A DNA stretch of 64,000 nucleotides, taken from Luteimonas terricola. GTDB taxonomy: Bacteria > Pseudomonadota > Gammaproteobacteria > Xanthomonadales > Xanthomonadaceae. The position numbers and the translations under genes were made by a program. This document shows, one piece after another, positions 1 through 64,000 of the stretch (position 1 is its first letter; the number at the start of each line of letters is the position of its first letter). The DNA is taken from positions 1 to 64,000 of the forward strand of contig NZ_SJRX01000006.1 of the NCBI RefSeq assembly GCF_004352845.1, given 5' to 3'. The notes beneath the pieces are model-generated. The model saw only the letters and a program-made list of their open reading frames with translations. It was not told the origin of the DNA and did no database searches.

Positions 1-90
1 GGCGCGGATCGGCGCGGATTCACGCGGATAAAGCCGTTTGGACATGGTTGCTTTTGCCCTATCCGCGTGAATCCGCGCCGATCCGTGGCA
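1..90. repeat. CGCGGAT-rich inverted repeat, copy 1 (cut by window start)
   Basis: Two arms rich in the ~10-bp-periodic unit CGCGGAT face each other. The left arm (1-31) reads GCGGAT units and the right arm (59-87) reads ATCCGCG units ending in ATCCGTGGC and an A-run. The arms are reverse complements around a ~28-bp spacer. Related copies lie at 49523-49672 and 51429-51600. The left end may extend beyond the window. Confidence 0.7.
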
Positions 91-140
91 AAAAAGCTCC
101 TGGCCCCCCTGTTCCACCCGCAGCCGGTGGCGCGATGCAA

Positions 141-164
141 GAAGGGCGCCTTGCGGCGCCCTTC
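141..164 (-). terminator. Hairpin downstream of ahcY
   Basis: A perfect 10-bp stem (GAAGGGCGCC / GGCGCCCTTC) with a TTGC/GCAA loop lies 28 nt past the ahcY stop. On the minus strand it is followed only by a short TTGC, so it is a weak intrinsic terminator by the usual rule. Confidence 0.5.
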
Positions 165-191
165 GCGTTCACTCCCGGTCGAGGACCGGCC

Positions 192-1640
<1,449 letters not shown>

Positions 1641-1697
1641 GCGGAAGCTCCGGTTTCTGCTCCCTGTCCCGCTCGGGGAGAGGGTGGGTGAGGTGAA

Positions 1698-1776
1698 CCG
1701 GGCGCCGTTCCAGTAGTCATCGCCGAGCCTGGTGGGGGCTTCGTTGAAGCCGGCCATCGCAGCGCCCCTCGGCGGA
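1698..1776 (-). promoter_or_regulatory. SAH riboswitch upstream of ahcY
   Basis: Read on the minus strand, the leader contains the conserved SAH-riboswitch pieces in order: CCGAGGGGCGCTGC, a hairpin GGCTTC-aac-GAAGCC, the CCAGGCTCGG block, and the closing ACGGCGCCC. The first CCGAG can pair with CTCGG (pseudoknot) and GGGCGC with GCGCCC (P1). The element starts right after a perfect TATAAT box and ends about 57 nt before the ahcY start. SAH riboswitches are known on ahcY genes in proteobacteria, where they act as ON switches. Pairing was judged by eye. Confidence 0.9.
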
Positions 1777-1783
1777 ACCGGGA

Positions 1784-1789
1784 ATTATA
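1784..1789 (-). promoter_or_regulatory. -10 box of the ahcY promoter
   Basis: A perfect TATAAT on the minus strand lies 7 nt upstream of the first riboswitch base, as expected if transcription starts at the aptamer. No convincing -35 was seen. Confidence 0.6.
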
Positions 1790-1827
1790 TCGGCTCGCAG
1801 TCGTTGCGGGTGAATGACGCCCGGCGC

Positions 1828-2376
1828 TCAGTGGCGGCTTTGGGGCGGCAAGAACGCCAGGATCTTCGCCGCAGGACGCAGGTGCCGACGCAGGAGCTCG
1901 GCGGCGAAGTGGTAGTCGGGACCCAGGTCCTTGCGCCTGAACGGTGTCTCCAGCGTCCGCAGCGCCGCTTCGAACGCGGTCAGCCGGTGATAGGCGAACT
2001 GCGTCCAGATCTCATACTTACGCTGGTTCATCGAGGCCGCCATGCTGCGGTTGCTGTTGCGTGAGAAGACGAAGGGGTGCGCCAGCGCGTCGAGCTCGGC
2101 CTGCGCCAGCGGCCCGTCGATTCCACAGGCCTCCAGCAGGCCCCCCAGTTGTTCGGCGGACATGGCGTGCAGCTGCTTCAGGTCTGCTGCGCGCGCAGGC
2201 AGCACCAGCGAGGTCCCGGTGGCGGCGTTTATCAGCACCACGAACGGACTGCGGTCGATGAAGTCGATATCGGCATGCCAGGGACCCAAGGGATTCCCGG
2301 CCGCCGGCGGCTCCGGCAGGGTGGCCGGCTGGCGCAGGCGCTTGAGGAGCTTCTGCGAGCAGTGAAGTACGGTCAC
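1828..2376 (-). CDS. DUF6933-like protein of unknown function
   Basis: The 182-residue product resembles the DUF6933 family. It starts VTVLHCSQKLLKRL, then has WHADIDFIDRSPFVVLINAATG, a central SLVLPAR segment, and a C-terminal NSNRSMAASMNQ block (family: NRS...GSMND). No catalytic residues are known, and no signal peptide or membrane segment is visible. I place the start at a GTG (2376), because family members begin directly with the I/V-H-C-T/S-K-LLK strand; the open frame runs upstream to 2559 with low-complexity residues. It lies between ahcY and the divergent S9 peptidase gene with no clear operon link. Confidence 0.6.
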   Translation of the reverse strand: MTVLHCSQKLLKRLRQPATLPEPPAAGNPLGPWHADIDFIDRSPFVVLINAATGTSLVLPARAADLKQLHAMSAEQLGGLLEACGIDGPLAQAELDALAHPFVFSRNSNRSMAASMNQRKYEIWTQFAYHRLTAFEAALRTLETPFRRKDLGPDYHFAAELLRRHLRPAAKILAFLPPQSRH

Positions 2377-2616
2377 CGGACGGGACTCTCGAGCTGCGAA
2401 GCGGGCTTCAGGGGGTGTCGCATGTATCGTCCTTTGAGCGGGAGGTGAACATGAAGGTATCGGCGCGCCGGCATATACCATCGGGTCGGGGCCAATGGTG
2501 CAACCGGTCGGAACAAGCGGAGCAGCACTGGTACGGGTCGTGAGCATGACCCTCGCCACGGTACAGCCCGTCTCCGCCGGGCTAGGCTTGAGGCTTTACA
2601 TCTGGGGATCCCCGAC
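2377..2616. other. Divergent intergenic region
   Basis: This is the shared upstream region of the DUF6933-like gene (minus) and the S9 peptidase gene (plus). A GGGGATC ribosome site sits just before the peptidase ATG. A TATATG-like box on the minus strand (2472-2477) is the only AT-rich patch. I could not define a promoter with both boxes at normal spacing. Confidence 0.4.
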
Positions 2617-5133
2617 ATGGCAAAGCCCTCCATCCGGGCGCTCGCCGCCCCGCTTGCGCTCGCAGCCCTGCTTGCAACGGCCTTTGCGGCGCAGGCGCGC
2701 GATGAAGCCGCGACCGGCCGCGCGACGGATTCCGGCTACCGCCTGCCCGCACCGGCCCTGCGCGCGATCGTCGATGCGCCGCAGGCGCCGCGCCTGTCGC
2801 TGTCGCCGCAGCGCGACCTCATCGCCTACATGCAAGTACCGTCGCTGCCGGGCATCGAGGTGGTGGCCCAGCCGGAGCTCAAGCTCGCGGGCCTGCGCAT
2901 CCATCCGCGCACGCACTCGGCCAGCGGCTTCAGTTTCAGCACCGACCTTTGGCTGCAGGCGGTGGACGGTGGCGCCGAGCGCCGCATCGAAGGCCTGCCG
3001 CAGCCGCTGGCACTGCGTTCGATGCAGTGGTCGCCCGACCAGCGCCACATCGCCTTCAGCCATGTCGACGCCCGCGCCGGGCGCGTGGAACTGTGGCTGG
3101 TGGACGTGGCCGCGGGACGCGCGCGCAGGCTGCTGGAGCAGCCGCTGGGCAGCGTGGTGGGCAGCGGTTTCGACTGGTTGCCCGACAGCAGCGGCCTGAT
3201 CGCGCTGCTTCGCCCCGAAGGGCAGGGTGCGGCACCGGCCAGCGATGGCGTGCCGGCCGGTCCGAACATCCAGGAGACCGATGGTGGCGGGCAGGTGCAG
3301 AGCCTGCGCACCTACCAGGACCTGCTCGGCAATCCCCACGACGAGGCCGTGTTCGCGTACTACATGACGAGCCAGCTGGCGCGGGTCGGCCTGGACGGAG
3401 GGGTGGATCGGATCGGCGTGCCGGAGATGTACGTCGGCGCCTCGGTCTCGCCGGACGGGCGCCACCTGCTGCGGCAGCGGCTCGAGCAGCCGTTCTCCTA
3501 CCTGGTGCCGTACTCGCGCTTCCCGCGGCGCATCGACGTCACCGACCTCGGCGGCCGCCTGCTGCACACCGTGGCGGTGCTGCCGGTGGTCGAAGGCCTG
3601 CCGACCGGCAACGATGCCGTCGCCACCGGCGTGCGCCGCATCGCCTGGCGCGCCGACGCGCCGGCGACCCTGGTCTGGGCCGAAGCGCAGGACGGCGGCG
3701 ATCCGGCGCGCGAAGTCGACGTGCGCGATCGCGTGTTCGCGCATGCGGCGCCCTTCAAGGGCGAGCCGGGGGTGCTGGCCGACCTGTCGATGCGCTACGG
3801 CGGCATCCAGTGGGGCAGCGGTGAACTCGCCCTGCTCACCGAGTTCTGGTGGAAGAGCCGGCAGCTGCGCGAGTGGCGCCTGGCGCCCGATACCGGAAGC
3901 GCTCCGGCGCTGCTGCGCGAGGGTTCGTACGAAGACCGCTACGCCGATCCCGGCACGCCGGTGATGCAGCTCGACGACCGTGGCTTCGCACGGCTGCTGA
4001 CCACAGGCGCGGGCGACACCATCTACCGCATCGGCGCCGGCGCCTCGTCCGAGGGCGACCGTCCCTTCCTCGACCGGCAGGATCTTTCAGGCGGTGCCAC
4101 CGAGCGCCTGTTCCATTCCGAGGCACCCTGGTACGAGGCGCCGTTCGCGCTGCTCGATGCCGAGGCCTCGCGCATCCTCACCACCCGCGAGTCGCCGACC
4201 GAACCCACGAACGTGCTGCTGCGCACGCTCGCCGCGGACGCGGAGCCGGTGGCGCTGACCGACTTCCCGCATCCCACGCCGGAGCTGCGCGGCGTCAGCA
4301 AGGAGCAGATCCGCTACGCCCGCGCCGACGGCGTCGAGATGACCGCCGACCTCTACCTGCCGGCCGGCTACGAGGCCACGCGTGACGGTCCGCTGCCGAT
4401 GCTGATGTGGGCCTACCCGCGGGAGTTCAAATCCGCCGACGTCGCCAGCCAGGTGCGCGGTTCGCCGCACCGCTTCAACCGCATCAGCTACTGGGGCCCG
4501 CTGGCCTACCTGGCACAGGGTTACGCCGTGCTCGACGGTCCGTCGATGCCGATCATCGGCGAGGGCGACGCCGAGCCCAACGACACCTATGTCACCCAGC
4601 TGGTCGCCAGCGCACAGGCGGCGGTGGACGAGGTCGTGGCGCGCGGCGTCGCCGACCGCGACCGCATCGCCATCGGCGGCCATTCCTACGGCGCGTTCAT
4701 GGCCGCGAACCTGCTCGCGCATTCGGACCTGTTCCGCACCGGCATCGCGCGCAGCGGTGCCTACAACCGCTCGCTGACGCCGTTCGGCTTCCAGGCCGAG
4801 GAGCGCAACTACTGGCAGGCCACCGACACCTATCACGCGATGTCGCCCTTCAACCATGCGCACGGGATCAACGAACCGATCCTGATCATCCACGGCGAGG
4901 AGGACAACAACTCCGGCACCTTCCCGATGCAGAGCGAACGCCTGTTCTCGGCGATCAAGGGCCTGGGCGGCACCGCGCGCCTGGTGATGCTGCCCAACGA
5001 GTCGCACGGCTACCGCGCCCGCGAATCGATCCTGCACATGTTGGCGGAGACCAATGACTGGCTGGAGAACTACGTGCGCAACGCCCCGCCGCGTGCGGCG
5101 GGGGTCGAAGCCGCGGCTACGGCAAGCCCGTAA
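2617..5133 (+). CDS. Secreted S9D-type glutamyl endopeptidase (prolyl oligopeptidase family)
   Basis: Predicted serine peptidase with an N-terminal beta-propeller and a C-terminal alpha/beta-hydrolase domain. Residues 1-27 form a signal peptide (ALAALLATAFAAQA, cleavage near AQA-RD), so it probably acts in the periplasm or outside. The triad is visible: Ser690 in GGHSYGAF, Asp763 in HGEEDNNSGT and His797 in ESHGY. The stretch around it (ARSGAYNRSLTPFGFQ, MSPFNHAHGI, MQSERLF) closely matches the S9D glutamyl endopeptidases best known from plant chloroplasts, rather than dipeptidyl-peptidase IV. At 838 residues it is near family length. The gene is monocistronic and convergent with metK, with a repeat element in between. 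Substrate preference for Glu is inferred from the family. Confidence 0.88.
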   Translation: MAKPSIRALAAPLALAALLATAFAAQARDEAATGRATDSGYRLPAPALRAIVDAPQAPRLSLSPQRDLIAYMQVPSLPGIEVVAQPELKLAGLRIHPRTHSASGFSFSTDLWLQAVDGGAERRIEGLPQPLALRSMQWSPDQRHIAFSHVDARAGRVELWLVDVAAGRARRLLEQPLGSVVGSGFDWLPDSSGLIALLRPEGQGAAPASDGVPAGPNIQETDGGGQVQSLRTYQDLLGNPHDEAVFAYYMTSQLARVGLDGGVDRIGVPEMYVGASVSPDGRHLLRQRLEQPFSYLVPYSRFPRRIDVTDLGGRLLHTVAVLPVVEGLPTGNDAVATGVRRIAWRADAPATLVWAEAQDGGDPAREVDVRDRVFAHAAPFKGEPGVLADLSMRYGGIQWGSGELALLTEFWWKSRQLREWRLAPDTGSAPALLREGSYEDRYADPGTPVMQLDDRGFARLLTTGAGDTIYRIGAGASSEGDRPFLDRQDLSGGATERLFHSEAPWYEAPFALLDAEASRILTTRESPTEPTNVLLRTLAADAEPVALTDFPHPTPELRGVSKEQIRYARADGVEMTADLYLPAGYEATRDGPLPMLMWAYPREFKSADVASQVRGSPHRFNRISYWGPLAYLAQGYAVLDGPSMPIIGEGDAEPNDTYVTQLVASAQAAVDEVVARGVADRDRIAIGGHSYGAFMAANLLAHSDLFRTGIARSGAYNRSLTPFGFQAEERNYWQATDTYHAMSPFNHAHGINEPILIIHGEEDNNSGTFPMQSERLFSAIKGLGGTARLVMLPNESHGYRARESILHMLAETNDWLENYVRNAPPRAAGVEAAATASP

Positions 5134-5138
5134 CGAGA

Positions 5139-5470
5139 CCTGGAGGGCCCTGTGGTGGTCGTGAGGCCGTCGCGGGACCTCGTTGCCCCGCGGTGGCCGG
5201 CAGGCCTTCGCGGCTCATGTCCCCCGGCATCCGCCTGGCGGCGGATGCCTCCTCCTTGACTTCCCCGCGAAGGCCTCCCGGCCACTTCGGGGGCTCTGCG
5301 TTGGCTTGCAGGTATCGCAACCATGCGCGAGATCGCGGGCTTTGCTCCTGGGGCCACCGCGGAGTGCTGCGCACCGGGTGCCAAGGCCCTTGAGGGCGAA
5401 GTCAAGGAGGAGGCGATGGCCGCAGGCCATCGCCGGGGGACATGAGTCCTCAAGGGCCTTGGTACCCGGT
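5139..5470. repeat. Dispersed two-arm hairpin repeat, copy A
   Basis: About 330 bp between convergent genes. Arm 1 (5195-5285) folds through GGCCTTCGCGG / CCGCGAAGGCC around an inner module that begins CATGTCCCCCGGC and ends GCCTCCTCCTTGACTTC. Arm 2 (5374-5469) folds through CCGGGTGCCAAGGCCCTTGAG and its complement. Its inner module is the reverse complement of arm 1's module, with only the tip differing. The element is almost identical to copy B at 22239-22522, so the arms are arranged as mirror images within a conserved unit. Confidence 0.85.
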
Positions 5471-5483
5471 GCGGGAGAGGAAC

Positions 5484-5521
5484 CAAAAAAAGAACGGGCC
5501 GCGATTGCGGCCCGTCTTTTT
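5484..5521 (-). terminator. Bidirectional intrinsic terminator between S9 peptidase gene and metK
   Basis: A GC stem (ACGGGCCGC / GCGGCCCGT) with a 4-nt loop is flanked by seven A on the left and five T on the right. It therefore gives a U-tract in both directions. It serves metK (minus) directly and can also stop transcripts leaving the peptidase gene and the repeat. Confidence 0.9.
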
Positions 5522-5541
5522 GTTGCACGTGTTGCCGCGGA

Positions 5542-6753
5542 TTACTTCAGCTTCGCGGCCCGTCGCAGCTCGTCCGCCTTGTCCGTCTTCTCCCAGGAGA
5601 ACGCCGTGGCGGTATGGGTCTTGCCGGCGCCGTCGGTGTAGCTGACCTCCTCCGGCTTGCGGCCGAAGTGGCCGTAGCTGGCGGTGCGCTGGTAGATCGG
5701 GTGCACCAGGTCGAGCATCTTGATGATGCCGTAGGGACGCAGGTCGAAGTGGCGGCGGATCAGCTTCTCGATCACGTCGTCGCCGACCTTGCCGGTGCCG
5801 AAGGTGGTGACCGCGATCGAGGTCGGCTCGGCGACGCCGATGGCGTAGCTCAGCTGCACTTCGCAGCGGCCGGCCAGTCCGGCCGCGACCACGTTCTTGG
5901 CGACGTAGCGCGCGGCGTAGGCGGCGGAACGGTCGACCTTCGACGGATCCTTGCCCGAGAACGCGCCGCCGCCGTGGCGGGCCCAGCCGCCGTAGGTGTC
6001 GACGATGATCTTGCGGCCGGTCAGGCCGCAGTCGCCGACGGGTCCGCCGATCTCGAACTTGCCGGTCGGGTTGATGTGGTACTTGGTGCCCTTGTGCAGC
6101 CACTTGGCCGGCAGCACGGGCTTGAGGATCTCCTCGCGCACGGCCTCGATCAGGTCCTTCTGCCGGATGCCCGGGGCGTGCTGCGTCGACAGCACCACGG
6201 CGTCGATGGCGGTGGCCACGCCGTTGTCGTAGCGCAGGGTGACCTGGCTCTTGGCGTCGGGGCGCAGCCACGGCAGCGGCGACTTCTTCTTCTTGCGTAC
6301 CTTGGCCTGCTGCTCGACCAGACGGTGCGAGAGGTGGATCGCGGCCGGCATGAAGCTGCTGGTTTCGTTGGTGGCGTAGCCGAACATCAGGCCCTGGTCG
6401 CCGGCGCCCATTTCCTCGGGCTTCTTGCGGTCCACGCCCTGGGCGATGTGCGGCGACTGCTTGCCGATCAGGTTGAGCACGCCGCAGGTGGCACCGTCGA
6501 AGCCGACGTCGCTGCTGTTGTAGCCGATGTCCAGGATCACCTTGCGGGTCAGCGCCTCGAGGTCGATCCAGGCACTGGTGGTGATCTCGCCGGCCACGAT
6601 CGCCACGCCGGTCTTCACCATGGTCTCGCAGGCCACGCGCGCGCCCTTGTCCTGGCTCAGGATGGCGTCGAGGACGGCGTCGGAGATCTGGTCTGCGATC
6701 TTGTCCGGATGGCCTTCGGAGACCGATTCGGAGGTGAACAGGGTGCTGGACAT
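5542..6753 (-). CDS. metK: S-adenosylmethionine synthetase
   Basis: Makes S-adenosylmethionine from methionine and ATP in the cytoplasm. The 403-residue product has the N-terminal signature [15 protein letters not shown] (methionine and Mg binding), the adenosine-binding [12 protein letters not shown] near residue 120, and the C-terminal [16 protein letters not shown] phosphate loop. The ATG at 6753 gives the family start [14 protein letters not shown]; the open frame reaches further upstream but is not conserved in character. An AAGGGA ribosome site lies upstream. It is transcribed alone and ends at the bidirectional terminator. Together with ahcY and the met operon, it completes the SAM cycle in this window. 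Confidence 0.97.
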
Positions 6754-6793
6754 CGGCCTTATATCCCTTGATTCGGATGGAGAGATGGGCGCG

Positions 6794-6799
6794 CATGAT
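6794..6799 (-). promoter_or_regulatory. Possible -10 box for metK
   Basis: TATCAT within TGTATCATG on the minus strand lies about 40 nt upstream of the metK start. No matching -35 was seen and no SAM riboswitch motif is present in this leader, so assignment is tentative. Confidence 0.3.
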
Positions 6800-6922
6800 A
6801 CATGGGCGTGCCACTCGGCGCATTGTGCAGGTGTCACGGCGTCGCCGTAAATCCGACACCGCGCTGTCGCGCGGTGTCCGCATGCTTCCCACGCAGAGGC
6901 GAAGGGGAGCGTCCGGGGAACG

Positions 6923-8638
6923 ATGCCGCAGCTGGAAGAACATCTGCGCCAACGCTGGCCGCAATGGTTCCGGGGCCGGCGCGCGCAGCTGGCCCGGCCG
7001 CTGCTGCGCGGCATCGGCCGCTGGTCGCGCTTCGACCGCATCGAGGCCTTCCTCGGTTCCCACGGCCACCTGCGCGGCTTCGCCTTCGTGGCCGCCGCGC
7101 GCGACTACCTGCAGCTGCGCTACGAGATCGATCCCGAAGACCTGCTGAGGATCCCGGCCCGGGGCCGCCTGCTGGTGGTCGCCAACCACCCGTCGGGCGC
7201 GCTCGACGCGCTGGCATTGCTGGACTGCATCGGCCGCGTGCGCCGCGACGCCTGCATCGTCGCCAACGACCTGCTGTCGCTGCTGGAGCCGCTGGGCGAG
7301 CTGATGCTGCCGGTGCGCATCCTCGGCGGCCGCCCGAGCGGTGCAAGCCTGGCGGCGATCGAACAGGCCCTGCGCGGGGAGCGCTGCGTGGTCATCTTCC
7401 CCGCCGGCGAGGTCTCGCGGCTGGGCCCGCGTGGTGTCCGCGACAGCCGCTGGCGCCGCGGATTCCTGCGCTTCGCCCGCGCGACCGGGGCCCCGGTGCT
7501 GCCGATACGCGTGGAGGCGCGCAATTCGCCGCTGTTCTACGGCGTATCGGTGCTCTACAAGCCGGCCGCCACCGCGCTGCTGGCGCGGGAGATGTTCGCG
7601 CACAGGCAGCGCCCCCTGCGCCTGCGCGTGGGCTGGCCGCGGGTGATCGCGCCCGGGACCGACGCCGGATCCGCGATGCGCGAGGTGCGGCGCACGCTGT
7701 ACGCCATCGGCCGCCGCAGCGAGGCGCGCGTGGCCGGCATGGCGCCCATCGCGCCCGCGCTGCCGGCAGCGCAGGTGCGCGCGGCGGTCGCCGGCTGCGA
7801 GTGCCTGGGCGAGACCAGCGACGGCAAGCAGGTGCTGCTGGCGCGCTTCGACGGCCCGCGGGCGCTGGAGGCGCCGCTGCTGCGCGAGCTCGGCCGGCAG
7901 CGCGAGATCGCCTTCCGCAGCGTCGGGGAGGGCACGCGCCGGGCCTGCGACCTCGACGCCTACGACGCGCACTACGAGCACATCGTGCTCTGGGACGATG
8001 CCGCATCGCGCATCGTCGGCGCCTATCGCGTGGCGCGCGGGGCCGAGGTGCTGGCGCGCAGCGGGCTGGGCGGTCTGTACACGGCGTCGCTGTTCCGCTA
8101 CGCCGATGACGCCATTCCGCGCATCGCCGAGGGCCTGGAACTCGGCAGGAGCTTCGTGGCGGCGGACTACCGTGGCGGTCGCAGCCTCGACTACCTGTGG
8201 CAGGGCATCGGCGCCTACATCGCCGCCCGGCCGCGGCTGCGCTACCTGTTCGGTGCGGTATCGATCAGCGGCGCGCTGCCGCGCGAAGCCCGCGAACAGC
8301 TGGTCGCCTATTACCAGCGTTACCACGGTGCCGGCGAGGCGCTGGCCACCCCCGGCCGCCCCTTCGAGTACTTCGCCGCGCCGCCGTGCTTCGGCGCGCT
8401 CGACGCCGGCACGGCATACGGCGTGCTCAAGGCCAACCTGGCCGCGCACGGGGCCAGCGTGCCGACCCTGTATCGCCAGTACACCGAACTGTGCGAGCCG
8501 GGCGGCGCACGCTTCCTGGCGTTCGGCATCGATCCCGCGTTCAGCGATTCGATCGATGGCCTGGTCGAAGTCGACCTGCACCGCGTACGTCCACAGAAGG
8601 CGCGGCGCTGGCTGCGCCGCGAAGGAGAGCAGGCATGA
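6923..8638 (+). CDS. Bifunctional OlsF-like acyltransferase (ornithine/amino-acid lipid synthesis)
   Basis: 571 residues with two acyltransferase domains. Residues ~85-250 are PlsC/OlsA-like, with [10 protein letters not shown] in place of the HX4D box and the FPAGE motif. Residues ~290-560 are an OlsB/haemolysin-type GNAT domain, with YRVARG, ELGRSFV and [10 protein letters not shown] motifs. This order matches OlsF, which N-acylates an amino acid (ornithine in Serratia) and then O-acylates the lyso-lipid to give an aminolipid. The protein is presumably membrane-associated. The start has a GGGGAA ribosome site. The stop overlaps the next gene by 4 nt (ATGA), so the two are co-translated. The amino-acid substrate cannot be read from sequence. 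Confidence 0.75.
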
Positions 8639-9453
8639 GAAGCGTTCCCCAGCCGCCGCCGCGGCGCGCGGTGTTCCTGTCCGACGTGCATCTGGGCTCG
8701 CGCCACTGCCACGCCGCCGAGCTCGCCACCTTCCTGGAAGGGCTGCGCTGCGAACGCCTTTACCTGGTCGGCGACATCATCGACCTGTGGTACCTGGCGC
8801 AGCGTCGCGCACGCTGGGGCCGGGCGCACGACCGCGTGGTCGAGGCCCTCCACTCGCTCAGCCGCGCCGGCACCGCGATCATCTACGTGCCGGGCAACCA
8901 CGACCGGCCGGTGCGGCGCCTGTGCGGCTTGGCATTGCCGGAGATGCAGGTGCGCCGGCGCGCCATCCATGCCACCGCCGACGGCCGCCGCCTGCTGGTG
9001 GTGCACGGCGACGACTACGACGGCATCACCCAGTTCGGAAACCTGCAGGAGAAGTCCGGCGACTGGCTGTACTACCGGATCCTCACCGGCAACCAGCTGC
9101 TCAACCGCGCGCGCCTGCGCATGGGAATGCGCTACTGGTCGCTGTCGGAGTTCCTCAAGCGCCGCAGCAGTGCCGCCGAGCGCTACATCGAACGCTTCGT
9201 CCAGGCCGGGCTGGACGATGTCCGCCGGCGAGGCCTGGACGGCATTGTCTGCGGCCATATCCACCGCGCGGCGCTGCTGCAGCGCGACGGCCTGGTCTAT
9301 GCCAACGACGGCGACTGGGTGGAGAGCCTCACCGCGCTGGTCGAGGAGTGCGACGGTACCCTGAGGCTGCTGTCGCATCGCGGCGAAGTGCTGGCCGAGG
9401 TGGCACCGGCGCGGGGCGTCGGAGAGGAACCCGCACTGACCTGCGCGGCCTGA
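8635..9453 (+). CDS. LpxH-like metallophosphoesterase (UDP-2,3-diacylglucosamine diphosphatase family)
   Basis: 272-residue calcineurin-like phosphoesterase with all metal-ligand motifs in order: LSDVHLG (DxH), VGDIIDLW (GDxxD), PGNHDR, VHGDDYD and CGHIHRA. The DVHLG...GDIIDLW spacing is that of the COG2908 family, which includes LpxH of lipid A synthesis. Its start overlaps the stop of the OlsF-like gene (ATGA), suggesting a shared envelope-lipid role. Whether it is the housekeeping LpxH or a paralogue acting on another pyrophosphate lipid is uncertain, so no symbol is given. Confidence 0.78.
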   Translation: MRSVPQPPPRRAVFLSDVHLGSRHCHAAELATFLEGLRCERLYLVGDIIDLWYLAQRRARWGRAHDRVVEALHSLSRAGTAIIYVPGNHDRPVRRLCGLALPEMQVRRRAIHATADGRRLLVVHGDDYDGITQFGNLQEKSGDWLYYRILTGNQLLNRARLRMGMRYWSLSEFLKRRSSAAERYIERFVQAGLDDVRRRGLDGIVCGHIHRAALLQRDGLVYANDGDWVESLTALVEECDGTLRLLSHRGEVLAEVAPARGVGEEPALTCAA

Positions 9454-9528
9454 GCGCCATTGCCTTGCCGGTTGCCGGATGCGATGGGGCGTTCACGATT
9501 GCAGCATAGGCCGGGCTAGCATCCGCGC

Positions 9529-10575
9529 ATGGATTCCCTGACCCAGATCGTTCTCGGCGGCGCGGTCGCCGCTGCCATCGCGCCGGCGCGCCATCGCCGC
9601 GCGGCACTGCTCGCCGGTGCCGCGCTCGGCACGCTGCCCGACCTCGATTCGCTGCCCATCCTCCTGCTCACCGACGATCCGGTGGCGCTGATGACCCTGC
9701 TCCGCGGCGCCAGCCATTCGCTGTTCGTGCTGCCGCTGCTCGGGTGGCTGCTATGGGCCTTCTTCCGCCGGCGGGGCGGCCGCGTGGCGCAATCGCCAAA
9801 GCGCTGGTTCTGGGCGATCCAGGCGGCGCTGCTGACGCACCCGGTACTCGATGCTTTCACCGTCTACGGCACCCAGCTGCTCTGGCCGCTGCCGCTGCGG
9901 CCGGTGATGTGGTCGAGCGTGTTCATCATCGATCCGCTGTACACGGTCTGGCTGCTGCTGGCCTGCGTCGCCGCGTTCTTCCTGCGCGAGCGCGTGGCCG
10001 CGCAGCGCGCGCTGGCGGCGGGCCTGGTGCTGAGCACCGCCTACCTCGGCTGGTCGCTGGCCGCCAAGGCCATGGTCGAGCGCGAAGCCGATCGTGCGCT
10101 GGCTGCGATCGGGCTGGCCGACGCGCCGCGGTTCTCGGTGCCCACGCCGTTCAACACCCTGCTGTGGCGGGTGGTGGCGATGACGCCGGATGGCTACGTC
10201 GAAGGCTTCCGCTCGCTGGTGGCCGACGAGGGGGCGATGCGGTTCCAGCCCCATGCCTCCGACGTCGCGGCCCTGGCCGAGGCCGCCGACATTCCCGCGG
10301 TCGCGCGCCTGGCCTGGTTCAACCACGGCTTCATGCGCGCCAGCGAGGTCGACGGTGAGCTGGTGCTGACCGACTTGCGCATGGGCAGCGAGCCGGACTA
10401 CAGCTTCAATTTCGCGGTGGCCGGGCACGACGGCGGGCGCTGGCACGGGATCGCCCCGAAGCAGCTGTCTTTCTCCTGGGACGGTGCCGGTGGCCGGCTG
10501 CCGATGGTCTGGGGACGCATCTTCGATCCTCATGTCGACTTGGCCGCGGACGACTGTCTTTCCCTGTCCTGCTGA
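9529..10575 (+). CDS. YdjM/DUF457-family membrane-bound metal-dependent hydrolase
   Basis: 348-residue integral membrane protein. It has the family landmarks MDSLTQIVLGGAV at the start, GTLPDLD, RGASHSL and HPVLDAFTVYGTQLLWPLP. The conserved His/Asp residues of these blocks are thought to bind metal. Four or more hydrophobic segments lie in the first ~190 residues, followed by a soluble C-terminal domain of ~150 residues. The cellular role of the family is poorly known; members are often induced by DNA damage in enterics. It lies 75 nt after the LpxH-like gene on the same strand. Confidence 0.78.
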   Translation: MDSLTQIVLGGAVAAAIAPARHRRAALLAGAALGTLPDLDSLPILLLTDDPVALMTLLRGASHSLFVLPLLGWLLWAFFRRRGGRVAQSPKRWFWAIQAALLTHPVLDAFTVYGTQLLWPLPLRPVMWSSVFIIDPLYTVWLLLACVAAFFLRERVAAQRALAAGLVLSTAYLGWSLAAKAMVEREADRALAAIGLADAPRFSVPTPFNTLLWRVVAMTPDGYVEGFRSLVADEGAMRFQPHASDVAALAEAADIPAVARLAWFNHGFMRASEVDGELVLTDLRMGSEPDYSFNFAVAGHDGGRWHGIAPKQLSFSWDGAGGRLPMVWGRIFDPHVDLAADDCLSLSC

Positions 10576-10657
10576 ATCCGGCGCGCCGGCAGGGGCGGGG
10601 GCGTTCCCGGCGCGGCATTCGTTCTATTTATGGAAATATCAGTGATTCTGACGTCGA

Positions 10658-10685
10658 TTGCGCTCACGATTGGTTCCAATACCAT
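10658..10685 (+). promoter_or_regulatory. Candidate promoter for the nitroreductase gene
   Basis: TTGCGC (10658-10663) and TACCAT (10680-10685) are separated by 16 bp, about 40 nt upstream of the ATG, inside the only AT-rich patch of this gap. This is a consensus judgement by eye. Confidence 0.4.
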
Positions 10686-10723
10686 TCCCTGGTCCCTTGA
10701 AACCTTCCCGGAGAGCCAGTCCC

Positions 10724-11323
10724 ATGAGCAACGTCGTCATCGAATCGCTGCGCAAGCGCCGCAGCCAGTACAGCCTCGGCAGGCAGGTCAAGCAGTCGCC
10801 GGCCGAGATCGAGGCCCTGATCAAGGACGTGATCCGCTGGAGCCCGTCCTCGTTCAACTCGCAGTCCTCGCGCGCGCTGATCCTGTTCGGCGCGGAGAGC
10901 GAGAAGTTCTGGGCGCTGACCCGCGAAGCGCTGCGCCCGCTGGTGCCGGCCGAGGCGTTCGGCGCGACCGAGGGCAAGCTGGCCTCGTTCGCCGCCGGTG
11001 TCGGCACGGTGCTGTTCTTCGAGGACCAGGCGGTGGTGAAGGGGCTGCAGGAGCAGTTCGCGCTGTATGCCGACAACTTCCCGGTCTGGTCGGAGCATTC
11101 GACCGGCATCGCCCAGGTGGCGACCTGGACGGCGCTGGCCGAGGCCGGCATCGGCGCCAGCCTGCAGCATTACAACCCGGTCGTGGACGAGGCCGTGGCC
11201 CGGGAATGGAATATTCCGGAAAGCTGGAAGCTGCGCGCGCAGATGCCGTTCGGCTCCAACGAGGCCCCGTTCGGCGACAAGACCTTCATCGACGACGCGA
11301 CCCGCTTCAAGGTCTTCGGCTGA
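10724..11323 (+). CDS. Nitroreductase-family FMN oxidoreductase
   Basis: 199-residue nitroreductase-fold protein of the small single-domain branch related to yeast Frm2/Hbn1. Its signatures are RRSQYSLG at the N-terminus (phosphate binding of FMN), RWSPSSFNSQSSR, and a C-terminal EAGIGASLQHYNP followed by MPFGSNEAPFGDK. These enzymes use NAD(P)H and FMN to reduce nitro compounds or quinones; the natural substrate is unknown. I start at the ATG (10724) with a GGAGAG ribosome site at the right distance. The frame is open upstream to 10658 but overlaps the promoter. Confidence 0.85.
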   Translation: MSNVVIESLRKRRSQYSLGRQVKQSPAEIEALIKDVIRWSPSSFNSQSSRALILFGAESEKFWALTREALRPLVPAEAFGATEGKLASFAAGVGTVLFFEDQAVVKGLQEQFALYADNFPVWSEHSTGIAQVATWTALAEAGIGASLQHYNPVVDEAVAREWNIPESWKLRAQMPFGSNEAPFGDKTFIDDATRFKVFG

Positions 11324-11362
11324 CCCTGCGCGCCGCGACGGCAGGCCGAAGGTGCCTGTCGC

Positions 11363-12355
11363 TCAGGCGGCGACCGGCTGCAGTTCGCCCGCCGCCAGCG
11401 CGTCGAAGTAGTCGCGGGTCAGGCACAGCTGCGCGCGGGCGCTGCCGGCGGCGTTGACCACCGCGCGGAAGGCGGCATTCTCCGGCCGGTCCTTCGCGTA
11501 CCAGCCCAGGTGCTTGCGCGCGATGCGCACGCCGGACTGCTCGCCGTAGAAGTCGTGCAGCGCCTCGAGATGTCCGAGCAGGATGTCGCGGACCTCGCGC
11601 AGCGACGGCGGCGGCAGGCGCTCGCCGGTGGCGAGGAAGTGCGCGACCTCGCGGAAGATCCACGGCCGGCCCTGCGCCGCACGTCCGACCATCACCGCGT
11701 CGGCGCCGGTGTGGCGCAGCACGGCGGCGGCCTTGTCGGGCGAGTCGATGTCGCCATTGGCGATCACCGGGATGCGCAGCCGCGACTTCACCTCGGCGAT
11801 CGTGTCGTACTCCGCGATGCCGGTGTAGTGCTGGTCGCGCGTGCGGCCGTGTACGGCCAGCGCGGCGATGCCGCAATCCTCGGCGATGCGCGCGATGGCG
11901 ACCGCGTTGCGCTGGTCCGCGGCCCAGCCGGTGCGGATCTTCAGCGTCACCGGCACGTCCACCGCCTCGACCACTGCCGACAGGATGCGTGCGACCAGCG
12001 CTTCGTCGCGCATCAGCGCCGAGCCGGCCCAGGCATTGCAGACCTTCTTCGCCGGGCAGCCCATGTTGATGTCGATGATGCGCGCGCCCTGGTCGACGTT
12101 GTGGCGCGCGGCATCGGCCAGCTGTGCGGGCTCGGTGCCGGCGATCTGCACGCCGACCGGATCGGGCTCGCCGGCGTGGTCCATGCGTCGCAGCGACTTC
12201 TCCGTGCTCCAGAAGCGGCGGTCGGAGATGGTCATCTCGGACATCGCCAGGCCCGCGCCCAGCTGCTTGCACAGCAGCCGGAACGGCTTGTCGGTGACCC
12301 CGGCCATGGGCGCGAGGACCACGTTCGGGGCGATGGCGTGGGGGCCGATGCGCAT
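11363..12355 (-). CDS. dusB: tRNA-dihydrouridine synthase B
   Basis: FMN-dependent enzyme that reduces specific uridines in the tRNA D-loop to dihydrouridine. The 330-residue TIM-barrel protein starts at MRIGPHAIAPNVVLAPMAGVTD and carries the family signature DINMGCPAKKV with the catalytic cysteine. It also has KIRTGW, VHGRTRDQHYTG, VIANGDI and MVGRAAQGRPW. The C-terminal helical domain includes RKHLGWY. Many bacteria pair dusB with fis; no fis is seen here. It follows rbsK on the same strand after a 91-nt gap that holds nothing recognisable. Confidence 0.95.
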   Translation of the reverse strand: MRIGPHAIAPNVVLAPMAGVTDKPFRLLCKQLGAGLAMSEMTISDRRFWSTEKSLRRMDHAGEPDPVGVQIAGTEPAQLADAARHNVDQGARIIDINMGCPAKKVCNAWAGSALMRDEALVARILSAVVEAVDVPVTLKIRTGWAADQRNAVAIARIAEDCGIAALAVHGRTRDQHYTGIAEYDTIAEVKSRLRIPVIANGDIDSPDKAAAVLRHTGADAVMVGRAAQGRPWIFREVAHFLATGERLPPPSLREVRDILLGHLEALHDFYGEQSGVRIARKHLGWYAKDRPENAAFRAVVNAAGSARAQLCLTRDYFDALAAGELQPVAA

Positions 12356-12446
12356 GGCGGGATTGTCGCCGATCGCTGCCGAGGGCGTCGATCCGGCCAG
12401 AGGCCCGGTTTCAACCGGCCACGCGCTGCGAGGCGACGCGGCGCGA

Positions 12447-13415
12447 TCAGGCGCCGGGATAGCGCGCGGCGACTTCGTCTGCGTTCGGCATCGATGCGGC
12501 CGCGCCTTCACGCTCGGTCGACAGCGCGGCATAGCGGGTGGCGAAGGTCGCGTGGCCGGAGAAGGGCTGCGCAGGCGACAGTGCAAGCGATGCCGCCAGC
12601 GCGCCGTTGAAGGCATCGCCGGCACCGGTGCTGTCGACGGTTCGCGCCTCGGCGGCGGGGCAGCGGTAATGGGCGCTTCCATCGCCGCGGAGGCTGTCCT
12701 CGCGATGCGAGACGAAGCAGCCTGCCGCGCCCAGCGTCAGCACCAGGGTCCCGCGCGGGAGCAGGGTGCGGCACAGGCGGTGCAGGCGCTCGCCGTCCAT
12801 GGTGGCGAGCGCATCGGCATCGACGCTGTCGCCACAGTGGCGCGCCAGCAGGCTGGCGAACTCGGTCTCGTTGGGCGTCAGCACTTCGGCCACGGCCAGC
12901 AGTTCGCGGCTGCAGGCGGCATTGGCCGGCGCCGGGTTGAGCACGGTGTGCGCGCCGTTCGCGCGGGCCAGCCGCAGCGCCTCGACGATGGCCTCCACCG
13001 GCGACTCGAGCTGCGCCAGGACGACGTCGGCGGCGGCGATGGCCTTTCCTTGCGCGGCCACGAAATCCTGCGACAGCGCGGCGTTGGCGCCGGGTCCGAT
13101 GACGATGCTGTTGCCGCCGCGGGCGTCGACGAAGATGCCCGCGGTGCCGGTGGCGACGTCGGCATCCTGGGCGCGCAGGTCGATGCCGTGCGCAGCCGCC
13201 AGCCGCCGCGCCAGCCGCGCACCCTCATCGTCGCCCAGGGCACAGATGAAGGTGGTTGTGGCGCCGGCCGAGGCCGCGGCCACGGCCTGGTTGAAGCCCT
13301 TGCCGCCCGGGCCGGTGGCGTAGCTGCCGGCCAGCGTCTCGCCCGGCCGAGGCAGGTTCCCGCAGTGCCAGACGTGGTCGACGTTGAACGAACCGGCGAC
13401 GACGACGCGCGACAC
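12447..13415 (-). CDS. rbsK: Ribokinase (PfkB family)
   Basis: Phosphorylates ribose to ribose-5-phosphate with ATP. The 322-residue protein has the PfkB signature 1 GPGGKGFNQAVAAA near residue 38 and signature 2 DSTGAGDAFNGALA near residue 255, whose Asp is the catalytic base. VLNPAPA and LTPNETE are typical of ribokinase rather than fructokinase. The start is a GTG, 10 nt after the nucleoside transporter stop, so the two genes form one unit. Together they suggest uptake of nucleosides and use of the released ribose. Nucleoside kinase activity is a possible alternative. Confidence 0.88.
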   Translation of the reverse strand: MSRVVVAGSFNVDHVWHCGNLPRPGETLAGSYATGPGGKGFNQAVAAASAGATTTFICALGDDEGARLARRLAAAHGIDLRAQDADVATGTAGIFVDARGGNSIVIGPGANAALSQDFVAAQGKAIAAADVVLAQLESPVEAIVEALRLARANGAHTVLNPAPANAACSRELLAVAEVLTPNETEFASLLARHCGDSVDADALATMDGERLHRLCRTLLPRGTLVLTLGAAGCFVSHREDSLRGDGSAHYRCPAAEARTVDSTGAGDAFNGALAASLALSPAQPFSGHATFATRYAALSTEREGAAASMPNADEVAARYPGA

Positions 13416-13425
13416 GACCCGGGCC

Positions 13426-14724
13426 TCAGGCGCCGATGTGGGTCAGGACGCCGGCGATGGTCGCGGTCATCAGCGTGGCGATGGTGCCGCCCAGCACCGC
13501 GCGCAGGCCGAAGCGCGCCAGGTCCTGGCGGCGGTCGGGGGCGAGCCCGCCGATGCCGCCGATCTGGATCGCGATCGAGCTGAAGTTGGCGAAGCCGCAC
13601 AGCGCGTAGGTCGCGATCAGCCGGCCCTCGTCACCCAGCGACACGCCTTCCACGCGCCCGTTGACGATGTCGGCCAGCTGCAGGTAGGCGACGAACTCGT
13701 TGATCACCACCTTCTGCCCGATCAGCGAGCCGACGGTGCCGGCGTCTTCCCAGGGCACGCCGATCAGCCAGGCCACCGGCGCCAGCACGTAGCCGAAGAT
13801 CGCCGACAGGTCGGTCGGCTTGCCGATCGCCGCCGCGAGGCCGGTGACGTCGCCCAGCCAGGTCAGCGGCGCATTGATCATCGCGATCAGGGCGATGAAG
13901 GCCAGCAGCATGGCGCCGATGTTCAGCGCCAGCTTCAGGCCGTCGCCGGCGCCGGCGGCTGCGGCATCGATCAGGTTGCTGGTGGTCTTTTCGACCTCCA
14001 TCCTCACCGTGCCGCGGGTCAGCGGCTCGCCGGTCTCCGGAATCAGGATCTTGGCGACCACCAGCGTCGCCGGCGCGGCCATGATCGAGGCCGCCAACAG
14101 GTGCTTGGCGTAGTACGCCTGCTGCGCGGGATCGCCCGCGCCCAGCATGCCCACGTAGGCGGCGAGCACGCCGCCGGCGATGTGCGCCATGCCGCCGATC
14201 ATCATCGTGATCAGCTCGGACTCGGTCATGCGCGAGATGTAGGGGCGCACCGTCAGCGGCGCCTCGGTCTGGCCGATGAACACGCTGGCGCAGACGCTGG
14301 TGGTCTCGGCGCCGGACACGCGCATCACCTTGGTGATCGCCAGCGCCATCACGCGCACCACCGCCTGCATCACGCCCAGGTGGTAGAGCACCGCCATCAG
14401 CGAGGCGAAGAAGATGATCGTCGGCAGCACCTGGAAGGCGAAGATGAAGCCGTAGGTCTGCACGTCCATCAGGCTGCCGAAGATGAACTCCGAGCCCGCG
14501 TTGACGAAGCCCAGCACCTGCACGAACAGGTGCCCCAGCCAGTCGAAGACCTCGCGCCCGCCGGGCACCAGCAGCACCAGGGCCGCGAAGGCGACCTGCA
14601 GGGCGACGCCGGTCGACACCAGCTTCCAGTCGACCCGGCCACGATTGTTGGAGAACAGCCAGGTGATCCCGATGAGCACGGCCAGGCCGAACAGGCCAAA
14701 ACCGATCCGCGTCAGCAATTCCAT
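13426..14724 (-). CDS. nupC: Concentrative nucleoside transporter (NupC/CNT family)
   Basis: Inner-membrane cation-coupled nucleoside symporter of 432 residues. The product is highly hydrophobic, with the CNT landmarks FQVLPTIIFFASLMAVLYHLG, SVCASVFIGQTEAPL, a GGMAHIAGGVLAAYV re-entrant region, and GQKVVINEFVAY followed by CGFANFSSIAIQIGG. The start (MELLTRIGFG) has a GGGGAT ribosome site. It is the first gene of the pair with rbsK. Specificity (pyrimidine versus broad) cannot be read with confidence. Confidence 0.92.
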   Translation of the reverse strand: MELLTRIGFGLFGLAVLIGITWLFSNNRGRVDWKLVSTGVALQVAFAALVLLVPGGREVFDWLGHLFVQVLGFVNAGSEFIFGSLMDVQTYGFIFAFQVLPTIIFFASLMAVLYHLGVMQAVVRVMALAITKVMRVSGAETTSVCASVFIGQTEAPLTVRPYISRMTESELITMMIGGMAHIAGGVLAAYVGMLGAGDPAQQAYYAKHLLAASIMAAPATLVVAKILIPETGEPLTRGTVRMEVEKTTSNLIDAAAAGAGDGLKLALNIGAMLLAFIALIAMINAPLTWLGDVTGLAAAIGKPTDLSAIFGYVLAPVAWLIGVPWEDAGTVGSLIGQKVVINEFVAYLQLADIVNGRVEGVSLGDEGRLIATYALCGFANFSSIAIQIGGIGGLAPDRRQDLARFGLRAVLGGTIATLMTATIAGVLTHIGA

Positions 14725-14805
14725 CCGAATCCGATCCCCTGGCGGTGCCGCGGGCGCGCGGCGACGGAGCAGCGTAGTGCAGGCCCGGAAGGCGGGCAAC
14801 CTTGC

Positions 14806-15936
14806 TCAGGGGTCGCGGGCCACGATCCGGTTGCCGCCGGCGGCCTTGGCACCCTTCAGCCGGCGGTCGGCGCAGCCGAGCAGTCCCGAGGTGCTGGCGC
14901 CGTCCTGCGGCCAGGCCGCCAGGCCCGCGCTGAAGGTGAAGGCGAAGGCATCCTGGCCGCGCTCGGGCAGGAACGGGCGCTCGACCAGGGTGCGGCGCAG
15001 GCGGTCCAGGCGCTCCCAGGCGCTGCCGGCGGGGCAGTGCAGCACCATCACGAACTCCTGGCCGCCGATCCGTGCCAGGGCCTCGTTGTCGGCCAGCATC
15101 CCGCTCATGGTCGAGGCGATGTGGCGCAGCGCGCGGTCGCCGGCTTTTGGCCCGGCTTCGTCATTGACGCGCTTGAAGCGGTCGATGTCGAGCAGCACCA
15201 GCGTGAGCGAGGCCCCCGAGTTGCGCGCGGTCGCGAACACGTGCGGCATGCGTTGCAGCAGCCAGGAGCGGTTCGGCAGCCCGGTGAGGCCATCGTGTCC
15301 GGACAGCTCCACCAGCGACTGCATGCGCCGGGCCAGGACCGCGGCAGTGGCGGTGGCGAGTGCCAGCAGGAGTACCTGCGAGAGGTGCGCGCCGATCCCC
15401 AGCGCGTCGGCATCCAGAGGCTGCAGGCCGACGGGCACCGCGCCGCGCGCGTACTCCGCCGCAGCCAGCAGGGCGTACTGGGCCAGTGCGAGGCCGCCGG
15501 TGAACAGCGCCAGGCGACCGTCTGCGCGCAGGGCCGTGGACCCGATCACGACCAGGTAGAACGACCATGCGACCGCGCCGTGGAGCGTGGCCGCCGGATC
15601 GCGGGTCACCAGCACCGCCAGCACCACGGACACCAGGGTGATGTCCCAGGCGCTGGTCGCGAACGGCAGCCAGGGCCGGCGCCTGCGCGTCAGCACCAGC
15701 CACAGCAGCGCCATCGCGTTCGCCAGCACCACTGCGCCCAGGCAGACCAGGATCCGGCCCGTGCCCGCGCCCGCCGCCGCGACGAGCAGCGGCAGGGCCA
15801 GCGCGAACACCGAGAGCAGCAGGCGCACGCGCGCGACCAGGCGCTCGCCACTTCCACCGAGTTCGCGCATGACTTCGTCGGGCGCTGCCATCAGGCGCCC
15901 CAGCGTGTCGCGGATCCCGCCGTCGTTGGCGTGCAT
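14806..15936 (-). CDS. Membrane GGDEF-domain protein with degenerate GGQEF site
   Basis: 376 residues. Residues ~35-205 hold about five or six hydrophobic segments (LLLSVFALALPLLVAAAGAG, ILVCLGAVVLANAMALLWLV and others). A GGDEF domain starts near DGLTGLPNRSWLLQR and includes LDIDRFKRVND. The active-site loop reads ARIGGQEFVMVL, so the metal-binding acidic residue is Gln, and no RxxD inhibitory site precedes it. Active diguanylate cyclases normally have GG(D/E)EF. The protein may be an inactive or GTP-sensing signalling protein, but this needs an assay. It is transcribed alone, divergent from the aldo/keto reductase gene. Confidence 0.85.
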   Translation of the reverse strand: MHANDGGIRDTLGRLMAAPDEVMRELGGSGERLVARVRLLLSVFALALPLLVAAAGAGTGRILVCLGAVVLANAMALLWLVLTRRRRPWLPFATSAWDITLVSVVLAVLVTRDPAATLHGAVAWSFYLVVIGSTALRADGRLALFTGGLALAQYALLAAAEYARGAVPVGLQPLDADALGIGAHLSQVLLLALATATAAVLARRMQSLVELSGHDGLTGLPNRSWLLQRMPHVFATARNSGASLTLVLLDIDRFKRVNDEAGPKAGDRALRHIASTMSGMLADNEALARIGGQEFVMVLHCPAGSAWERLDRLRRTLVERPFLPERGQDAFAFTFSAGLAAWPQDGASTSGLLGCADRRLKGAKAAGGNRIVARDP

Positions 15937-15987
15937 CGTGCGTATCGTTCCCCTTGCCTGCGGCAGAGGATAGCGCGGCGGCGCGCG

Positions 15988-15993
15988 TACACT
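15988..15993 (+). promoter_or_regulatory. Possible -10 box for the aldo/keto reductase gene
   Basis: TACACT lies 32 nt upstream of the chosen ATG in the short divergent gap. No clear -35 was found. Confidence 0.35.
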
Positions 15994-16025
15994 GCGGCCC
16001 GGGCAAGTGAATGGAGTTGTCGACG

Positions 16026-16994
16026 ATGGAATACCGCAGGCTTGGCGCCTCGGGGCTGGCGCTCTCGGCGCTGTCGCTCGGCGCCTGGACCACGTTCGGA
16101 AGCGGCATCGCGCGCGGCGAGGCGCGCGACCTCGTGGCCGCGGCCTGGGACCACGGCATCAACTTCTTCGACAACGCCGAGAGCTACGCCCAGGGCGACG
16201 CCGAACGGGTGATGGGCGATGTGATCGTCGACCTGCGGCTGCCGCGCGACGGCTTCGCAGTGTCGAGCAAGGTGATGTTCGGCTCCGCCGCGGATCCGCT
16301 GCCGATGCAGAAGGGCCTGTCGCGCAAGCACGTGCACGACGCCTGCCATGCGGCGCTGAAGCGGCTGCGCGTGGACTACCTCGACCTCTTCTTCTGCCAC
16401 CGCCCCGACCCGGACGTTCCGGTGCTGGAAACGGTGGCCGCGATGGACGCGCTGGTGCGCCAGGGCAAGGTGATGTACTGGGGCACGTCGGAGTGGCCGG
16501 CTGCGCTGGTACGCGAGGCGCATGCGGCGGCGCGCGCCCACCACCTGCAGCCGCCGACGATGGAGCAGCCGCAGTACAACCTGCTGCACCGTCGGCGCGT
16601 GGAGCTCGAGTACGCACCGCTGTACGCCGAGCTGGGCATGGGCACCACGGTGTGGTCGCCGCTGGCCTCGGGCCTGCTGACCGGCAAGTACAACGACGGC
16701 GTTCCCGAGGGTTCGCGGGCCGCGCGCGAGGACTGGCTGCGGGAGCGGCTGGCCGGCGACGAGGGCCACGAGCAGCTTGCGCGGGCGCGAAGCTTCACCG
16801 CGCTGGCCGGGGAACTCGGCGTGCGCCCGGCCGCGCTGGCCATCGCCTGGTGCCTGCGCAACCCGCACGTCTCGACCGTGATCCTGGGTGCGAGCCGCGT
16901 GCCGCAGCTGATCGAGAACCTGGAGGCGCTGGTCCTGGGCGGGCAGGTGGAAGAAACCACCTGGCGCCGCGTTGAGGGCGCCACGGCGGCCTGA
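16026..16994 (+). CDS. Aldo/keto reductase (Kv-beta-like subfamily)
   Basis: 322-residue NADPH-dependent TIM-barrel oxidoreductase. It shows the AKR signatures GINFFDNAESYAQGDAE (catalytic Asp and Tyr), VSSKVM (Lys) and LDLFFCHRPDPDVP (His). It also has WGTSEWP, WSPLASGLLTGKY and the C-terminal cofactor motif TVILGASRVPQLIENL. This wording matches the potassium-channel beta-subunit-like branch (YghZ-like) of general aldehyde reductases. The ATG at 16026 has GGAG nine bases upstream; an in-frame ATG 15 nt earlier overlaps that site. Substrate unknown. Confidence 0.88.
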   Translation: MEYRRLGASGLALSALSLGAWTTFGSGIARGEARDLVAAAWDHGINFFDNAESYAQGDAERVMGDVIVDLRLPRDGFAVSSKVMFGSAADPLPMQKGLSRKHVHDACHAALKRLRVDYLDLFFCHRPDPDVPVLETVAAMDALVRQGKVMYWGTSEWPAALVREAHAAARAHHLQPPTMEQPQYNLLHRRRVELEYAPLYAELGMGTTVWSPLASGLLTGKYNDGVPEGSRAAREDWLRERLAGDEGHEQLARARSFTALAGELGVRPAALAIAWCLRNPHVSTVILGASRVPQLIENLEALVLGGQVEETTWRRVEGATAA

Positions 16995-17006
16995 GCCAGA
17001 TTCCGG

Positions 17007-17032
17007 TTGACAGGCAAATGAGAATCATTAGC
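17007..17032 (+). promoter_or_regulatory. Fur box and -35 of the hemP promoter
   Basis: GCAAATGAGAATCATTAGC (17014-17032) matches the 19-bp Fur consensus at 15 positions. A perfect TTGACA (17007-17012) lies immediately upstream, so Fur bound here would block RNA polymerase. The gene 35 nt downstream is hemP, a known Fur target. Confidence 0.88.
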
Positions 17033-17066
17033 ATTGATGCCTCCTGCCGATGATGAGGAGCCCGCG

Positions 17067-17270
17067 ATGCTTGCCTCCCAGTCCCACCCCTCCAGCTTCG
17101 AAGCCATGGCCGACGCATCCCCGGTCGACGGGCGCCTGGACGTCACGCGTGCGGAAGAGGTGGACAGCGTCCGCCTGCTGCACGGCCAGCGCGAGGTCCT
17201 CATCCGCCACGGCAGCGAGCTCTATCGCCTCCGCCACACCCGCAACGACAAGCTGATCCTCACCAAGTAA
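17067..17270 (+). CDS. hemP: Hemin uptake protein HemP/HmuP
   Basis: 67-residue protein whose C-terminal half carries the HemP signature: SVRLLHGQREVLIRHGSELY, then RLRHTRNDKLILTK at the very end. Family members help express or use haem-uptake systems and usually precede a TonB-dependent haem receptor gene. The ATG at 17067 follows a strong GAGGAG ribosome site; upstream in-frame starts overlap the Fur box. The Fur box predicts induction by iron starvation. Its expected partner is present only as a decayed remnant immediately downstream, so the current function of hemP here is doubtful. Confidence 0.88.
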   Translation: MLASQSHPSSFEAMADASPVDGRLDVTRAEEVDSVRLLHGQREVLIRHGSELYRLRHTRNDKLILTK

Positions 17271-17271
17271 G

Positions 17272-17590
17272 CGTCGGCTGCGGGCGTCCCGCGGCGCCGC
17301 CGACGCCCCGCTGGCCGCCGCCGCGTCCGCTTCGGGCGCCGTCGAGTTCGACCGCGTCGCGGTCGCCGCCACCCGCACCGAGCGCGTGGTTGTCGACGTG
17401 CCCAATACCGTCGGCATCATCGATCGTGAGCGCATGGACGAACTGGTCGTCCGCGACCTCGAGGACCTGTTCCGCTACGAGCCGGGCATCACCGTGGGCA
17501 CCGGCTTCGGCCGCTTCGGCGTCGGCGTCGGCGTGCGCCCCGAGACCAGCGACGGACTCGAGGCCGGCCATCGCCAGCGACCGCTGAGCA
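17272..17590 (+). pseudogene. Remnant of a TonB-dependent haem/haemoglobin receptor
   Basis: An open frame starting 2 nt after the hemP stop encodes ASGAVEFDRVAVAATRTERV and then DVPNTVGIIDRERMDELVV, DLEDLFRYEPGITV. This is the start of a receptor plug domain. It then jumps directly to GVGVRPETSDGLEAG, which matches the PET(S/A)xxxEAG segment of the C-terminal barrel. The start codon and most of the signal peptide are gone, and roughly 500-600 residues of plug and barrel are missing. The frame then runs on into unrelated sequence toward qmcA. Its position behind Fur-boxed hemP fits a former haem receptor. The boundaries are approximate. Confidence 0.75.
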
Positions 17591-17669
17591 ACCCGTTGGC
17601 GGCAGCTGCGGTCACAGTCGCCGACCGGCCCGCGTCTATACTCCAGATCATTCATCGGGGAGAGTGCGG

Positions 17670-18629
17670 ATGTCCGGAGCCACCTTCATCGCCGCCGTGC
17701 TGGCGGTCGCGTTCATCATCTTCTTCTTCAAGATGGTGCGCATCGTGCCGCAGGGCTTCGAGTGGACCGTCGAGCGCTTCGGCAAGTACACGCACACCCT
17801 GTCGCCCGGGTTGCACCTGCTGATCCCGGTCATGCAGGCCGTGGGCCGCAAGGTCAACGTGATGGAGCAGGTGCTCGACGTGCCCTCGCAGGACGTGATC
17901 ACCAAGGACAACGCGGTGGTCAAGGTCGACGGCGTGGTGTTCTTCCAGGTGCTCGATTCCGCCAAGGCCGCCTACGAGGTCTCCAACCTCGAGATCGCGA
18001 CCATCGCGCTGGTGCAGACCAACATCCGCACGGTGATCGGCTCGATGGATCTCGATGAGTCGCTGTCCAACCGCGAGACCATCAACGCGCAACTGCTCAA
18101 CGTCGTCGATGCCGCCACCAATCCCTGGGGCATCAAGGTCACGCGCATCGAGATCCGCGACATCCAGCCGCCGCGTGACCTGATCGACTCGATGGCCCGG
18201 CAGATGAAGGCCGAGCGCGAGCGTCGCGCGGTGATCCTTGAAGCCGAAGGCCACCGCCAGGCCGCCATCCTGCGCGCCGAGGGCGAGAAGCAGGCGGCGA
18301 TCCTCGAGGCCGAGGGCGAGCGCGAAGCCGCCTATCGCGAGTCCGAGGGCCGCGAGCGCCTGGCCCAGGCCGAGGCCAAGGCCACGCAGATGGTGTCCGA
18401 CGCCATCGCCGCCGGCGACGTGCAGGCGATCAACTACTTCATCGCGCAGAAGTACGTGGAGGCGTTCCGCGAGCTGGCCGTCGGGCCGAACCAGAAGTTC
18501 GTGCTGATGCCGATGGAGGCCAGCGGCGTGATCGGTTCGATCGCCGGCATCGCCGAGCTGGCGAAGGAAGCCCTGGGCAAGCAGCAGGTCGAGACCCGTG
18601 CGCGGGTCGACACCAGGCGCGGGGACTGA
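17670..18629 (+). CDS. qmcA: SPFH/band-7 membrane protein (QmcA-like, stomatin family)
   Basis: 319 residues. An N-terminal membrane anchor (FIAAVLAVAFIIFFF) is followed by a band-7 domain starting VRIVPQGFEWTVERFGKYTHTL. It includes LHLLIPVMQAVGRKV, DVPSQDVITKDNAVVKVDG and IKVTRIEIRDIQPP. A long charged coiled coil follows (ERERRAVILEAEGHRQAAIL...), rich in Glu and Ala. Such proteins form large ring assemblies in membrane microdomains and can modulate FtsH-type proteases. The ATG at 17670 has a GGGGAG ribosome site. It is followed by an nfeD-like gene after 3 nt, the standard partner of this family. Confidence 0.9.
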   Translation: MSGATFIAAVLAVAFIIFFFKMVRIVPQGFEWTVERFGKYTHTLSPGLHLLIPVMQAVGRKVNVMEQVLDVPSQDVITKDNAVVKVDGVVFFQVLDSAKAAYEVSNLEIATIALVQTNIRTVIGSMDLDESLSNRETINAQLLNVVDAATNPWGIKVTRIEIRDIQPPRDLIDSMARQMKAERERRAVILEAEGHRQAAILRAEGEKQAAILEAEGEREAAYRESEGRERLAQAEAKATQMVSDAIAAGDVQAINYFIAQKYVEAFRELAVGPNQKFVLMPMEASGVIGSIAGIAELAKEALGKQQVETRARVDTRRGD

Positions 18630-18632
18630 ACC

Positions 18633-19073
18633 ATGGCCTGGAGCGCCAACACCATCGCCTGGGCCGCGATCGCACTGGTGTTGATCGCGGCGGAAACCTT
18701 CATCCCGGGCGCATTCCTGCTGTGGATGGGCATCGCCGCAGCGGTCGTGTGGCTGGTCGTGCTGCTGTTCCCCGGGCTGGGCCTGTTGGTCCAGGTGGTG
18801 CTGTTCGCGGCCTTGAGCGTCGTGGCCGTGCTCGCGTACCTGAAGTGGGGGCGTCGTCGCGAGCGTCCGAGCGACCGCCCCCTCCTCAACCGCCGCGCCG
18901 AGCAGATGGTCGGGCGCGAGGTCGCGCTCGACCGCGCGATCGTCGGCGGGCGCGGTCGGGTCAAGCTCGACGACGCCTACTGGGAAGTCAGCGGCCCCGA
19001 ACTCGAAGCCGGGCAGCGGGTGCGCGTCATCGGCGCCAACGGCATGGTCCTGGAAGTCCGCGAGGCCGGTTGA
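18633..19073 (+). CDS. NfeD-like membrane protein (short, YbbK type)
   Basis: 146 residues with two to three hydrophobic segments (TIAWAAIALVLIAAETFIPG, LLWMGIAAAVVWLVVLLF, LVVQ-type helix) followed by an OB-fold domain. That domain contains LLNRRAEQMVGREVALDRAI, GRGRVKLDDAYWEVSG and EAGQRVRVIGANGMVLEV. NfeD proteins pair with SPFH proteins and contribute to membrane-domain quality control. The gene begins 3 nt after qmcA, so the two are certainly co-transcribed. E. coli ybbK (the homologue paired with QmcA) has the same size. Confidence 0.9.
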   Translation: MAWSANTIAWAAIALVLIAAETFIPGAFLLWMGIAAAVVWLVVLLFPGLGLLVQVVLFAALSVVAVLAYLKWGRRRERPSDRPLLNRRAEQMVGREVALDRAIVGGRGRVKLDDAYWEVSGPELEAGQRVRVIGANGMVLEVREAG

Positions 19074-19199
19074 CCTCAACCCTCCGTGGGAACAGCTCCC
19101 GCAGGATCGGGGGACGGGAACGGCAGCAGTGCCGATGGCGTGCCGGGCGGCGTCCGAAGGGCGATAATGGCCTTCCACCGCAAAAGGAACCGACATCCC

Positions 19200-20300
19200 A
19201 TGACCCGAATGACCGTCCTCAACGCGTCCCACCGCGCGCTCGGCGCGAAGATGGTCGACTTCGGCGGCTGGGACATGCCGATCAATTACGGCTCGCAGAT
19301 CGAGGAGCACCACCATGTGCGCCGCGCCGCCGGCATGTTCGACGTCTCGCACATGACCGTGGTCGACCTGCACGGCGCGCGCGCGCGCGACTTCCTGCGC
19401 AGGCTGGTCGCCAACTCGATCGACAAGCTCAAGGTCCAGGGCAAGGCCCTGTACACCTGCATGCTCGACGGGCAGGGCGGGGTGATCGACGACCTGATCA
19501 TCTACTACCTCGGCGACGACTTCTATCGGCTGGTGGTCAATGCCTCCACCCGCGACAAGGACCTGGCGTGGATCAACGCCCAGGCGGCACCCTTCGACAT
19601 CGAGGTCCGGGTACGCGACGACCTGGCGATGATCGCCGTGCAGGGCCCCCAGGCGCGCGACAAGGTGCTGGGCCTCGTGCACGCGGACGACCAGGCCGCC
19701 ATCGCCAGGCTCGGCAAGTTCGCCAGCCGCGACGTGCGCTCCGCCGACGGCGCGCCGCTGTTCATCGCCCGCACCGGCTACACCGGCGAGGACGGCTTCG
19801 AGGTCGCGCTGCCGGTCGGGCACGCGGTGGCGTTCTGGGACGCGCTGGTCGCGGCGGGCGTGGCGCCGGCGGGCCTGGGCGCGCGCGACACACTGCGCCT
19901 GGAAGCCGGCCTGCCGCTGTACGGCCAGGACATGGATGAATCGGTGACGCCCTACGAGGCCGGCCTGGGCTGGACGGTATCGCTCGACGACGGGCGCGAC
20001 TTCAACGGTCGCGCGGTGCTCGAGGCGCAGCGCGACCGCGGCGACGCCCGCCAGGTGGTCGGCCTGGTGATGGACGAGAAGGGCGTGCTTCGCCACGGCC
20101 AGAAGGTGCTCGCGGGCAGCGGCGAGGGCGTGGTCCTGTCGGGCACGTTCGCGCCCACGCTGGGCAAGGCGATCGCCCTGGCGCGGATTCCGGCGGGCGC
20201 GCCGGGCGAGGTGCGCGTGGATATCCGCGGTCGCGAAGTCCCGGTGCGCGTGGTGGCCTATCCCTTCGTACGCGATGGCCAGCCACGCGACGGCATTTGA
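19200..20300 (+). CDS. gcvT: Glycine cleavage system T protein (aminomethyltransferase)
   Basis: Transfers the methylene group from the aminomethyl-lipoyl H protein to tetrahydrofolate, releasing ammonia. 366 residues: starts [20 protein letters not shown], then [46 protein letters not shown] and the C-terminal barrel ending [11 protein letters not shown]. The ATG at 19200 has AGGA about 10 nt upstream; the open frame extends earlier without similarity. gcvH follows 69 nt downstream. The P protein gene is not in this window. The 126-nt leader shows no glycine riboswitch that I can recognise. Confidence 0.96.
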
Positions 20301-20369
20301 TCCACCGCCCCGGCCCTTCGCTACACTAGCCGTCCACCCCCCCAGCAACGCTGTTTCCGGAGCAATGCG

Positions 20370-20762
20370 ATGAGTGAAATCCCTGGCGATCTCAAGTTCA
20401 TGAAGTCCCACGAGTGGGCCCGTGTCGAAGGCGGCGGCAAGGTCACCGTCGGCATCTCCGACCATGCCCAGGGCCTGCTCGGCGACCTGGTCTATGTCGA
20501 CCTGCCCGGCGTCGGCGACAGCGTCGAGGCTGGCACCGCGTGCGCCGTGGTCGAGTCGGTCAAGGCCGCCTCCGATATCTATGCCCCGGTGTCGGGAACG
20601 ATCCTCGAGGTCAACGAGGCGCTTGCCGACAAGCCGGAAACGATCAACGAGGACGCCTTCGGCGAAGGCTGGTTGTTCGTGATCGAGGCCAGCGAGCCCG
20701 ACGAGGCCAAGGCCTTGCTCGAGCCCGACGACTACGCCGCGCTGATCGAAGGCGACGACTGA
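20370..20762 (+). CDS. gcvH: Glycine cleavage system H protein
   Basis: 130-residue lipoyl carrier that shuttles the aminomethyl group between the P, T and L proteins. The lipoylated lysine is Lys65 in [14 protein letters not shown]. Other landmarks are [34 protein letters not shown] and the C-terminal [16 protein letters not shown] ribosome site precedes the ATG. It lies behind gcvT with its own short leader and ends before a hairpin at 20802-20828. Confidence 0.97.
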
Positions 20763-20801
20763 CAGACGCCATCGCCGCGCGACGCGCGGCATCGTGTTTC
20801 A

Positions 20802-20828
20802 GAACGCCGGGCATTGCCCGGCGTTCTT
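20802..20828 (+). terminator. Hairpin terminator after gcvH
   Basis: GAACGCCGGGCA / CCCGGCGTTC form a strong stem with a short loop, followed by a weak T-rich TTCTTC tail. It lies 40 nt past the gcvH stop. Confidence 0.6.
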
Positions 20829-21168
20829 CGTGCGGGGTGTTGAAGCGGTCGACAAGGTCCGCGCACTTTCGCGCAATTCGGTCATTGAAGCGCCATTCGC
20901 GGCGCCTTCCCTGCGTGCGTCTGCACGCGACGTACACACGGATGCCGCATGCCGCCGCATCGCGCCGATGCCGCTCGCACACATCGATGCACGCATCGGA
21001 CAAATTCCGCGCAGCGCGCTAGAAGCGCTTAAAACAAGCGCTTTCCTGCAACAGCATCGACACGTCGGCGTTTCCACCCTCGCTTGCGCGGCACGTCGGC
21101 ACGTCGCTTTCGCCGGCGATGGCGGTGATGGCCGCTCCCGTGCAGTGCCATCGGGGCGACGAAGGGTG
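20829..21168. other. Gene-free region after gcvH
   Basis: About 340 bp with no supported gene on either strand; open frames here lack ribosome sites and any familiar motif. It contains an AT-richer inverted repeat, AAGCGCTT-aaaac-AAGCGCTT (21025-21045), possibly an operator or hairpin. It leads into the promoter at 21169. Confidence 0.5.
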
Positions 21169-21197
21169 TTGACACCGAAAAAAACCGTGATTAGGTT
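21169..21197 (+). promoter_or_regulatory. Promoter of the candidate small RNA
   Basis: A perfect TTGACA (21169-21174) is followed after 17 bp by TAGGTT (21192-21197), with an A-rich spacer. No start codon with a ribosome site follows before the terminator at about 21347-21376. Confidence 0.5.
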
Positions 21198-21202
21198 TCG
21201 CC

Positions 21203-21376
21203 ACAACAACACGTGGCAACAGAAGCGAGTGAGTGCGAACCAAGCGACAGCGCGCGATACAACTCAGTCCTCCGCCGGGATGCCCGGCATGGTGGGCTCG
21301 GGCGTTGTCTCCCCCGCGAAAACTCGAGGGCCATCGAATCATGCAACCCGCGATGCATTGCGCAGCGGGTTTTTTC
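21203..21376 (+). ncRNA. Candidate small RNA or attenuated leader upstream of the KAKK gene
   Basis: A region of about 170 nt lies between a sigma70-like promoter and an intrinsic terminator (ACCCGC ... GCGGGTTTTTT, ending near 21376). It contains a strong internal hairpin (GCCGGGATGCCCGGC) and lacks a ribosome-bound start codon. It could be a free small RNA or a premature-termination leader of the KAKK protein gene that starts 130 nt later. I do not recognise it as 6S, tmRNA, RNase P or SRP RNA. Confidence 0.4.
21347..21376 (+). terminator. Intrinsic terminator upstream of the KAKK gene
   Basis: ACCCGC and GCGGGT form the stem around a 13-nt loop and are followed directly by TTTTTT. The element stands 130 nt upstream of the next coding region and far from gcvH, so it must end its own transcript. 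Confidence 0.7.
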
Positions 21377-21506
21377 GTATCGAGCGATACCAGATCCGGC
21401 ACGACGCGCTCTGCGCGTCGTCGGTTGGCCGTGGGTCCGATACCCGCGGTGCGTTTCGTACTGGGCAGTAGTACCTGCAAGTCCCACTGACGAGGAGAGC
21501 CATCAC

Positions 21507-22106
21507 ATGGCCACTAAGAAAGTCGTGAAAAAGAAGCCCGCCAAGAAGGCGGCGAAGAAGACCGCGAAGAAGGCCGTGCGCAAGGCTGCACCGCGCAAGG
21601 CCGCCAAGAAGGTCGCGAAGAAGAAGGTCGCCAAGAAGGCCGTGAAGAAGGCCGTGAAGAAGGCTGCCAAGAAGACCGCGAAGAAGGCCACCCGCAAGGT
21701 CGCCAAGAAGAAGGTCGCCAAGAAGGTAGCGAAGAAGAAGGTAGCCAAGAAGGCCACCAAGAAGGCTGCCAAGAAGACCGCGAAGAAGGCCACCCGCAAG
21801 GTCGCCAAGAAGAAGGTCGCCAAGAAGGTAGCCAAGAAGGCCACCAAGAAGGCTGCCAAGAAGACCGCCAAGAAGGCGGCGAAGAAGGTCGCCAAGAAGC
21901 GCCCAGCCAAGAAGGCCGCCAAGAAGGCGGTGAAGAAGGCGGTCGCCAGGAAGTCGCCGGCGAAGAAGACGGCCAAGAAGGCCGCCAAGAAGACCGTGAA
22001 GAAGACCGTGAAGAAGACCGCCAAGAAGGCGGCGAAGAAGGGTGCGCCGCGCAAGGCCAAGGCGCCGGTCGTCTCCATCCCGGCCGCACCTGCACCGTTG
22101 ATGTAA
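21507..22106 (+). CDS. Lysine/alanine-rich histone H1-like DNA-binding protein (KAKK repeats)
   Basis: 199 residues made almost wholly of KK-A/T/V-A repeats (VAKK, TAKK, AVKK, ATRK) and therefore extremely basic. Only the last ~15 residues (VVSIPAAPAPLM) differ. Such proteins resemble the C-terminal tail of eukaryotic histone H1 and bacterial AlgR3/AlgP-like or Hc1-like nucleoid proteins, and probably bind DNA through charge. A strong GAGGAG ribosome site precedes the ATG. The DNA carries an internal tandem repeat of 102 bp (34 codons; 21661-21762 repeated from 21763), so length variation between strains is likely. A strong terminator follows. Confidence 0.85.
   Translation: MATKKVVKKKPAKKAAKKTAKKAVRKAAPRKAAKKVAKKKVAKKAVKKAVKKAAKKTAKKATRKVAKKKVAKKVAKKKVAKKATKKAAKKTAKKATRKVAKKKVAKKVAKKATKKAAKKTAKKAAKKVAKKRPAKKAAKKAVKKAVARKSPAKKTAKKAAKKTVKKTVKKTAKKAAKKGAPRKAKAPVVSIPAAPAPLM
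21661..21864 (+). repeat. 102-bp tandem duplication inside the KAKK gene
   Basis: The segment beginning AGGCTGCCAAGAAGACCGCG at 21661 recurs at 21763 with few changes. It encodes 34 residues each time, so the reading frame is kept. The second unit diverges toward its end. Confidence 0.7.
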
Positions 22107-22131
22107 GCAATCCCGATCGCCGTAAACGCAG

Positions 22132-22168
22132 CCCCTCTCCCGCAGCCCAGGCGGGGGAGGGGTTTTTC
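22132..22168 (+). terminator. Intrinsic terminator of the KAKK gene
   Basis: CCCCTCTCCCGC and GCGGGGGAGGGG form a 12-bp stem around a 7-nt loop and run into TTTTTCTT. It lies 26 nt past the stop codon. Confidence 0.9.
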
Positions 22169-22238
22169 TTGGTTCATCTCCGAACTCCGGGGAGCCGGTT
22201 CGACGAGGAGTGTCTGCTTCCTTCGCTATGCGTCGCCG

Positions 22239-22522
22239 TGACCTGGAGGGCCCCGCCGCGGCCGGGAGGCCTTCGCGGCTCATGTCCCCCGGCATCCGCC
22301 TGGCGGCGAATGCCTCCTCCTTTACTTCCCCGCGAAGGCCTCCCGGCCACGGCGGGGCTCGGCTTCGGCCGCAGATGCGCATGGTCCCGGGCTTCGCTCC
22401 TGGGCCACCGCGTACTGCTGCGCACCGGGTGCCAAGGCCCTTGAGAGCGAAGTCAAGGAGGAGGCGATGGCCGCAGGCCAGCGCCGGGGGACATGAGCAC
22501 TCAAGGGCCTTGGCACCCGGCA
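22239..22522. repeat. Dispersed two-arm hairpin repeat, copy B
   Basis: Second copy of the element at 5139-5470, again between two convergent genes. Arm 1 (22251-22357) has an even longer stem, CCCCGCC.GGCCGGGAGG extending into GGCCTTCGCGG, paired with its complement. Arm 2 (22424-22520) pairs GGGTGCCAAGGCCCTTGAG with its complement. The inner modules are again reverse complements of one another. It lacks about 45 bp present at the left end of copy A; the arms differ from copy A by only a few bases. Confidence 0.85.
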
Positions 22523-22591
22523 CCCGGCGCCCCAGAGGATCAATGGCGCGCCATTCCCTCAGTTGGGAGATGAACCTTTTTCTTTGGTGCG

Positions 22592-24019
22592 TTACTGCGG
22601 CTTTGCGGTCGAGGCGGCGGCGCCGGAACCGCCGGAACCCGCCGTCGACGTCGTGCCGGCGCGTCGCGTCGGCATGGCATCGCTGTCGGCTGCGGCGTTG
22701 GCAAGCAACAGCTCGTCCACCTCTTCAAGATCGACATCCAGCCACTGCCGCGGGCCCAGGCCGATGGCGCTGTCGAGGATGGTCGGCAGCAGGCCGGTGG
22801 GCAGGCTGCTTTCGCCGTTCCACAGCACCACCACGCCCAGGTCGCGCTCGGGCATCAGGGCCATCAGGCCGCGATAGCCCTGGACCGCGCCGGCGTGGAA
22901 GACCACGCGATGGCCGGCATATTCATAGACGCGCCAGCCAAGCGCATAGCCGGCCTCGTTCACGCGTTCCCGCCGCCATGACGAGGTGCGCATCTCGCGC
23001 GGTGTCGATACCAGCGGCTGCTGCAGCGTTGCCAGCAGCGGCGCCGGCAACACGTCGGGGCGGCGCCCGGACTGCGCGATCAGCCACTGGGCCATGTCGC
23101 TGATACTGGCGTTGACGCCGGCGGCCGGTGCGACCCGGTAGTAGGTGGGTTTGGGCGTGAGCGAGCGCCAGCCGCCGCCCGCGCGCACGTGCGGCCTGGC
23201 CCAGCGCGGACTCGCCTGGATGCCCTCGAGGCCGTAGCTGGCATCGTTCATGCCCAGCGGCTTGAAGATGCGTCCGGCGACGGCCTCGCTGAAGAACTGG
23301 CCGGTGGCGGCGAACACCACGTCGCCGACCAGGCTGAAGGCCACGTTCTGGTAGCTGTAGCACTCGCCGACGTCGCAGGTCATCGGTGCGTCGGCGAACC
23401 TCTGCACCAGGGTGCGGTAGTCGGCATTGCGCTCGATGTCGCGGTCGTAGGTGTTGCGGCCAAGTCCGACGCGATGGCTGAGGACATCGGCGACGGTCAG
23501 CTTGCCGGCGGCCTCGGGATTGGAGAAGCGCAGCGCCGGCATGAAGTCGGCGACGTTGCTGTCCCAGCGCAGCGAACCTTCGGCGACCAGCAGGCCGGTC
23601 ACGGTGCCGGCGAACGGCTTGGACAGCGACGCCAGGCGGAAGACCGTGTGTGCGTCGACCGGCTCGGCGGCGCTGACATCGGTGATGCCATAGCCGCGCG
23701 CGCTGAGCACCTCGCCCTTGTGGACGATGGCCATCGCCAGGCCGGGCACGCGCTGGTTCGCCACCACCATCTGCGCCATGGCTTCGAAGCGGGCGACGTC
23801 GAAATCGGTGGCCAACGGCATCGGCGTGGTGCCCGGCGGCAACATCGGCGCCGGGCCGGCGACCACGGGTACTGCCGGTGCCGCCTTGACCTGGACATCC
23901 GTGGACGGCTGCCATGCGAGTTCCGACTGTGCCGCCGTACCCACCGCCATTGGCGTGAGACATGCGAAGAGGCCTGCGGCCAACAAGAGGCGGCGAGGCG
24001 TGCGCGCTGCTTCTTTCAT
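22592..24019 (-). CDS. Serine hydrolase of the class C beta-lactamase/esterase family
   Basis: 475 residues with a signal peptide (RRLLLAAGLFACLTPMAVG, cleavage near TAA-QS), so periplasmic. Family motifs: nucleophile SLSKPF (SxxK) near residue 165, YSYQNVAF (YxN) and HAGAVQGYRG in place of KTG. This pattern fits PF00144 esterases, DD-peptidases and penicillin-binding protein-like hydrolases, rather than a true AmpC. The start at 24019 has a GGGGGAA ribosome site. It is divergent from lemA, and its 3' end faces the repeat and the KAKK gene. Substrate unknown. Confidence 0.85.
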   Translation of the reverse strand: MKEAARTPRRLLLAAGLFACLTPMAVGTAAQSELAWQPSTDVQVKAAPAVPVVAGPAPMLPPGTTPMPLATDFDVARFEAMAQMVVANQRVPGLAMAIVHKGEVLSARGYGITDVSAAEPVDAHTVFRLASLSKPFAGTVTGLLVAEGSLRWDSNVADFMPALRFSNPEAAGKLTVADVLSHRVGLGRNTYDRDIERNADYRTLVQRFADAPMTCDVGECYSYQNVAFSLVGDVVFAATGQFFSEAVAGRIFKPLGMNDASYGLEGIQASPRWARPHVRAGGGWRSLTPKPTYYRVAPAAGVNASISDMAQWLIAQSGRRPDVLPAPLLATLQQPLVSTPREMRTSSWRRERVNEAGYALGWRVYEYAGHRVVFHAGAVQGYRGLMALMPERDLGVVVLWNGESSLPTGLLPTILDSAIGLGPRQWLDVDLEEVDELLLANAAADSDAMPTRRAGTTSTAGSGGSGAAASTAKPQ

Positions 24020-24102
24020 CGGGCGTTCCCCCTGCGTATGCTGCGACTGCGGGGTGATCATATGCCCCTGTTTCCGCATTTGCATGAACAAGGGGAGCTT
24101 TG

Positions 24103-24705
24103 ATGTCCAGCCTGCTGATCCTGCTCGTGTTTGCCGGTGTGATCGTGGTCGCGCTGATGTGGGGCGTGGGCATCTACAACGGCCTCATCTCCGCCCGCAA
24201 CGCGTTCAAGAACGCGTTCGCCCAGATCGACGTGCAGCTGCAGCGCCGCTTCGACCTGATCCCGAACCTGGTCGAGACCGCCAAGGGCTATCTCACGCAC
24301 GAGCGAGAGACCCTCGAGGCCGTGATCGCCGCCCGCAGCGCCGCGATGTCGGGTCTGTCGGCGGCCAAGGCCAGCCCGGGCGATCCCGCGGCGATGGCCG
24401 AGCTCGGCCAGTCGCAGGGCCTGCTCAACGGCGCCCTGGGCCGCCTGATGATGGTCGCCGAGGCCTATCCGGACCTCAAGGCCAACCAGAACATGATGCA
24501 GCTCACCGAGGAGCTCACCTCTACGGAGAATCGCGTCGCCTTCGCGCGCCAGGCCTACAACGACTCGGTGATGGCCTACAACATCAAGCGCGAAGTGTTC
24601 CCGTCCAACATCCTGGCCGGCATGTTCAACTTCGATGCCGCGGCGCTGCTGGAGATCCCGGCCGACAAGGCCGAGGTCCGCGAGGCGCCGAAGGTCCAGT
24701 TCTAG
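24103..24705 (+). CDS. lemA: LemA family membrane protein
   Basis: 200 residues. One N-terminal membrane segment (LLILLVFAGVIVVALMWG) is followed by the LemA helical domain. Its signature blocks are YNGLISARNAFKNAFAQIDV, LQRRFDLIPNLVETAKGY, LTEELTSTENRVAFARQAYN and a VFPSNILAGMFNF end. Function is not settled; LemA proteins regularly neighbour M48 peptidases or TPM proteins. An AAGGGGAG ribosome site precedes the ATG at 24103. The M48 peptidase gene starts 6 nt after its stop. Confidence 0.93.
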   Translation: MSSLLILLVFAGVIVVALMWGVGIYNGLISARNAFKNAFAQIDVQLQRRFDLIPNLVETAKGYLTHERETLEAVIAARSAAMSGLSAAKASPGDPAAMAELGQSQGLLNGALGRLMMVAEAYPDLKANQNMMQLTEELTSTENRVAFARQAYNDSVMAYNIKREVFPSNILAGMFNFDAAALLEIPADKAEVREAPKVQF

Positions 24706-24711
24706 CGCTCG

Positions 24712-26598
24712 ATGAACTTCTTCGAGCAGCAGGCGAAGGCCCGCCGCAACAGCACCCGGCTGGTTGTCCTGTTCGCGCTGGCGGTGGTCGGCATCGTGCT
24801 GGCCATCGACATCGCGGTGGCAGTGATGGCGGGCCCCAACTGGGGCCTGCTGGCATTCACCACCCTGGCCACGCTGGCGGTGATCGGGCTGGGGTCGCTG
24901 TACCGGATGGCCTCGCTGCGCGGCGGCGGCGACACGGTGGCGCTGCAGTTCGGCGGCACCCCGGTTCCGCAGGACACCACCGATGCATCGCTGCGCCGCC
25001 TGCGCAACGTGGTCGAGGAGATCTCGATCGCCTCGGGCACACCGGTGCCGAGCCTCTACGTGCTCGAGAACGAGTCGGCGATCAACGCCTTCGCCGCCGG
25101 TTATTCGCCCAGCGACGCGGCGATCGCGGTGACCCGGGGGGCGCTCGACCGCCTCAACCGCGACGAGCTGCAGGGTGTCATCGCGCACGAATTCAGCCAC
25201 GTGCTCAACGGCGACATGCGCCTGAACATCCGCCTGATGGGCGTGCTGTTCGGCATCCTCATGATCAGCCTGATCGGGCGCAAGGTGCTGTACCTGGGCG
25301 GTAGCCGCAGCCGCAACGGGGCCGCGATCCTGGGCGCGGCGCTGGTGGCGATCGTGGTCGGCGCCATCGGCATGTTCTTCGCGCGCATGATCAAGGCCAG
25401 CGTCAGTCGCACGCGCGAACGCCTGGCGGACGCCTCGGCGGTGCAGTTCACGCGCCAGACCGCGGGTCTGGCCGGCGCGCTCAAGAAGATCGGCGGCCTG
25501 CCCGACGGCGCGCGCCTGAGCGACAGGGCCGACGCCGAGGAGGCCAGCCACATGCTGTTCGGCGACGGCGTCGGCTTCAGCGGCCTGTTCGCCACCCACC
25601 CGCCGATCCTCGAGCGCATCCAGGCGCTGGAGCCGGGCTTCGGCGGCGAGCAGCTCGAACGCATGCGCGCACAGTGGGCGATGGCGCCGCCGTCGGGCCT
25701 GCAGGAAGACCGGATGATGGGCCTGGACGGGCACCCGGGCACGCTGCCGGCGCGTGACGGCAACTTCGATGTCACGCCGCCAATGGTGTCCGCCCAGGTC
25801 GGCCATCCGGAGGCGGACGACTACCATCGCGCCGATGCCATCGTCCATGCCATGCCCGAAGCGCTGCGCACGCTGGCGCGCTCGCGCGAGGCGGTGCTGC
25901 CGCTGGTGCTGGGGCTGCTGCTCGACGACGATCCCGGAATCCGCGGGCGCCAGCTGCCGGAAATCACCGCGCGCCTGGGCGACGCGGTGGCCCAGGGGGC
26001 GCTGGCACTGCATCGCGGCGAGCTGGTCGCGCTGCACCCGATGCAGCGCCTGCCGCTGGCCGCGATCGCGTTCCCGGTGCTGCGCCGGCGCCCACGCCCG
26101 GAGCTGGAAACATTCCTCGACACCGTGCACGCCGTGGTCCACTGCGACGGCCGCGTATCGCTGTTCGAATACTGCATGGCGCGACTGCTCGAAGTGCAGC
26201 TGCGTGAGTCGCTGGACCCCCGCAACCACGCGCGCTTCGGTCGCCGCAAGCCGGGCAGCGTGCGCCAGGAGTTCGCGACCCTGCTTGCGGTCGTGGCGCA
26301 CGCCGGCAGCCCGGGCGACCCGGCCGCGGCGCAGCGCGCGTACCTGGCCGGCCTGCAGCGCGTGCTGCCGCGCGACCATCTGCCCTACGCGCCGCCGGCC
26401 GCGGGCGTGCTCGCGCTCGACGAGGTCTGGCCGGCGCTCGACGCGCTGGAGCCGCTGGCCAAGCAGGCGATGGTCGAGGCGGTGACCGCCGCGGCCAGCC
26501 ACGACGGTCGCATCTCGGTGGCCGAGTCCGAGTTGCTGCGCACCATCTGCGGCGTGCTGCACTGCCCGCTGCCTCCGGGACTCGAAGCAGCGGGCTGA
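24712..26598 (+). CDS. M48 family membrane zinc metalloprotease with C-terminal extension
   Basis: 628 residues. Two N-terminal membrane segments are followed by the M48 domain with zinc motif HEFSH (His159, Glu160, His163), preceded by NAFAAGYSPSDAAIAVTRG. Two further hydrophobic helices follow, then the third-ligand region RERLADASAVQF. The layout resembles HtpX-type quality-control proteases. The ~270-residue C-terminal part is unusual for HtpX; it contains two DGR(V/I)S(L/V).E stretches (about residues 475 and 600) reminiscent of TerB-like helical domains. lemA lies 6 nt upstream, a very common pairing, suggesting joint action at the membrane. Confidence 0.88.
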   Translation: MNFFEQQAKARRNSTRLVVLFALAVVGIVLAIDIAVAVMAGPNWGLLAFTTLATLAVIGLGSLYRMASLRGGGDTVALQFGGTPVPQDTTDASLRRLRNVVEEISIASGTPVPSLYVLENESAINAFAAGYSPSDAAIAVTRGALDRLNRDELQGVIAHEFSHVLNGDMRLNIRLMGVLFGILMISLIGRKVLYLGGSRSRNGAAILGAALVAIVVGAIGMFFARMIKASVSRTRERLADASAVQFTRQTAGLAGALKKIGGLPDGARLSDRADAEEASHMLFGDGVGFSGLFATHPPILERIQALEPGFGGEQLERMRAQWAMAPPSGLQEDRMMGLDGHPGTLPARDGNFDVTPPMVSAQVGHPEADDYHRADAIVHAMPEALRTLARSREAVLPLVLGLLLDDDPGIRGRQLPEITARLGDAVAQGALALHRGELVALHPMQRLPLAAIAFPVLRRRPRPELETFLDTVHAVVHCDGRVSLFEYCMARLLEVQLRESLDPRNHARFGRRKPGSVRQEFATLLAVVAHAGSPGDPAAAQRAYLAGLQRVLPRDHLPYAPPAAGVLALDEVWPALDALEPLAKQAMVEAVTAAASHDGRISVAESELLRTICGVLHCPLPPGLEAAG

Positions 26599-26707
26599 GG
26601 CAAGCCGCCCGCACAAACGCATAGTCCCCGCCGCAAGGTGGCGGCAGGGTCGCCCGATCGGATAACGTGCGGCTTGCAATGGGCGGCGACTGGAAGGCAC
26701 CGGTTTG

Positions 26708-28090
26708 ATGATCAGCGAGCAGGTGGGCACCGGTCGGCGCCTGGGACGCTTCCGGGCCGCGCTGTCCGCCTCGCCACCGCTGTGGTGGGCGATGCTCTAC
26801 TTCTTCAGCCTGCTCTGCGGCTACTACGTGCTGCGCCCGGTGCGCGACGCCATGGGTGCCTCGTCCGACGCGGCGGCCGTATTCCCGCGCGGCCTGATCG
26901 CACTGGGCGAGCGCCTGGGCATCGAGGTCGGCGCCTTCACCCTGCAGCTGCTGTTCACCGCCACCTTCATCGCCATGGTGCTGCTGCAGCCGCTGTACGG
27001 TGCCCTGGTGTCGCGCTTCCCGCGGCGCGTCTTCCTGCCGGCGGTGTACCTGGTGTTCATCGCCTGCCTGCTGGGTTTCTGGTGGGCTTTCGACAGCGGC
27101 ATTCCCGGGCGCGGCGCGGTGTTCTTCGTCTGGGTGGCGGTGTTCAACCTGTTCGCGGTGACCGTGTTCTGGAGCTTCATGGCCGATGTCTTCGACAACG
27201 CCAATGCGAAGCAGTTCTACGGCTACATCGGCGCTGGCGGTACCATCGGCGCCCTGGTCGGCCCCGCCATCACGCGCTTCCTGGTGGAGCCGGTGGGCGT
27301 GGCCAACCTGCTGCTGGTCTCGGCGGGCTTCATCGGCATCTGCCTGCTGTGCATCATCAAGCTGCGGCCCTGGGCGCTGGCACGCGAGCGCAGCCACGGC
27401 GGCGGCACGGACGGGCGCGCGATGGGCGGCTCGATCCTCGCCGGCCTGCGCCTGGTCTGGGAGCGGCCGCTGCTGCGCGCGCTGGCGATGCTGATGTTCT
27501 TCGGCGTCGGCGTCGGCACCCTGCTGTACAACGAGCAGGCGGCGATCGTGCGCGCGGCCTTCGACACCGCGGAAGAGCGCGCGGCGTTCTACTCGATGCT
27601 CGACTGGGCGATCAACGGGCTCACGATCGCCATCCAGCTGTTGCTGACGCGCTTCCTGCTGCAGCGCTACGGCATCGCGCCGCTGCTGTTGCTGCCGGCG
27701 TTCGCGATCATCCTGGGCTTCGCGGCACTGTCGGCCTCGCCGCTGCCGATGCTGGTGGCGATCGTGCAGATCGTCACCCGCGCCAGCGAGTTCTCGCTGG
27801 CCAAGCCCGCGCGCGAAACCCTGTACACCCGCGTCGACCGCGAGGAGCGCTACAAGGCCAAGGCGGTCATCGACACCGCGGTCTACCGGGGCGGCGACCT
27901 CACCTTCGTCTGGGTGCACAAGGCGCTGGCGACGCTGGGTTCGAGCATGGTGTTCCTCGCCGGCCTGGGCATCGCCCTTGGCATGACCTACGGCGCGTGG
28001 CGCGTGGTGCGCGCCGAGCGCACGCTGCCGGAGGACCCCGGCCGACGCCAGGCGAGCACCGGCAGCGGGAAAGCGTCCGCGGCCACTTGA
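26708..28090 (+). CDS. MFS-type transporter resembling NTP/NDP exchangers
   Basis: 460 residues with about 12 hydrophobic segments. It begins LWWAMLYFFSLLCGYYVLRPVRDAMG; the YY(V/I)LRPVRD(A/E) block near the first helix is characteristic of the family annotated as NTP/NDP exchange or ATP/ADP-antiporter-like MFS proteins. Other blocks are FWSFMADVF, YGYIGAGGTIGALVGP and FSLAKPARETLYT. Free-living bacteria carry these too, and their true substrates are unknown. The ATG at 26708 is preceded by a TTG in frame. The last ~15 codons overlap the antisense remnant at 28061-28157. Confidence 0.75.
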   Translation: MISEQVGTGRRLGRFRAALSASPPLWWAMLYFFSLLCGYYVLRPVRDAMGASSDAAAVFPRGLIALGERLGIEVGAFTLQLLFTATFIAMVLLQPLYGALVSRFPRRVFLPAVYLVFIACLLGFWWAFDSGIPGRGAVFFVWVAVFNLFAVTVFWSFMADVFDNANAKQFYGYIGAGGTIGALVGPAITRFLVEPVGVANLLLVSAGFIGICLLCIIKLRPWALARERSHGGGTDGRAMGGSILAGLRLVWERPLLRALAMLMFFGVGVGTLLYNEQAAIVRAAFDTAEERAAFYSMLDWAINGLTIAIQLLLTRFLLQRYGIAPLLLLPAFAIILGFAALSASPLPMLVAIVQIVTRASEFSLAKPARETLYTRVDREERYKAKAVIDTAVYRGGDLTFVWVHKALATLGSSMVFLAGLGIALGMTYGAWRVVRAERTLPEDPGRRQASTGSGKASAAT

Positions 28091-28157
28091 ACAGCGCCCG
28101 GAACGCCAGGTGGAACAGCGCGAAGCCCAGGCTGTGGATTGCGCACAGCAGCAGCAT
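28061..28157 (-). pseudogene. 5' remnant of a small membrane-protein gene behind fadE
   Basis: An ATG at 28157, 17 nt after the fadE stop and with a GGAG ribosome site, opens MLLLCAIHSLGFALFHLAFR followed by ALFKWPRTLSR. That pattern (hydrophobic helix with HLxFxFHLxFWxLFxWPxSL) matches the start of a family of ~150-residue membrane proteins. Beyond residue ~32 the frame runs antisense through the transporter gene and loses similarity. I read it as a gene truncated by a rearrangement. A chance open frame remains possible. Confidence 0.35.
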
Positions 28158-28174
28158 TCACGACCGCTCCGGAC

Positions 28175-30649
28175 TCAGGCCGCTTCGCGCGTCCCGTCCG
28201 GACGGTGGCGGTCGTAATACGTCGCCGCGCGCAGTTCGTGCGCATCGAAGTCGTCGACGGTGATCGCGTCGAGCGTCATCGCGCGCAGCTCCTCGAGCTG
28301 CACCCGCTCCTCGGCGGTGATCCAGCCTTCGCGCACGCCCTCGTCGAGCTGGCTGGCGAAGTCCAGCGCCTCGATGCCCTTGTTCTTCAGCGCCTTGAGG
28401 AACTTGCGTTCCACCGGCTCCGCGGCCACGGCGGCGGCCAGGTAGCTGTTGATGCGGCCGGCGGGGTTGTTCGCGCAGGGCGTCATGAAGACGCCCGATG
28501 CGAGCCGGTCGCGCGCTTCGTTCGGTGCCATCAGCAGCGCGGCGACGCGATGGCCGAGGCGGTCGCCCGGCGCTTCGGCGCGGCGGCCGAGCGGGAAGAT
28601 CAGCAGCCACATCAGCCAGCCCACCGGGCGGATCGGGAAGTTGCGCAGCGCCGCCGAGAGCGCGGTTTCAATCTTGTGCACGCTGTCGTGGTACGCCCAC
28701 GCCAGCAGCGGGCGGTCGGCGACCGGCGCGCCCTCGTCGTGGTAGCGCTTCAGGATCGCGCTGGTCATGTACAGGTGGCTGAGCACGTCGCCCAGGCGAC
28801 CCGACAGGGATTCCTTGAACTTGAGCTTGCCGCCCAGCATCAGCATCGACACGTCGGCCATCAGCGCCAGGTTGGCGGAGTGGCGGTTGAGGCGGCGGAA
28901 GAAGCGGCGGGTGTAGTCGTCGCCCGGCGCCTTGCCGAAGCGCGAGCCGGTGACGGCGAACCACACCGAACGCACGGCGTTGGAAATCGCGTAGCGGATG
29001 TGGCCGAAGAGCGCGCGGTCGAAGGCCTCGAGGCCGGCGCGCTCGTCGGGATCCTGCGCCGCCTTCATTTCCTTCATCACCCAGGGATGGCAGAGGATCG
29101 CGCCCTGGCCGAAGATCAGCAGGCTGCGCGTCATGATGTTGGCGCCCTCGACCGTGATCGCGATCGGCGCTGCCTGCCAGGAACGCCCGGCGAAGTTGCG
29201 CGGGCCGAGGATGATGCCCTTGCCGCCGATCACGTCCATGACGTCCTTGGCGACCTCGCGGCCCATCTCGGTGCAGTGGTATTTCGCGATCGCCGAAGGC
29301 ACCGCCGGCACGTCGCCGCGGTCGACCGCGGCCGCAGTCGCCTGCGAGAGCGCGCTGATCGCATAGGCCTTGCCGCCGATGCGGGCGAGCGCTTCCTCCA
29401 CGCCCTCGAAGCGCCCGATCGACAGCCCGAACTGCTTGCGGACGCGCGCATAGGCACCGGTCGTGACCGCGCCGGACTTGGCGCCGCCGCTGGCGGTGGA
29501 GGGCAGGGTGATCGAGCGGCCGATCGACAGGCACTCGCTCAGCATGCGCCAGCCCTCGCCGAAGCCGTTTTCCTCGCCGATGATCCGGCTCAGCGGCACG
29601 AACACCTCGTGGCCGCGCACCGGGCCGTTCTGGAACGGCGAGTTGAGCGGGAAGTGGCGGCGGCCGACGTCCATGCCTTCGACCTCGCGCGGCACCAGGG
29701 CCAGGGTGATGCCGATGTCGCGGGTGTCGCCCAGCAGGCCGTCGGGGTCGTACATGCGGAAGGCCAGGCCGATCAGCGAGGCCACCGGCGCCAGGGTGAT
29801 GTAGCGCTTGTCGAAGGTGAGCTTCACGCCCAGCACGCGGGCGCCGTCCCACTCGCCCTTGCAGACGATGCCGAAGTCCGGGATCGAGGTCGCGTCGGAG
29901 CCCGCGAACGGGCCGGTCAGGGCGAAGCAGGGCACCTCGCGGCCATCGGCCAGGCGCGGCAGGTAATGATCCTTCTGTGCCTGGGTGCCGTAGTGCATCA
30001 GCAGCTCGCCCGGGCCGAGCGAGTTCGGCACGCCGACCGTGGAGCTGACTACGCTTGAGATCGAGGCCAGCTTCTGGATCACCTTGTGGTGCGCCAGCGC
30101 GCTGAAGCCCAGGCCGCCGTACTCCTTGGGGATGATCATCCCGAAGAAGCGCTGCTCCTTCATGAACTGCCACAGCTCCGGCGGCAGGTCGGCGCGCACG
30201 TGGGTGATGTCCCAGTCGTCGGTCATCCGGCAAAGCGCTTCCACCGGGCCGTCGAGGAAGGCCTGCTCCTCGGCGGTGAGCTCCGGCTTCGGCTGCGACA
30301 TCAGCACGTCCCAGTCCGGCGCGCCCGAGAACAGCTCGCCCTCGAAGCCGACCGAGCCGGCCTCCAGCGCGATGCGCTCGGTCTGCGACAGCGGCGGCAG
30401 GATCTTGCGGTAGAACTTCAGCAGCGGCGCGGTGACCAGGGGCTTGCGGATCGCCGGCAGCAGCAAAGGCACGGCGATCAGGGTGGCGATGACGATCGCG
30501 ACCACGGTGGCGGGAATGCTGGCGCCCAGCAGCCAGCAGGCGGCGAGCGCGGCGGCGGTGATGGCCGCCCAGGTGGCGAGGCGCATCCGGTGGTAGGCGG
30601 CGAAGGCGCCGACCAGCAGCAGGACGAGGAAGGGGATGACGATACTCAT
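28175..30649 (-). CDS. fadE: Acyl-CoA dehydrogenase (FadE type)
   Basis: Catalyses the first step of fatty-acid beta-oxidation. The 824-residue length and an N-terminal pair of membrane segments (MSIVIPFLVLLLVGAFAAYH...) match gammaproteobacterial FadE, which is much longer than ordinary acyl-CoA dehydrogenases. Landmarks: IIPKEYGGLGFSALAHHKVI, ALTGPFAGSDATSIPDFG (FAD/substrate), FPLNSPFQNGPVRG, IGRSITLPSTASGG, VMDVIGGKGIILGPRNF and ITVEGANIMTRSLLIFGQG with the catalytic Glu. The start at 30649 follows the membrane-anchor logic of the family. It is divergent from a TetR-type regulator with palindromes in between, so fatty-acid control is likely. Confidence 0.95.
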   Translation of the reverse strand: MSIVIPFLVLLLVGAFAAYHRMRLATWAAITAAALAACWLLGASIPATVVAIVIATLIAVPLLLPAIRKPLVTAPLLKFYRKILPPLSQTERIALEAGSVGFEGELFSGAPDWDVLMSQPKPELTAEEQAFLDGPVEALCRMTDDWDITHVRADLPPELWQFMKEQRFFGMIIPKEYGGLGFSALAHHKVIQKLASISSVVSSTVGVPNSLGPGELLMHYGTQAQKDHYLPRLADGREVPCFALTGPFAGSDATSIPDFGIVCKGEWDGARVLGVKLTFDKRYITLAPVASLIGLAFRMYDPDGLLGDTRDIGITLALVPREVEGMDVGRRHFPLNSPFQNGPVRGHEVFVPLSRIIGEENGFGEGWRMLSECLSIGRSITLPSTASGGAKSGAVTTGAYARVRKQFGLSIGRFEGVEEALARIGGKAYAISALSQATAAAVDRGDVPAVPSAIAKYHCTEMGREVAKDVMDVIGGKGIILGPRNFAGRSWQAAPIAITVEGANIMTRSLLIFGQGAILCHPWVMKEMKAAQDPDERAGLEAFDRALFGHIRYAISNAVRSVWFAVTGSRFGKAPGDDYTRRFFRRLNRHSANLALMADVSMLMLGGKLKFKESLSGRLGDVLSHLYMTSAILKRYHDEGAPVADRPLLAWAYHDSVHKIETALSAALRNFPIRPVGWLMWLLIFPLGRRAEAPGDRLGHRVAALLMAPNEARDRLASGVFMTPCANNPAGRINSYLAAAVAAEPVERKFLKALKNKGIEALDFASQLDEGVREGWITAEERVQLEELRAMTLDAITVDDFDAHELRAATYYDRHRPDGTREAA

Positions 30650-30732
30650 GGCATGGTCTCCGCGAGCGCTGGGCTCGCCTTCGGCTGGTGGAAGCCAGTG
30701 TGCACCCGCTGACAACACGGGTCGCGCAGCGG

Positions 30733-30750
30733 CCATACGGATCAGTATGG
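30733..30750. promoter_or_regulatory. Palindromic operator candidate in the fadE-tetR gap
   Basis: CCATACGGATCAGTATGG has perfect 6-bp half-sites CCATAC / GTATGG around a 6-bp centre. A second related palindrome CCATGCGTATGG lies at 30810-30821. Both lie between fadE and the TetR-type gene, as expected for an autoregulated repressor. Confidence 0.6.
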
Positions 30751-30809
30751 ACATCGGCGCCGGGCGCTGTCAATGCGGCGCCCGGCAAAGTGGAGAGACT
30801 GTCCCGCAC

Positions 30810-30828
30810 CCATGCGTATGGATACACT
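30810..30828. promoter_or_regulatory. Second palindrome overlapping the tetR-family promoter
   Basis: CCATGCGTATGG (30810-30821) abuts TACACT (30823-30828), a likely -10 for the regulator gene whose ATG is 7 nt further on. Binding here would repress the regulator itself. Confidence 0.5.
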
Positions 30829-30834
30829 CGGGAA

Positions 30835-31416
30835 ATGAAGAAGCCTGCGGCAAAGAGCGAACGCAGCCGCCTCAGCGCCGAAGACTGGGCCGAGGCCGCA
30901 CTTGACCTGGTCGCCGAGCAGGGCGTGTCCGCGGTGGCGGTCGAGCCGCTCGCACGCCGGCTGGGCGTGACCAAGGGCAGTTTCTACTGGCACTTTCCGT
31001 CCCGCGACGCGCTGCTGCAGGCTGCGCTGGAGCGCTGGGAAGCGGTCGAGGAACAGGACGTGTTCGGCAAGCTCGAGGCCGTGCCCGATCCCCGTGAACG
31101 CCTGCGCGCGCTGTTCCAGATGGTCGCGCGCGAGTTCAAGTCGCACGTGGTCTACAGCGCGCTGCTCAAGGCACCCGACCATCCGGCCGTACAGCCGGTG
31201 ATCGACCGCGTCTCGCAGCGTCGGCTCGACTATCTCACCGCATCGTTCCGCCAGGCGGGCCTGGGCCGCACCGAGGCCCGGCACCGCGCGCGCCTGACCT
31301 ATGCCGCCTACGTCGGATTCCTGCAGCTGAACCTGCAGTTGCACCAGGCACGGATGCCACAGGAGGAATTCGACGAATACGTCGAGCACCTGACGCGCAC
31401 GCTGGTGCCGGGCTGA
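30835..31416 (+). CDS. TetR/AcrR-family transcriptional regulator
   Basis: 193 residues. The N-terminal helix-turn-helix covers WAEAALDLVAEQGVSAVAVE and LARRLGVTKGSFYWHFPSRDALLQ (residues ~15-60), the classic TetR DNA-binding fold. The C-terminal ligand-binding domain is helical and ends EEFDEYVEHLTRTLV. The gene is divergent from fadE with two CCATAC-type palindromes between. I infer a FadE-controlling repressor that senses an acyl-CoA or fatty acid, similar in role to PsrA/FadR-type TetR regulators. The very short leader (about 7 nt after the -10) suggests a nearly leaderless transcript. Confidence 0.9.
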   Translation: MKKPAAKSERSRLSAEDWAEAALDLVAEQGVSAVAVEPLARRLGVTKGSFYWHFPSRDALLQAALERWEAVEEQDVFGKLEAVPDPRERLRALFQMVAREFKSHVVYSALLKAPDHPAVQPVIDRVSQRRLDYLTASFRQAGLGRTEARHRARLTYAAYVGFLQLNLQLHQARMPQEEFDEYVEHLTRTLVPG

Positions 31417-31519
31417 GGCCGAAGCGGGGCTGCGTATTGCACTGCAGCACAACGCGGGGGTGTCGGCTGGCTAGAATTGGCGGTCCAGCCTGAAAAAGCG
31501 CGCTTCGGAGGCGCAGGAC

Positions 31520-33295
<1,776 letters not shown>

Positions 33296-33350
33296 CAGCG
33301 GCCCTGCGCTGACGGGGATCCGGGCGGTCGAACCGGCTCGCGGTCGGAGT

Positions 33351-34634
33351 TCAGGCCAGCGGCATGACGTCGAAGGCCAGGCTGATCCGCGGCCGGGTGC
33401 CGCGGTAGGGCCGCGTGTGGTGGAAGAAGTACGAGGGGAAGCTCACCAGTTCGCCAGTGCGCGGTGCATGGACGTGCCCGCGCGGCGGCGAGCGCATGGT
33501 GCCCGGTGGCGCATGCCCGAACAGCAGTGAGCCGTCGGACGGTCCGGGCTCCGCGTTCCCTGCGTCGACGTAAAGCACCCCGCTCAGCCAGCCCGCAGGG
33601 TGGATGTGCGGATCCTGGTGCCCGCCTGCGTGCAGCACGGTGGCCCAGGATTGCAGCCGCCAGCGGCGCGGCGCGGCGCGGCCCCAGGGATGCGCATGCA
33701 GCACTGGATCGGCCGACACCGCCCTGATGCGGTCGGCGACGAAGCGCTCGATGAAGGCGCCATACGCTCCAAAGGGCGAGTCCGGCGAGAGGTCGAGCAT
33801 CGCGCTCTGCTCGCCGCGGCGGGTGGAGCGTCCGGCGGGCTCCCAGTGCAGCGCCGGGTGCGCCAGCGTGGCTTCGCGCAGGGCATCCAGGTCGATCGCA
33901 TCGCCAGTGCCGCCGCCGGCGAGCAGCCTGTCATGGTCCATGAGCAGGTCGACCGTGGCGGCATCGCCAAGATCGTTCGCCGCCATGTAGAGGCCGGCCA
34001 GCGCGGTCTGGTCGCGCGGGTCCAGCTCCAGCGCGTGCGCGAAACGCCGGCGCGCCTCTTCCGCGTGGCCGGCGCCGAGCAGGGCGACGGCATGGTCGGT
34101 CAGCGCCGCGGGATCGGCGGGCGCGCGGCGTTCGGATTCGGCGAGCAGGGCCAGGCCTTCGTCGCGACGCCCGCTGCCATGCAGCGCATTGCCGAGGCTG
34201 CGCAGGATGCGCGGGTCGTGCGGGGCCGCGGCGCGGGCGCGCTCGAGGTAGGGAATGGCTTCGCCGTGGCGCCCCAGGCGCTGCAGGATCACGCCGGCGT
34301 TCGCCGAGGCTTCGGTGGCCGCCGGATCGATGCGCAGGAGCGCGGTGAAGTCCGCCAGCGCGTCTTCGGCGCGTTCGCAGGCGTTCAGGGCGAGCGCGCG
34401 GTTGAACAGCAGCGCGGGGTTGTCGGCGCGCGGACCGAGCGCGGCGGTGAAGTCCGCGATCGCCGCCTCGAAGCGGCTGCCGCGGGCATGGGCCGCACCG
34501 CGCAGCGCCAGCACGGACGCGTTGCCCGCGTGCACCGCCAGCGCGGCATCGAGGATGGCGACCGCGGCCAGGTCATCGTTGCGGCGCAGCGCGGCGCGGG
34601 CATCGAGTATCGCGGTATCCGGGGTGCTGTTCAT
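33351..34634 (-). CDS. TPR protein with C-terminal 2OG-Fe(II) oxygenase-like domain
   Basis: 427 residues. Residues ~1-220 are tetratricopeptide repeats (for example ALFNRALALNACERAEDALADF, GRHGEAIPYLERARAAAPHDP). Residues ~280-427 resemble the TIGR02466 putative 2OG-Fe(II) oxygenase family: HPWGR, HIHPAGWLSGVLYVD, GSLLFGHAPPG, ELVSFPSYFFHHTRPY and RISLAFDV. Likely metal ligands are the His of HIHP and FFHHTRPY. It is the last gene of the modification cluster, 54 nt after the GT41 gene. Substrate unknown; the TPR part suggests a protein or peptide partner. Confidence 0.75.
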   Translation of the reverse strand: MNSTPDTAILDARAALRRNDDLAAVAILDAALAVHAGNASVLALRGAAHARGSRFEAAIADFTAALGPRADNPALLFNRALALNACERAEDALADFTALLRIDPAATEASANAGVILQRLGRHGEAIPYLERARAAAPHDPRILRSLGNALHGSGRRDEGLALLAESERRAPADPAALTDHAVALLGAGHAEEARRRFAHALELDPRDQTALAGLYMAANDLGDAATVDLLMDHDRLLAGGGTGDAIDLDALREATLAHPALHWEPAGRSTRRGEQSAMLDLSPDSPFGAYGAFIERFVADRIRAVSADPVLHAHPWGRAAPRRWRLQSWATVLHAGGHQDPHIHPAGWLSGVLYVDAGNAEPGPSDGSLLFGHAPPGTMRSPPRGHVHAPRTGELVSFPSYFFHHTRPYRGTRPRISLAFDVMPLA

Positions 34635-34688
34635 GCGCTCCGCTGCACGTCAAAGCCCATGCATCATGGGAGCGCAGGCGCGCTGATT

Positions 34689-36638
34689 TCAAGTCGTCGC
34701 GTGCGGCCCCCGCCGCGCGGCCAGCTGCTCCACCGCCAGGTCTTCGATCGCCGCCGCCGCGCGGCGCGGGTCGAGCAGGCGGCTGCGTGCCACGGCGGCG
34801 GTGGTGCGGGCGCGAAGCTCGGCAAGCGCGACGGGATCACTGGCCAGCGCCACTGCGCGCGCGACGTAGGCGTCGGCGTCGGTGCACACCAGGTCCTCCA
34901 TGCCGAGGAAGCCGTTCAGGCCGGAGCCGAGTCGCGCGAGCGGGCTGTCGCCGCGGCGTGAGAGCAGCGGCAGCCCCGCGGCCGCGGCGGCGATGCCGGT
35001 GGCGCCGGCCTGGTAGCGGAAGGCATCGAGGAAGAGGTCGCAGCTCGCGGCGCGGTCGGCCTGGCGCTCGGCCGGCAGGTGCCCGCAGGGATGCAGGCGC
35101 GCGGGATCACCACCGTGCCGCGTCCAGGCCGCGAGGAACCCGCTGCGCGCCGCCTCGGGCAGGTACACCAGGAGGTGCGCGCGTGGCGCGCGCTGCAGGA
35201 TGCGCACCCAGGCGTCGACGAGCGCATCGTCCAACTTGTAGCTGTTGTTGAAGCTGGCCAGCAGCGGCACGCCCTCCGGCAGGCCGAGGCCGGCACGATC
35301 CGGGCGCCCGCTCGGCATCGCGCAGGCGGGCAGCATCAGGGTGTCCAGGCGCAGCGCTGCGTCCGACCAGGGCCAGGCGGCATCGACGGGCTGCACGTGG
35401 CGGTCGAGCACGATGCCGTCCAGCCACGGCGCCTGGTGGCCATGGATGAAACCCAGCCAGCCAAGCTGGAGTGCACAGGGTCGCAGTGCCAGCACTTCGG
35501 GGCGTGCGCCGGCGGTATAGCCGCCGAGGTCGAACAGCACGTCGATGCCGTCGTCGCGGATGCGGCGGGCGATGGCGTCGCTGGCCATCGCCTCGCAGTC
35601 GATGAAACTATCGCAGCCCGCGCGGATGGCGGTGGCAACGTCATCGTCGTGGTGGCGCAGCGAATAGGCGTGGACCTGGAAACGCGTGCGGTCGTGGGCG
35701 GCGAAATGCCCCGCGAGCAGGGTTCCAACGGCGTGCCGGCCGAAGTCGGCGGACAGGTAGCCGATGCGGATGCTCCCGCCGCCGACCGCGTGCGTTGGCG
35801 GCGGCAGCCGCGGCAGCGCGCGCGCACGGGCGAGGATGCGGCGCACCTGGCGTTCGAGCACCTGCGCGGTGGCGACGTCGCCGGTTTCCAGCCAGGACAT
35901 CGGGAACGGCTCCGGCCGGTCGTCATCGCCGATGGTGCCGGCCGCCAGGAGCGCATCGGCCATGGCGGCGTGGGCGCGGCTGTCGTCGAAGCGGCAGGCC
36001 ATGGCTTCGACCTGCGCCAGGCGCACCAGCACGTCGGCGCGCCCGGGGGCGGCGGCATGGGCCTGCAGGTAGGCGTCCCGCGCCACGGTGAGGTCGCCGG
36101 CGCGCTCGGCGCAGATGCCGACGTTCATGGCTTCGCCCGGATGCCCGGCCATGGCCTGGCGGTAGGCGGCGGTGGCTTCCTGCCAGCGGCACCGGGCCTG
36201 CAGCGCTTCGCCGAGGTAGTGCCAGGCTTCGAACAGGCGCGGCTCGATGGCCACAGCGGCCCGCAGCCAGGGCTCGGCCGAGGTGGCGTCGCCGGCGATC
36301 ACGGCCAGGCTTCCGGCGGCGAGCAGGGCCAGCGGATCGCGCGGTTCGATAGCGAGCGCTGTGGATGCGGCGTCACGTGCAGCGGCGACGTCGCCCAGGC
36401 CACGCAGCGCGAAGGCCAGCATTGTCGCCGCCTGCGCATCGCGCGCGCCCGCGGACAGCACCTCGCGCAGCAGTGGAATCGCCTCGCGCGGGCGTGCGCG
36501 CTGCAGCAACAGGGCGGCAAGGTCGCGGCGCAGCGGCTGGTCGCCGGGGGCCGCGGCCAGCGCCCGCATGTAGTGGCGCTCGGCGCCGTCGAGGTCGCCG
36601 GCCTGGTGCAGGCGGCGGGCCGCGCCGGCCTCATCCAC
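34689..36638 (-). CDS. TPR protein with SPINDLY-type (GT41) O-linked glycosyltransferase domain
   Basis: 649 residues. The N-terminal ~240 residues are TPR repeats (LDGAERHYMRALAAAPGDQP, GDVAAARDAASTALAIEPRDP). The C-terminal ~400 match bacterial O-GlcNAc-transferase-like proteins: IGYLSADFGRHAVGTLLAGH, GIDVLFDLGGYTAGARPEVL, QLGWLGFIHGH, LLASFNNSYKLDD, CDLFLDAFRYQAGATGIAAA and FLGMEDLVC. Such enzymes transfer a sugar from a nucleotide donor to Ser/Thr of proteins. The start is a GTG overlapping the methyltransferase stop by 8 nt, so translation is coupled. The acceptor is unknown; in other bacteria relatives modify flagellins or adhesins. Confidence 0.82.
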   Translation of the reverse strand: MDEAGAARRLHQAGDLDGAERHYMRALAAAPGDQPLRRDLAALLLQRARPREAIPLLREVLSAGARDAQAATMLAFALRGLGDVAAARDAASTALAIEPRDPLALLAAGSLAVIAGDATSAEPWLRAAVAIEPRLFEAWHYLGEALQARCRWQEATAAYRQAMAGHPGEAMNVGICAERAGDLTVARDAYLQAHAAAPGRADVLVRLAQVEAMACRFDDSRAHAAMADALLAAGTIGDDDRPEPFPMSWLETGDVATAQVLERQVRRILARARALPRLPPPTHAVGGGSIRIGYLSADFGRHAVGTLLAGHFAAHDRTRFQVHAYSLRHHDDDVATAIRAGCDSFIDCEAMASDAIARRIRDDGIDVLFDLGGYTAGARPEVLALRPCALQLGWLGFIHGHQAPWLDGIVLDRHVQPVDAAWPWSDAALRLDTLMLPACAMPSGRPDRAGLGLPEGVPLLASFNNSYKLDDALVDAWVRILQRAPRAHLLVYLPEAARSGFLAAWTRHGGDPARLHPCGHLPAERQADRAASCDLFLDAFRYQAGATGIAAAAAGLPLLSRRGDSPLARLGSGLNGFLGMEDLVCTDADAYVARAVALASDPVALAELRARTTAAVARSRLLDPRRAAAAIEDLAVEQLAARRGPHATT

Positions 36639-37647
36639 GCGCGGCAACCTCCAGCGTCCAGCCGAGCTTGGCGTCCGGCCGCTGCGCCAGTTCCCCGCAG
36701 GCCACATCGTGGCCCGCGGTGCGGAAGCATCCGGCAAGCCCGGCCAGCGCCTCGTCGTCGAGCAGCGAAGCGCGCAGCTGCAGCAGGCGCGCTTCCTCGT
36801 CGTCGAGCCATTGGCGGAGCGAAGCGAGTTGCCCGCGCGCGCCGTCCGGATCCGCGCCGGCGGTCCTCAGCGCATGCGAGATCGCGCGGGTGCTGCGCTC
36901 CACCACGTCGGCGGCGCCGGGTTCGGCGGCGCGGGCCAGCAGCGCCGCGGCGGCGTCGTTGAACGCCTTGCGCGCCGCCTCGGCGCCCGGGCTCGCGGCC
37001 AGCGCCGCGCGCGCGGCGGGCGTGCGGGCCCCGGCGAGCACCTCCAGCATCGCCGCGGCGGCAGGCAGCAGGGGACTGTCGCGCAGGACGTGGCCGAACC
37101 ACGGCAGCCGCCCGGCGGAGGTGCGCGCGATGAGGCTGTCGGTGGAATGCAGCACCATCGCCACGCCGCCGCGCCGGCCGATCACGCGCAGGGCTTCGGC
37201 GGCCGCGGCATCCCGCGGCGCGTATTCGAACGCGAACTGCGAACACAGGAGATCCACGCCGCCGTCGGCGAAGGGCAGGGCGGTAAACGAGGTGCGCGGA
37301 TGGAAGCGGATGTCGGCGAAGGCGCCTGCCCCGGCTTCGATGGCGTCACCAGGCGTGATGTCCGCAAGGTCCACGCCGTGCACGTCGAAGCCGATGCCGC
37401 GCGCCCGCGCCGCTTCCACGGCCAGCAGCGCCAGGGCTCCGTTGCCGGTGCCGATGTCGACCATCACGCTGCCGTTGGCGAGCCGACCGAACTGCGCCGC
37501 CCAGAACGCGCGGACCGGACCCTCGTAGTTCCCGTCCATGGCGGTCGAGCAGGAATGCAGCACGCCGCTGCGCCACAGGCGCGTCCACGGCGCGGCCTGC
37601 GCAGGGCTGCCCGCCCCCGGGTCCACCGGTACACCGCTGCCGCTCAT
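36631..37647 (-). CDS. Class I SAM-dependent methyltransferase
   Basis: 338 residues. The SAM-binding motif I is VMVDIGTGNGALALLAVEAA (about residue 60), followed by VHGVDLADI (motif post I) and an FADGGVDLLCSQFAFEYAPR block (motif II/III). The rest is helical with no known substrate-binding signature. Its ATG overlaps the stop of the oxygenase gene (ATGA) and its stop overlaps the GTG of the GT41 gene, placing it in the middle of a tightly coupled modification operon. Target (sugar, peptide or small molecule) unknown. Confidence 0.8.
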   Translation of the reverse strand: MSGSGVPVDPGAGSPAQAAPWTRLWRSGVLHSCSTAMDGNYEGPVRAFWAAQFGRLANGSVMVDIGTGNGALALLAVEAARARGIGFDVHGVDLADITPGDAIEAGAGAFADIRFHPRTSFTALPFADGGVDLLCSQFAFEYAPRDAAAAEALRVIGRRGGVAMVLHSTDSLIARTSAGRLPWFGHVLRDSPLLPAAAAMLEVLAGARTPAARAALAASPGAEAARKAFNDAAAALLARAAEPGAADVVERSTRAISHALRTAGADPDGARGQLASLRQWLDDEEARLLQLRASLLDDEALAGLAGCFRTAGHDVACGELAQRPDAKLGWTLEVAARG

Positions 37648-38318
37648 GCCGGCGGCTTCTTCCAGCGGCACCAGGCATTGAGCGCGACGACGATGCGCGG
37701 GCGCTCGCCGGTGTATGGGAACACCTCGTGCAGCAGGTAGGAGGGGAACGCGATCAACTGCCCGGCCTTGTGCTTGAGCTGCCAGGCACCGATGCGATAG
37801 GGGATCTGCAGGTGCTCGTTGGCCGGGTCGCGGTACATGTCGCTGCCCACCCGGGGATCGTGGAAACGCACCAGGCCACTCTGGGGTTCGCTGGCGTCGC
37901 CCGGGTCCACGCAATAGATCGCCGACCAGCTGGCGTTGGGATGGTTGTGCACCGACTGGAAGCCACCGCGGCGGGTGACGTGGAACCAGCTGTGCATGTC
38001 GACCTCGATGTTGTCCATCTGCGCGTCGTCGAAACCGCTGATGCCGCGGACGAAGTTGTCGAGCAGCGAGTCGATGTGGGAGAACAGCGCCCGCACCGGG
38101 GCCTCGGGCCGGCGGTGCAGGTAGAAGTTGCTCTCGAAGATTCCGTGCTGGGTGTCGCGCGCCTGGATGTCGCGATGGCGATCGCCTTCGGCCTCGAGTC
38201 CGAGGAACAGCTCCCGCAGGCCGGCGTTCAGCGCCTCCGCCCCGGGTATCTGCGCCTGCAGCAGGGGCACGGCATACAGCGGGTGCACGGTAGCCTGGAC
38301 TTCGTCGGTCTGCGTCAT
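37644..38318 (-). CDS. Putative 2OG-Fe(II) oxygenase (TIGR02466-like)
   Basis: 224 residues, a single double-stranded beta-helix domain. The iron-binding region reads FQSVHNHPNASWSAIYCVD (His of HNHP), with an RFHDPR segment, AFPSYLLHEVFPYTGERPRI (distal His and Arg for 2-oxoglutarate) and VALNAWCRW at the end. The pattern matches TIGR02466, a family of predicted non-haem iron oxygenases. The start at 38318 overlaps the sulfotransferase stop (ATGA); an in-frame ATG at 38360 would overlap it more. A second oxygenase of related type is fused to TPRs at the end of the cluster. Confidence 0.82.
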   Translation of the reverse strand: MTQTDEVQATVHPLYAVPLLQAQIPGAEALNAGLRELFLGLEAEGDRHRDIQARDTQHGIFESNFYLHRRPEAPVRALFSHIDSLLDNFVRGISGFDDAQMDNIEVDMHSWFHVTRRGGFQSVHNHPNASWSAIYCVDPGDASEPQSGLVRFHDPRVGSDMYRDPANEHLQIPYRIGAWQLKHKAGQLIAFPSYLLHEVFPYTGERPRIVVALNAWCRWKKPPA

Positions 38319-39715
38319 GGCGAAGGGGACTCGGGTTGCCGGGATACGGAATGATGCCATTTCGCCGCCGCTCCCCGGACTGCGGCCAGGAAGATGGCGG
38401 ATGCGGGAAGGAAGCGCCGGGCGCTTCCGATGGAGCGGGTGTGCACCGGCTCGCGCACCTGGGCTTCGCTGTAGGTCGCGGTCTGCACGTCCTGGCGCCA
38501 GAACTCGGGGATCGACGGATCCCAGTCGAGGCCCAGGCGTGACAACAGGGGTCGCAGGCTGGCCTCGGGCGCGCGTGCGAGGTCTTCGAAGCGCAGGTGC
38601 AGCACGCGCGTGGGGCTGCGTTCGCGCAGGCCGCGAAGGTGGCTGGCGATGGCGCCCGCATAGTGGCCGAGGTCGGCGCCTTCGCAGGCGTAGGCGCTGC
38701 CCGACTCGAAGTCGTGCATGTGTATGGAGGTCGCGCAGTCATCCAGCCCGCGCTCAAGGTGCACGACGAGGGCGTCCGGGAAGCGGGCGAGCGCGTGACC
38801 GGCGTGTTCCGCGTTTCCGGGAAGCTTGTCGACCACCACGGGTGCGCCGTCCGCAAGATCGGCGAGCGCGGCGCGGTACCAGTCACGGGCATGGGCGCCG
38901 CTGCGGGCGGGGGGCGGGTCGGCGGCGAGCGCGGGCAGCAGGCCCTGTTCGCCGACGTTGGCGATCGACGGGTGCGCGCCCAGCAGGCTGGCAAGCAGGG
39001 TGGTCCCGCTGCGGGGAAGGCCGACGATGAAGACTTCGCTGCAGGGCCTGCCCCGGTCGGGCAACGGCGCCAGGCTGCGGTCGTGGGCGAGTCGTGCCTC
39101 GAATGCGGCACGATCCCAGGGGCCGATGCGGCCGCGCTTCCGCGCCTGCGCCGCGGCGGCCAGCGCGAACGCGCGCTGCGGATCCCGCGGCGCAACGGCG
39201 CGCGCCAGTGCGAAGCCGGCCTTCTCGCGGTCGTAGTCGGTGGCACCCGCGGCGAGGATGCGCTCCAGCGCCTGCACCGCATGGTCCGGCATGGCGCCGG
39301 GGGCTTCGAATTCGGCGTACTTCTGCAGGGCATCGACCCAGTGGGGATGGCGCCCGATGACTTCCCGGAAGCGTGCGCGGGCCTCGTCGCCGCGGCCGAC
39401 GGCCTGCGCGACCTGGGCGGCCAGGAGTTGGACGTCGGGGGGCGTGGCGGCGCCGATCGGCCAGCCGCCGGTCACCCGCCATGCGCGCTGGGGCCGGTTG
39501 CCGAGCAGCATGGCCTGCAGCCAGGCGCCGAGTACCTGCGGGTTCGGCGCTGCTGCGCCGTGCATGCGGTCGAGTGCCCGCAGCCGGGCATAGGGATCGT
39601 TGCGCAGGGCTGGATCGGCCAGCAGTGCGCCCAGCATCGCCGGATCGGCGCGGGCGAGGCGTGCCTCGACGGCGGGATCCGGATGCGGTGCCCACGGAGG
39701 ATCGGGTCGGTCCAT
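38315..39715 (-). CDS. TPR-sulfotransferase
   Basis: 466 residues. The N-terminal ~210 residues are TPR-like helices (ARARFREVIGRHPHWVDALQ, HAVQALERILAAGATDYDRE). The C-terminal domain is a sulfotransferase with the PAPS 5'-phosphosulfate loop GLPRSGTTLLASLLGAHP. It also has VVDKLPGNAEHAG and VHLERGLDDCATSIHMHDF for 3'-phosphate binding. Such proteins are common in Xanthomonadaceae, sphingomonads and Caulobacter near TonB receptors; their substrates are mostly unknown. The ATG at 39715 follows GGAGCAGGGG, placed immediately after the U-tract of the receptor's terminator. It is first in the overlapping modification operon. Confidence 0.82.
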   Translation of the reverse strand: MDRPDPPWAPHPDPAVEARLARADPAMLGALLADPALRNDPYARLRALDRMHGAAAPNPQVLGAWLQAMLLGNRPQRAWRVTGGWPIGAATPPDVQLLAAQVAQAVGRGDEARARFREVIGRHPHWVDALQKYAEFEAPGAMPDHAVQALERILAAGATDYDREKAGFALARAVAPRDPQRAFALAAAAQARKRGRIGPWDRAAFEARLAHDRSLAPLPDRGRPCSEVFIVGLPRSGTTLLASLLGAHPSIANVGEQGLLPALAADPPPARSGAHARDWYRAALADLADGAPVVVDKLPGNAEHAGHALARFPDALVVHLERGLDDCATSIHMHDFESGSAYACEGADLGHYAGAIASHLRGLRERSPTRVLHLRFEDLARAPEASLRPLLSRLGLDWDPSIPEFWRQDVQTATYSEAQVREPVHTRSIGSARRFLPASAIFLAAVRGAAAKWHHSVSRQPESPSP

Positions 39716-39724
39716 CCCCTGCTC

Positions 39725-39755
39725 CAAAAAAAGACGGCCCGCAATGCGGGCCGTC
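39725..39755 (-). terminator. Intrinsic terminator between the TonB receptor and the sulfotransferase
   Basis: On the minus strand GACGGCCCGC-att-GCGGGCCGTC is followed by an eight-nucleotide run of U. It lies 24 nt past the receptor stop and directly before the sulfotransferase ribosome site. Only read-through transcripts, or a promoter hidden in the receptor gene, can express the five modification genes. Confidence 0.92.
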
Positions 39756-39779
39756 CAATGTTACGCAATTACCGCTGGA

Positions 39780-42449
39780 TCAGAAGTTCTGCTCGTAGCG
39801 GATGTAGGGGGTGCGACCCCAGATGTTGTACAGCGTGTTGTCGTAGTACGGGAAGCCATACAGCGAGGCGTTGAACGGAGGCATCTTGTTGCCGACGTTG
39901 CGGACGCCCATGGCCACCTTGGCGTTCCACGGCAGCTTCACGCTGCCCTGCAGGTCCCAGGTCGTCCACGACGGCAGGCGGCGGTTGACTCGGGCGCCGG
40001 CAGCGTTGGTGGTGATTTCACCGCTGTCGCCGATGTAGTTGCCGATGGCGACGGCCGACCAGTCACCCGAATCCCAGCCCAGCGAAAGCTGCGCGCGGTT
40101 CTCGGGCTGGCCGGGATCGCCGATCTGCTCCTGCGTCGGGGACAGGATCGGGGTGAAGTTGTACTCCAGCATGTGCGACACGGCAAGGCGGGTATTGAAC
40201 GTGCCCATGGCTTCGGTGTCGAGGCGGTAGCTGGCCTCGAGGTCGATGCCGCGGACGGTCTGCAGCGCACCGTTGTCGATCGGCAGCAGGATCTGCTGCG
40301 GCACGCCCGGCATCATGGTGGTGCCGTCGGGCGCCAGGAAGCCAGGGGTACGGGTCACGCCATAGCTCGGACGGCCCTCGTCGCCGAACTGGAACGCCAG
40401 CGCGCGCGGCACGTTGGAGATCACGTTCTCCAGCTCGATGTCGTAGTAGTCGAGCGCGAACGACATCGCGTCGGTCGGGCTCCACACCACGCCCAGGCCC
40501 CAGTTCTTCGACTCTTCCGGCTTCAGGTTCGAGTTGGAAGTGACCAGCCACTGGTACTGGCCCTCGGTCAGGCAGGGATCGACCGGGTAGGGGTTGTAGG
40601 TCGCGTCGCCCGTGTTCGTACGTGCGGTGCGGAGCGCGGCGCAGGCCAGGGCGTCGCCACCGGCGAGGCCGGCAGACGGCACGGGCGGGCTGTTGAGGTT
40701 GGTCGTGGACGACGCACCGTACAGGTTGGCCATGCTCGGGGCCTTGAAGCCCTTGCCCCACGAGCCACGGACCAGCAGGCTGTCGATCGGGCGGAACTCC
40801 ATCGACACGCGCGGCGAGAACTTGCTGCCGACGTCGTTGTAGCTGTCGTAGCGGCCGGCCAGCGTCACGCTGAAGGTGTCGAGGATCGGGAACAGCGACT
40901 CGAAGTAGGCGGCGTAATAAGCGCGCTCGCCACCACCCGGGGCACCCGCCGAACCGAAGACGTTGCCGGCGGCACTCTGTGCGTCATAGAGCTGCAGGAA
41001 GCGGTCGTCGCGGTATTCGAAGCCGGTGACGAAGCCGACCGGGCGGTCGCCGATGTCGAACAGGTCGAAACCGATGTTGCCGTCGACGGTGAAGGTGCGC
41101 TGCTTGGACTCCACGTACACGGTGTGGCCGACCAGCGGAGCCGCGGCGGTGACGCTCGGATGGGTGGGGATGAAGGGGTTGTAGTCGCCGGAGTCGATCA
41201 GCTCCTGCAGGACGCTGCCGATGCCGTAGTTGTAGTTCACCGACGACTGGTTGGACTCGCCGTGGCCAGCCGTGAGCTGCCAGTCGGCGCCGCCGAACAT
41301 GTCGACGATGCCGCGCAGGCCGACGCTGTACTCGCGGAAGGTGTCAGCGCGCAGCGAGTCGCGGGTGCCGAGCGGGGTGAAGCGGTAATACAGGGTGCCG
41401 TCGGCGCCGTGCGGGTTGTGCGGATTGTCCGCGGAGATGGTCGGGAAGGTGTCGACCGGCGCCGAGGCGTACACGCCCAGGCTGTCGGTGTTCGACGCCA
41501 GCGCGCGGAAGAACAGCGAGGTGTTGTCGGTGATGTCGTAGTTGCCGTTCAGCAGCATGGCATTGCGGTTCATCGACGACTCGTTGGCCGAGGTGGCGCC
41601 GTGGTCGAAGCCGCAGGTGCCGTTCGCCTGCATGACACTGTTCTCGAACGAGTCGCAGTTCGGGGCGGAGACGATGCCACGGCCGGGGATGAAGATGTTG
41701 GCCGCGGAGTTGAAGGTGCTCAGGCCCCAGGCCAGGCCGGCCCCGGTGACGATGCCCTTGATGTCGCGGTTGTACATCATCTCGCGTTCCATGTGGTCCA
41801 GAACGAAAGTGACGTTGCCGCGGTCGGAGCTGATGCCGCCGGCCACGCTGGCGTAGTTGCCGTTCGGGCCGACCTTCGGGCTTTCGACGCCGCCGGAGAT
41901 GGTCATGCCTTCGTAATCCTTGCGCAGGATCACGTTGACCACGCCGCCGATCGCGTCGGAGCCGTACACCGCGCCCGCGCCTTCACGCAGGATTTCGATG
42001 CGCTCGACCGCCGAGGTCGGGATCATGTTGATGTTGGCGGCGGCGCCGTTCAGCGCGCCCGAGGTCGTCATGCGACGGCCGTCCAGCAGCACCAGGGTGT
42101 AGGACGAGCCGAGGCCGCGCAGGCTGATGGTGGCCTGCGAACCGGTCGACGAGCCCGAAGCCTCGCGGGTGGAGCCGAACGAGTTGTAGACGGAGTTGCG
42201 CAGGAAGTCGGCGACCGAGATCTCGCCAGCGGCGTCCATGTCGGCACGGCTGATGACGGTGATCGGGTTCGGGCCTTCGATTTCAGCGCGCTTGATGCGC
42301 GAGCCGGTCACCTCGATGCGATCGAGGGTGGTGGCTTGCTGTTCCGAGCTGTCCTGCGCGAACGCGACGCCGGTACCGGCGAGGGCGGTCGCACCGGACA
42401 CGAGCGCGAAAGTGATCGCGTCGCGGAGCTTGGTGGTCTTGACGGTCAT
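39780..42449 (-). CDS. TonB-dependent outer-membrane receptor
   Basis: 889 residues with signal peptide (ITFALVSGATALAGTGVAFA-QD). A TonB-box-like TLDRIEVTGSRIKRAE is followed by a plug domain: NPITVISRADMDAAGEISVA, ATISLRGLGSSYTLVLLDGR, SAVERIEILREGAGAVYGSD and AIGGVVNVILRKDYEG. A 22-strand type barrel contains LKPEESKNWGLGVVW and ends TPYIRYEQNF with a terminal aromatic. It matches the large receptors typical of Xanthomonadaceae, which take up plant or peptide-derived compounds; ligand unknown. A GGAGAG ribosome site precedes the ATG. A strong terminator follows, then modification genes; an unusual barrel protein lies upstream. Confidence 0.92.
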   Translation of the reverse strand: MTVKTTKLRDAITFALVSGATALAGTGVAFAQDSSEQQATTLDRIEVTGSRIKRAEIEGPNPITVISRADMDAAGEISVADFLRNSVYNSFGSTREASGSSTGSQATISLRGLGSSYTLVLLDGRRMTTSGALNGAAANINMIPTSAVERIEILREGAGAVYGSDAIGGVVNVILRKDYEGMTISGGVESPKVGPNGNYASVAGGISSDRGNVTFVLDHMEREMMYNRDIKGIVTGAGLAWGLSTFNSAANIFIPGRGIVSAPNCDSFENSVMQANGTCGFDHGATSANESSMNRNAMLLNGNYDITDNTSLFFRALASNTDSLGVYASAPVDTFPTISADNPHNPHGADGTLYYRFTPLGTRDSLRADTFREYSVGLRGIVDMFGGADWQLTAGHGESNQSSVNYNYGIGSVLQELIDSGDYNPFIPTHPSVTAAAPLVGHTVYVESKQRTFTVDGNIGFDLFDIGDRPVGFVTGFEYRDDRFLQLYDAQSAAGNVFGSAGAPGGGERAYYAAYFESLFPILDTFSVTLAGRYDSYNDVGSKFSPRVSMEFRPIDSLLVRGSWGKGFKAPSMANLYGASSTTNLNSPPVPSAGLAGGDALACAALRTARTNTGDATYNPYPVDPCLTEGQYQWLVTSNSNLKPEESKNWGLGVVWSPTDAMSFALDYYDIELENVISNVPRALAFQFGDEGRPSYGVTRTPGFLAPDGTTMMPGVPQQILLPIDNGALQTVRGIDLEASYRLDTEAMGTFNTRLAVSHMLEYNFTPILSPTQEQIGDPGQPENRAQLSLGWDSGDWSAVAIGNYIGDSGEITTNAAGARVNRRLPSWTTWDLQGSVKLPWNAKVAMGVRNVGNKMPPFNASLYGFPYYDNTLYNIWGRTPYIRYEQNF

Positions 42450-42620
42450 CTCTTCTCTCTCCAAATGAGTCTTGGGTAAATCCCATGGGAGCTCACCGGT
42501 GAAGTCAAGATCGACGCCAAGCCCGGCAAGCCGATGCCGATAGTAGCCCTGCCGGAGCAAAAATTAAAGTGTTGTTAATAATCGCGGATTCCGTGAAAGA
42601 AATCCGGATGAATCAAGGAC
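42450..42620 (-). promoter_or_regulatory. Upstream region of the TonB receptor gene
   Basis: The 171-bp gap contains an AT-rich patch (42559-42582; minus strand GATTATTAACAACACTTTAATTTT in outline) that is unusual for this GC-rich window and probably holds the receptor promoter. TTTAAT could be the -10. I could not place a convincing -35. Confidence 0.4.
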
Positions 42621-43478
42621 TTAGAGGTCCTGCTCGTACCGGATGTAAGGCACGGTACCTTCGTCGTTGCGGCCATTGAGGCTGGGCGCGAACGGATTTC
42701 GGCCCTTGGTGACGAGATTGTCGGCGCCCACGGTGAGCTGTCCGCTCCAGGGCGTGCGCCAGGTCAGGCCGAGTCCAAGGCCTTCCCACTTGGGCTGGCC
42801 GGGGGTCTCGACGACCTGGCCGACGATGCTGGCACCGAAGCGGCCATAGCCGCCGCCGATCGACAGGGTGTGCGAAGTCCAGGCATCGCCGATGCCGAGG
42901 TTGGTGGCCTCGGCGGGGGTCATCAGCGTGGCCTTGGCCACGGTGCCGGCAATGGCGACCACGCCCTCGCGGCCGATGTTGTGCTGCGCGAACACGGTCA
43001 GGTCGTTGAGGTCGACCGTGGCACCCGCGCCGCGGGAACCAGGGGTCAGCCAGGCGGGGAGCGTGCCGCTGCCGCTGCCGGCGCTGAGGCCCAGCCGGGT
43101 GTTCCGGCCGGCCTTGAAGGCCGCCGTGCCGCTGGCATGCGTGCCGCCATCGTCTTCGAAGCTGGCAAGCATGCAGTTGTTGGCGAGGTTGCCCAGGGCA
43201 CTGGCCAGGCCGGACTGGCGGTCGCAGAACACGCCCAGGGAGTTGCCGGCGTCGATCCCGAAGGCGGCATCGAGCGCGTTGTCGCCGAAGCCCGAAGCGG
43301 CGCCGGGGTTGGCCGGTTCAAGCAGGAGCAGGGCCTCGATCTTGCCGCTGGACTGGTTCCACACCGGCAGCACGGCCTGGTCGCGCTTGCCGCCCTGCAA
43401 CGCCTGCGCATGCGCGCCCGTTGCCACGCCGAGGGCGAGGGCAAGCGTCAGGGACAGTTGTGCAAGGCGCGACTTCAT
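42621..43478 (-). CDS. Outer-membrane beta-barrel protein with receptor-like C-terminus
   Basis: 285 residues; signal peptide LTLALALGVATGAHA-QA. The body alternates glycine-rich strands (HTLSIGGGYGRFGASIVGQV, GLGLGLTWRTPWSGQLTVGA). It ends ADNLVTKGRNPFAPSLNGRN and then TVPYIRYEQDL. The last strand is nearly identical to the end of the neighbouring TonB receptor (TPYIRYEQNF), including the preceding (G/A)xxN(V/L)...PF.AS/PSL.G hairpin. Two Cys occur (CDRQ, NNCML). It is far too short for a receptor and lacks a plug. The gene stands alone upstream of the receptor with its own AT-rich leader. Function unknown; a cognate partner of the receptor is my inference. Confidence 0.7.
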   Translation of the reverse strand: MKSRLAQLSLTLALALGVATGAHAQALQGGKRDQAVLPVWNQSSGKIEALLLLEPANPGAASGFGDNALDAAFGIDAGNSLGVFCDRQSGLASALGNLANNCMLASFEDDGGTHASGTAAFKAGRNTRLGLSAGSGSGTLPAWLTPGSRGAGATVDLNDLTVFAQHNIGREGVVAIAGTVAKATLMTPAEATNLGIGDAWTSHTLSIGGGYGRFGASIVGQVVETPGQPKWEGLGLGLTWRTPWSGQLTVGADNLVTKGRNPFAPSLNGRNDEGTVPYIRYEQDL

Positions 43479-43544
43479 GACGTGCCGATAGACCCCCAGG
43501 TTGAGGCGGAAGTTCCGCCCCGATCATGACTTCGACTCTAGTCG

Positions 43545-43560
43545 ATTTATAATTCCTTAA
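43545..43560 (-). promoter_or_regulatory. Probable promoter patch for the barrel protein gene
   Basis: On the minus strand TTGTTAAGGAATTATAAAT lies about 65-85 nt upstream of the ATG. TATAAA is a good -10, but TTGTTA is too close to serve as its -35. This AT-rich patch resembles the one before the receptor gene. Confidence 0.35.
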
Positions 43561-43575
43561 CAATCCCCTCGGCGT

Positions 43576-44475
43576 TCACTGCAGTCCTGCAGGGGGTTCC
43601 ATTGGGCGCTGGGCCGAGGTGAAGAGATTGTGTATGGCCTCTGCATCGAACAAATAGCCCTGGCCGCAGAACTCGCATCGCACCGTGGCCGTCCCTTCCA
43701 TCAACGCGGCTTCCGCCTCCTCCCGGCCCAGCGCGGCCAGCATCGCTTCCACCCGGCCACGCGAACATGAACAGGCGAAGGCCAGGGGGCGACCGCCGAC
43801 CAGCTCCGGCGCCTCCTCGTGGAACAGGCGGTGCAGCAGCGTGGGGCCCGGCGTGGCCAGCAATTCGGTGGTATCCAGGGTCGAGAACAGCGCGCTGGCG
43901 CGGTTCCAGCCATCGTCGTCGCCACCGTCGGCGGGGAGCTTCTGCAGCATGAGGCCGGTAGCGTGGTCGGTGCCGGCAGCCAGCAGGATCCGCGTGGGCA
44001 ATTGCTCGGATCGCGTGAAGTAGCCTTCGAAGGCCTCCGCCAGGACGGGGGCGTCCAGAGGTACCAGGCCCTGGTAGCGGGCGGCGTCGCGGCTGCCGAT
44101 GCCGGGGTTTTCGATGGTGATGGCGAGCAGGGCATCGTTGCCGAGGTCCTCGAGCCCGCCGATGTCGCCAGCGTCCTCGGCCATGCGCGCCAGGCCGCGC
44201 AGGGTGCCGGCCGCGGTGCATTCGGCGAACAGGGTGCGCAGTGCGCCCTCGCCGCGCAGCTGCACCGACAGCCGGCCGTCCACCTTGACGTGGCCGGTGA
44301 ACAGCGCCGAGGCCACCGCGGCCTCGCCGAGCAGGCCGCGCACCACCGGCGGGTAGTCGTCGCTGGAGGCGATGCGGCGCCAGGTTTCGCCCAGGTGCAC
44401 GTGCACGCCGCGCACGCCGGCGTGCGGCAGCAGGAAGCGGCTCAGGTGGTCACGGCTTTCGATGGAAGCGGTCAT
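43576..44475 (-). CDS. hslO: Redox-regulated chaperone Hsp33
   Basis: Cytoplasmic holdase activated by oxidative unfolding. 299 residues with the zinc-switch cysteines CSCSRGR and CEFCGQGY near the C-terminus (CxC...CxxC). The N-terminal domain contains SRFLLPHAGVRGVHVHLGET, LLGEAAVASALFTGHVK and LSVQLRGEGALRTLFAE. The start at 44475 gives MTASIESRDHLSRFLLP. It is divergent from mtgA and is followed by the barrel-protein promoter region. Confidence 0.95.
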   Translation of the reverse strand: MTASIESRDHLSRFLLPHAGVRGVHVHLGETWRRIASSDDYPPVVRGLLGEAAVASALFTGHVKVDGRLSVQLRGEGALRTLFAECTAAGTLRGLARMAEDAGDIGGLEDLGNDALLAITIENPGIGSRDAARYQGLVPLDAPVLAEAFEGYFTRSEQLPTRILLAAGTDHATGLMLQKLPADGGDDDGWNRASALFSTLDTTELLATPGPTLLHRLFHEEAPELVGGRPLAFACSCSRGRVEAMLAALGREEAEAALMEGTATVRCEFCGQGYLFDAEAIHNLFTSAQRPMEPPAGLQ

Positions 44476-44560
44476 TCGGGATCCGGTGCGATTGTGGCGG
44501 GGGCCGGCGGCTGGATAATCGTCGCATCGGCCCGCGCGTGGGCGAACGGTGGAGATGGGG

Positions 44561-45313
44561 ATGGCGCGTGGCAGGAACAAGGACGTGGAGCCGGCATCGT
44601 CCCCGGCGCCCCGGCGTCGGCGCAGCCGCTGGCACTGGCTGTGGAAGCTGCCGCTGCTGCTCGCGTTGCTGAGCATCGCGCAGGTGCTGGTGCTGCGCTT
44701 CGTCGACCCGCCGTTCTCTTCGTTCATGGCCATCCGCCAGTTCGAGGCGCTGCGTGGCGGCGACACCGGTTTCCGTATCGCCTACGACTGGCGCGACCTG
44801 GACCGGATCGCGCCTTCGCTGCCGCTGGCAGCGGTGGCGGCCGAGGACCAGAACTTCGCCAGCCACCGCGGCTTCGACCTCGCGGCGATCGAGCATGCGC
44901 TGGAGAGCAACGCCGACGGCGGGCGCATTCGCGGCGGCAGCACGATCAGCCAGCAGCTGGCGAAGAACCTGTTCCTCTGGGGCGGCCGCAGCTGGGTGCG
45001 CAAGGGCGCCGAGGCCTGGTACACGCTGTGGATCGAGCTGCTGTGGCCGAAGCAGCGCATCCTCGAGGTCTACGTCAACGTGGCCGAGTTCGGTGACGGC
45101 ATCTACGGTGCGCAGGCGGCGGCGCGCAGTTACTGGGGCAAGGACGCGGACGCCCTGTCGAACAGCCAGAGCGCGCGCCTGGCCGCGGTGCTGCCGAGCC
45201 CGCGACGCTACAGCGCGCACCGCCCCGGGCCCTGGGTGCAGCGGCGCACGCAGTGGATCGAGCGCAACATGCGCAACCTTGGCGGCGAGGCCTGGCTGGA
45301 GCGGCTGGAATGA
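44561..45313 (+). CDS. mtgA: Monofunctional biosynthetic peptidoglycan transglycosylase
   Basis: Polymerises lipid II into glycan chains at the inner membrane. 250 residues: one membrane anchor ([20 protein letters not shown]) and a GT51 domain. Landmarks are [20 protein letters not shown] (catalytic Glu in EDQNF), [52 protein letters not shown] and [10 protein letters not shown]. No penicillin-binding domain is present. The ATG at 44561 is 6 nt after a GGAG; an in-frame ATG and GTG lie just upstream but overlap the ribosome site. Its stop lies close to or overlaps the glycosyltransferase start. Confidence 0.95.
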
Positions 45314-45351
45314 TGCCGCGGCGCATGGCCCGCCCGCGCTACGATGACGGC

Positions 45352-46380
45352 ATGACACGCGACAGACTGACCGTGGTGGTGGCGGCCTTCAACGAGGACC
45401 AGTCGCTGCCGGAGCTGCATCGCCGCCTGGCCGCCGTGCTGGCCGGACTGGCCGACGACGACGGCGTGGATGGCGGCGTGCTCTACGTCGACGACGGCAG
45501 TACCGACGGCACCTGGGGCTTGCTGCGGGACCTGGCCGCGACCGACCCGCGGGTGTCGCTGCTGCGCCTGTCGCGCAACTTCGGCAAGGAGGCGGCGCTG
45601 ACCGCGGGCCTGGACCGGGTGCTGGACGGCGCCGCGCTGATCCTGGATGCCGACGGCCAGGATCCGCCGGAGCTGATCCCGGAGTTCGTCGCGCGCTGGC
45701 GCGAGGGGTATGACGACGTCCACGGCACGCGCCTGGCGCGCGAGGGCGAGGGCTGGTTCAAGCGCGCGTCCGCGCACGCCTTCTACCGGGTGATGCAGCG
45801 CCTGTCGAAAACACCCATGCCCACCGACACCGGCGATTTCCGCCTGCTGTCGCCGCGTGCGCTGGCCGCCCTGCGCGAACTGCGAGAGCGTCACCGCTTC
45901 ATGAAGGGCCTGTTCGGCTGGATCGGCTTCAACCGCGTGAGCATTCCCTACCGGCGCGAGCCGCGGCTGGCCGGCAACAGCAAGTTCAACGCATGGCGGC
46001 TGTGGAACTTCGCGCTCGAAGGCATCACCAGCTTCTCGACCGCGCCGCTGCGGCTGGCGACCTACCTCGGCGTCGCCACCGCGCTGGTGGCCTTCGGCTA
46101 CGGCCTGTGGATCATCATCAAGGCCTTGTTCTGGAGTGACCCGGTCGCCGGCTGGCCGACGATGATGGCGGTGATCCTGTTCCTGGGCGGCGTGCAGCTG
46201 ACGGCGCTCGGGCTGATCGGTGAATACCTCGGCCGGCTTTACGAAGAGTCCAAGCAGCGGCCGCTGTACCTGGTCGACACCTGGTCGCCGGCCGAAGGGG
46301 TATGCTCGGCCATGCCACCCATGATCGAGCGAGGCCGCGATGCGCACGGTGAGGCAGCTGCTGGAGTCCAAGGGTCCTGA
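45352..46380 (+). CDS. Family 2 membrane glycosyltransferase (GtrB/DPM1/ArnC type)
   Basis: 342 residues. A GT2 catalytic domain with LTVVVAAFNEDQSLPELHR, LYVDDGSTDGTW, LRLSRNFGKEAALTAGLD, LDADGQDPPELI and TDTGDFRLLSPRAL is followed by two membrane helices. This is the pattern of enzymes that load a sugar onto undecaprenyl phosphate for lipid, O-antigen or teichoic modification. The start is uncertain. ATG 45352 matches family N-termini, but an in-frame ATG at 45310 overlaps the mtgA stop (ATGA) and has a GGAG site. The C-terminal tail runs 41 nt into the CBS gene. Sugar unknown. Confidence 0.82.
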   Translation: MTRDRLTVVVAAFNEDQSLPELHRRLAAVLAGLADDDGVDGGVLYVDDGSTDGTWGLLRDLAATDPRVSLLRLSRNFGKEAALTAGLDRVLDGAALILDADGQDPPELIPEFVARWREGYDDVHGTRLAREGEGWFKRASAHAFYRVMQRLSKTPMPTDTGDFRLLSPRALAALRELRERHRFMKGLFGWIGFNRVSIPYRREPRLAGNSKFNAWRLWNFALEGITSFSTAPLRLATYLGVATALVAFGYGLWIIIKALFWSDPVAGWPTMMAVILFLGGVQLTALGLIGEYLGRLYEESKQRPLYLVDTWSPAEGVCSAMPPMIERGRDAHGEAAAGVQGS

Positions 46381-46771
46381 GGTCCACGCGATCAGCCCGG
46401 ATGCGGCGGTGATCGACGCCATCCGGTTGATGGCCGAGAAGGGCATCGGTGCGCTGGTGGTGCTTGAACCCGGAGGCCGGCTCGCCGGCATGGTGTCCGA
46501 ACGCGACTACGCGCGGAAGATCGTGCTCGCCGGGCGTTCTTCGAGGGAAACCCCGGTGCGCGACATCATGACCGCCGACATCGTCACCGTCGGCCTGGAC
46601 GACGCCGCGCCGGCCTGCATGCAGCTGGTCACCGAGCGGCGGGTCCGGCACCTGCCGGTGGTCGTGGACGGCGAAGTGGTCGGCCTGGTGTCGATCGGCG
46701 ACCTGGTCAAGGCGGTGATCGAAGAGCAGCAGTACGAGCTCGATCAGCTGCAGCGCTACATCACGTCCTGA
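46340..46771 (+). CDS. CBS-domain protein
   Basis: 143 residues consisting of a tandem CBS pair and nothing else. The first domain reads VIDAIRLMAEKGIGALVVLE plus GMVSERDYARKI; the second reads VRDIMTADIVTVGLDDAAPA plus VRHLPVVVDGEVVGLVSIGD LVKAVIEEQ (continuous in the protein). Such proteins bind adenine nucleotides and act as energy sensors; partners are unknown. The start lies inside the 3' end of the glycosyltransferase gene (41-nt overlap, different frame), so the two are co-transcribed. It is convergent with the AsmA-like gene after 15 nt. Confidence 0.88.
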   Translation: MRTVRQLLESKGPEVHAISPDAAVIDAIRLMAEKGIGALVVLEPGGRLAGMVSERDYARKIVLAGRSSRETPVRDIMTADIVTVGLDDAAPACMQLVTERRVRHLPVVVDGEVVGLVSIGDLVKAVIEEQQYELDQLQRYITS

Positions 46772-46786
46772 GCCTGTTCTGCTGCG

Positions 46787-48742
46787 CTAGTGGGCGTACT
46801 GCCCACCGCAGTCGCTGTCCTCGCCCGGTCCCAGTTCCAGCGTTGCCAGCAACGCCGCCGGCGGCGCGATGCTGGCCAGCGTCAGCGCGATCGCACCGCG
46901 CAGGCCCAGGCGTCCCATGTCCGGACGGAATCCCGGATCACGGAAGCTGCCGTCGACCACCAGCGGCGAGCGCAGCGCGAGGATGCTGCGGTCCTTGGGT
47001 CGTGGCTTGAGCACCAGGTCCAGCTGTTCCTCGCCAAGGTCGACCGTGCCCTCGCCGACGATGATCGTGTCGGACGTGTCGAAGGCGAGCGCGCGCGCGG
47101 TCATCAGGCCATCCTCGATCACGAAGTCGCCGAACGCACAGTGGATCGCGACCTTGCGATCCTTGCCGATCAGGAACTTCAGCGCTTCGTAGACATCCAG
47201 CCCGGCGAGTTCGAGCAGCAGGTTGCTGATCTCGCCGCGGCCCATGCCGAGCACGGCCTCGCCGTCGGCACTGCCGAGCATGCGTGCGATCGAATTGCCG
47301 CTGCCGGCGATGTCGATGTCGCCGCTGATCTTCCCGACCGCGTCCTCAACCAGTGCCGAGTCGGGAAACAGCCGGCCGAGCGCGAGACCGCGCACGCGGA
47401 TGGCGGCATCGGTGCGGATCGCTTCCTGGCGCGCGTCCATGCGGATCGTGGACCGCAGGCGGCCGCCGGCCACGCCGAAGTCCAGCGGATCCAGTCGCAG
47501 CAGGCCGGCCTCGAGCATGACGTGCGCGTCCATGTCGTCCAGCGGCCAGCCCGGGGCTTCGATGCGCTGCGCCTTCCAGCGCACGTCGGCATCCATGGTG
47601 CGCAGCTTGTGCAGGTCGTAGGGCGTGTCCGGCAGCAGGCGGCCCGCGGCGGCGCGCTCGCCGGCTTCGGCTTCGAGTTCGGCGTTGCCGGTCTCGCCGG
47701 CGCCGCTGTCGGGTGCGGCGCCGACAAAGCCGGCGAGGTCGTCGAAGTCGAGCAGCTCGGAATGCAGGTCGCCCTCGAACAGCATCCGTTCGCGGTCGGT
47801 GGTGACCTTGGCCGTGCCGCCGAGGTCGCTGTCACCCACCGTGCCGCTGAAGCCTTCATAGCGCCACACCGCGCCGTCGCGGACAAGACGGCCGTCGAGC
47901 GCGTAGGGCGGTGTATGCGGCATCGCGATCCCGAGCAGTGGATACAGATTCTCGAGGTCCTTGCCGGACAGCGCCATCTGCAGGTCGAAGGCCGACAGTC
48001 CGAGCAGCCGGGTGATGGCGCCGCGGGCGTGCGCATGGGTGCTGCCGGCGGACGCCTTCAGGTTGATCGCATAGGGCGTCCGGGTGTCGCGCAACTCCAG
48101 CGGCGAGGCCACGGCACCGGACACCTTGAAGGATTCGCCGCGCCAGTGGCCGTCGCCGCTGAGCGCAAGCGGACGCAGCGACGGGTCGTCGGCGTCCGCG
48201 CTGGCCACCGAAATGTTCACGTCGGTCCGGTTCGCGGCATCGACGAAGCGAAGGTGGCCCTTGTCGACCTGGAGGTGGTCGATGCGCGGTCCATCGCCAT
48301 CACCCGACATGTCGTCGAAACGCCAGTTGCCGCCGTCATCGCCGGTTTCCAGCAGCGCGTCGGGACTGGACAGGCGCAGCCTGGGGATGTGGATGCGGCC
48401 GACCAGCAGCGGGAACAGTCGGACATGCAGTTCGAGCGCGTCGGCGCTGGCCATCTCCGGTGTGTCGGACCAGTCGGCATTGCCGAGCGTCAACCGGTCG
48501 GCGCGGATCACCGCGGTGCGCCCCAGGTCGACGTCGAGGTTGCCGCCGATGTCGAAGCTGCGGCCGGTGCGGGCGGTGACGACGCGTTCGACCGGACCCT
48601 TGAACCAGTTCCAGTCCCAGAGCAGCACCAGCGCGAGCAATGCCACGGCGACGATGGCCACGGCCGTCCGCCAGGGATGGGCGTGGACGGCGATGCGGGC
48701 CCTGCGATAGGGCGTGTCCTGCGGCGGGACATCCGTCGGCAT
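46787..48742 (-). CDS. AsmA-family membrane protein
   Basis: 651 residues. One N-terminal membrane anchor (WRTAVAIVAVALLALVLLWD) is followed by the AsmA N-terminal pattern FKGPVERVVTARTGRSFDIG, VDLGRTAVIRADRLTLGNAD and LFPLLVGRIHIPRLRLSSPD. The C-terminal AsmA_2 part holds LALGRLFPDSALVEDAVGKI SGDIDIAGSGNS-type text and a final DLVLKPRPKDRSILALRSPL VVDGSFRDP segment. AsmA-like proteins are long periplasmic beta-grooves implicated in phospholipid transport to the outer membrane. It is probably monocistronic, convergent with the CBS gene. Confidence 0.88.
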   Translation of the reverse strand: MPTDVPPQDTPYRRARIAVHAHPWRTAVAIVAVALLALVLLWDWNWFKGPVERVVTARTGRSFDIGGNLDVDLGRTAVIRADRLTLGNADWSDTPEMASADALELHVRLFPLLVGRIHIPRLRLSSPDALLETGDDGGNWRFDDMSGDGDGPRIDHLQVDKGHLRFVDAANRTDVNISVASADADDPSLRPLALSGDGHWRGESFKVSGAVASPLELRDTRTPYAINLKASAGSTHAHARGAITRLLGLSAFDLQMALSGKDLENLYPLLGIAMPHTPPYALDGRLVRDGAVWRYEGFSGTVGDSDLGGTAKVTTDRERMLFEGDLHSELLDFDDLAGFVGAAPDSGAGETGNAELEAEAGERAAAGRLLPDTPYDLHKLRTMDADVRWKAQRIEAPGWPLDDMDAHVMLEAGLLRLDPLDFGVAGGRLRSTIRMDARQEAIRTDAAIRVRGLALGRLFPDSALVEDAVGKISGDIDIAGSGNSIARMLGSADGEAVLGMGRGEISNLLLELAGLDVYEALKFLIGKDRKVAIHCAFGDFVIEDGLMTARALAFDTSDTIIVGEGTVDLGEEQLDLVLKPRPKDRSILALRSPLVVDGSFRDPGFRPDMGRLGLRGAIALTLASIAPPAALLATLELGPGEDSDCGGQYAH

Positions 48743-48820
48743 GCGCCGGCTCCGGGTGCGGGTGCGATGTCCAGCCTCTGCCGGGCGCGGTCAAACCACA
48801 GTGAATGCGTTCGATGGCGT

Positions 48821-49459
48821 TCAGGCGGGCAGCGTGACCTGCGCCATCACCGCGACGTAATGGCAGACGCTGCCGGCGATGCAGAACAGGTGCCAGATCG
48901 CGTGCGAGTACGGGATCGATTCACGGTGGTAGAAGACCGTGCCCAGGGTATAGAACACGCCGCCGGCGACGAGCCAGCCGAATGTCCAGGCGTCGAGCGC
49001 GGCCAGCACCGGCTTGATCGCCACCAGCACCAGCCAGCCCATGGCCACGTAGACCAGGGTGGACAGGCGCTTGAAGCGGCCGGTGTAGAACAGCTTGAAC
49101 ACCACGCCGGCCAGCGCCAGCGTCCAGATCGCGGCGAACAGGCTCCACCCCCATGGGCCGCGGAGGCCGATCAGGGTGAAGGGGGTGTAGGTGCCCGCGA
49201 TCAGCAGGTAGATCGCGCAGTGGTCGAAGACCTTCAGGCGGCCCTTGAGCACCGGGTGCTGGAAGGAGTGGTACAGGGTGGAAGCAAGATAGAGCAGGAG
49301 CAGGGACACGCCGAACACGATCGCCGCGCCCAGCTGCCAGCCGTTGCCGTGCAGCGCCGCCAGGGTGATCAGGACCGCGCCGCCGGCGAGCGCGGCGGTC
49401 GCGCCAAGGCCGTGCGTCAGGGCGCTGGCCAGTTCTTCGCGCTTCTGGCGCAGGCTCAT
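48821..49459 (-). CDS. Haemolysin III family (YqfA/PAQR-like) membrane protein
   Basis: 212 residues with about seven hydrophobic segments. Family landmarks: SLRQKREELASALTHGLGAT at the N-terminus, LYLASTLYHSF, KGRLKVFDHCAIYLLIAGTYTPFTLI and the C-terminal SHAIWHLFCIAGSVCHY. The conserved Ser/His/Asp residues match the zinc site of the CREST/PAQR fold. Function in bacteria is unsettled; despite the name most are not toxins. I chose the ATG at 49459; a GTG three codons upstream is possible. Confidence 0.9.
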   Translation of the reverse strand: MSLRQKREELASALTHGLGATAALAGGAVLITLAALHGNGWQLGAAIVFGVSLLLLYLASTLYHSFQHPVLKGRLKVFDHCAIYLLIAGTYTPFTLIGLRGPWGWSLFAAIWTLALAGVVFKLFYTGRFKRLSTLVYVAMGWLVLVAIKPVLAALDAWTFGWLVAGGVFYTLGTVFYHRESIPYSHAIWHLFCIAGSVCHYVAVMAQVTLPA

Positions 49460-49522
49460 GGTCGACACGGTGGAATCCCGGGGGGAGGAGCCGGGCCGAT
49501 CATGCCATGCGTGGGTGTGTTG

Positions 49523-49672
49523 GCCACGGATTCGCGCGGATCACGCGGATCTGGCCGGGGCGCATCTGCTGCAACTCGCGGAGGGGAGTGGACCAAGGCA
49601 AGGAGCAACTCTAGGCCTTGGCTTGATCCGCGTAGACCCGCGCAGATCCGCGTCATCCGTGGTGAAAATCGC
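49523..49672. repeat. CGCGGAT-rich inverted repeat, copy 2
   Basis: The left arm (49523-49556: GCCACGGATTCGCGCGGATC...) and right arm (49625-49662: GATCCGCGTAGACCCGCGCA...ATCCGTGG) face each other across ~70 bp of unrelated sequence. It lies just past the prfC stop, in a ~298-bp gap without a gene. The unit repeats about every 10-11 bp. Confidence 0.7.
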
Positions 49673-49757
49673 TCTTCCGCCTCCCCACCCCGGCGCGTGC
49701 AGTCCCGGCTTCCCCGTAAAGTCCCGGCGTCAAGGGGGCTGGTGCTCAGCCGGTGAC

Positions 49758-51350
49758 TTAGGCGTGGGCTTGTTCGCGGGTGGCGTCGAAGCGCACGTCG
49801 GGCCAGCGTTCCTGGGCCAGCTGCAGGTTGACGCGGGTGGGCGCCAGGTAGACCAGTTCGCCGGCGGCGTCGATGCCGAGGTTGGTCGCGTTCTTCTCGC
49901 GGAACTCTTCCAGTTTGCGCTCGCTGTCGCAGTGCACCCAGCGCGTGGTGACCACGCCGACGGGCTCGAAGATGGCGTCCACGCCGTACTCGGCCTTGAG
50001 CCGGTAGGCGGCGACGTCGAACTGCAGCACGCCAACCGCGCCCAGGATCAGGTCGTTGGACATCAGCGGCCGGAAGAACTGGGTCGCGCCTTCTTCCGAC
50101 AGCTGCGCCAGGCCCTTCTGCAGCTGCTTGAGCCTGAGCGGGTCGCGCAGGCGCGCGCGCCGGAACAGCTCGGGCGCGAAGTTGGGGATGCCGGTGAAGG
50201 CGAACTGTTCGCCCTCGGTGAAGGTGTCGCCGATCGAGATCGTGCCGTGGTTGTGGATGCCGATCACGTCGCCCGGATACGCCTCGGCGGCGATCTCGCG
50301 GTCGCTGGCCATGAAGGTCAGCGCGTTGGCGAGCTTCATGTCCTTGCCCGTCCGCACGTGGAAGGTTTTCATGCCGGCCTCGAAGCGGCCGGAGCACACG
50401 CGCATGAAGGCGACGCGGTCGCGGTGCTGCGGATCCATGTTGGCCTGGATCTTGAACACGAAACCGGTGAGCTTCGGCTCCGCGGGCGCGACGACACGGT
50501 CGGTGGTGGCGCGCGGCTGCGGCGGGGGCGCGTGGCGGACGAAGAAGTCGAGCAGCGGCTGCACGCCGAAGTTGTTGACCGCGGAGCCGAAGAACACCGG
50601 CGTCTGGCGGCCGGCCAGGTACTCCTGCGCATCGAACGCATGGCTCGCGCCCTGGACCAGTTCCAGTTCGTCGCGCAGGCCGGCAAGCATGTCGGCGCCG
50701 ATGCGCGCCTCCAGGCCCGGATCGTCGATCGAGGGGAAGATGGTCGAATCCTGGCGGGTGAAGTTGCGGCCCTGTTCGTACAGGTGCACTTCGCCCGTGA
50801 TGAGGTGCACCACGCCCTTCAGGCGCTTGCCCATGCCAATGGGCCAGGTCACGGGCGCGCACTGGATGCCGAGCACGCTCTCGACTTCGTCGAGCAGTTC
50901 GATCGGTTCGCGGCCCTCGCGGTCGAGCTTGTTGATGAAGGTCATGATCGGCGTGTCGCGCATGCGGCAGACCTCCATGAGCTTGATGGTGCGCTCCTCG
51001 ACGCCCTTGGCGACGTCGATCACCATCAGCGCGCTGTCCACCGCGGTCAGCACGCGATAGGTGTCTTCGCCGAAGTCGGCGTGGCCAGGCGTGTCGAGCA
51101 GGTTGACGACGCGGCCCTCGTAGGGGAACTGCATCACCGAACTGGTGACCGAGATGCCGCGCTCCTGCTCGAGCTTCATCCAGTCGGACGTGGCATGGCG
51201 GGCGGCCTTGCGGCCCTTCACCGACCCGGCCATCTGGATCGCCCCGCCGAACAGCAGCAGCTTCTCGGTCAGGGTGGTCTTGCCGGCGTCGGGATGCGAA
51301 ATGATCGCGAACGTACGGCGGCGGGCGGCTTCGGCGGCAACGTCAGGCAT
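49758..51350 (-). CDS. prfC: Peptide chain release factor 3
   Basis: GTPase that recycles RF1/RF2 from the ribosome after termination. 530 residues: P-loop [28 protein letters not shown] (switch I), [16 protein letters not shown] (G3) and [20 protein letters not shown] (G4 NKLD). It also has domain [22 protein letters not shown] and the RF3-specific C-terminal domain with [16 protein letters not shown]. The length matches family members. It is transcribed alone and bracketed on both sides by CGCGGAT repeat elements. Confidence 0.97.
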
Positions 51351-51428
51351 GGCGATACGCGCCTTGCTGGCGCCGGGAGTCTGCGGGGAACCCGTGATTA
51401 TACGGCGGCCATGGGGATCCCAAGAGCA

Positions 51429-51600
51429 TTTTTGCCACGGATGACGCGGATCCGCGCGGATTCACGCGGATCAAGCTGAGAAAAAGGGGCAGGGCGCGCC
51501 GATCCGGCTGGCCCCGGCCCGATCCGCGTAATCCGCGTAGATCCGCGGCTGAAAAGCTTCTGCCCCATCCGCGTCCTCCGCGTGAATCCGTGGCAAAAAC
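51429..51600. repeat. CGCGGAT-rich inverted repeat, copy 3
   Basis: Three blocks: 51429-51474 (TTTTTGCCACGGAT, then GCGGAT units), 51519-51550 (ATCCGCG units) and 51568-51600 (ATCCGCG units ending ATCCGTGGCAAAAA). The outer ends TTTTTGCCACGGAT / ATCCGTGGCAAAAA are perfect inverted repeats. It lies in the 262-bp gap between the prfC start and the M23 peptidase stop; no gene is seen there. Confidence 0.75.
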
Positions 51601-51612
51601 GCTCTTGCCCTG

Positions 51613-52437
51613 CTACTCCACCCCCGCCGCAGCCTCGCTGAAGCGCAGGATCCCGCCCGGGCCGAACATCTTGAAGGGCAGGGACGCCAGGCGCAGGCCG
51701 CGGTTGGCCTGGACGACGAAGTGCAGGTGCGGGCCGCCGCTGTAGCCGGTGCTGCCCGAGGTGCCGATGCGCTGGCCGCGGCGCACGCGCTCGCCCTGGC
51801 GGACCTGCGCGCCGCCAGGTGCCAGGTGGGCGTAGACGGCCATGGTGCCGTCGTCGTGGAGGATGCGGATGAAGTTGGCGCGGTCGATGTCGTCGGGCGA
51901 GTCCAGGCCGCCGTCGGCGAAGCCCGCCTCGACCTGCATCACCACGCCGTCGCGCGCGGCCAGCACGGGGGTGCCCTCGGGGGCCGCGAAGTCCACGGCG
52001 TGGCGGTTTTCATCGTCGCGGTGGCTGAAAGCGCCGCCCCAGCCCTGGCCGATGCGCAGCGTGCCGGTGGCCAGCGGCCAGGCATATTCGACGTCGCGCG
52101 GTCGCGCGCCTGCATGTCCGGGGACGACCTCCAGCAGCAGCTCGGCGTTGGTGCGGTCGACGCGGGCGACCAGGACCCGGCCCAGCGCCGGGATCGTGGC
52201 GCGCGCGGGCAGTGCAGGGCGCGCCGCCGGCGTTGTTCCGCGTGCGCGCAGCACGACTTCGATCGGCCCGGAGAGGAGGTTCTGCGCCCAGGCCTCGGGG
52301 CCCTGGCCGCGATCGACGATGTCCAGTCGCGCAAGCGGCGCGGGATCCTGGTACGCGTGCCGCTGCGGGTCCTGCGCGTGCGCCATCCCGGTGGCGGTGA
52401 CCCACGCAAGCACGATGGCGGCGGCGCGCATGCGCAT
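51613..52437 (-). CDS. M23 family (LytM-type) metallopeptidase, secreted
   Basis: 274 residues with a signal peptide (AAAIVLAWVTATGMAHA-QD). The C-terminal M23 domain holds the zinc ligands HAVDFAAPEGTPVLAARDGV (HxxxD), the VYAHLAPGG helix and GPHLHFVV (HxH), so it is probably an active peptidoglycan endopeptidase or, less likely, a regulator. The ~110-residue N-terminal region has no recognised fold. It starts 2 nt after the stop of the phytase-like gene, so the two form an operon. Confidence 0.9.
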   Translation of the reverse strand: MRMRAAAIVLAWVTATGMAHAQDPQRHAYQDPAPLARLDIVDRGQGPEAWAQNLLSGPIEVVLRARGTTPAARPALPARATIPALGRVLVARVDRTNAELLLEVVPGHAGARPRDVEYAWPLATGTLRIGQGWGGAFSHRDDENRHAVDFAAPEGTPVLAARDGVVMQVEAGFADGGLDSPDDIDRANFIRILHDDGTMAVYAHLAPGGAQVRQGERVRRGQRIGTSGSTGYSGGPHLHFVVQANRGLRLASLPFKMFGPGGILRFSEAAAGVE

Positions 52438-52439
52438 CG

Positions 52440-53528
52440 TCAGTGCAGGCAGGCGGGGTCCAGGCCCAGCGTGTCGACGATGTCACGCAGGTCGAAAGCC
52501 GAAATCGCGCGGTCGTCATGGACGGCGTACAGCACGCCGCCCGGGAAGCGCGGCGTGGCCGCCGCGTGCAGGGCGATGCCGTCGGTGCGCGCGGTGACGT
52601 CGCCGTGGAAGCTGCCGACGGGCGACAGGTCGCTGCGATCGAACAGGTGGAACCAGGTCAGCGGCGCCTGCTGGTCGACGGCCAGCCAATAGCCCCCGGT
52701 GGCGCTGCAGGCCCAGAGCACGACGCCCTCGGCCTCGCCGGTGAAGGTGCCCTCGGGCAGGCTGCGGCCGGTCCAGCGTCCGTCGAAGCCGTAGACGTGC
52801 AGGTTGGACGGGCTGGTCTGGTCCTCTTCGGCGACCAGCAGCCGGTCGTGGGCGGGGTCGCCGGCGATGGACTCGACCATGTTCAGGCGGGCCGGTCCTC
52901 CGGTTTCACCGAACGAGCCGAGGTGGGTGGCGTCGAGGTGGCCCTGTTCGTCAAAGCGCAGGCGGTAGCGACGCACGCGCTGGGAGAGTTCCTCCGCGGG
53001 CGGCACCACGTCGTGGCGTTCGCCATACATGAAGCTGTCGGTGACGAAGGCCTCGAGCTCACCGGGCGCGGATTCGTGCAGCCAGATGCCATAGGGGCTG
53101 CGCAGTTCGTCGGCACCGAAGATGGCTTGCGGCTCGAAGTCGGGCAGCGACAGCAATTGCACGCGATGGTTGTCGCGTTCGACCACGAACAGCAGGTCCC
53201 CGAATACGGTCAGGCCGTTGGGGCGCTTGAATTCGCCCGGCGCCTTGCCGCGCGTGCCGATGGTGCGCAGCGGCTCGCCGGTGTCGCCGTCGAACAGCGA
53301 CAGGCGGTGGGTGGACTTGCCGGTGGCCAGCAGCCAGATCTGGCCGTCTTCACCCACCCAGGTAGCGACGGAATCCAGCTCCTCGCCGCGCACATCCGGC
53401 GAGATCCAGGCTTCGGCGACCAGGCTGGAGGCCTCGGCTGCGGGTGCTGCCTGATGCGATGTTGGGGGAGTGCTCGCGCAGGCGGCGAGTACGAGGGCGA
53501 ACGCGCCCGCAAGGATAGGCTTCGACAT
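52440..53528 (-). CDS. Phytase-like (beta-propeller) lipoprotein
   Basis: 362 residues. The N-terminus is a lipoprotein signal (ILAGAFALVLAAC, lipobox LAAC), so it is likely anchored in the outer membrane or periplasm. The remainder resembles the 3-phytase beta-propeller family: RPNGLTVFGDLLFVVERDNH, FTGEAEGVVLWACSATGGYW, LAVDQQAPLTWFHLFDR, DGIALHAAATPRFPGGVLYA and VHDDRAISAFD. Such propellers bind calcium and hydrolyse phytate or related phosphates; activity here is inferred. It is divergent from the SAM-riboswitch promoter and co-transcribed with the M23 gene. An ATG six codons upstream is also possible. Confidence 0.78.
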   Translation of the reverse strand: MSKPILAGAFALVLAACASTPPTSHQAAPAAEASSLVAEAWISPDVRGEELDSVATWVGEDGQIWLLATGKSTHRLSLFDGDTGEPLRTIGTRGKAPGEFKRPNGLTVFGDLLFVVERDNHRVQLLSLPDFEPQAIFGADELRSPYGIWLHESAPGELEAFVTDSFMYGERHDVVPPAEELSQRVRRYRLRFDEQGHLDATHLGSFGETGGPARLNMVESIAGDPAHDRLLVAEEDQTSPSNLHVYGFDGRWTGRSLPEGTFTGEAEGVVLWACSATGGYWLAVDQQAPLTWFHLFDRSDLSPVGSFHGDVTARTDGIALHAAATPRFPGGVLYAVHDDRAISAFDLRDIVDTLGLDPACLH

Positions 53529-53580
53529 GCGCGCATTATGCGGCACCCCTCACTCCGCCAGCGGGGGAAAGGTTCTTGTC

Positions 53581-53604
53581 ATCGCTTCATCGCGATAAAG
53601 CGAT
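53581..53604. promoter_or_regulatory. 24-bp near-perfect palindrome upstream of the met operon
   Basis: ATCGCTTCATCG / CGATAAAGCGAT pair with only one mismatched pair. It ends at the first base of the TTGACA -35 (53604-53609). It could be an operator for a second regulator of the met operon or of the divergent phytase-like gene, or a terminator-like hairpin. Confidence 0.5.
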
Positions 53605-53632
53605 TGACACGATTCCGGGGCCCTGCCAAGCT
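53604..53632 (+). promoter_or_regulatory. Promoter of the met operon
   Basis: A perfect TTGACA (53604-53609) lies ~32 nt before the first base of the SAM riboswitch. The -10 at 17-bp spacing (CAAGCT, 53627-53632) is poor, so the -10 is uncertain. Confidence 0.5.
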
Positions 53633-53640
53633 GCGCGCAT

Positions 53641-53753
53641 CCATCGAGACCGGCTGAGGGACAGGCCCGAAGAAGCCGGGGCAACTGGATGGGGCGCGAG
53701 CCCCGTCCGCTGTGCCAAGTCCTGCGGGGACCTGTGTGTCCACCGGAAGATGG
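53641..53753 (+). promoter_or_regulatory. SAM-I (S-box) riboswitch
   Basis: Conserved S-box pieces appear in order: CCATCGAGA, GAGGGACAGGCCC, GAAGAAGCC, GGGGCAACTGG, a P3 hairpin GGGGCGCGAGCCCC, a P4 region near TGCCAAGTCCTGCGGGGACC, and the closing GATGG that pairs with CCATC (P1). It stands 112 nt upstream of metX. A strong hairpin (53783-53808, GTATCGCCG / CGGCGATAC) follows without a T-run. It may be part of the expression platform, so control could be at translation or through Rho. Confidence 0.9.
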
Positions 53754-53865
53754 TTGCGGATCGCTTCGCGGCGGTCCGTCGCGTATCGCCGTGCTCGCGC
53801 GGCGATACCCGTCCTCCGGCATGCCCCGCGGCATCGATGGCCTTGTCCCTTCCCCGGATATCGCC

Positions 53866-54921
53866 ATGAGCCTCGAAGATCGCGCCGCCGCTGTTGCCCC
53901 TCTTGCCGCACCGTTCCCCGTCGCCTGCGACCCGCGGGCCGTTGCCAGCGTCGCCCACGTGGGCCATCCCGCCGTGCGCGGCGACATCGACGTGGTGCTG
54001 CCCATGCGCCATGCCGGCACCCGCCGCCTGCGCCTGGCCTGGGAGCTGGCGGGTCCGGAAGGCGCGCCGGTGGTGCTGGTCTCGGGCGGGATCTCCGCCG
54101 GCCGCCATCTTGCTGCCAGTGCCTCGTTTTCCGAACGAGGCTGGGCCGAAGCCATCGTCGGCGGAGGCCGCGCGCTGGATCCCTCGCAGCTGCGGCTGCT
54201 CGCCTTCGACCACGTTGGCGCCGACGGCACGCTCGACGCGGTGATCGACACCGCCGACCAGGCCGATGCCGCGGCGGTGCTGATCGATGCGCTGGGCATC
54301 GCGCGCCTGCATGCCTTCGTCGGCTACTCCTACGGGGCAGCCGTGGCGCTGCAGTTCGCGACGCGCCACGGCGCGCGGCTGGAACGGGTGGTGGCGGTCA
54401 GCGGTGCGCACCGCGCGCATCCCTGGGCCGCGGCCTGGCGCGCGCTGCAGCGCAAGGCGGTGGCGCTGGGCGAGTTGCAGTGCGCGGGGGACCAGGGACT
54501 GTCGCTGGCGCGGCAGTTCGCGATGCTCGGCTACCGCAGCGGCGACGGCTTCGCCGAACGCTTCGCCGCGCCGGCCGAGGTCGTCAATGGCTGCGTGCGG
54601 GTCGCGGCAGAGGACTACCTCGATGCCGCCGGTGCGCGCTTCGTCGCAAGCACGCCGGTGCTGGCGTGGCAGCGGCTGTCGGAATCCCTCGACCTGCACC
54701 GGGTGGATCCGGCAGCGGTCCGGGCGCCGGCGACGGTGGTCGCGGTCGAGGGCGATCCGCTGGTGCCGCTGTCGGAAGCGGTCGCGCTGGTGGAAGGCCT
54801 GGGCGGCCCGGCCAGCCTGCGCGTGCTGCGCTCGCCGCATGGCCACGACGCCTTTCTCAAGGATGACGGCCGGGTGGACGCGATCCTGCGCACGGCGCTC
54901 GGCGAGGAGGTGGCGGCATGA
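53866..54921 (+). CDS. metX: Homoserine O-acyltransferase (MetX type)
   Basis: Acylates homoserine (succinyl- or acetyl-CoA) in methionine synthesis. 351-residue alpha/beta hydrolase with nucleophile Ser155 in GYSYGAAV, Asp in VEGDPLVPL and catalytic His in SPHGHDAF near residue 327. Xanthomonadaceae MetX enzymes are usually homoserine succinyltransferases of this fold, but acetyl transfer cannot be excluded by eye. The ATG at 53866 (MSLEDRAAAV) is preceded by a weak GGATA ribosome site; the frame is open earlier through the riboswitch, which I reject as coding. It overlaps metB by 4 nt (ATGA). SAM represses it through the riboswitch. Confidence 0.9.
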   Translation: MSLEDRAAAVAPLAAPFPVACDPRAVASVAHVGHPAVRGDIDVVLPMRHAGTRRLRLAWELAGPEGAPVVLVSGGISAGRHLAASASFSERGWAEAIVGGGRALDPSQLRLLAFDHVGADGTLDAVIDTADQADAAAVLIDALGIARLHAFVGYSYGAAVALQFATRHGARLERVVAVSGAHRAHPWAAAWRALQRKAVALGELQCAGDQGLSLARQFAMLGYRSGDGFAERFAAPAEVVNGCVRVAAEDYLDAAGARFVASTPVLAWQRLSESLDLHRVDPAAVRAPATVVAVEGDPLVPLSEAVALVEGLGGPASLRVLRSPHGHDAFLKDDGRVDAILRTALGEEVAA

Positions 54922-56129
54922 GCGCGCATGATTCCGGCCGCGCTGCCGCCGCGACCCGCGCGGTGCGCGCGGGCATCGACCGCGACGACGCTTTCGGCGC
55001 CGTGGTGCCGCCCCTGGTGCTGTCATCGAACTTCAGCTTCGACGGTATCGGCGGCAAGCGCGACTACGACTACACCCGCAGCGGCAATCCCACGCGCGAC
55101 CTGCTCGGCGAGGCGCTGGCAAGCCTCGAAGGCGGCGCCGGCGGCGTGGTGACCTCCAGCGGCATGGCGGCGATCACCCTGCTGCTGCACGCCCTGCTCG
55201 AACCCGGCGATCGCCTGGTGGTGCCGCACGACGCCTACGGCGGCAGCTGGCGGCTGTTCGATGCGCTTGCGCGCAAGGGCCATTTCGAGCTCGTCACCGC
55301 CGACCTCACCGATCCGCGCGCGCTGGCCGAAGCGCTGGCCACGCAGCCGAAACTGGTGCTGGTCGAAACCCCGTCCAACCCCCTGCTGCGGATCACCGAC
55401 CTGCGCTTCGTGATCGAGGCGGCGCACCGCGCGGGCGCCCAGGTCGCGGTCGACAACACCTTCCTGTCGCCCGCGCTGCAGCGGCCGATCGAATTCGGCG
55501 CGGACGCGGTGCTGCATTCGACCACCAAGTACATCAACGGCCACAGCGACGTGGTCGGCGGTGCGGTGGTGGCGGCCACGCCGGAGCTGCACGAGCGCTT
55601 CACCTGGTGGGCGAACGCGCTGGGCATCACCGGCGCGCCATTCGACAGCTTCCTCACCCTGCGCGGCCTGCGCACGCTCGATGCACGCGTGCGCGTGCAC
55701 CAGGAAAATGCGGAAGCCGTCGCGCACCAGCTCGACGCGCACCCGGCGGTGGCGACGGTCCATTGGCCGGGCCTGGAGGCGCATCCGGGGCACGCCGTGG
55801 CCGCGCGCCAGCAGCGGGGCTTTGGCGCGATGCTCAGCGTCGAGCTGTGCGGCGGCGAGGCCGCGGTGCGCGCCTTCGTCGATGGACTGCGGTTCTTCAC
55901 CCTGGCCGAATCGCTGGGTGGCGTGGAAAGCCTGGTCGCGCATCCGGCCACGATGACCCACGCGGCGATGACGGCGGAGGCGCGTGCGCGCGCCGGGATT
56001 CCCGACGGGCTGCTGCGGCTGTCGGTCGGCATCGAGTCCTGCGCCGACCTGCAGGCCGATATCGCCGCGGCGCTGGAGCGCGTGCAGGTGGTGCCGATCA
56101 CGGTCGCGCGCCGGCGGGTGGACGAATGA
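54918..56129 (+). CDS. metB: Cystathionine gamma-synthase / O-succinylhomoserine thiol-lyase family
   Basis: PLP-dependent enzyme of the Cys/Met metabolism family, 403 residues. The PLP lysine lies in HSTTKYINGHSDVVGG (about residue 201). Other landmarks are FGAVVPPLVLSSNFSFDGIG, YDYTRSGNPTRDLLGEALA, SGMAAITLLLHALLEPGD, VVPHDAYGGSWRLF, VDNTFLSPALQRPIEFGAD and ESLGGVESLVAHPATMTHAA. In operon with metX and hom it most likely joins activated homoserine with cysteine (metB role); a direct sulfhydrylase role is possible. It overlaps both neighbours by 4 nt. Confidence 0.92.
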   Translation: MSAHDSGRAAAATRAVRAGIDRDDAFGAVVPPLVLSSNFSFDGIGGKRDYDYTRSGNPTRDLLGEALASLEGGAGGVVTSSGMAAITLLLHALLEPGDRLVVPHDAYGGSWRLFDALARKGHFELVTADLTDPRALAEALATQPKLVLVETPSNPLLRITDLRFVIEAAHRAGAQVAVDNTFLSPALQRPIEFGADAVLHSTTKYINGHSDVVGGAVVAATPELHERFTWWANALGITGAPFDSFLTLRGLRTLDARVRVHQENAEAVAHQLDAHPAVATVHWPGLEAHPGHAVAARQQRGFGAMLSVELCGGEAAVRAFVDGLRFFTLAESLGGVESLVAHPATMTHAAMTAEARARAGIPDGLLRLSVGIESCADLQADIAAALERVQVVPITVARRRVDE

Positions 56130-57232
56130 CGGCCGTCATCCGGCTTCCGCTGCCGGCCCGTGCCCAGGGGCGCTCCCTGCGCGTCCCGCGGTCCGGGCCG
56201 CGCCTCGCCCTGCTGGGTACCGGCACCGTGGGCAGCGCCTTCGTCGAGCGCTGCGAACGCCTGCGCGCGCAGGGCGTGGAGGTTCCCGCGTTCGCATGGC
56301 TGTCGAACACGCGCGCGCTGCGCGAGGCCGGCGGGCGCCCGTCGGAGGCGCTCGCCCAGCTCGATGCCGCCGCGCCGGTGCGCCGCGACACCTGGGCGCC
56401 TTGGGTGGAAAGCGAGGGCCTGCGCCCGGGCGACGTCGTGGTCGATGCCACCGCCAGCGACAGCGTGGCCGGCTGGCACAGCGAATGGCTGGCGCGCGGC
56501 ATCCACGTGGTCACTGCCAACAAGCTCGGCAACGGCGGCGAGCTGGTGCGGGCGCAGGCGATCGCGGAGGCGCAGGAGGAGGGCGGCGCGCGCTACGGCG
56601 ACAGCGCCACCGTCGGCGCCGGATTGCCGCTGCTGCGCTCGATCCGCGAGCTGATGGCCGGCGGCGACCGCATCTGCTCCGTGAGTGGCGTGCTGTCGGG
56701 TTCCCTGGCCTGGCTGTTCGACCGCCATGACGGATCGCGGCCGTTCTCGGCCCTCGTGCGCGAAGCGCGCGACCTGGGCTATGCAGAACCCGACCCGCGC
56801 ACCGACCTTTCGGGCGAGGACGTGCGCCGCAAGCTGCTGATCCTCGCGCGCGCGGCCGGGCTGGCGCTGGAGGCGGGGCAGGTGCAGGTCGATTCACTGC
56901 TCACCGACGCGCTGGCGTCGGCAGAGGCGGGCGAAGTCGATGCCTTGCTGCCTTCGCTCGACGCGCCGCTGCACGATCGCCTCATGAAGGCCGGTGCCGG
57001 TGGCGCGCGGCTGCGCTTCGTCGGCGGCTTCGACGGCGAAGGAGCGCGGGTGGGCCTGGATGCGCTTCCCGCCTCGCACCCGCTGTGCGCGGGGGGCGGT
57101 ACCGACAACATCGTCGCGATCGGCAGCTGCCGCTATGCCCAGCAGCCGCTGGTGGTCAGGGGGCCGGGTGCGGGTGCGGACGTCACCGCGGCGGCACTGC
57201 TGGACGACGTGCTGGCGATCGTCCATCGCTGA
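56126..57232 (+). CDS. hom: Homoserine dehydrogenase
   Basis: NAD(P)H-dependent reduction of aspartate semialdehyde to homoserine. 368 residues: Rossmann motif LALLGTGTVGSAFVERCERL, VVDATASDSVAGWHSEWLAR, HVVTANKLGNGG, the family signature GLPLLRSIRELMAGGDRICS VSGVLSGSLAWLF region, and DPRTDLSGEDVRRKLLILAR with substrate-binding Glu/Asp/Lys. There is no aspartokinase domain, unlike ThrA/MetL, and no ACT domain. It is third in the SAM-regulated operon, overlapping metB (ATGA), so homoserine supply here is tied to methionine demand. Confidence 0.94.
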   Translation: MTAVIRLPLPARAQGRSLRVPRSGPRLALLGTGTVGSAFVERCERLRAQGVEVPAFAWLSNTRALREAGGRPSEALAQLDAAAPVRRDTWAPWVESEGLRPGDVVVDATASDSVAGWHSEWLARGIHVVTANKLGNGGELVRAQAIAEAQEEGGARYGDSATVGAGLPLLRSIRELMAGGDRICSVSGVLSGSLAWLFDRHDGSRPFSALVREARDLGYAEPDPRTDLSGEDVRRKLLILARAAGLALEAGQVQVDSLLTDALASAEAGEVDALLPSLDAPLHDRLMKAGAGGARLRFVGGFDGEGARVGLDALPASHPLCAGGGTDNIVAIGSCRYAQQPLVVRGPGAGADVTAAALLDDVLAIVHR

Positions 57233-57254
57233 GTCGGCACGCCCAGCGCCAACC

Positions 57255-58637
<1,383 letters not shown>

Positions 58638-58729
58638 GGCGTCCCGGAAAGGCTGGGTGAATTGCCTATGATAGCTCCCGGCCCGACCCCCGCCCCCCGC
58701 ATGGGCGCAACGCTGCGAAGCTTCCTGCG

Positions 58730-58957
58730 ATGACCCTGACCCTGTTCCAGCGCGACGACTGCCACCTCTGCGACCTGGCCCTGGAGGTGCTGGCAGCGGC
58801 GCGGGTGCCGGAGTTCGAGAGCGTGTTCATCGATGGCGACGCGGCGCTGGAAGCGGGGTATGGCGAGCGGGTGCCGGTGCTGCGCGACGATGCGCACGGG
58901 CGGGAGCTGGACTGGCCGTTCGATCAGGGAAGGCTGGAGGAGTTCTTGCTGGGTTGA
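58730..58957 (+). CDS. Glutaredoxin-family (DUF836) small protein
   Basis: 75 residues with a thioredoxin-like fold start: [20 protein letters not shown] (CxxC = CHLC), a cis-Pro equivalent in [20 protein letters not shown] and a final FLLG. The pattern matches the glutaredoxin-2-like/YbbN-short family of unknown partner. The gene is divergent from sdaA and convergent with yceI. Confidence 0.88.
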
Positions 58958-59009
58958 TCGGGGCTTTCCGGCAAGCTTCGCCCCCATCTGCCCTTCGGGC
59001 ATCTTCCCC

Positions 59010-59666
59010 CTACCGCACCGCTTCGACCTCGATCCGGACCTCCACCACATCCCCGATCATCGACCCCCACGCGGTGCTGCCGAACTCGCTCCGGCTGAGC
59101 GTGGCCGTTGCCGAGAACCCCACCGTGCTCCGGAACGGGGGCAGGGGATGTCGCCGTTCGGCATTGCGCACGGCCTCCAGCACGACCTCGCGGGTCGTTC
59201 CGCGCATCGTCAGCTCGCCGTGGATGCGCGCCTGCCCGGCGTCCAGCGGTTCGACGCGGGTGGAGCGGAAGCTGGCGACAGGGTGGCGCCCGGAGTCGAG
59301 CAGTCCGCTGGCGGCGACCGCGCGGTTCCAGGCCCCGTCGCCGAAGTCCAGCTGCGACAGCGGGATCTCCGCCACCACGTGCGCACCCTCCCAGGAGCCT
59401 GGCACCAGGTGCAGCGTGCCGGTGGTGCCCGACACGGTACCGATGGCCTTGGAGAATCCGGCGTGGTCGACCGCAATCGCGATCCGCGTGTGCACAGGGT
59501 CCAGCGCATGGACCCTGGCTTCCGGGTGCGGTGCCGGCTGCAGGGCCGTCTCGGCATCAGCCGGCAGCGCGCCGCGCGTTGCCAGCTGCGAGCACGCGCC
59601 GGTCAGCGCGCACAGTGCGAGCAGTGTGGCTGCGCGCAGCGATGGCCGGTGGCGGATGGTGCGCAT
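59010..59666 (-). CDS. YceI-family lipoprotein
   Basis: 218 residues. The signal (LRAATLLALCALTGAC, lipobox) makes it a likely periplasmic lipoprotein. The YceI lipocalin-like domain covers HALDPVHTRIAIAVDHAGFS, EGAHVVAEIPLSQLDFGDGA, LLDSGRHPVASFRSTRVEPL, IHGELTMRGTTREVVLEAV and FSATATLSRSEFGSTAWGSM. YceI folds bind isoprenoid lipids in homologues. The start at 59666 fits the signal peptide. Divergent from the hybrid sensor kinase gene. Confidence 0.93.
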   Translation of the reverse strand: MRTIRHRPSLRAATLLALCALTGACSQLATRGALPADAETALQPAPHPEARVHALDPVHTRIAIAVDHAGFSKAIGTVSGTTGTLHLVPGSWEGAHVVAEIPLSQLDFGDGAWNRAVAASGLLDSGRHPVASFRSTRVEPLDAGQARIHGELTMRGTTREVVLEAVRNAERRHPLPPFRSTVGFSATATLSRSEFGSTAWGSMIGDVVEVRIEVEAVR

Positions 59667-59814
59667 GGCGTTTCCCGGATGCGGCCGAATGGGCGCTCGG
59701 CCCGATTCTAGGCGCAGACCGTGGATGGTGAAACTTGCGCCAGCGCCGCGGCGTTGCGACGATGCCCGCGGGGTCGAGCAGTGCCTTGGCGCTGCGGGCG
59801 ACATGGGGAGTTCG

Positions 59815-62800
59815 ATGCGGCGCTGGGCGATGCATTCCTGGCTGTGGCTGTTCTGCATGCTGGCAGGTGCGGCCGGCGCGTCCGTGCCGCAGCTGCCGCA
59901 ACCGCGCCAGGTCAGCGTGTTCGATGGCCTGCCGTCCAACCGCGTCAACGCCATCGACGAGGACCGGCAGGGCTATCTGTGGATCGCCACCCGTGACGGC
60001 CTTGCGCGCTACGACGGCGTCGGCTTCCGGATCTGGCGCGTCGGCGACGGCCTGCACGACAACTTCGTGTGGTCGGTGCACGTGGACGCCAGGGACCGGG
60101 TCTGGATCGGCACATCCACGGCCGGCCTGGCCATGCTTGATGCCGACCGCGAACAGTTCACCTGGTACGACCGCGCGACGCAGCCCGAGATGGCCAGCGA
60201 CGACGTCTGGTCGATCAATGGCACGCCCGACGGCGATATCTGGTTTGGCACCTCCAACGGCGGGCTGCACAGGCTCTCGCCCGACGGTCGGCTGCAGCGT
60301 TACCAGCACGACCCCGACGACTCCGGCAGCCTGCCGTCCGATGGCGTCTCGCACCTGGTGGTGGATGGCCGCGACGGCACGCTGTGGGTCGGGACCAAGG
60401 GCGGCGTCGCGCGGTGGAACGGGGACGGCTTCGACCGGCTGCCGGCGGAAAAGCTCGGCACGCTGATGGTCGATGGCATGGCCCTGGACGAGGCCGGCAG
60501 CCTGTGGATGGGCATCCACGGCGCCGGCATGGTGCGCCACGCCGACGGCCGCATCGAGCAACTACCGTGGGCCGACCCGGCGCTTGGCGATCTCGCGCTG
60601 AACATGCTGCTGCAGGATTCCCAGGGTGCACGCTGGCTGGATACCCGCAGCGGCCTGGCCTGGGTCAACAACGGCCAGGTTGCGCACGTTCCGCTGTACA
60701 GCAACACCAGCCGCGGCCTGGTGCGCCCGGCCTGGTCGAGCGCCTACGAGGACCGCGAGGGCGGCCTGTGGTTCGCCAGTGCGGACTCGGGCCTGTGGCA
60801 CCTGCCTGCCAACTGGCGCAACTTCACCGTGCTGCAGCGGCGCCTCAACAATCCCGATTCGTCCGCCAATGCCTTCGTCTACAGCGCCGCGCCGTCCACG
60901 GCCGGCCCCGGGGGAGGTCTGTGGCTGGTCGGCAGCGGAGGCGTACTCGACCACCTGTCGCCGGAGAGCGGGAAGATCGAACACCGGCTGTCCGCGGCCT
61001 GCGGTGCGCTGTTTGTCACCGGTGTCATCGAGGCGCGCGACGGTGGCGTCTGGCTGGGCTGCCAGGATCAGCTGGTGCGCTTCGATCCGGACACCGGGAA
61101 CGCGCGCCGCTGGTATGCCGATGGCAGCGATGACGCCGCGCCGCCGGGCCGCATCGCCCAGTTCGTCGAGCAGCGCGACGGCAGCCTGTGGCTGGCCAGC
61201 CACCAGAGCATCCAGGTGCGCGACGCCGGGGGGCGGGTGCTCGACACCATCCACCGCGGCGACGGCCGGGGCCTGGCTGCGGCGGCGATGGTCGAGCACC
61301 TCGTGCGCGCGCCCAATGGTGGCGTGTGGGCGGCCACCACCCACGGCCTGCTGTCCTGGAACGACGGCGCACGCAGGCTTGAACCCGTGCCCGGCGCCCC
61401 GGAAGCCGCCGTCTACAGCGTCGACTTCGGTGCCGACGGCATGGTCTGGCTGGCCGGCTACGGTGAACTCGGGGCCTATGCCTGGAACGGAGAACGGCTT
61501 GACCGGCAGCGCAGCGTGGGTGCCTCGCACGGCATGCCCATGGTTGCACCCGGCGGGGTGGTGGTCGACGCGACCGGCATGGTCTGGCTGACCACCGTGC
61601 GCGGGCTGGTGCGTTTCGATCCCGGACGCGACCGGCTGCGCGTCTACGGCGTCCACGACGGGCTGCCCAGCCACGAGTTCAGCGAGTATCCGGTGGCGGT
61701 GTCGGCACAGGGATACGTGGCCGCCGGTACCGCGGACGGCCTGCTGCTGTTCCAGCCGCAGCAGGTGCAGTGGAGTCAGAGCACGCCGACGCTGGCGATC
61801 GAATCGGTCGAGCTGCGTCGCGGCGACGAACGCCTGGTGCTGTCGCCCCAGGGCCAGCTGTCGCTGCGCCATGACGATCGCGACCTCCACGTCGTGGCCC
61901 GGCTGCTGTCGTTCACCGATGCCCACGCACACCGCTACCGCTTCCGCCTGCACGGTTACGACCCCGGCTGGGTCGAGACCGGCGCCAGCGGCGAACGCGT
62001 GTTCGCGCGGCTCGCGCCGGGAAGCTATCGGCTCGACGTGCAGGCCCGCACCGCGGACGACGAATGGACGCCGGTGCAAAGCCTGCGGCTGGCCGTGGAG
62101 CCGCCCTGGTGGAAGGCATCCTGGGCGGTGGCGATGTTCGCCGTGGCCTGCGTGCTGCTCATGCTGTGGGTCGTGCACCTCTACCGCATACGCCTGAAGC
62201 GTCGCCACGCCTGGCAGCTCAACAAGCAGAAGCGCGAACTCGCCGAGCAGGCCTCGGAGGCCAAGACGCGCTTCCTGGCCACCCTTGGCCACGAGGTGCG
62301 CACACCGATGACCGGCGTGCTGGGCATGAGCGAGCTCCTGCTGGATACCGGCCTGGACAAGCGACAGCGCGGCTATGCCGTCGCCATCCGCCGCGCCGGG
62401 GAACACCTGATGCGGCTGGTGAACGATGCGCTCGACCTGGCGCGGATCGAGGCCGGCAAGCTGGAGCTCGTGGCGCAGCCCTTCGACCTCGCGGCCGTAC
62501 TCGACGAGGTCGGCGGCCTGGTGGAGCCAATGGCCCGGCAGCGTGGCCTCGGGTTCCGCTGCCACGTCGATGCGCAGACACCGCGCTGGCTGCTTGGCGA
62601 CGCCGGGCGCGTGCGCCAGATCCTGCTCAACCTGCTCGGCAATGCGGTCAAGTTCACCGAGGAGGGCAGCGTCTCGATGCAGGTCGCGCCGATAGCCTCG
62701 GGCGGCGTGCGCCTGGTGGTGTCCGACACCGGTCCGGGTCTCAACGAAGAGCAGCAGGCGCACCTGTTCCAGCGCTTCGAGCAGGCCGATGGCGCGCGCA

Positions 62801-63366
62801 CCGCGGCGCGCTACGGCGGCAGCGGCCTGGGCCTGGCGATCTGCCAGGAGCTGGCGGTGGCGATGGGCGGTCGCATCGAACTCGACAGCACGCCGGGGCA
62901 TGGCACGGACTTCACCGTCGACCTGCCGCTGCCGGCGGCGTCGCCCCCGGTGCAGACTGCGGTCGCGACCCTGGTCCCCAGGCGCGATCCGACCGGCGGA
63001 CTGTCGCTGCTGCTGGTCGAGGACGACGCCACCGTCGCCGAGGTCATCACCGGCCTGCTGCGCGCGCAGGGCCACGATGTGGTCCATGTGCCACACGGGC
63101 TGGCCGCGCTGACCGAAGCGGCGAATGCGGTGTTCGACATGGCGCTGCTCGACCTCGACCTCCCGGGCATCACCGGCCTGGCGCTTGCGAGGCAGCTGCG
63201 TGCGGGAGGGTTCGACGTGCCACTGCTCGCGATCACCGCCCGCGCCGACGCAGAGGCCGAGCCGCTGGCGCGCAGCGCGGGCTTCGACGGATTCCTGCGC
63301 AAGCCGATGACCGGTGCGATGCTGGCCGAAGCGATCGACGCGCTGCGACCCGGGGCGGTGGAGTGA
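59815..63366 (+). CDS. Hybrid sensor histidine kinase with periplasmic propeller and receiver
   Basis: 1183 residues. Signal peptide (WLWLFCMLAGAAGASVP) followed by a two-component-regulator propeller of ~650 residues (RQGYLWIATRDGLARYDGVG, DRVWIGTSTAGLAMLD, GTLWVGTKGGVARWN). Then come a Y_Y_Y domain, one membrane helix (~765-790), and HisKA with His826 in LGHEVRTPMTGVLGMSELLL. HATPase follows (NLLGNAVKFTEEG, ADGARTAARYGGSGLGLAIC), with a receiver at ~1063-1180 (LLLVEDDATVAEV, acceptor Asp1113 in LLDLDLPG). There is no DNA-binding domain, so it must signal to a separate partner. Layout resembles carbohydrate sensors of Bacteroidetes but lacks the AraC output. The next gene overlaps its stop by 1 nt. 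An in-frame ATG at 59803 is possible. Confidence 0.92.
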   Translation: MRRWAMHSWLWLFCMLAGAAGASVPQLPQPRQVSVFDGLPSNRVNAIDEDRQGYLWIATRDGLARYDGVGFRIWRVGDGLHDNFVWSVHVDARDRVWIGTSTAGLAMLDADREQFTWYDRATQPEMASDDVWSINGTPDGDIWFGTSNGGLHRLSPDGRLQRYQHDPDDSGSLPSDGVSHLVVDGRDGTLWVGTKGGVARWNGDGFDRLPAEKLGTLMVDGMALDEAGSLWMGIHGAGMVRHADGRIEQLPWADPALGDLALNMLLQDSQGARWLDTRSGLAWVNNGQVAHVPLYSNTSRGLVRPAWSSAYEDREGGLWFASADSGLWHLPANWRNFTVLQRRLNNPDSSANAFVYSAAPSTAGPGGGLWLVGSGGVLDHLSPESGKIEHRLSAACGALFVTGVIEARDGGVWLGCQDQLVRFDPDTGNARRWYADGSDDAAPPGRIAQFVEQRDGSLWLASHQSIQVRDAGGRVLDTIHRGDGRGLAAAAMVEHLVRAPNGGVWAATTHGLLSWNDGARRLEPVPGAPEAAVYSVDFGADGMVWLAGYGELGAYAWNGERLDRQRSVGASHGMPMVAPGGVVVDATGMVWLTTVRGLVRFDPGRDRLRVYGVHDGLPSHEFSEYPVAVSAQGYVAAGTADGLLLFQPQQVQWSQSTPTLAIESVELRRGDERLVLSPQGQLSLRHDDRDLHVVARLLSFTDAHAHRYRFRLHGYDPGWVETGASGERVFARLAPGSYRLDVQARTADDEWTPVQSLRLAVEPPWWKASWAVAMFAVACVLLMLWVVHLYRIRLKRRHAWQLNKQKRELAEQASEAKTRFLATLGHEVRTPMTGVLGMSELLLDTGLDKRQRGYAVAIRRAGEHLMRLVNDALDLARIEAGKLELVAQPFDLAAVLDEVGGLVEPMARQRGLGFRCHVDAQTPRWLLGDAGRVRQILLNLLGNAVKFTEEGSVSMQVAPIASGGVRLVVSDTGPGLNEEQQAHLFQRFEQADGARTAARYGGSGLGLAICQELAVAMGGRIELDSTPGHGTDFTVDLPLPAASPPVQTAVATLVPRRDPTGGLSLLLVEDDATVAEVITGLLRAQGHDVVHVPHGLAALTEAANAVFDMALLDLDLPGITGLALARQLRAGGFDVPLLAITARADAEAEPLARSAGFDGFLRKPMTGAMLAEAIDALRPGAVE

Positions 63367-64000
63367 TGACGATGGGGACGAGCGCCCGGAAGGCGATTCT
63401 TGCGGGACTGGGACTGATGGCGTTCGCGGTCACGGCACAGGCTGCACCGGACGCTGGTGAAGCATCCGGGCCTTTCCTCGGCGGCTTCCTGAAGGAGACG
63501 CGCATCGTCTATCCGCTGCAGCTCGGCGAATGGGAGGCAGTGGGTGAACAGTTGTACGACGCCGTCGAACTGGGCGCTTCGGTGCGTTACCAGTCGGGCG
63601 ACAGCCTGGATCGCTGGATCGACGTCTACTTCTATCCCGTCGGCGTGGTGCCCGGTTCACATCTCCAGCAGGCCGCGCTGGCCACGCTGCAGGACATCGA
63701 ATCCAACGTCGGCAGGCCGGGCGGCTACGTCGATGCCGAGCTCGGGGAGCTGCGCCGCTTCCAGGTGGGGCGGGTCGACGACAAGGCGGAGGCGATCCCG
63801 GCCCTGTCGGCCGACATGCGCCTGGTGCGCGAAGAGGGCGACTACCACTCGGCGGTGACGCTGCTGATCGACCGCCTGTACTACGTGAAGGGGCGCTACA
63901 GCGTTGCGGCTGGCGCAATGGATCGCAGCGCGGTCCGCGGCGCGCTGGAGGCCTTCATCGCCGAACTGGTCAGCGGGACCTACATCGGCAGCACAGGGAG
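63366..64000 (+). CDS. Secreted protein of unknown function (partial, runs past window end)
   Basis: The ATG at 63366 overlaps the kinase stop (TGATG; 1-nt shared), and the frame stays open to the window end (211 codons). The N-terminus is a signal peptide (ILAGLGLMAFAVTAQA-AP). The visible part has no motif I recognise; it reads FLGGFLKETRIVYPLQLGEW, WIDVYFYPVGVVPGSHLQQA and RLYYVKGRYSVAAGAMDRSA. It could be a periplasmic partner of the adjacent sensor kinase, given tight coupling, but this is inference. An ATG two codons later (63372) is an alternative start. Confidence 0.7.
   Translation, partial: MTMGTSARKAILAGLGLMAFAVTAQAAPDAGEASGPFLGGFLKETRIVYPLQLGEWEAVGEQLYDAVELGASVRYQSGDSLDRWIDVYFYPVGVVPGSHLQQAALATLQDIESNVGRPGGYVDAELGELRRFQVGRVDDKAEAIPALSADMRLVREEGDYHSAVTLLIDRLYYVKGRYSVAAGAMDRSAVRGALEAFIAELVSGTYIGSTG

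What the first reader, a model, noticed from the sequence alone, without database searches (positions are those of the whole stretch)
33351..43478. Receptor-plus-modification locus: TonB receptor, barrel protein, and five coupled tailoring genes
A TonB receptor and a small barrel protein sit beside a coupled run of TPR-sulfotransferase, 2OG-Fe(II) oxygenase, methyltransferase, SPINDLY-type GT41 and TPR-oxygenase. The first four of these overlap by 4-8 nt. Four distinct tailoring chemistries plus three TPR scaffolds suggest stepwise modification of one protein or peptide. Known families: PF13469, TIGR02466-like, class I MTase, GT41. The idea that they act on the receptor, the barrel protein or an imported peptide is inference.
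Basis: partly seen in the sequence, partly recalled or inferred. Interest (0 to 1): 0.7.

Follow-up and report, generated by a model that had tools for sequence, protein, structure and literature searches.

The report
Swappable receptor slot with tailoring enzymes
At one fixed place in the chromosomes of Luteimonas and many of its relatives, different outer-membrane TonB receptors are swapped in and out, often beside genes for enzymes that probably add chemical groups to proteins or peptides, and several of these enzymes follow the receptor lineage rather than the neighbouring genes.

Summary
Receptor-tailoring linkage is conserved. Hsp33-XOO1806 and PEP carboxykinase frame a slot; of 40 loci from 35 genera, 31 hold a receptor after XOO1806, 26 a tailoring gene, 25 both. 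Contents are exchanged: sister Luteimonas keep XOO1806 at 81-82% identity but carry receptors only 29-40% identical. Methyltransferase, GT41 and TPR-oxygenase need 2, 1 and 3 changes on the receptor tree of 55 loci, but 12, 9 and 9 on the XOO1806 tree; the sulfotransferase does not follow the receptor. A terminator follows 69 of 76 receptors, so this is not a plain operon. Best reading: cytosolic enzymes dedicated to a receptor type, most likely decorating the receptor before export. The substrate is unproven: no clear residue signature was found, 18 same-clade receptors away from the slot lack the set, and a modified peptide ligand remains a serious rival.

The parts
42621..43478 (-). XOO1806-family protein (NF052276), 285 aa with a signal-peptide-like N-terminus (by eye); C-terminal ~60 aa resemble the last strands of TonB receptors; conserved anchor gene of the slot
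   Evidence: (147 of 149 family genomes)
39780..42449 (-). TonB-dependent receptor, 889 aa from the ATG (open frame to 42560); TonB-box-like TTLDRIEVTG; C-terminus PYIRYEQNF
39732..39756 (-). terminator-like hairpin directly after the receptor (11-pair stem, T run), 16 nt ahead of the sulfotransferase ATG
38315..39715 (-). sulfotransferase PF13469 with a weak TPR match (open frame to a TTG at 39727), loop FIVGLPRSGTTLLASLLGAHP
37644..38318 (-). 2OG-Fe(II) oxygenase, PF13759/TIGR02466; start ATGA overlaps the sulfotransferase stop by 4 nt (open frame to 38360)
36631..37647 (-). class I SAM methyltransferase, 338 aa, with a helical C-terminal part not covered by a Pfam match; overlaps the oxygenase by 4 nt
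34689..36638 (-). TPR-GT41 (OGT/SPINDLY-like), GTG start, overlaps the MTase by 8 nt; His and Lys line up with XcOGT
33351..34634 (-). TPR plus PF13759 2OG-Fe(II) oxygenase
43576..44766 (-). Hsp33 (open frame; start not settled), conserved flank of the slot
31520..33295 (+). GTP-type PEP carboxykinase, conserved other flank of the slot

Best explanation
The region between Hsp33-XOO1806 and PEP carboxykinase is a receptor slot that keeps its frame while its contents are exchanged. The usual occupant is a TonB-dependent receptor, most often with cytosolic enzymes that belong to its type; here a sulfotransferase, a 2OG oxygenase, a methyltransferase, a GT41 and a TPR-2OG oxygenase. Shown: the framed slot, differing contents in sister species, co-inheritance of MTase/GT41/TPR-oxygenase with the receptor lineage, the MTase-GT41 overlap in most GT41 loci, and terminator-like hairpins after the receptor. 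Inferred: the enzymes are protein- or peptide-directed (two carry clear TPRs, the GT41 resembles XcOGT/OGT, the sulfotransferase's best solved relatives are a polyketide-synthase sulfotransferase and protein-tyrosine sulfotransferases). They are made in small amounts by read-through of the terminator. They modify the freshly made receptor in the cytosol before Sec export, in the way HMW1C modifies HMW1. The result would be a receptor surface with a type-specific decoration that alters ligand choice, or recognition by phages or bacteriocins.
For: Slot synteny and content. Exchange: L. padinae and L. colneyensis (L066, L067; XOO1806 82% and 81%) carry 29% receptors, whereas L025 from another genus has XOO1806 47% but receptor 68%. 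Co-divergence: TBDR~MT Mantel 0.75 (20 loci) and 0.87 (22 loci), partial 0.73 given PEPCK and 0.86 given XOO1806; MT~GT41 0.90 and TBDR~GT41 0.46 on 10 loci. Parsimony changes on 55 loci, receptor tree against XOO1806 tree: MT 2/12, GT41 1/9, TPROX 3/9, AspH 7/13, OXY 9/13. The 8-nt MT-GT41 overlap is found in the window and 7 of 9 other loci (the script took the in-frame start nearest the upstream stop). Terminator after 69 of 76 receptors against 6 of 400 random stretches. In three whole genomes 7 of 12 full-length sulfotransferases lie within 6 kb of a plug domain, chance about 5-9% each; both sulfotransferases of this genome directly follow receptors. Outside the family, 5 of 12 genomes with the MTase have a receptor within 4 kb of it (L153, L156, L159, L160, L161) and a sixth has one about 6 kb off (L152), none with XOO1806 in the fetched stretch. 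Precedent: HMW1C, PMC3983070, passages.
Against: No direct evidence of any modification. 18 receptors of the same clade elsewhere lack the set: none of the enzymes by BLAST within the ~8 kb fetched on each side, and by profile search only one weak sulfotransferase match, 75 bits in L116; three of these views are cut by contig ends (L116, L120, L121). Of the 48 best receptor matches (289 bits or more) in 149 genomes, 27 have the MTase nearby and 21 do not. 32 tailored against 18 lone receptors gave only four weakly distinguishing columns. The sulfotransferase label does not follow the receptor tree (14 changes, shuffle mean 16.9, p 0.08). In 6 of 12 genomes of other families the MTase has no receptor in the fetched stretch. 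Some slots hold a receptor and no tailoring gene (6 of 40).
Confidence: 0.4

Rival explanations
1. The enzymes tailor the receptor's ligand, a small peptide or protein made by the cell or by neighbours, which the receptor then imports, as in metallophore or RiPP loci that carry their own TonB receptor (recalled).
For: Enzyme sets differ by receptor type. The MTase profile reaches the lanthipeptide MTase LahSB and sugar/polyketide MTases among many others. In PMC10040529 (passages) a table of sphingomonad gene clusters lists, under neighbouring numbers (1738-1748), a lasso-peptide B2 protein, two sulfotransferases, an aspartyl beta-hydroxylase, PqqD, asparagine synthase and a glycosyltransferase, which suggests that such tailoring enzymes can go with lasso peptides; physical linkage is not stated in what I saw.
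Against: No precursor, synthetase, exporter or inner-membrane importer is seen between XOO1806 and PEPCK in the window. Gaps between the window genes are at most 171 nt. GT41 and TPR scaffolds fit protein substrates.
Confidence: 0.25
2. The enzymes modify other exported or outer-membrane proteins, including unlinked receptors of the same clade and XOO1806; the slot receptor is one of several clients.
For: One genome (G040) has four receptors of the clade and one linked tailoring set. XOO1806 is adjacent and shares the receptor-like C-terminus. MTase~XOO1806 distances keep a weak correlation given the receptor (partial 0.26, p 0.006).
Against: MT, GT41 and TPROX follow the slot receptor's lineage. 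XOO1806 is in 147 of 149 genomes whereas the MTase reaches 75 bits in 36 of 149.
Confidence: 0.18
3. Tailoring genes and receptor are independent genes that share an exchange hot spot and have no functional tie.
For: The slot also takes in transposases and an integrase; the sulfotransferase varies independently of the receptor; same-clade receptors elsewhere do without the enzymes.
Against: Receptor-MTase co-divergence beyond the flanks (partial Mantel 0.73 and 0.86), one change of GT41 on the receptor tree, and the association at other places in other families.
Confidence: 0.1

Closest known systems
HMW1C-HMW1 (GT41 N-glycosyltransferase and its co-encoded exported adhesin)
   Same: A GT41 beside an exported surface protein; HMW1C glycosylates its partner in the cytosol before Sec export (PMC3983070, passages)
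   Different: HMW1C has an AAD fold in place of TPRs (same passages); here the GT41 has TPRs and is nearest to XcOGT among solved structures; the partner is a TonB receptor; four further chemistries; substrate not shown
RaxST-RaxX tyrosine sulfation in Xanthomonas (recalled; not compared here)
   Same: A sulfotransferase encoded beside its exported substrate
   Different: RaxX is a small peptide with its own exporter; no TonB receptor or companion tailoring enzymes (all recalled)
TonB receptor-carbohydrate utilisation (CUT) loci of Xanthomonas (PMC1790865, search listing and passages)
   Same: Xanthomonad receptors in gene sets, with a tLDXVXV TonB box
   Different: Passages describe receptors with sugar-metabolism genes and a transporter; none of these lies in the window's slot; the words sulfotransferase, hydroxylase and halogenase do not occur in its main text
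XcOGT (XCC0866; PDB 2JLB, 2VSN)
   Same: Best solved relative of the GT41 (E 4e-54) with His and Lys aligned
   Different: Its own biological substrate and gene context were not examined here

Membership tests
TonB-dependent receptor | plug domain, barrel domain, TonB box | tested here: met
   PF07715 78.6 bits and PF00593 154.9 bits; TTLDRIEVTG fits the tLDXVXV box quoted in PMC1790865
XOO1806 family (NF052276) | score over the curated cut-off, full length | tested here: met
   373.5 bits, cut-off 280, profile 1-274 of 274
Outer-membrane barrel (for XOO1806) | closed beta-barrel fold | tested here: inconclusive
   C-terminal profile reaches receptor last strands at E 1e-10; AlphaFold pLDDT 37
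TIGR02466 2OG oxygenase | score over the curated cut-off | tested here: met
   37644-38318: 64.0 bits, cut-off 62.5. The TPR-oxygenase 33351-34634 is below it (41.3) but over PF13759's cut-off
GT41 (OGT/XcOGT type, TPR) | GT41 catalytic domain, TPRs, catalytic His and Lys | tested here: met
   PF13844 148 bits; TPR_19 and TPR_2 over cut-off; His in DFGRH and Lys in NNSYK align with XcOGT (that these are the catalytic residues is recalled)
HMW1C-type N-glycosyltransferase | AAD N-terminal fold instead of TPR | tested here: not met
   N-terminus is TPR; NF049992 only 12.9 bits against a cut-off of 1000
Protein-tyrosine sulfotransferase | PAPS loop and catalytic Glu with overall fold | tested here: inconclusive
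   Only about 58 residues around FIVGLPRSGTTLL align, E 1e-4; a polyketide-synthase sulfotransferase scores slightly better
CUT (carbohydrate utilisation) locus | sugar-degrading enzymes and inner-membrane transporter beside the receptor | tested here: not met
   None between XOO1806 and PEPCK in the window
RiPP/metallophore locus | precursor peptide or synthetase and exporter | tested here: inconclusive
   No synthetase or exporter in the window's slot; gaps at most 171 nt; no systematic search for very short precursors was made

The most novel reading that the evidence does not exclude
Lysobacteraceae carry a hypervariable receptor slot in which TonB receptors are exchanged together with receptor-specific sets of cytosolic protein-modifying enzymes, so that each lineage displays a receptor with its own sulfate, methyl, hydroxyl and sugar decoration. 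It would be an outer-membrane protein counterpart of exchangeable O-antigen loci (recalled comparison), driven by phages, bacteriocins or ligands.
Probability: 0.33. Interest if true: 0.85.

Novelty: new variant of a known kind. Interest (0 to 1): 0.62.

Why it matters
If true, TonB receptors, main gates of the outer membrane, would be post-translationally decorated by dedicated enzymes, and the decoration would be swapped along with the receptor. That would bear on ligand choice, on phage and bacteriocin sensitivity, and on what the many TPR-sulfotransferases and 2OG oxygenases of these bacteria do. The cassette makes the question testable with one deletion and mass spectrometry. I saw no description of such a locus in the listings, nor in the passages of the four papers opened; the library lacks most subscription papers and all bioRxiv preprints, so this is weak evidence of novelty.

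Tried and rejected
XOO1806 structure: AlphaFold on 14 rows gave pLDDT 37, unusable. MTase structure: three rows, pLDDT 61; the helical C-terminal part is confident but none of 193 PDB matches reached E 0.001. Residues that mark tailored receptors: only four weak columns in 32 against 18 receptors. A known RNA element: no Rfam match over gathering score in 30000-46000. Plasmid origin of 33351-37647: only three short matches, two labelled TPR protein and one GT41. XOO1806 as a peptide precursor: 44- and 45-aa open frames with its C-terminus in one genome (L130 = L043) look like decaying tandem copies; no other free-standing frame of under 100 aa of this kind appeared in the loci then held. NCBIfam MTase matches: for the window's MTase all are far below cut-off and give no function.

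Limits and selection: the 20 loci and the 20 were fetched mostly because the MTase was there, so '31 of 31 receptors over 370 bits have the MTase' is not an unbiased rate; searches are the converse test. The 40 loci counted as a genus sample are 5 of the window's genus, 2 of one other genus and one each of 33 more, and are somewhat depleted in MTase loci because those were set aside first. The genome search scored at most 14, 6 and 7 candidates per genome, so these counts are lower bounds. In the sulfotransferase count I joined the window's two pieces and dropped three weak rows of G038, one of them just over the cut-off (30.6 bits; with it 7 of 13). In the 55-locus tree I left out repeats of a genome (L065, L070), masked or partial loci (L022, L064, L076), receptors under 600 aa and loci without XOO1806; an enzyme label means a BLAST match over a fixed score within 9 kb of the receptor, so an AspH gene on the far side of Hsp33 counts and weak MTases (L019) do not. 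The trees are FastTree, without support tests. L022, L110, L152 and L154 hold runs of N.
Full report
WHAT IS THERE. On the minus strand, in transcription order, lie an XOO1806-family protein (42621-43478), a TonB-dependent receptor (39780-42449 from its ATG), a PF13469 sulfotransferase (38315-39715), a TIGR02466 2OG-Fe(II) oxygenase (37644-38318), a class I methyltransferase (36631-37647), a TPR-GT41 (34689-36638) and a TPR-PF13759 oxygenase (33351-34634). Sulfotransferase, oxygenase, MTase and GT41 overlap by 4, 4 and 8 nt. Hsp33 lies upstream and a convergent PEP carboxykinase downstream. None of the five enzymes shows a signal peptide by eye. The window is contig C15 of a 3.04-Mb genome. 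The nearest named relatives by XOO1806 are an unnamed MAG and Luteimonas arsenica (86% each), so the genus is very probably Luteimonas.

A FRAMED SLOT. XOO1806 is found in 147 of 149 genomes of the family, in 117 over the family's cut-off, and usually sits next to Hsp33. I fetched the neighbourhood in 60 genomes. In the 40 loci (35 genera), 18 reach PEP carboxykinase inside the stretch, 31 hold a receptor after XOO1806, 26 hold at least one of six tailoring families and 25 hold both. The families are sulfotransferase, TIGR02466-type oxygenase, MTase, GT41, TPR-oxygenase and a TPR aspartyl/asparaginyl hydroxylase identified. In all 60 loci the figures are 48, 45 and 42. More than half of the 40 stretches do not reach PEP carboxykinase, so the far frame was seen in only part of them. 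In a minority of genomes the region after XOO1806 holds other genes (for example L012, L028, L059, L062).

EXCHANGE. L. arsenica has the same six-gene cassette (receptor 88%). L. padinae, L. colneyensis and L. granuli keep XOO1806 at 82%, 81% and 82% but have receptors of 29%, 29% and 40% identity at the same place, with no tailoring gene, one sulfotransferase and one MTase respectively. Conversely L024, L025, L027, L104 and L105 have XOO1806 at 47-58% but receptors at 64-68%. So the receptor cassette appears to move while the frame stays. Transposases (L004, L105) and a tyrosine recombinase (L009) occur inside the slot.

RECEPTOR AND ENZYMES TRAVEL TOGETHER. On trees of 55 slot loci the MTase label needs 2 changes on the receptor tree and 12 on the XOO1806 tree; GT41 1 and 9; TPR-oxygenase 3 and 9; AspH 7 and 13; TIGR02466 oxygenase 9 and 13; sulfotransferase 14 and 13. 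Label shuffles on the receptor tree average 18.5, 8.5, 10.9, 15.4, 16.6 and 16.9. Thus MTase, GT41 and TPR-oxygenase follow the receptor closely, AspH and the small oxygenase in part, the sulfotransferase not. Distances agree: TBDR~MT Mantel 0.75 on 20 loci and 0.87 on 22; partial 0.73 given PEPCK and 0.86 given XOO1806; MT~GT41 0.90 but TBDR~GT41 0.46 (p 0.04) on 10 loci. TBDR~XOO1806 is 0.31 and falls to -0.07 given the MTase; MT~XOO1806 is 0.39 and stays at 0.26 (p 0.006) given the receptor. The 8-nt MT-GT41 overlap is found in the window and 7 of 9 other loci, the other two having 14 and 4 nt.

CONVERSE TESTS. MTase hits of 75 bits or more number 37 in 36 of 149 genomes. By my reading, 23 of the 37 lie within 16 kb of XOO1806, and 6 more lie within about 10 kb of PEP carboxykinase (L089-L093, L101). 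Of the remaining 8, five have a receptor nearby (L094, L095, L098, L100, L102), two do not (L097, L099) and one ends at a contig edge (L096). Starting from the receptor, the 48 best matches (289 bits or more) in the 149 genomes split into 27 with the MTase within about 7 kb and 21 without. I fetched all 21. Eighteen stand alone away from the slot: no tailoring family by BLAST, and by profile only one weak sulfotransferase match (L116, 75 bits). One (L113) ends at a contig edge, and two (L125, L128) lie beside PEP carboxykinase with a sulfotransferase but no MTase. So the tie holds at the slot and not for paralogues elsewhere. In a draw of 274 genomes of the class, 14 carry the MTase at E 1e-25, 12 of them outside the family. 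In 5 of these 12 a receptor lies within 4 kb, with GT41, oxygenases or sulfotransferases in four of the five (L156, L159, L160, L161); a sixth (L152) has a receptor about 6 kb off, and six have none in the stretch. In three whole genomes 7 of 12 full-length sulfotransferases lie within 6 kb of a plug domain where chance gives 5-9% each. All five misses are in one genome, G075. Both sulfotransferases of the window's genome directly follow a receptor gene.

EXPRESSION DESIGN. A G+C-rich hairpin with a T run follows the receptor stop in 69 of 76 receptors, against 6 of 400 random stretches; none of 25 sulfotransferases, 27 small oxygenases, 41 MTases, 10 GT41s or 24 AspH-cluster matches has one, while 1 of 11 TPR-oxygenases and 13 of 72 XOO1806 genes do. 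In the window the hairpin ends 16 nt before the sulfotransferase ATG. This would make receptor abundant and enzymes scarce if they are read through; a promoter inside the receptor gene is not excluded.

WHAT IT DOES. The GT41 is nearest to XcOGT and OGT and keeps the aligned His and Lys. The sulfotransferase shows only local similarity to polyketide-synthase and protein-tyrosine sulfotransferases. TPRs, and the AspH of other cassettes, fit protein or peptide substrates. The window's slot holds no synthetase, exporter or obvious precursor. The likeliest client that is present and co-inherited is the receptor, modified in the cytosol as HMW1 is by HMW1C (PMC3983070, passages). This step is inference. 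Against it stand the lone paralogues, the lack of a residue signature, the MTases without receptors, and a table in PMC10040529 (passages) in which sulfotransferases and an aspartyl hydroxylase stand under numbers next to a lasso-peptide gene, which fits the peptide-ligand rival.

XOO1806. A profile of its last 70 residues reaches receptor C-termini at E down to 1e-10, so it probably ends in receptor-like outer-membrane strands; its fold is unresolved. Its near-universal presence makes it an anchor rather than the dedicated substrate, though the residual correlation with the MTase keeps that open.

VERDICT. Chemistry and substrate remain open.

Noticed in passing
L130:6138-6552 (same place in L043): Downstream of XOO1806 in one genome lie a 44-aa and a 45-aa open frame that repeat its C-terminus, the second degraded; they look like decaying partial tandem copies.
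   Followed up: partly
L129:7083-11866 (window's own genome, contig C11): A second receptor-sulfotransferase pair: a carbon-nitrogen hydrolase, a TonB receptor and a TPR-sulfotransferase in tight succession on one strand.
   Followed up: partly
L090-L093 and L113, beside PEP carboxykinase: An ECF sigma factor, a small protein without a Pfam match and a DUF4097 toastrack protein stand between PEP carboxykinase and the receptor.
   Followed up: no
L108, about 17200: A match to the TPR aspartyl/asparaginyl hydroxylase lies on the other side of Hsp33, near the transglycosylase, so the variable region may extend past Hsp33.
   Followed up: no
window 17392-17538: A partial plug-domain match below cut-off in a 188-aa frame, possibly a remnant of another TonB receptor; the long open frame on the other strand at 17652-20792 has odd codon composition.
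   Followed up: no
G040 (loci L026, L109, L110): One genome holds four receptors of the window's clade (47-48% identity) but only one linked MTase/GT41 set.
   Followed up: partly
PMC10040529, table of clusters: A table of sphingomonad genes lists sulfotransferases and aspartyl beta-hydroxylase under numbers next to a lasso-peptide B2 protein; a lead for the peptide-ligand reading.
   Followed up: no
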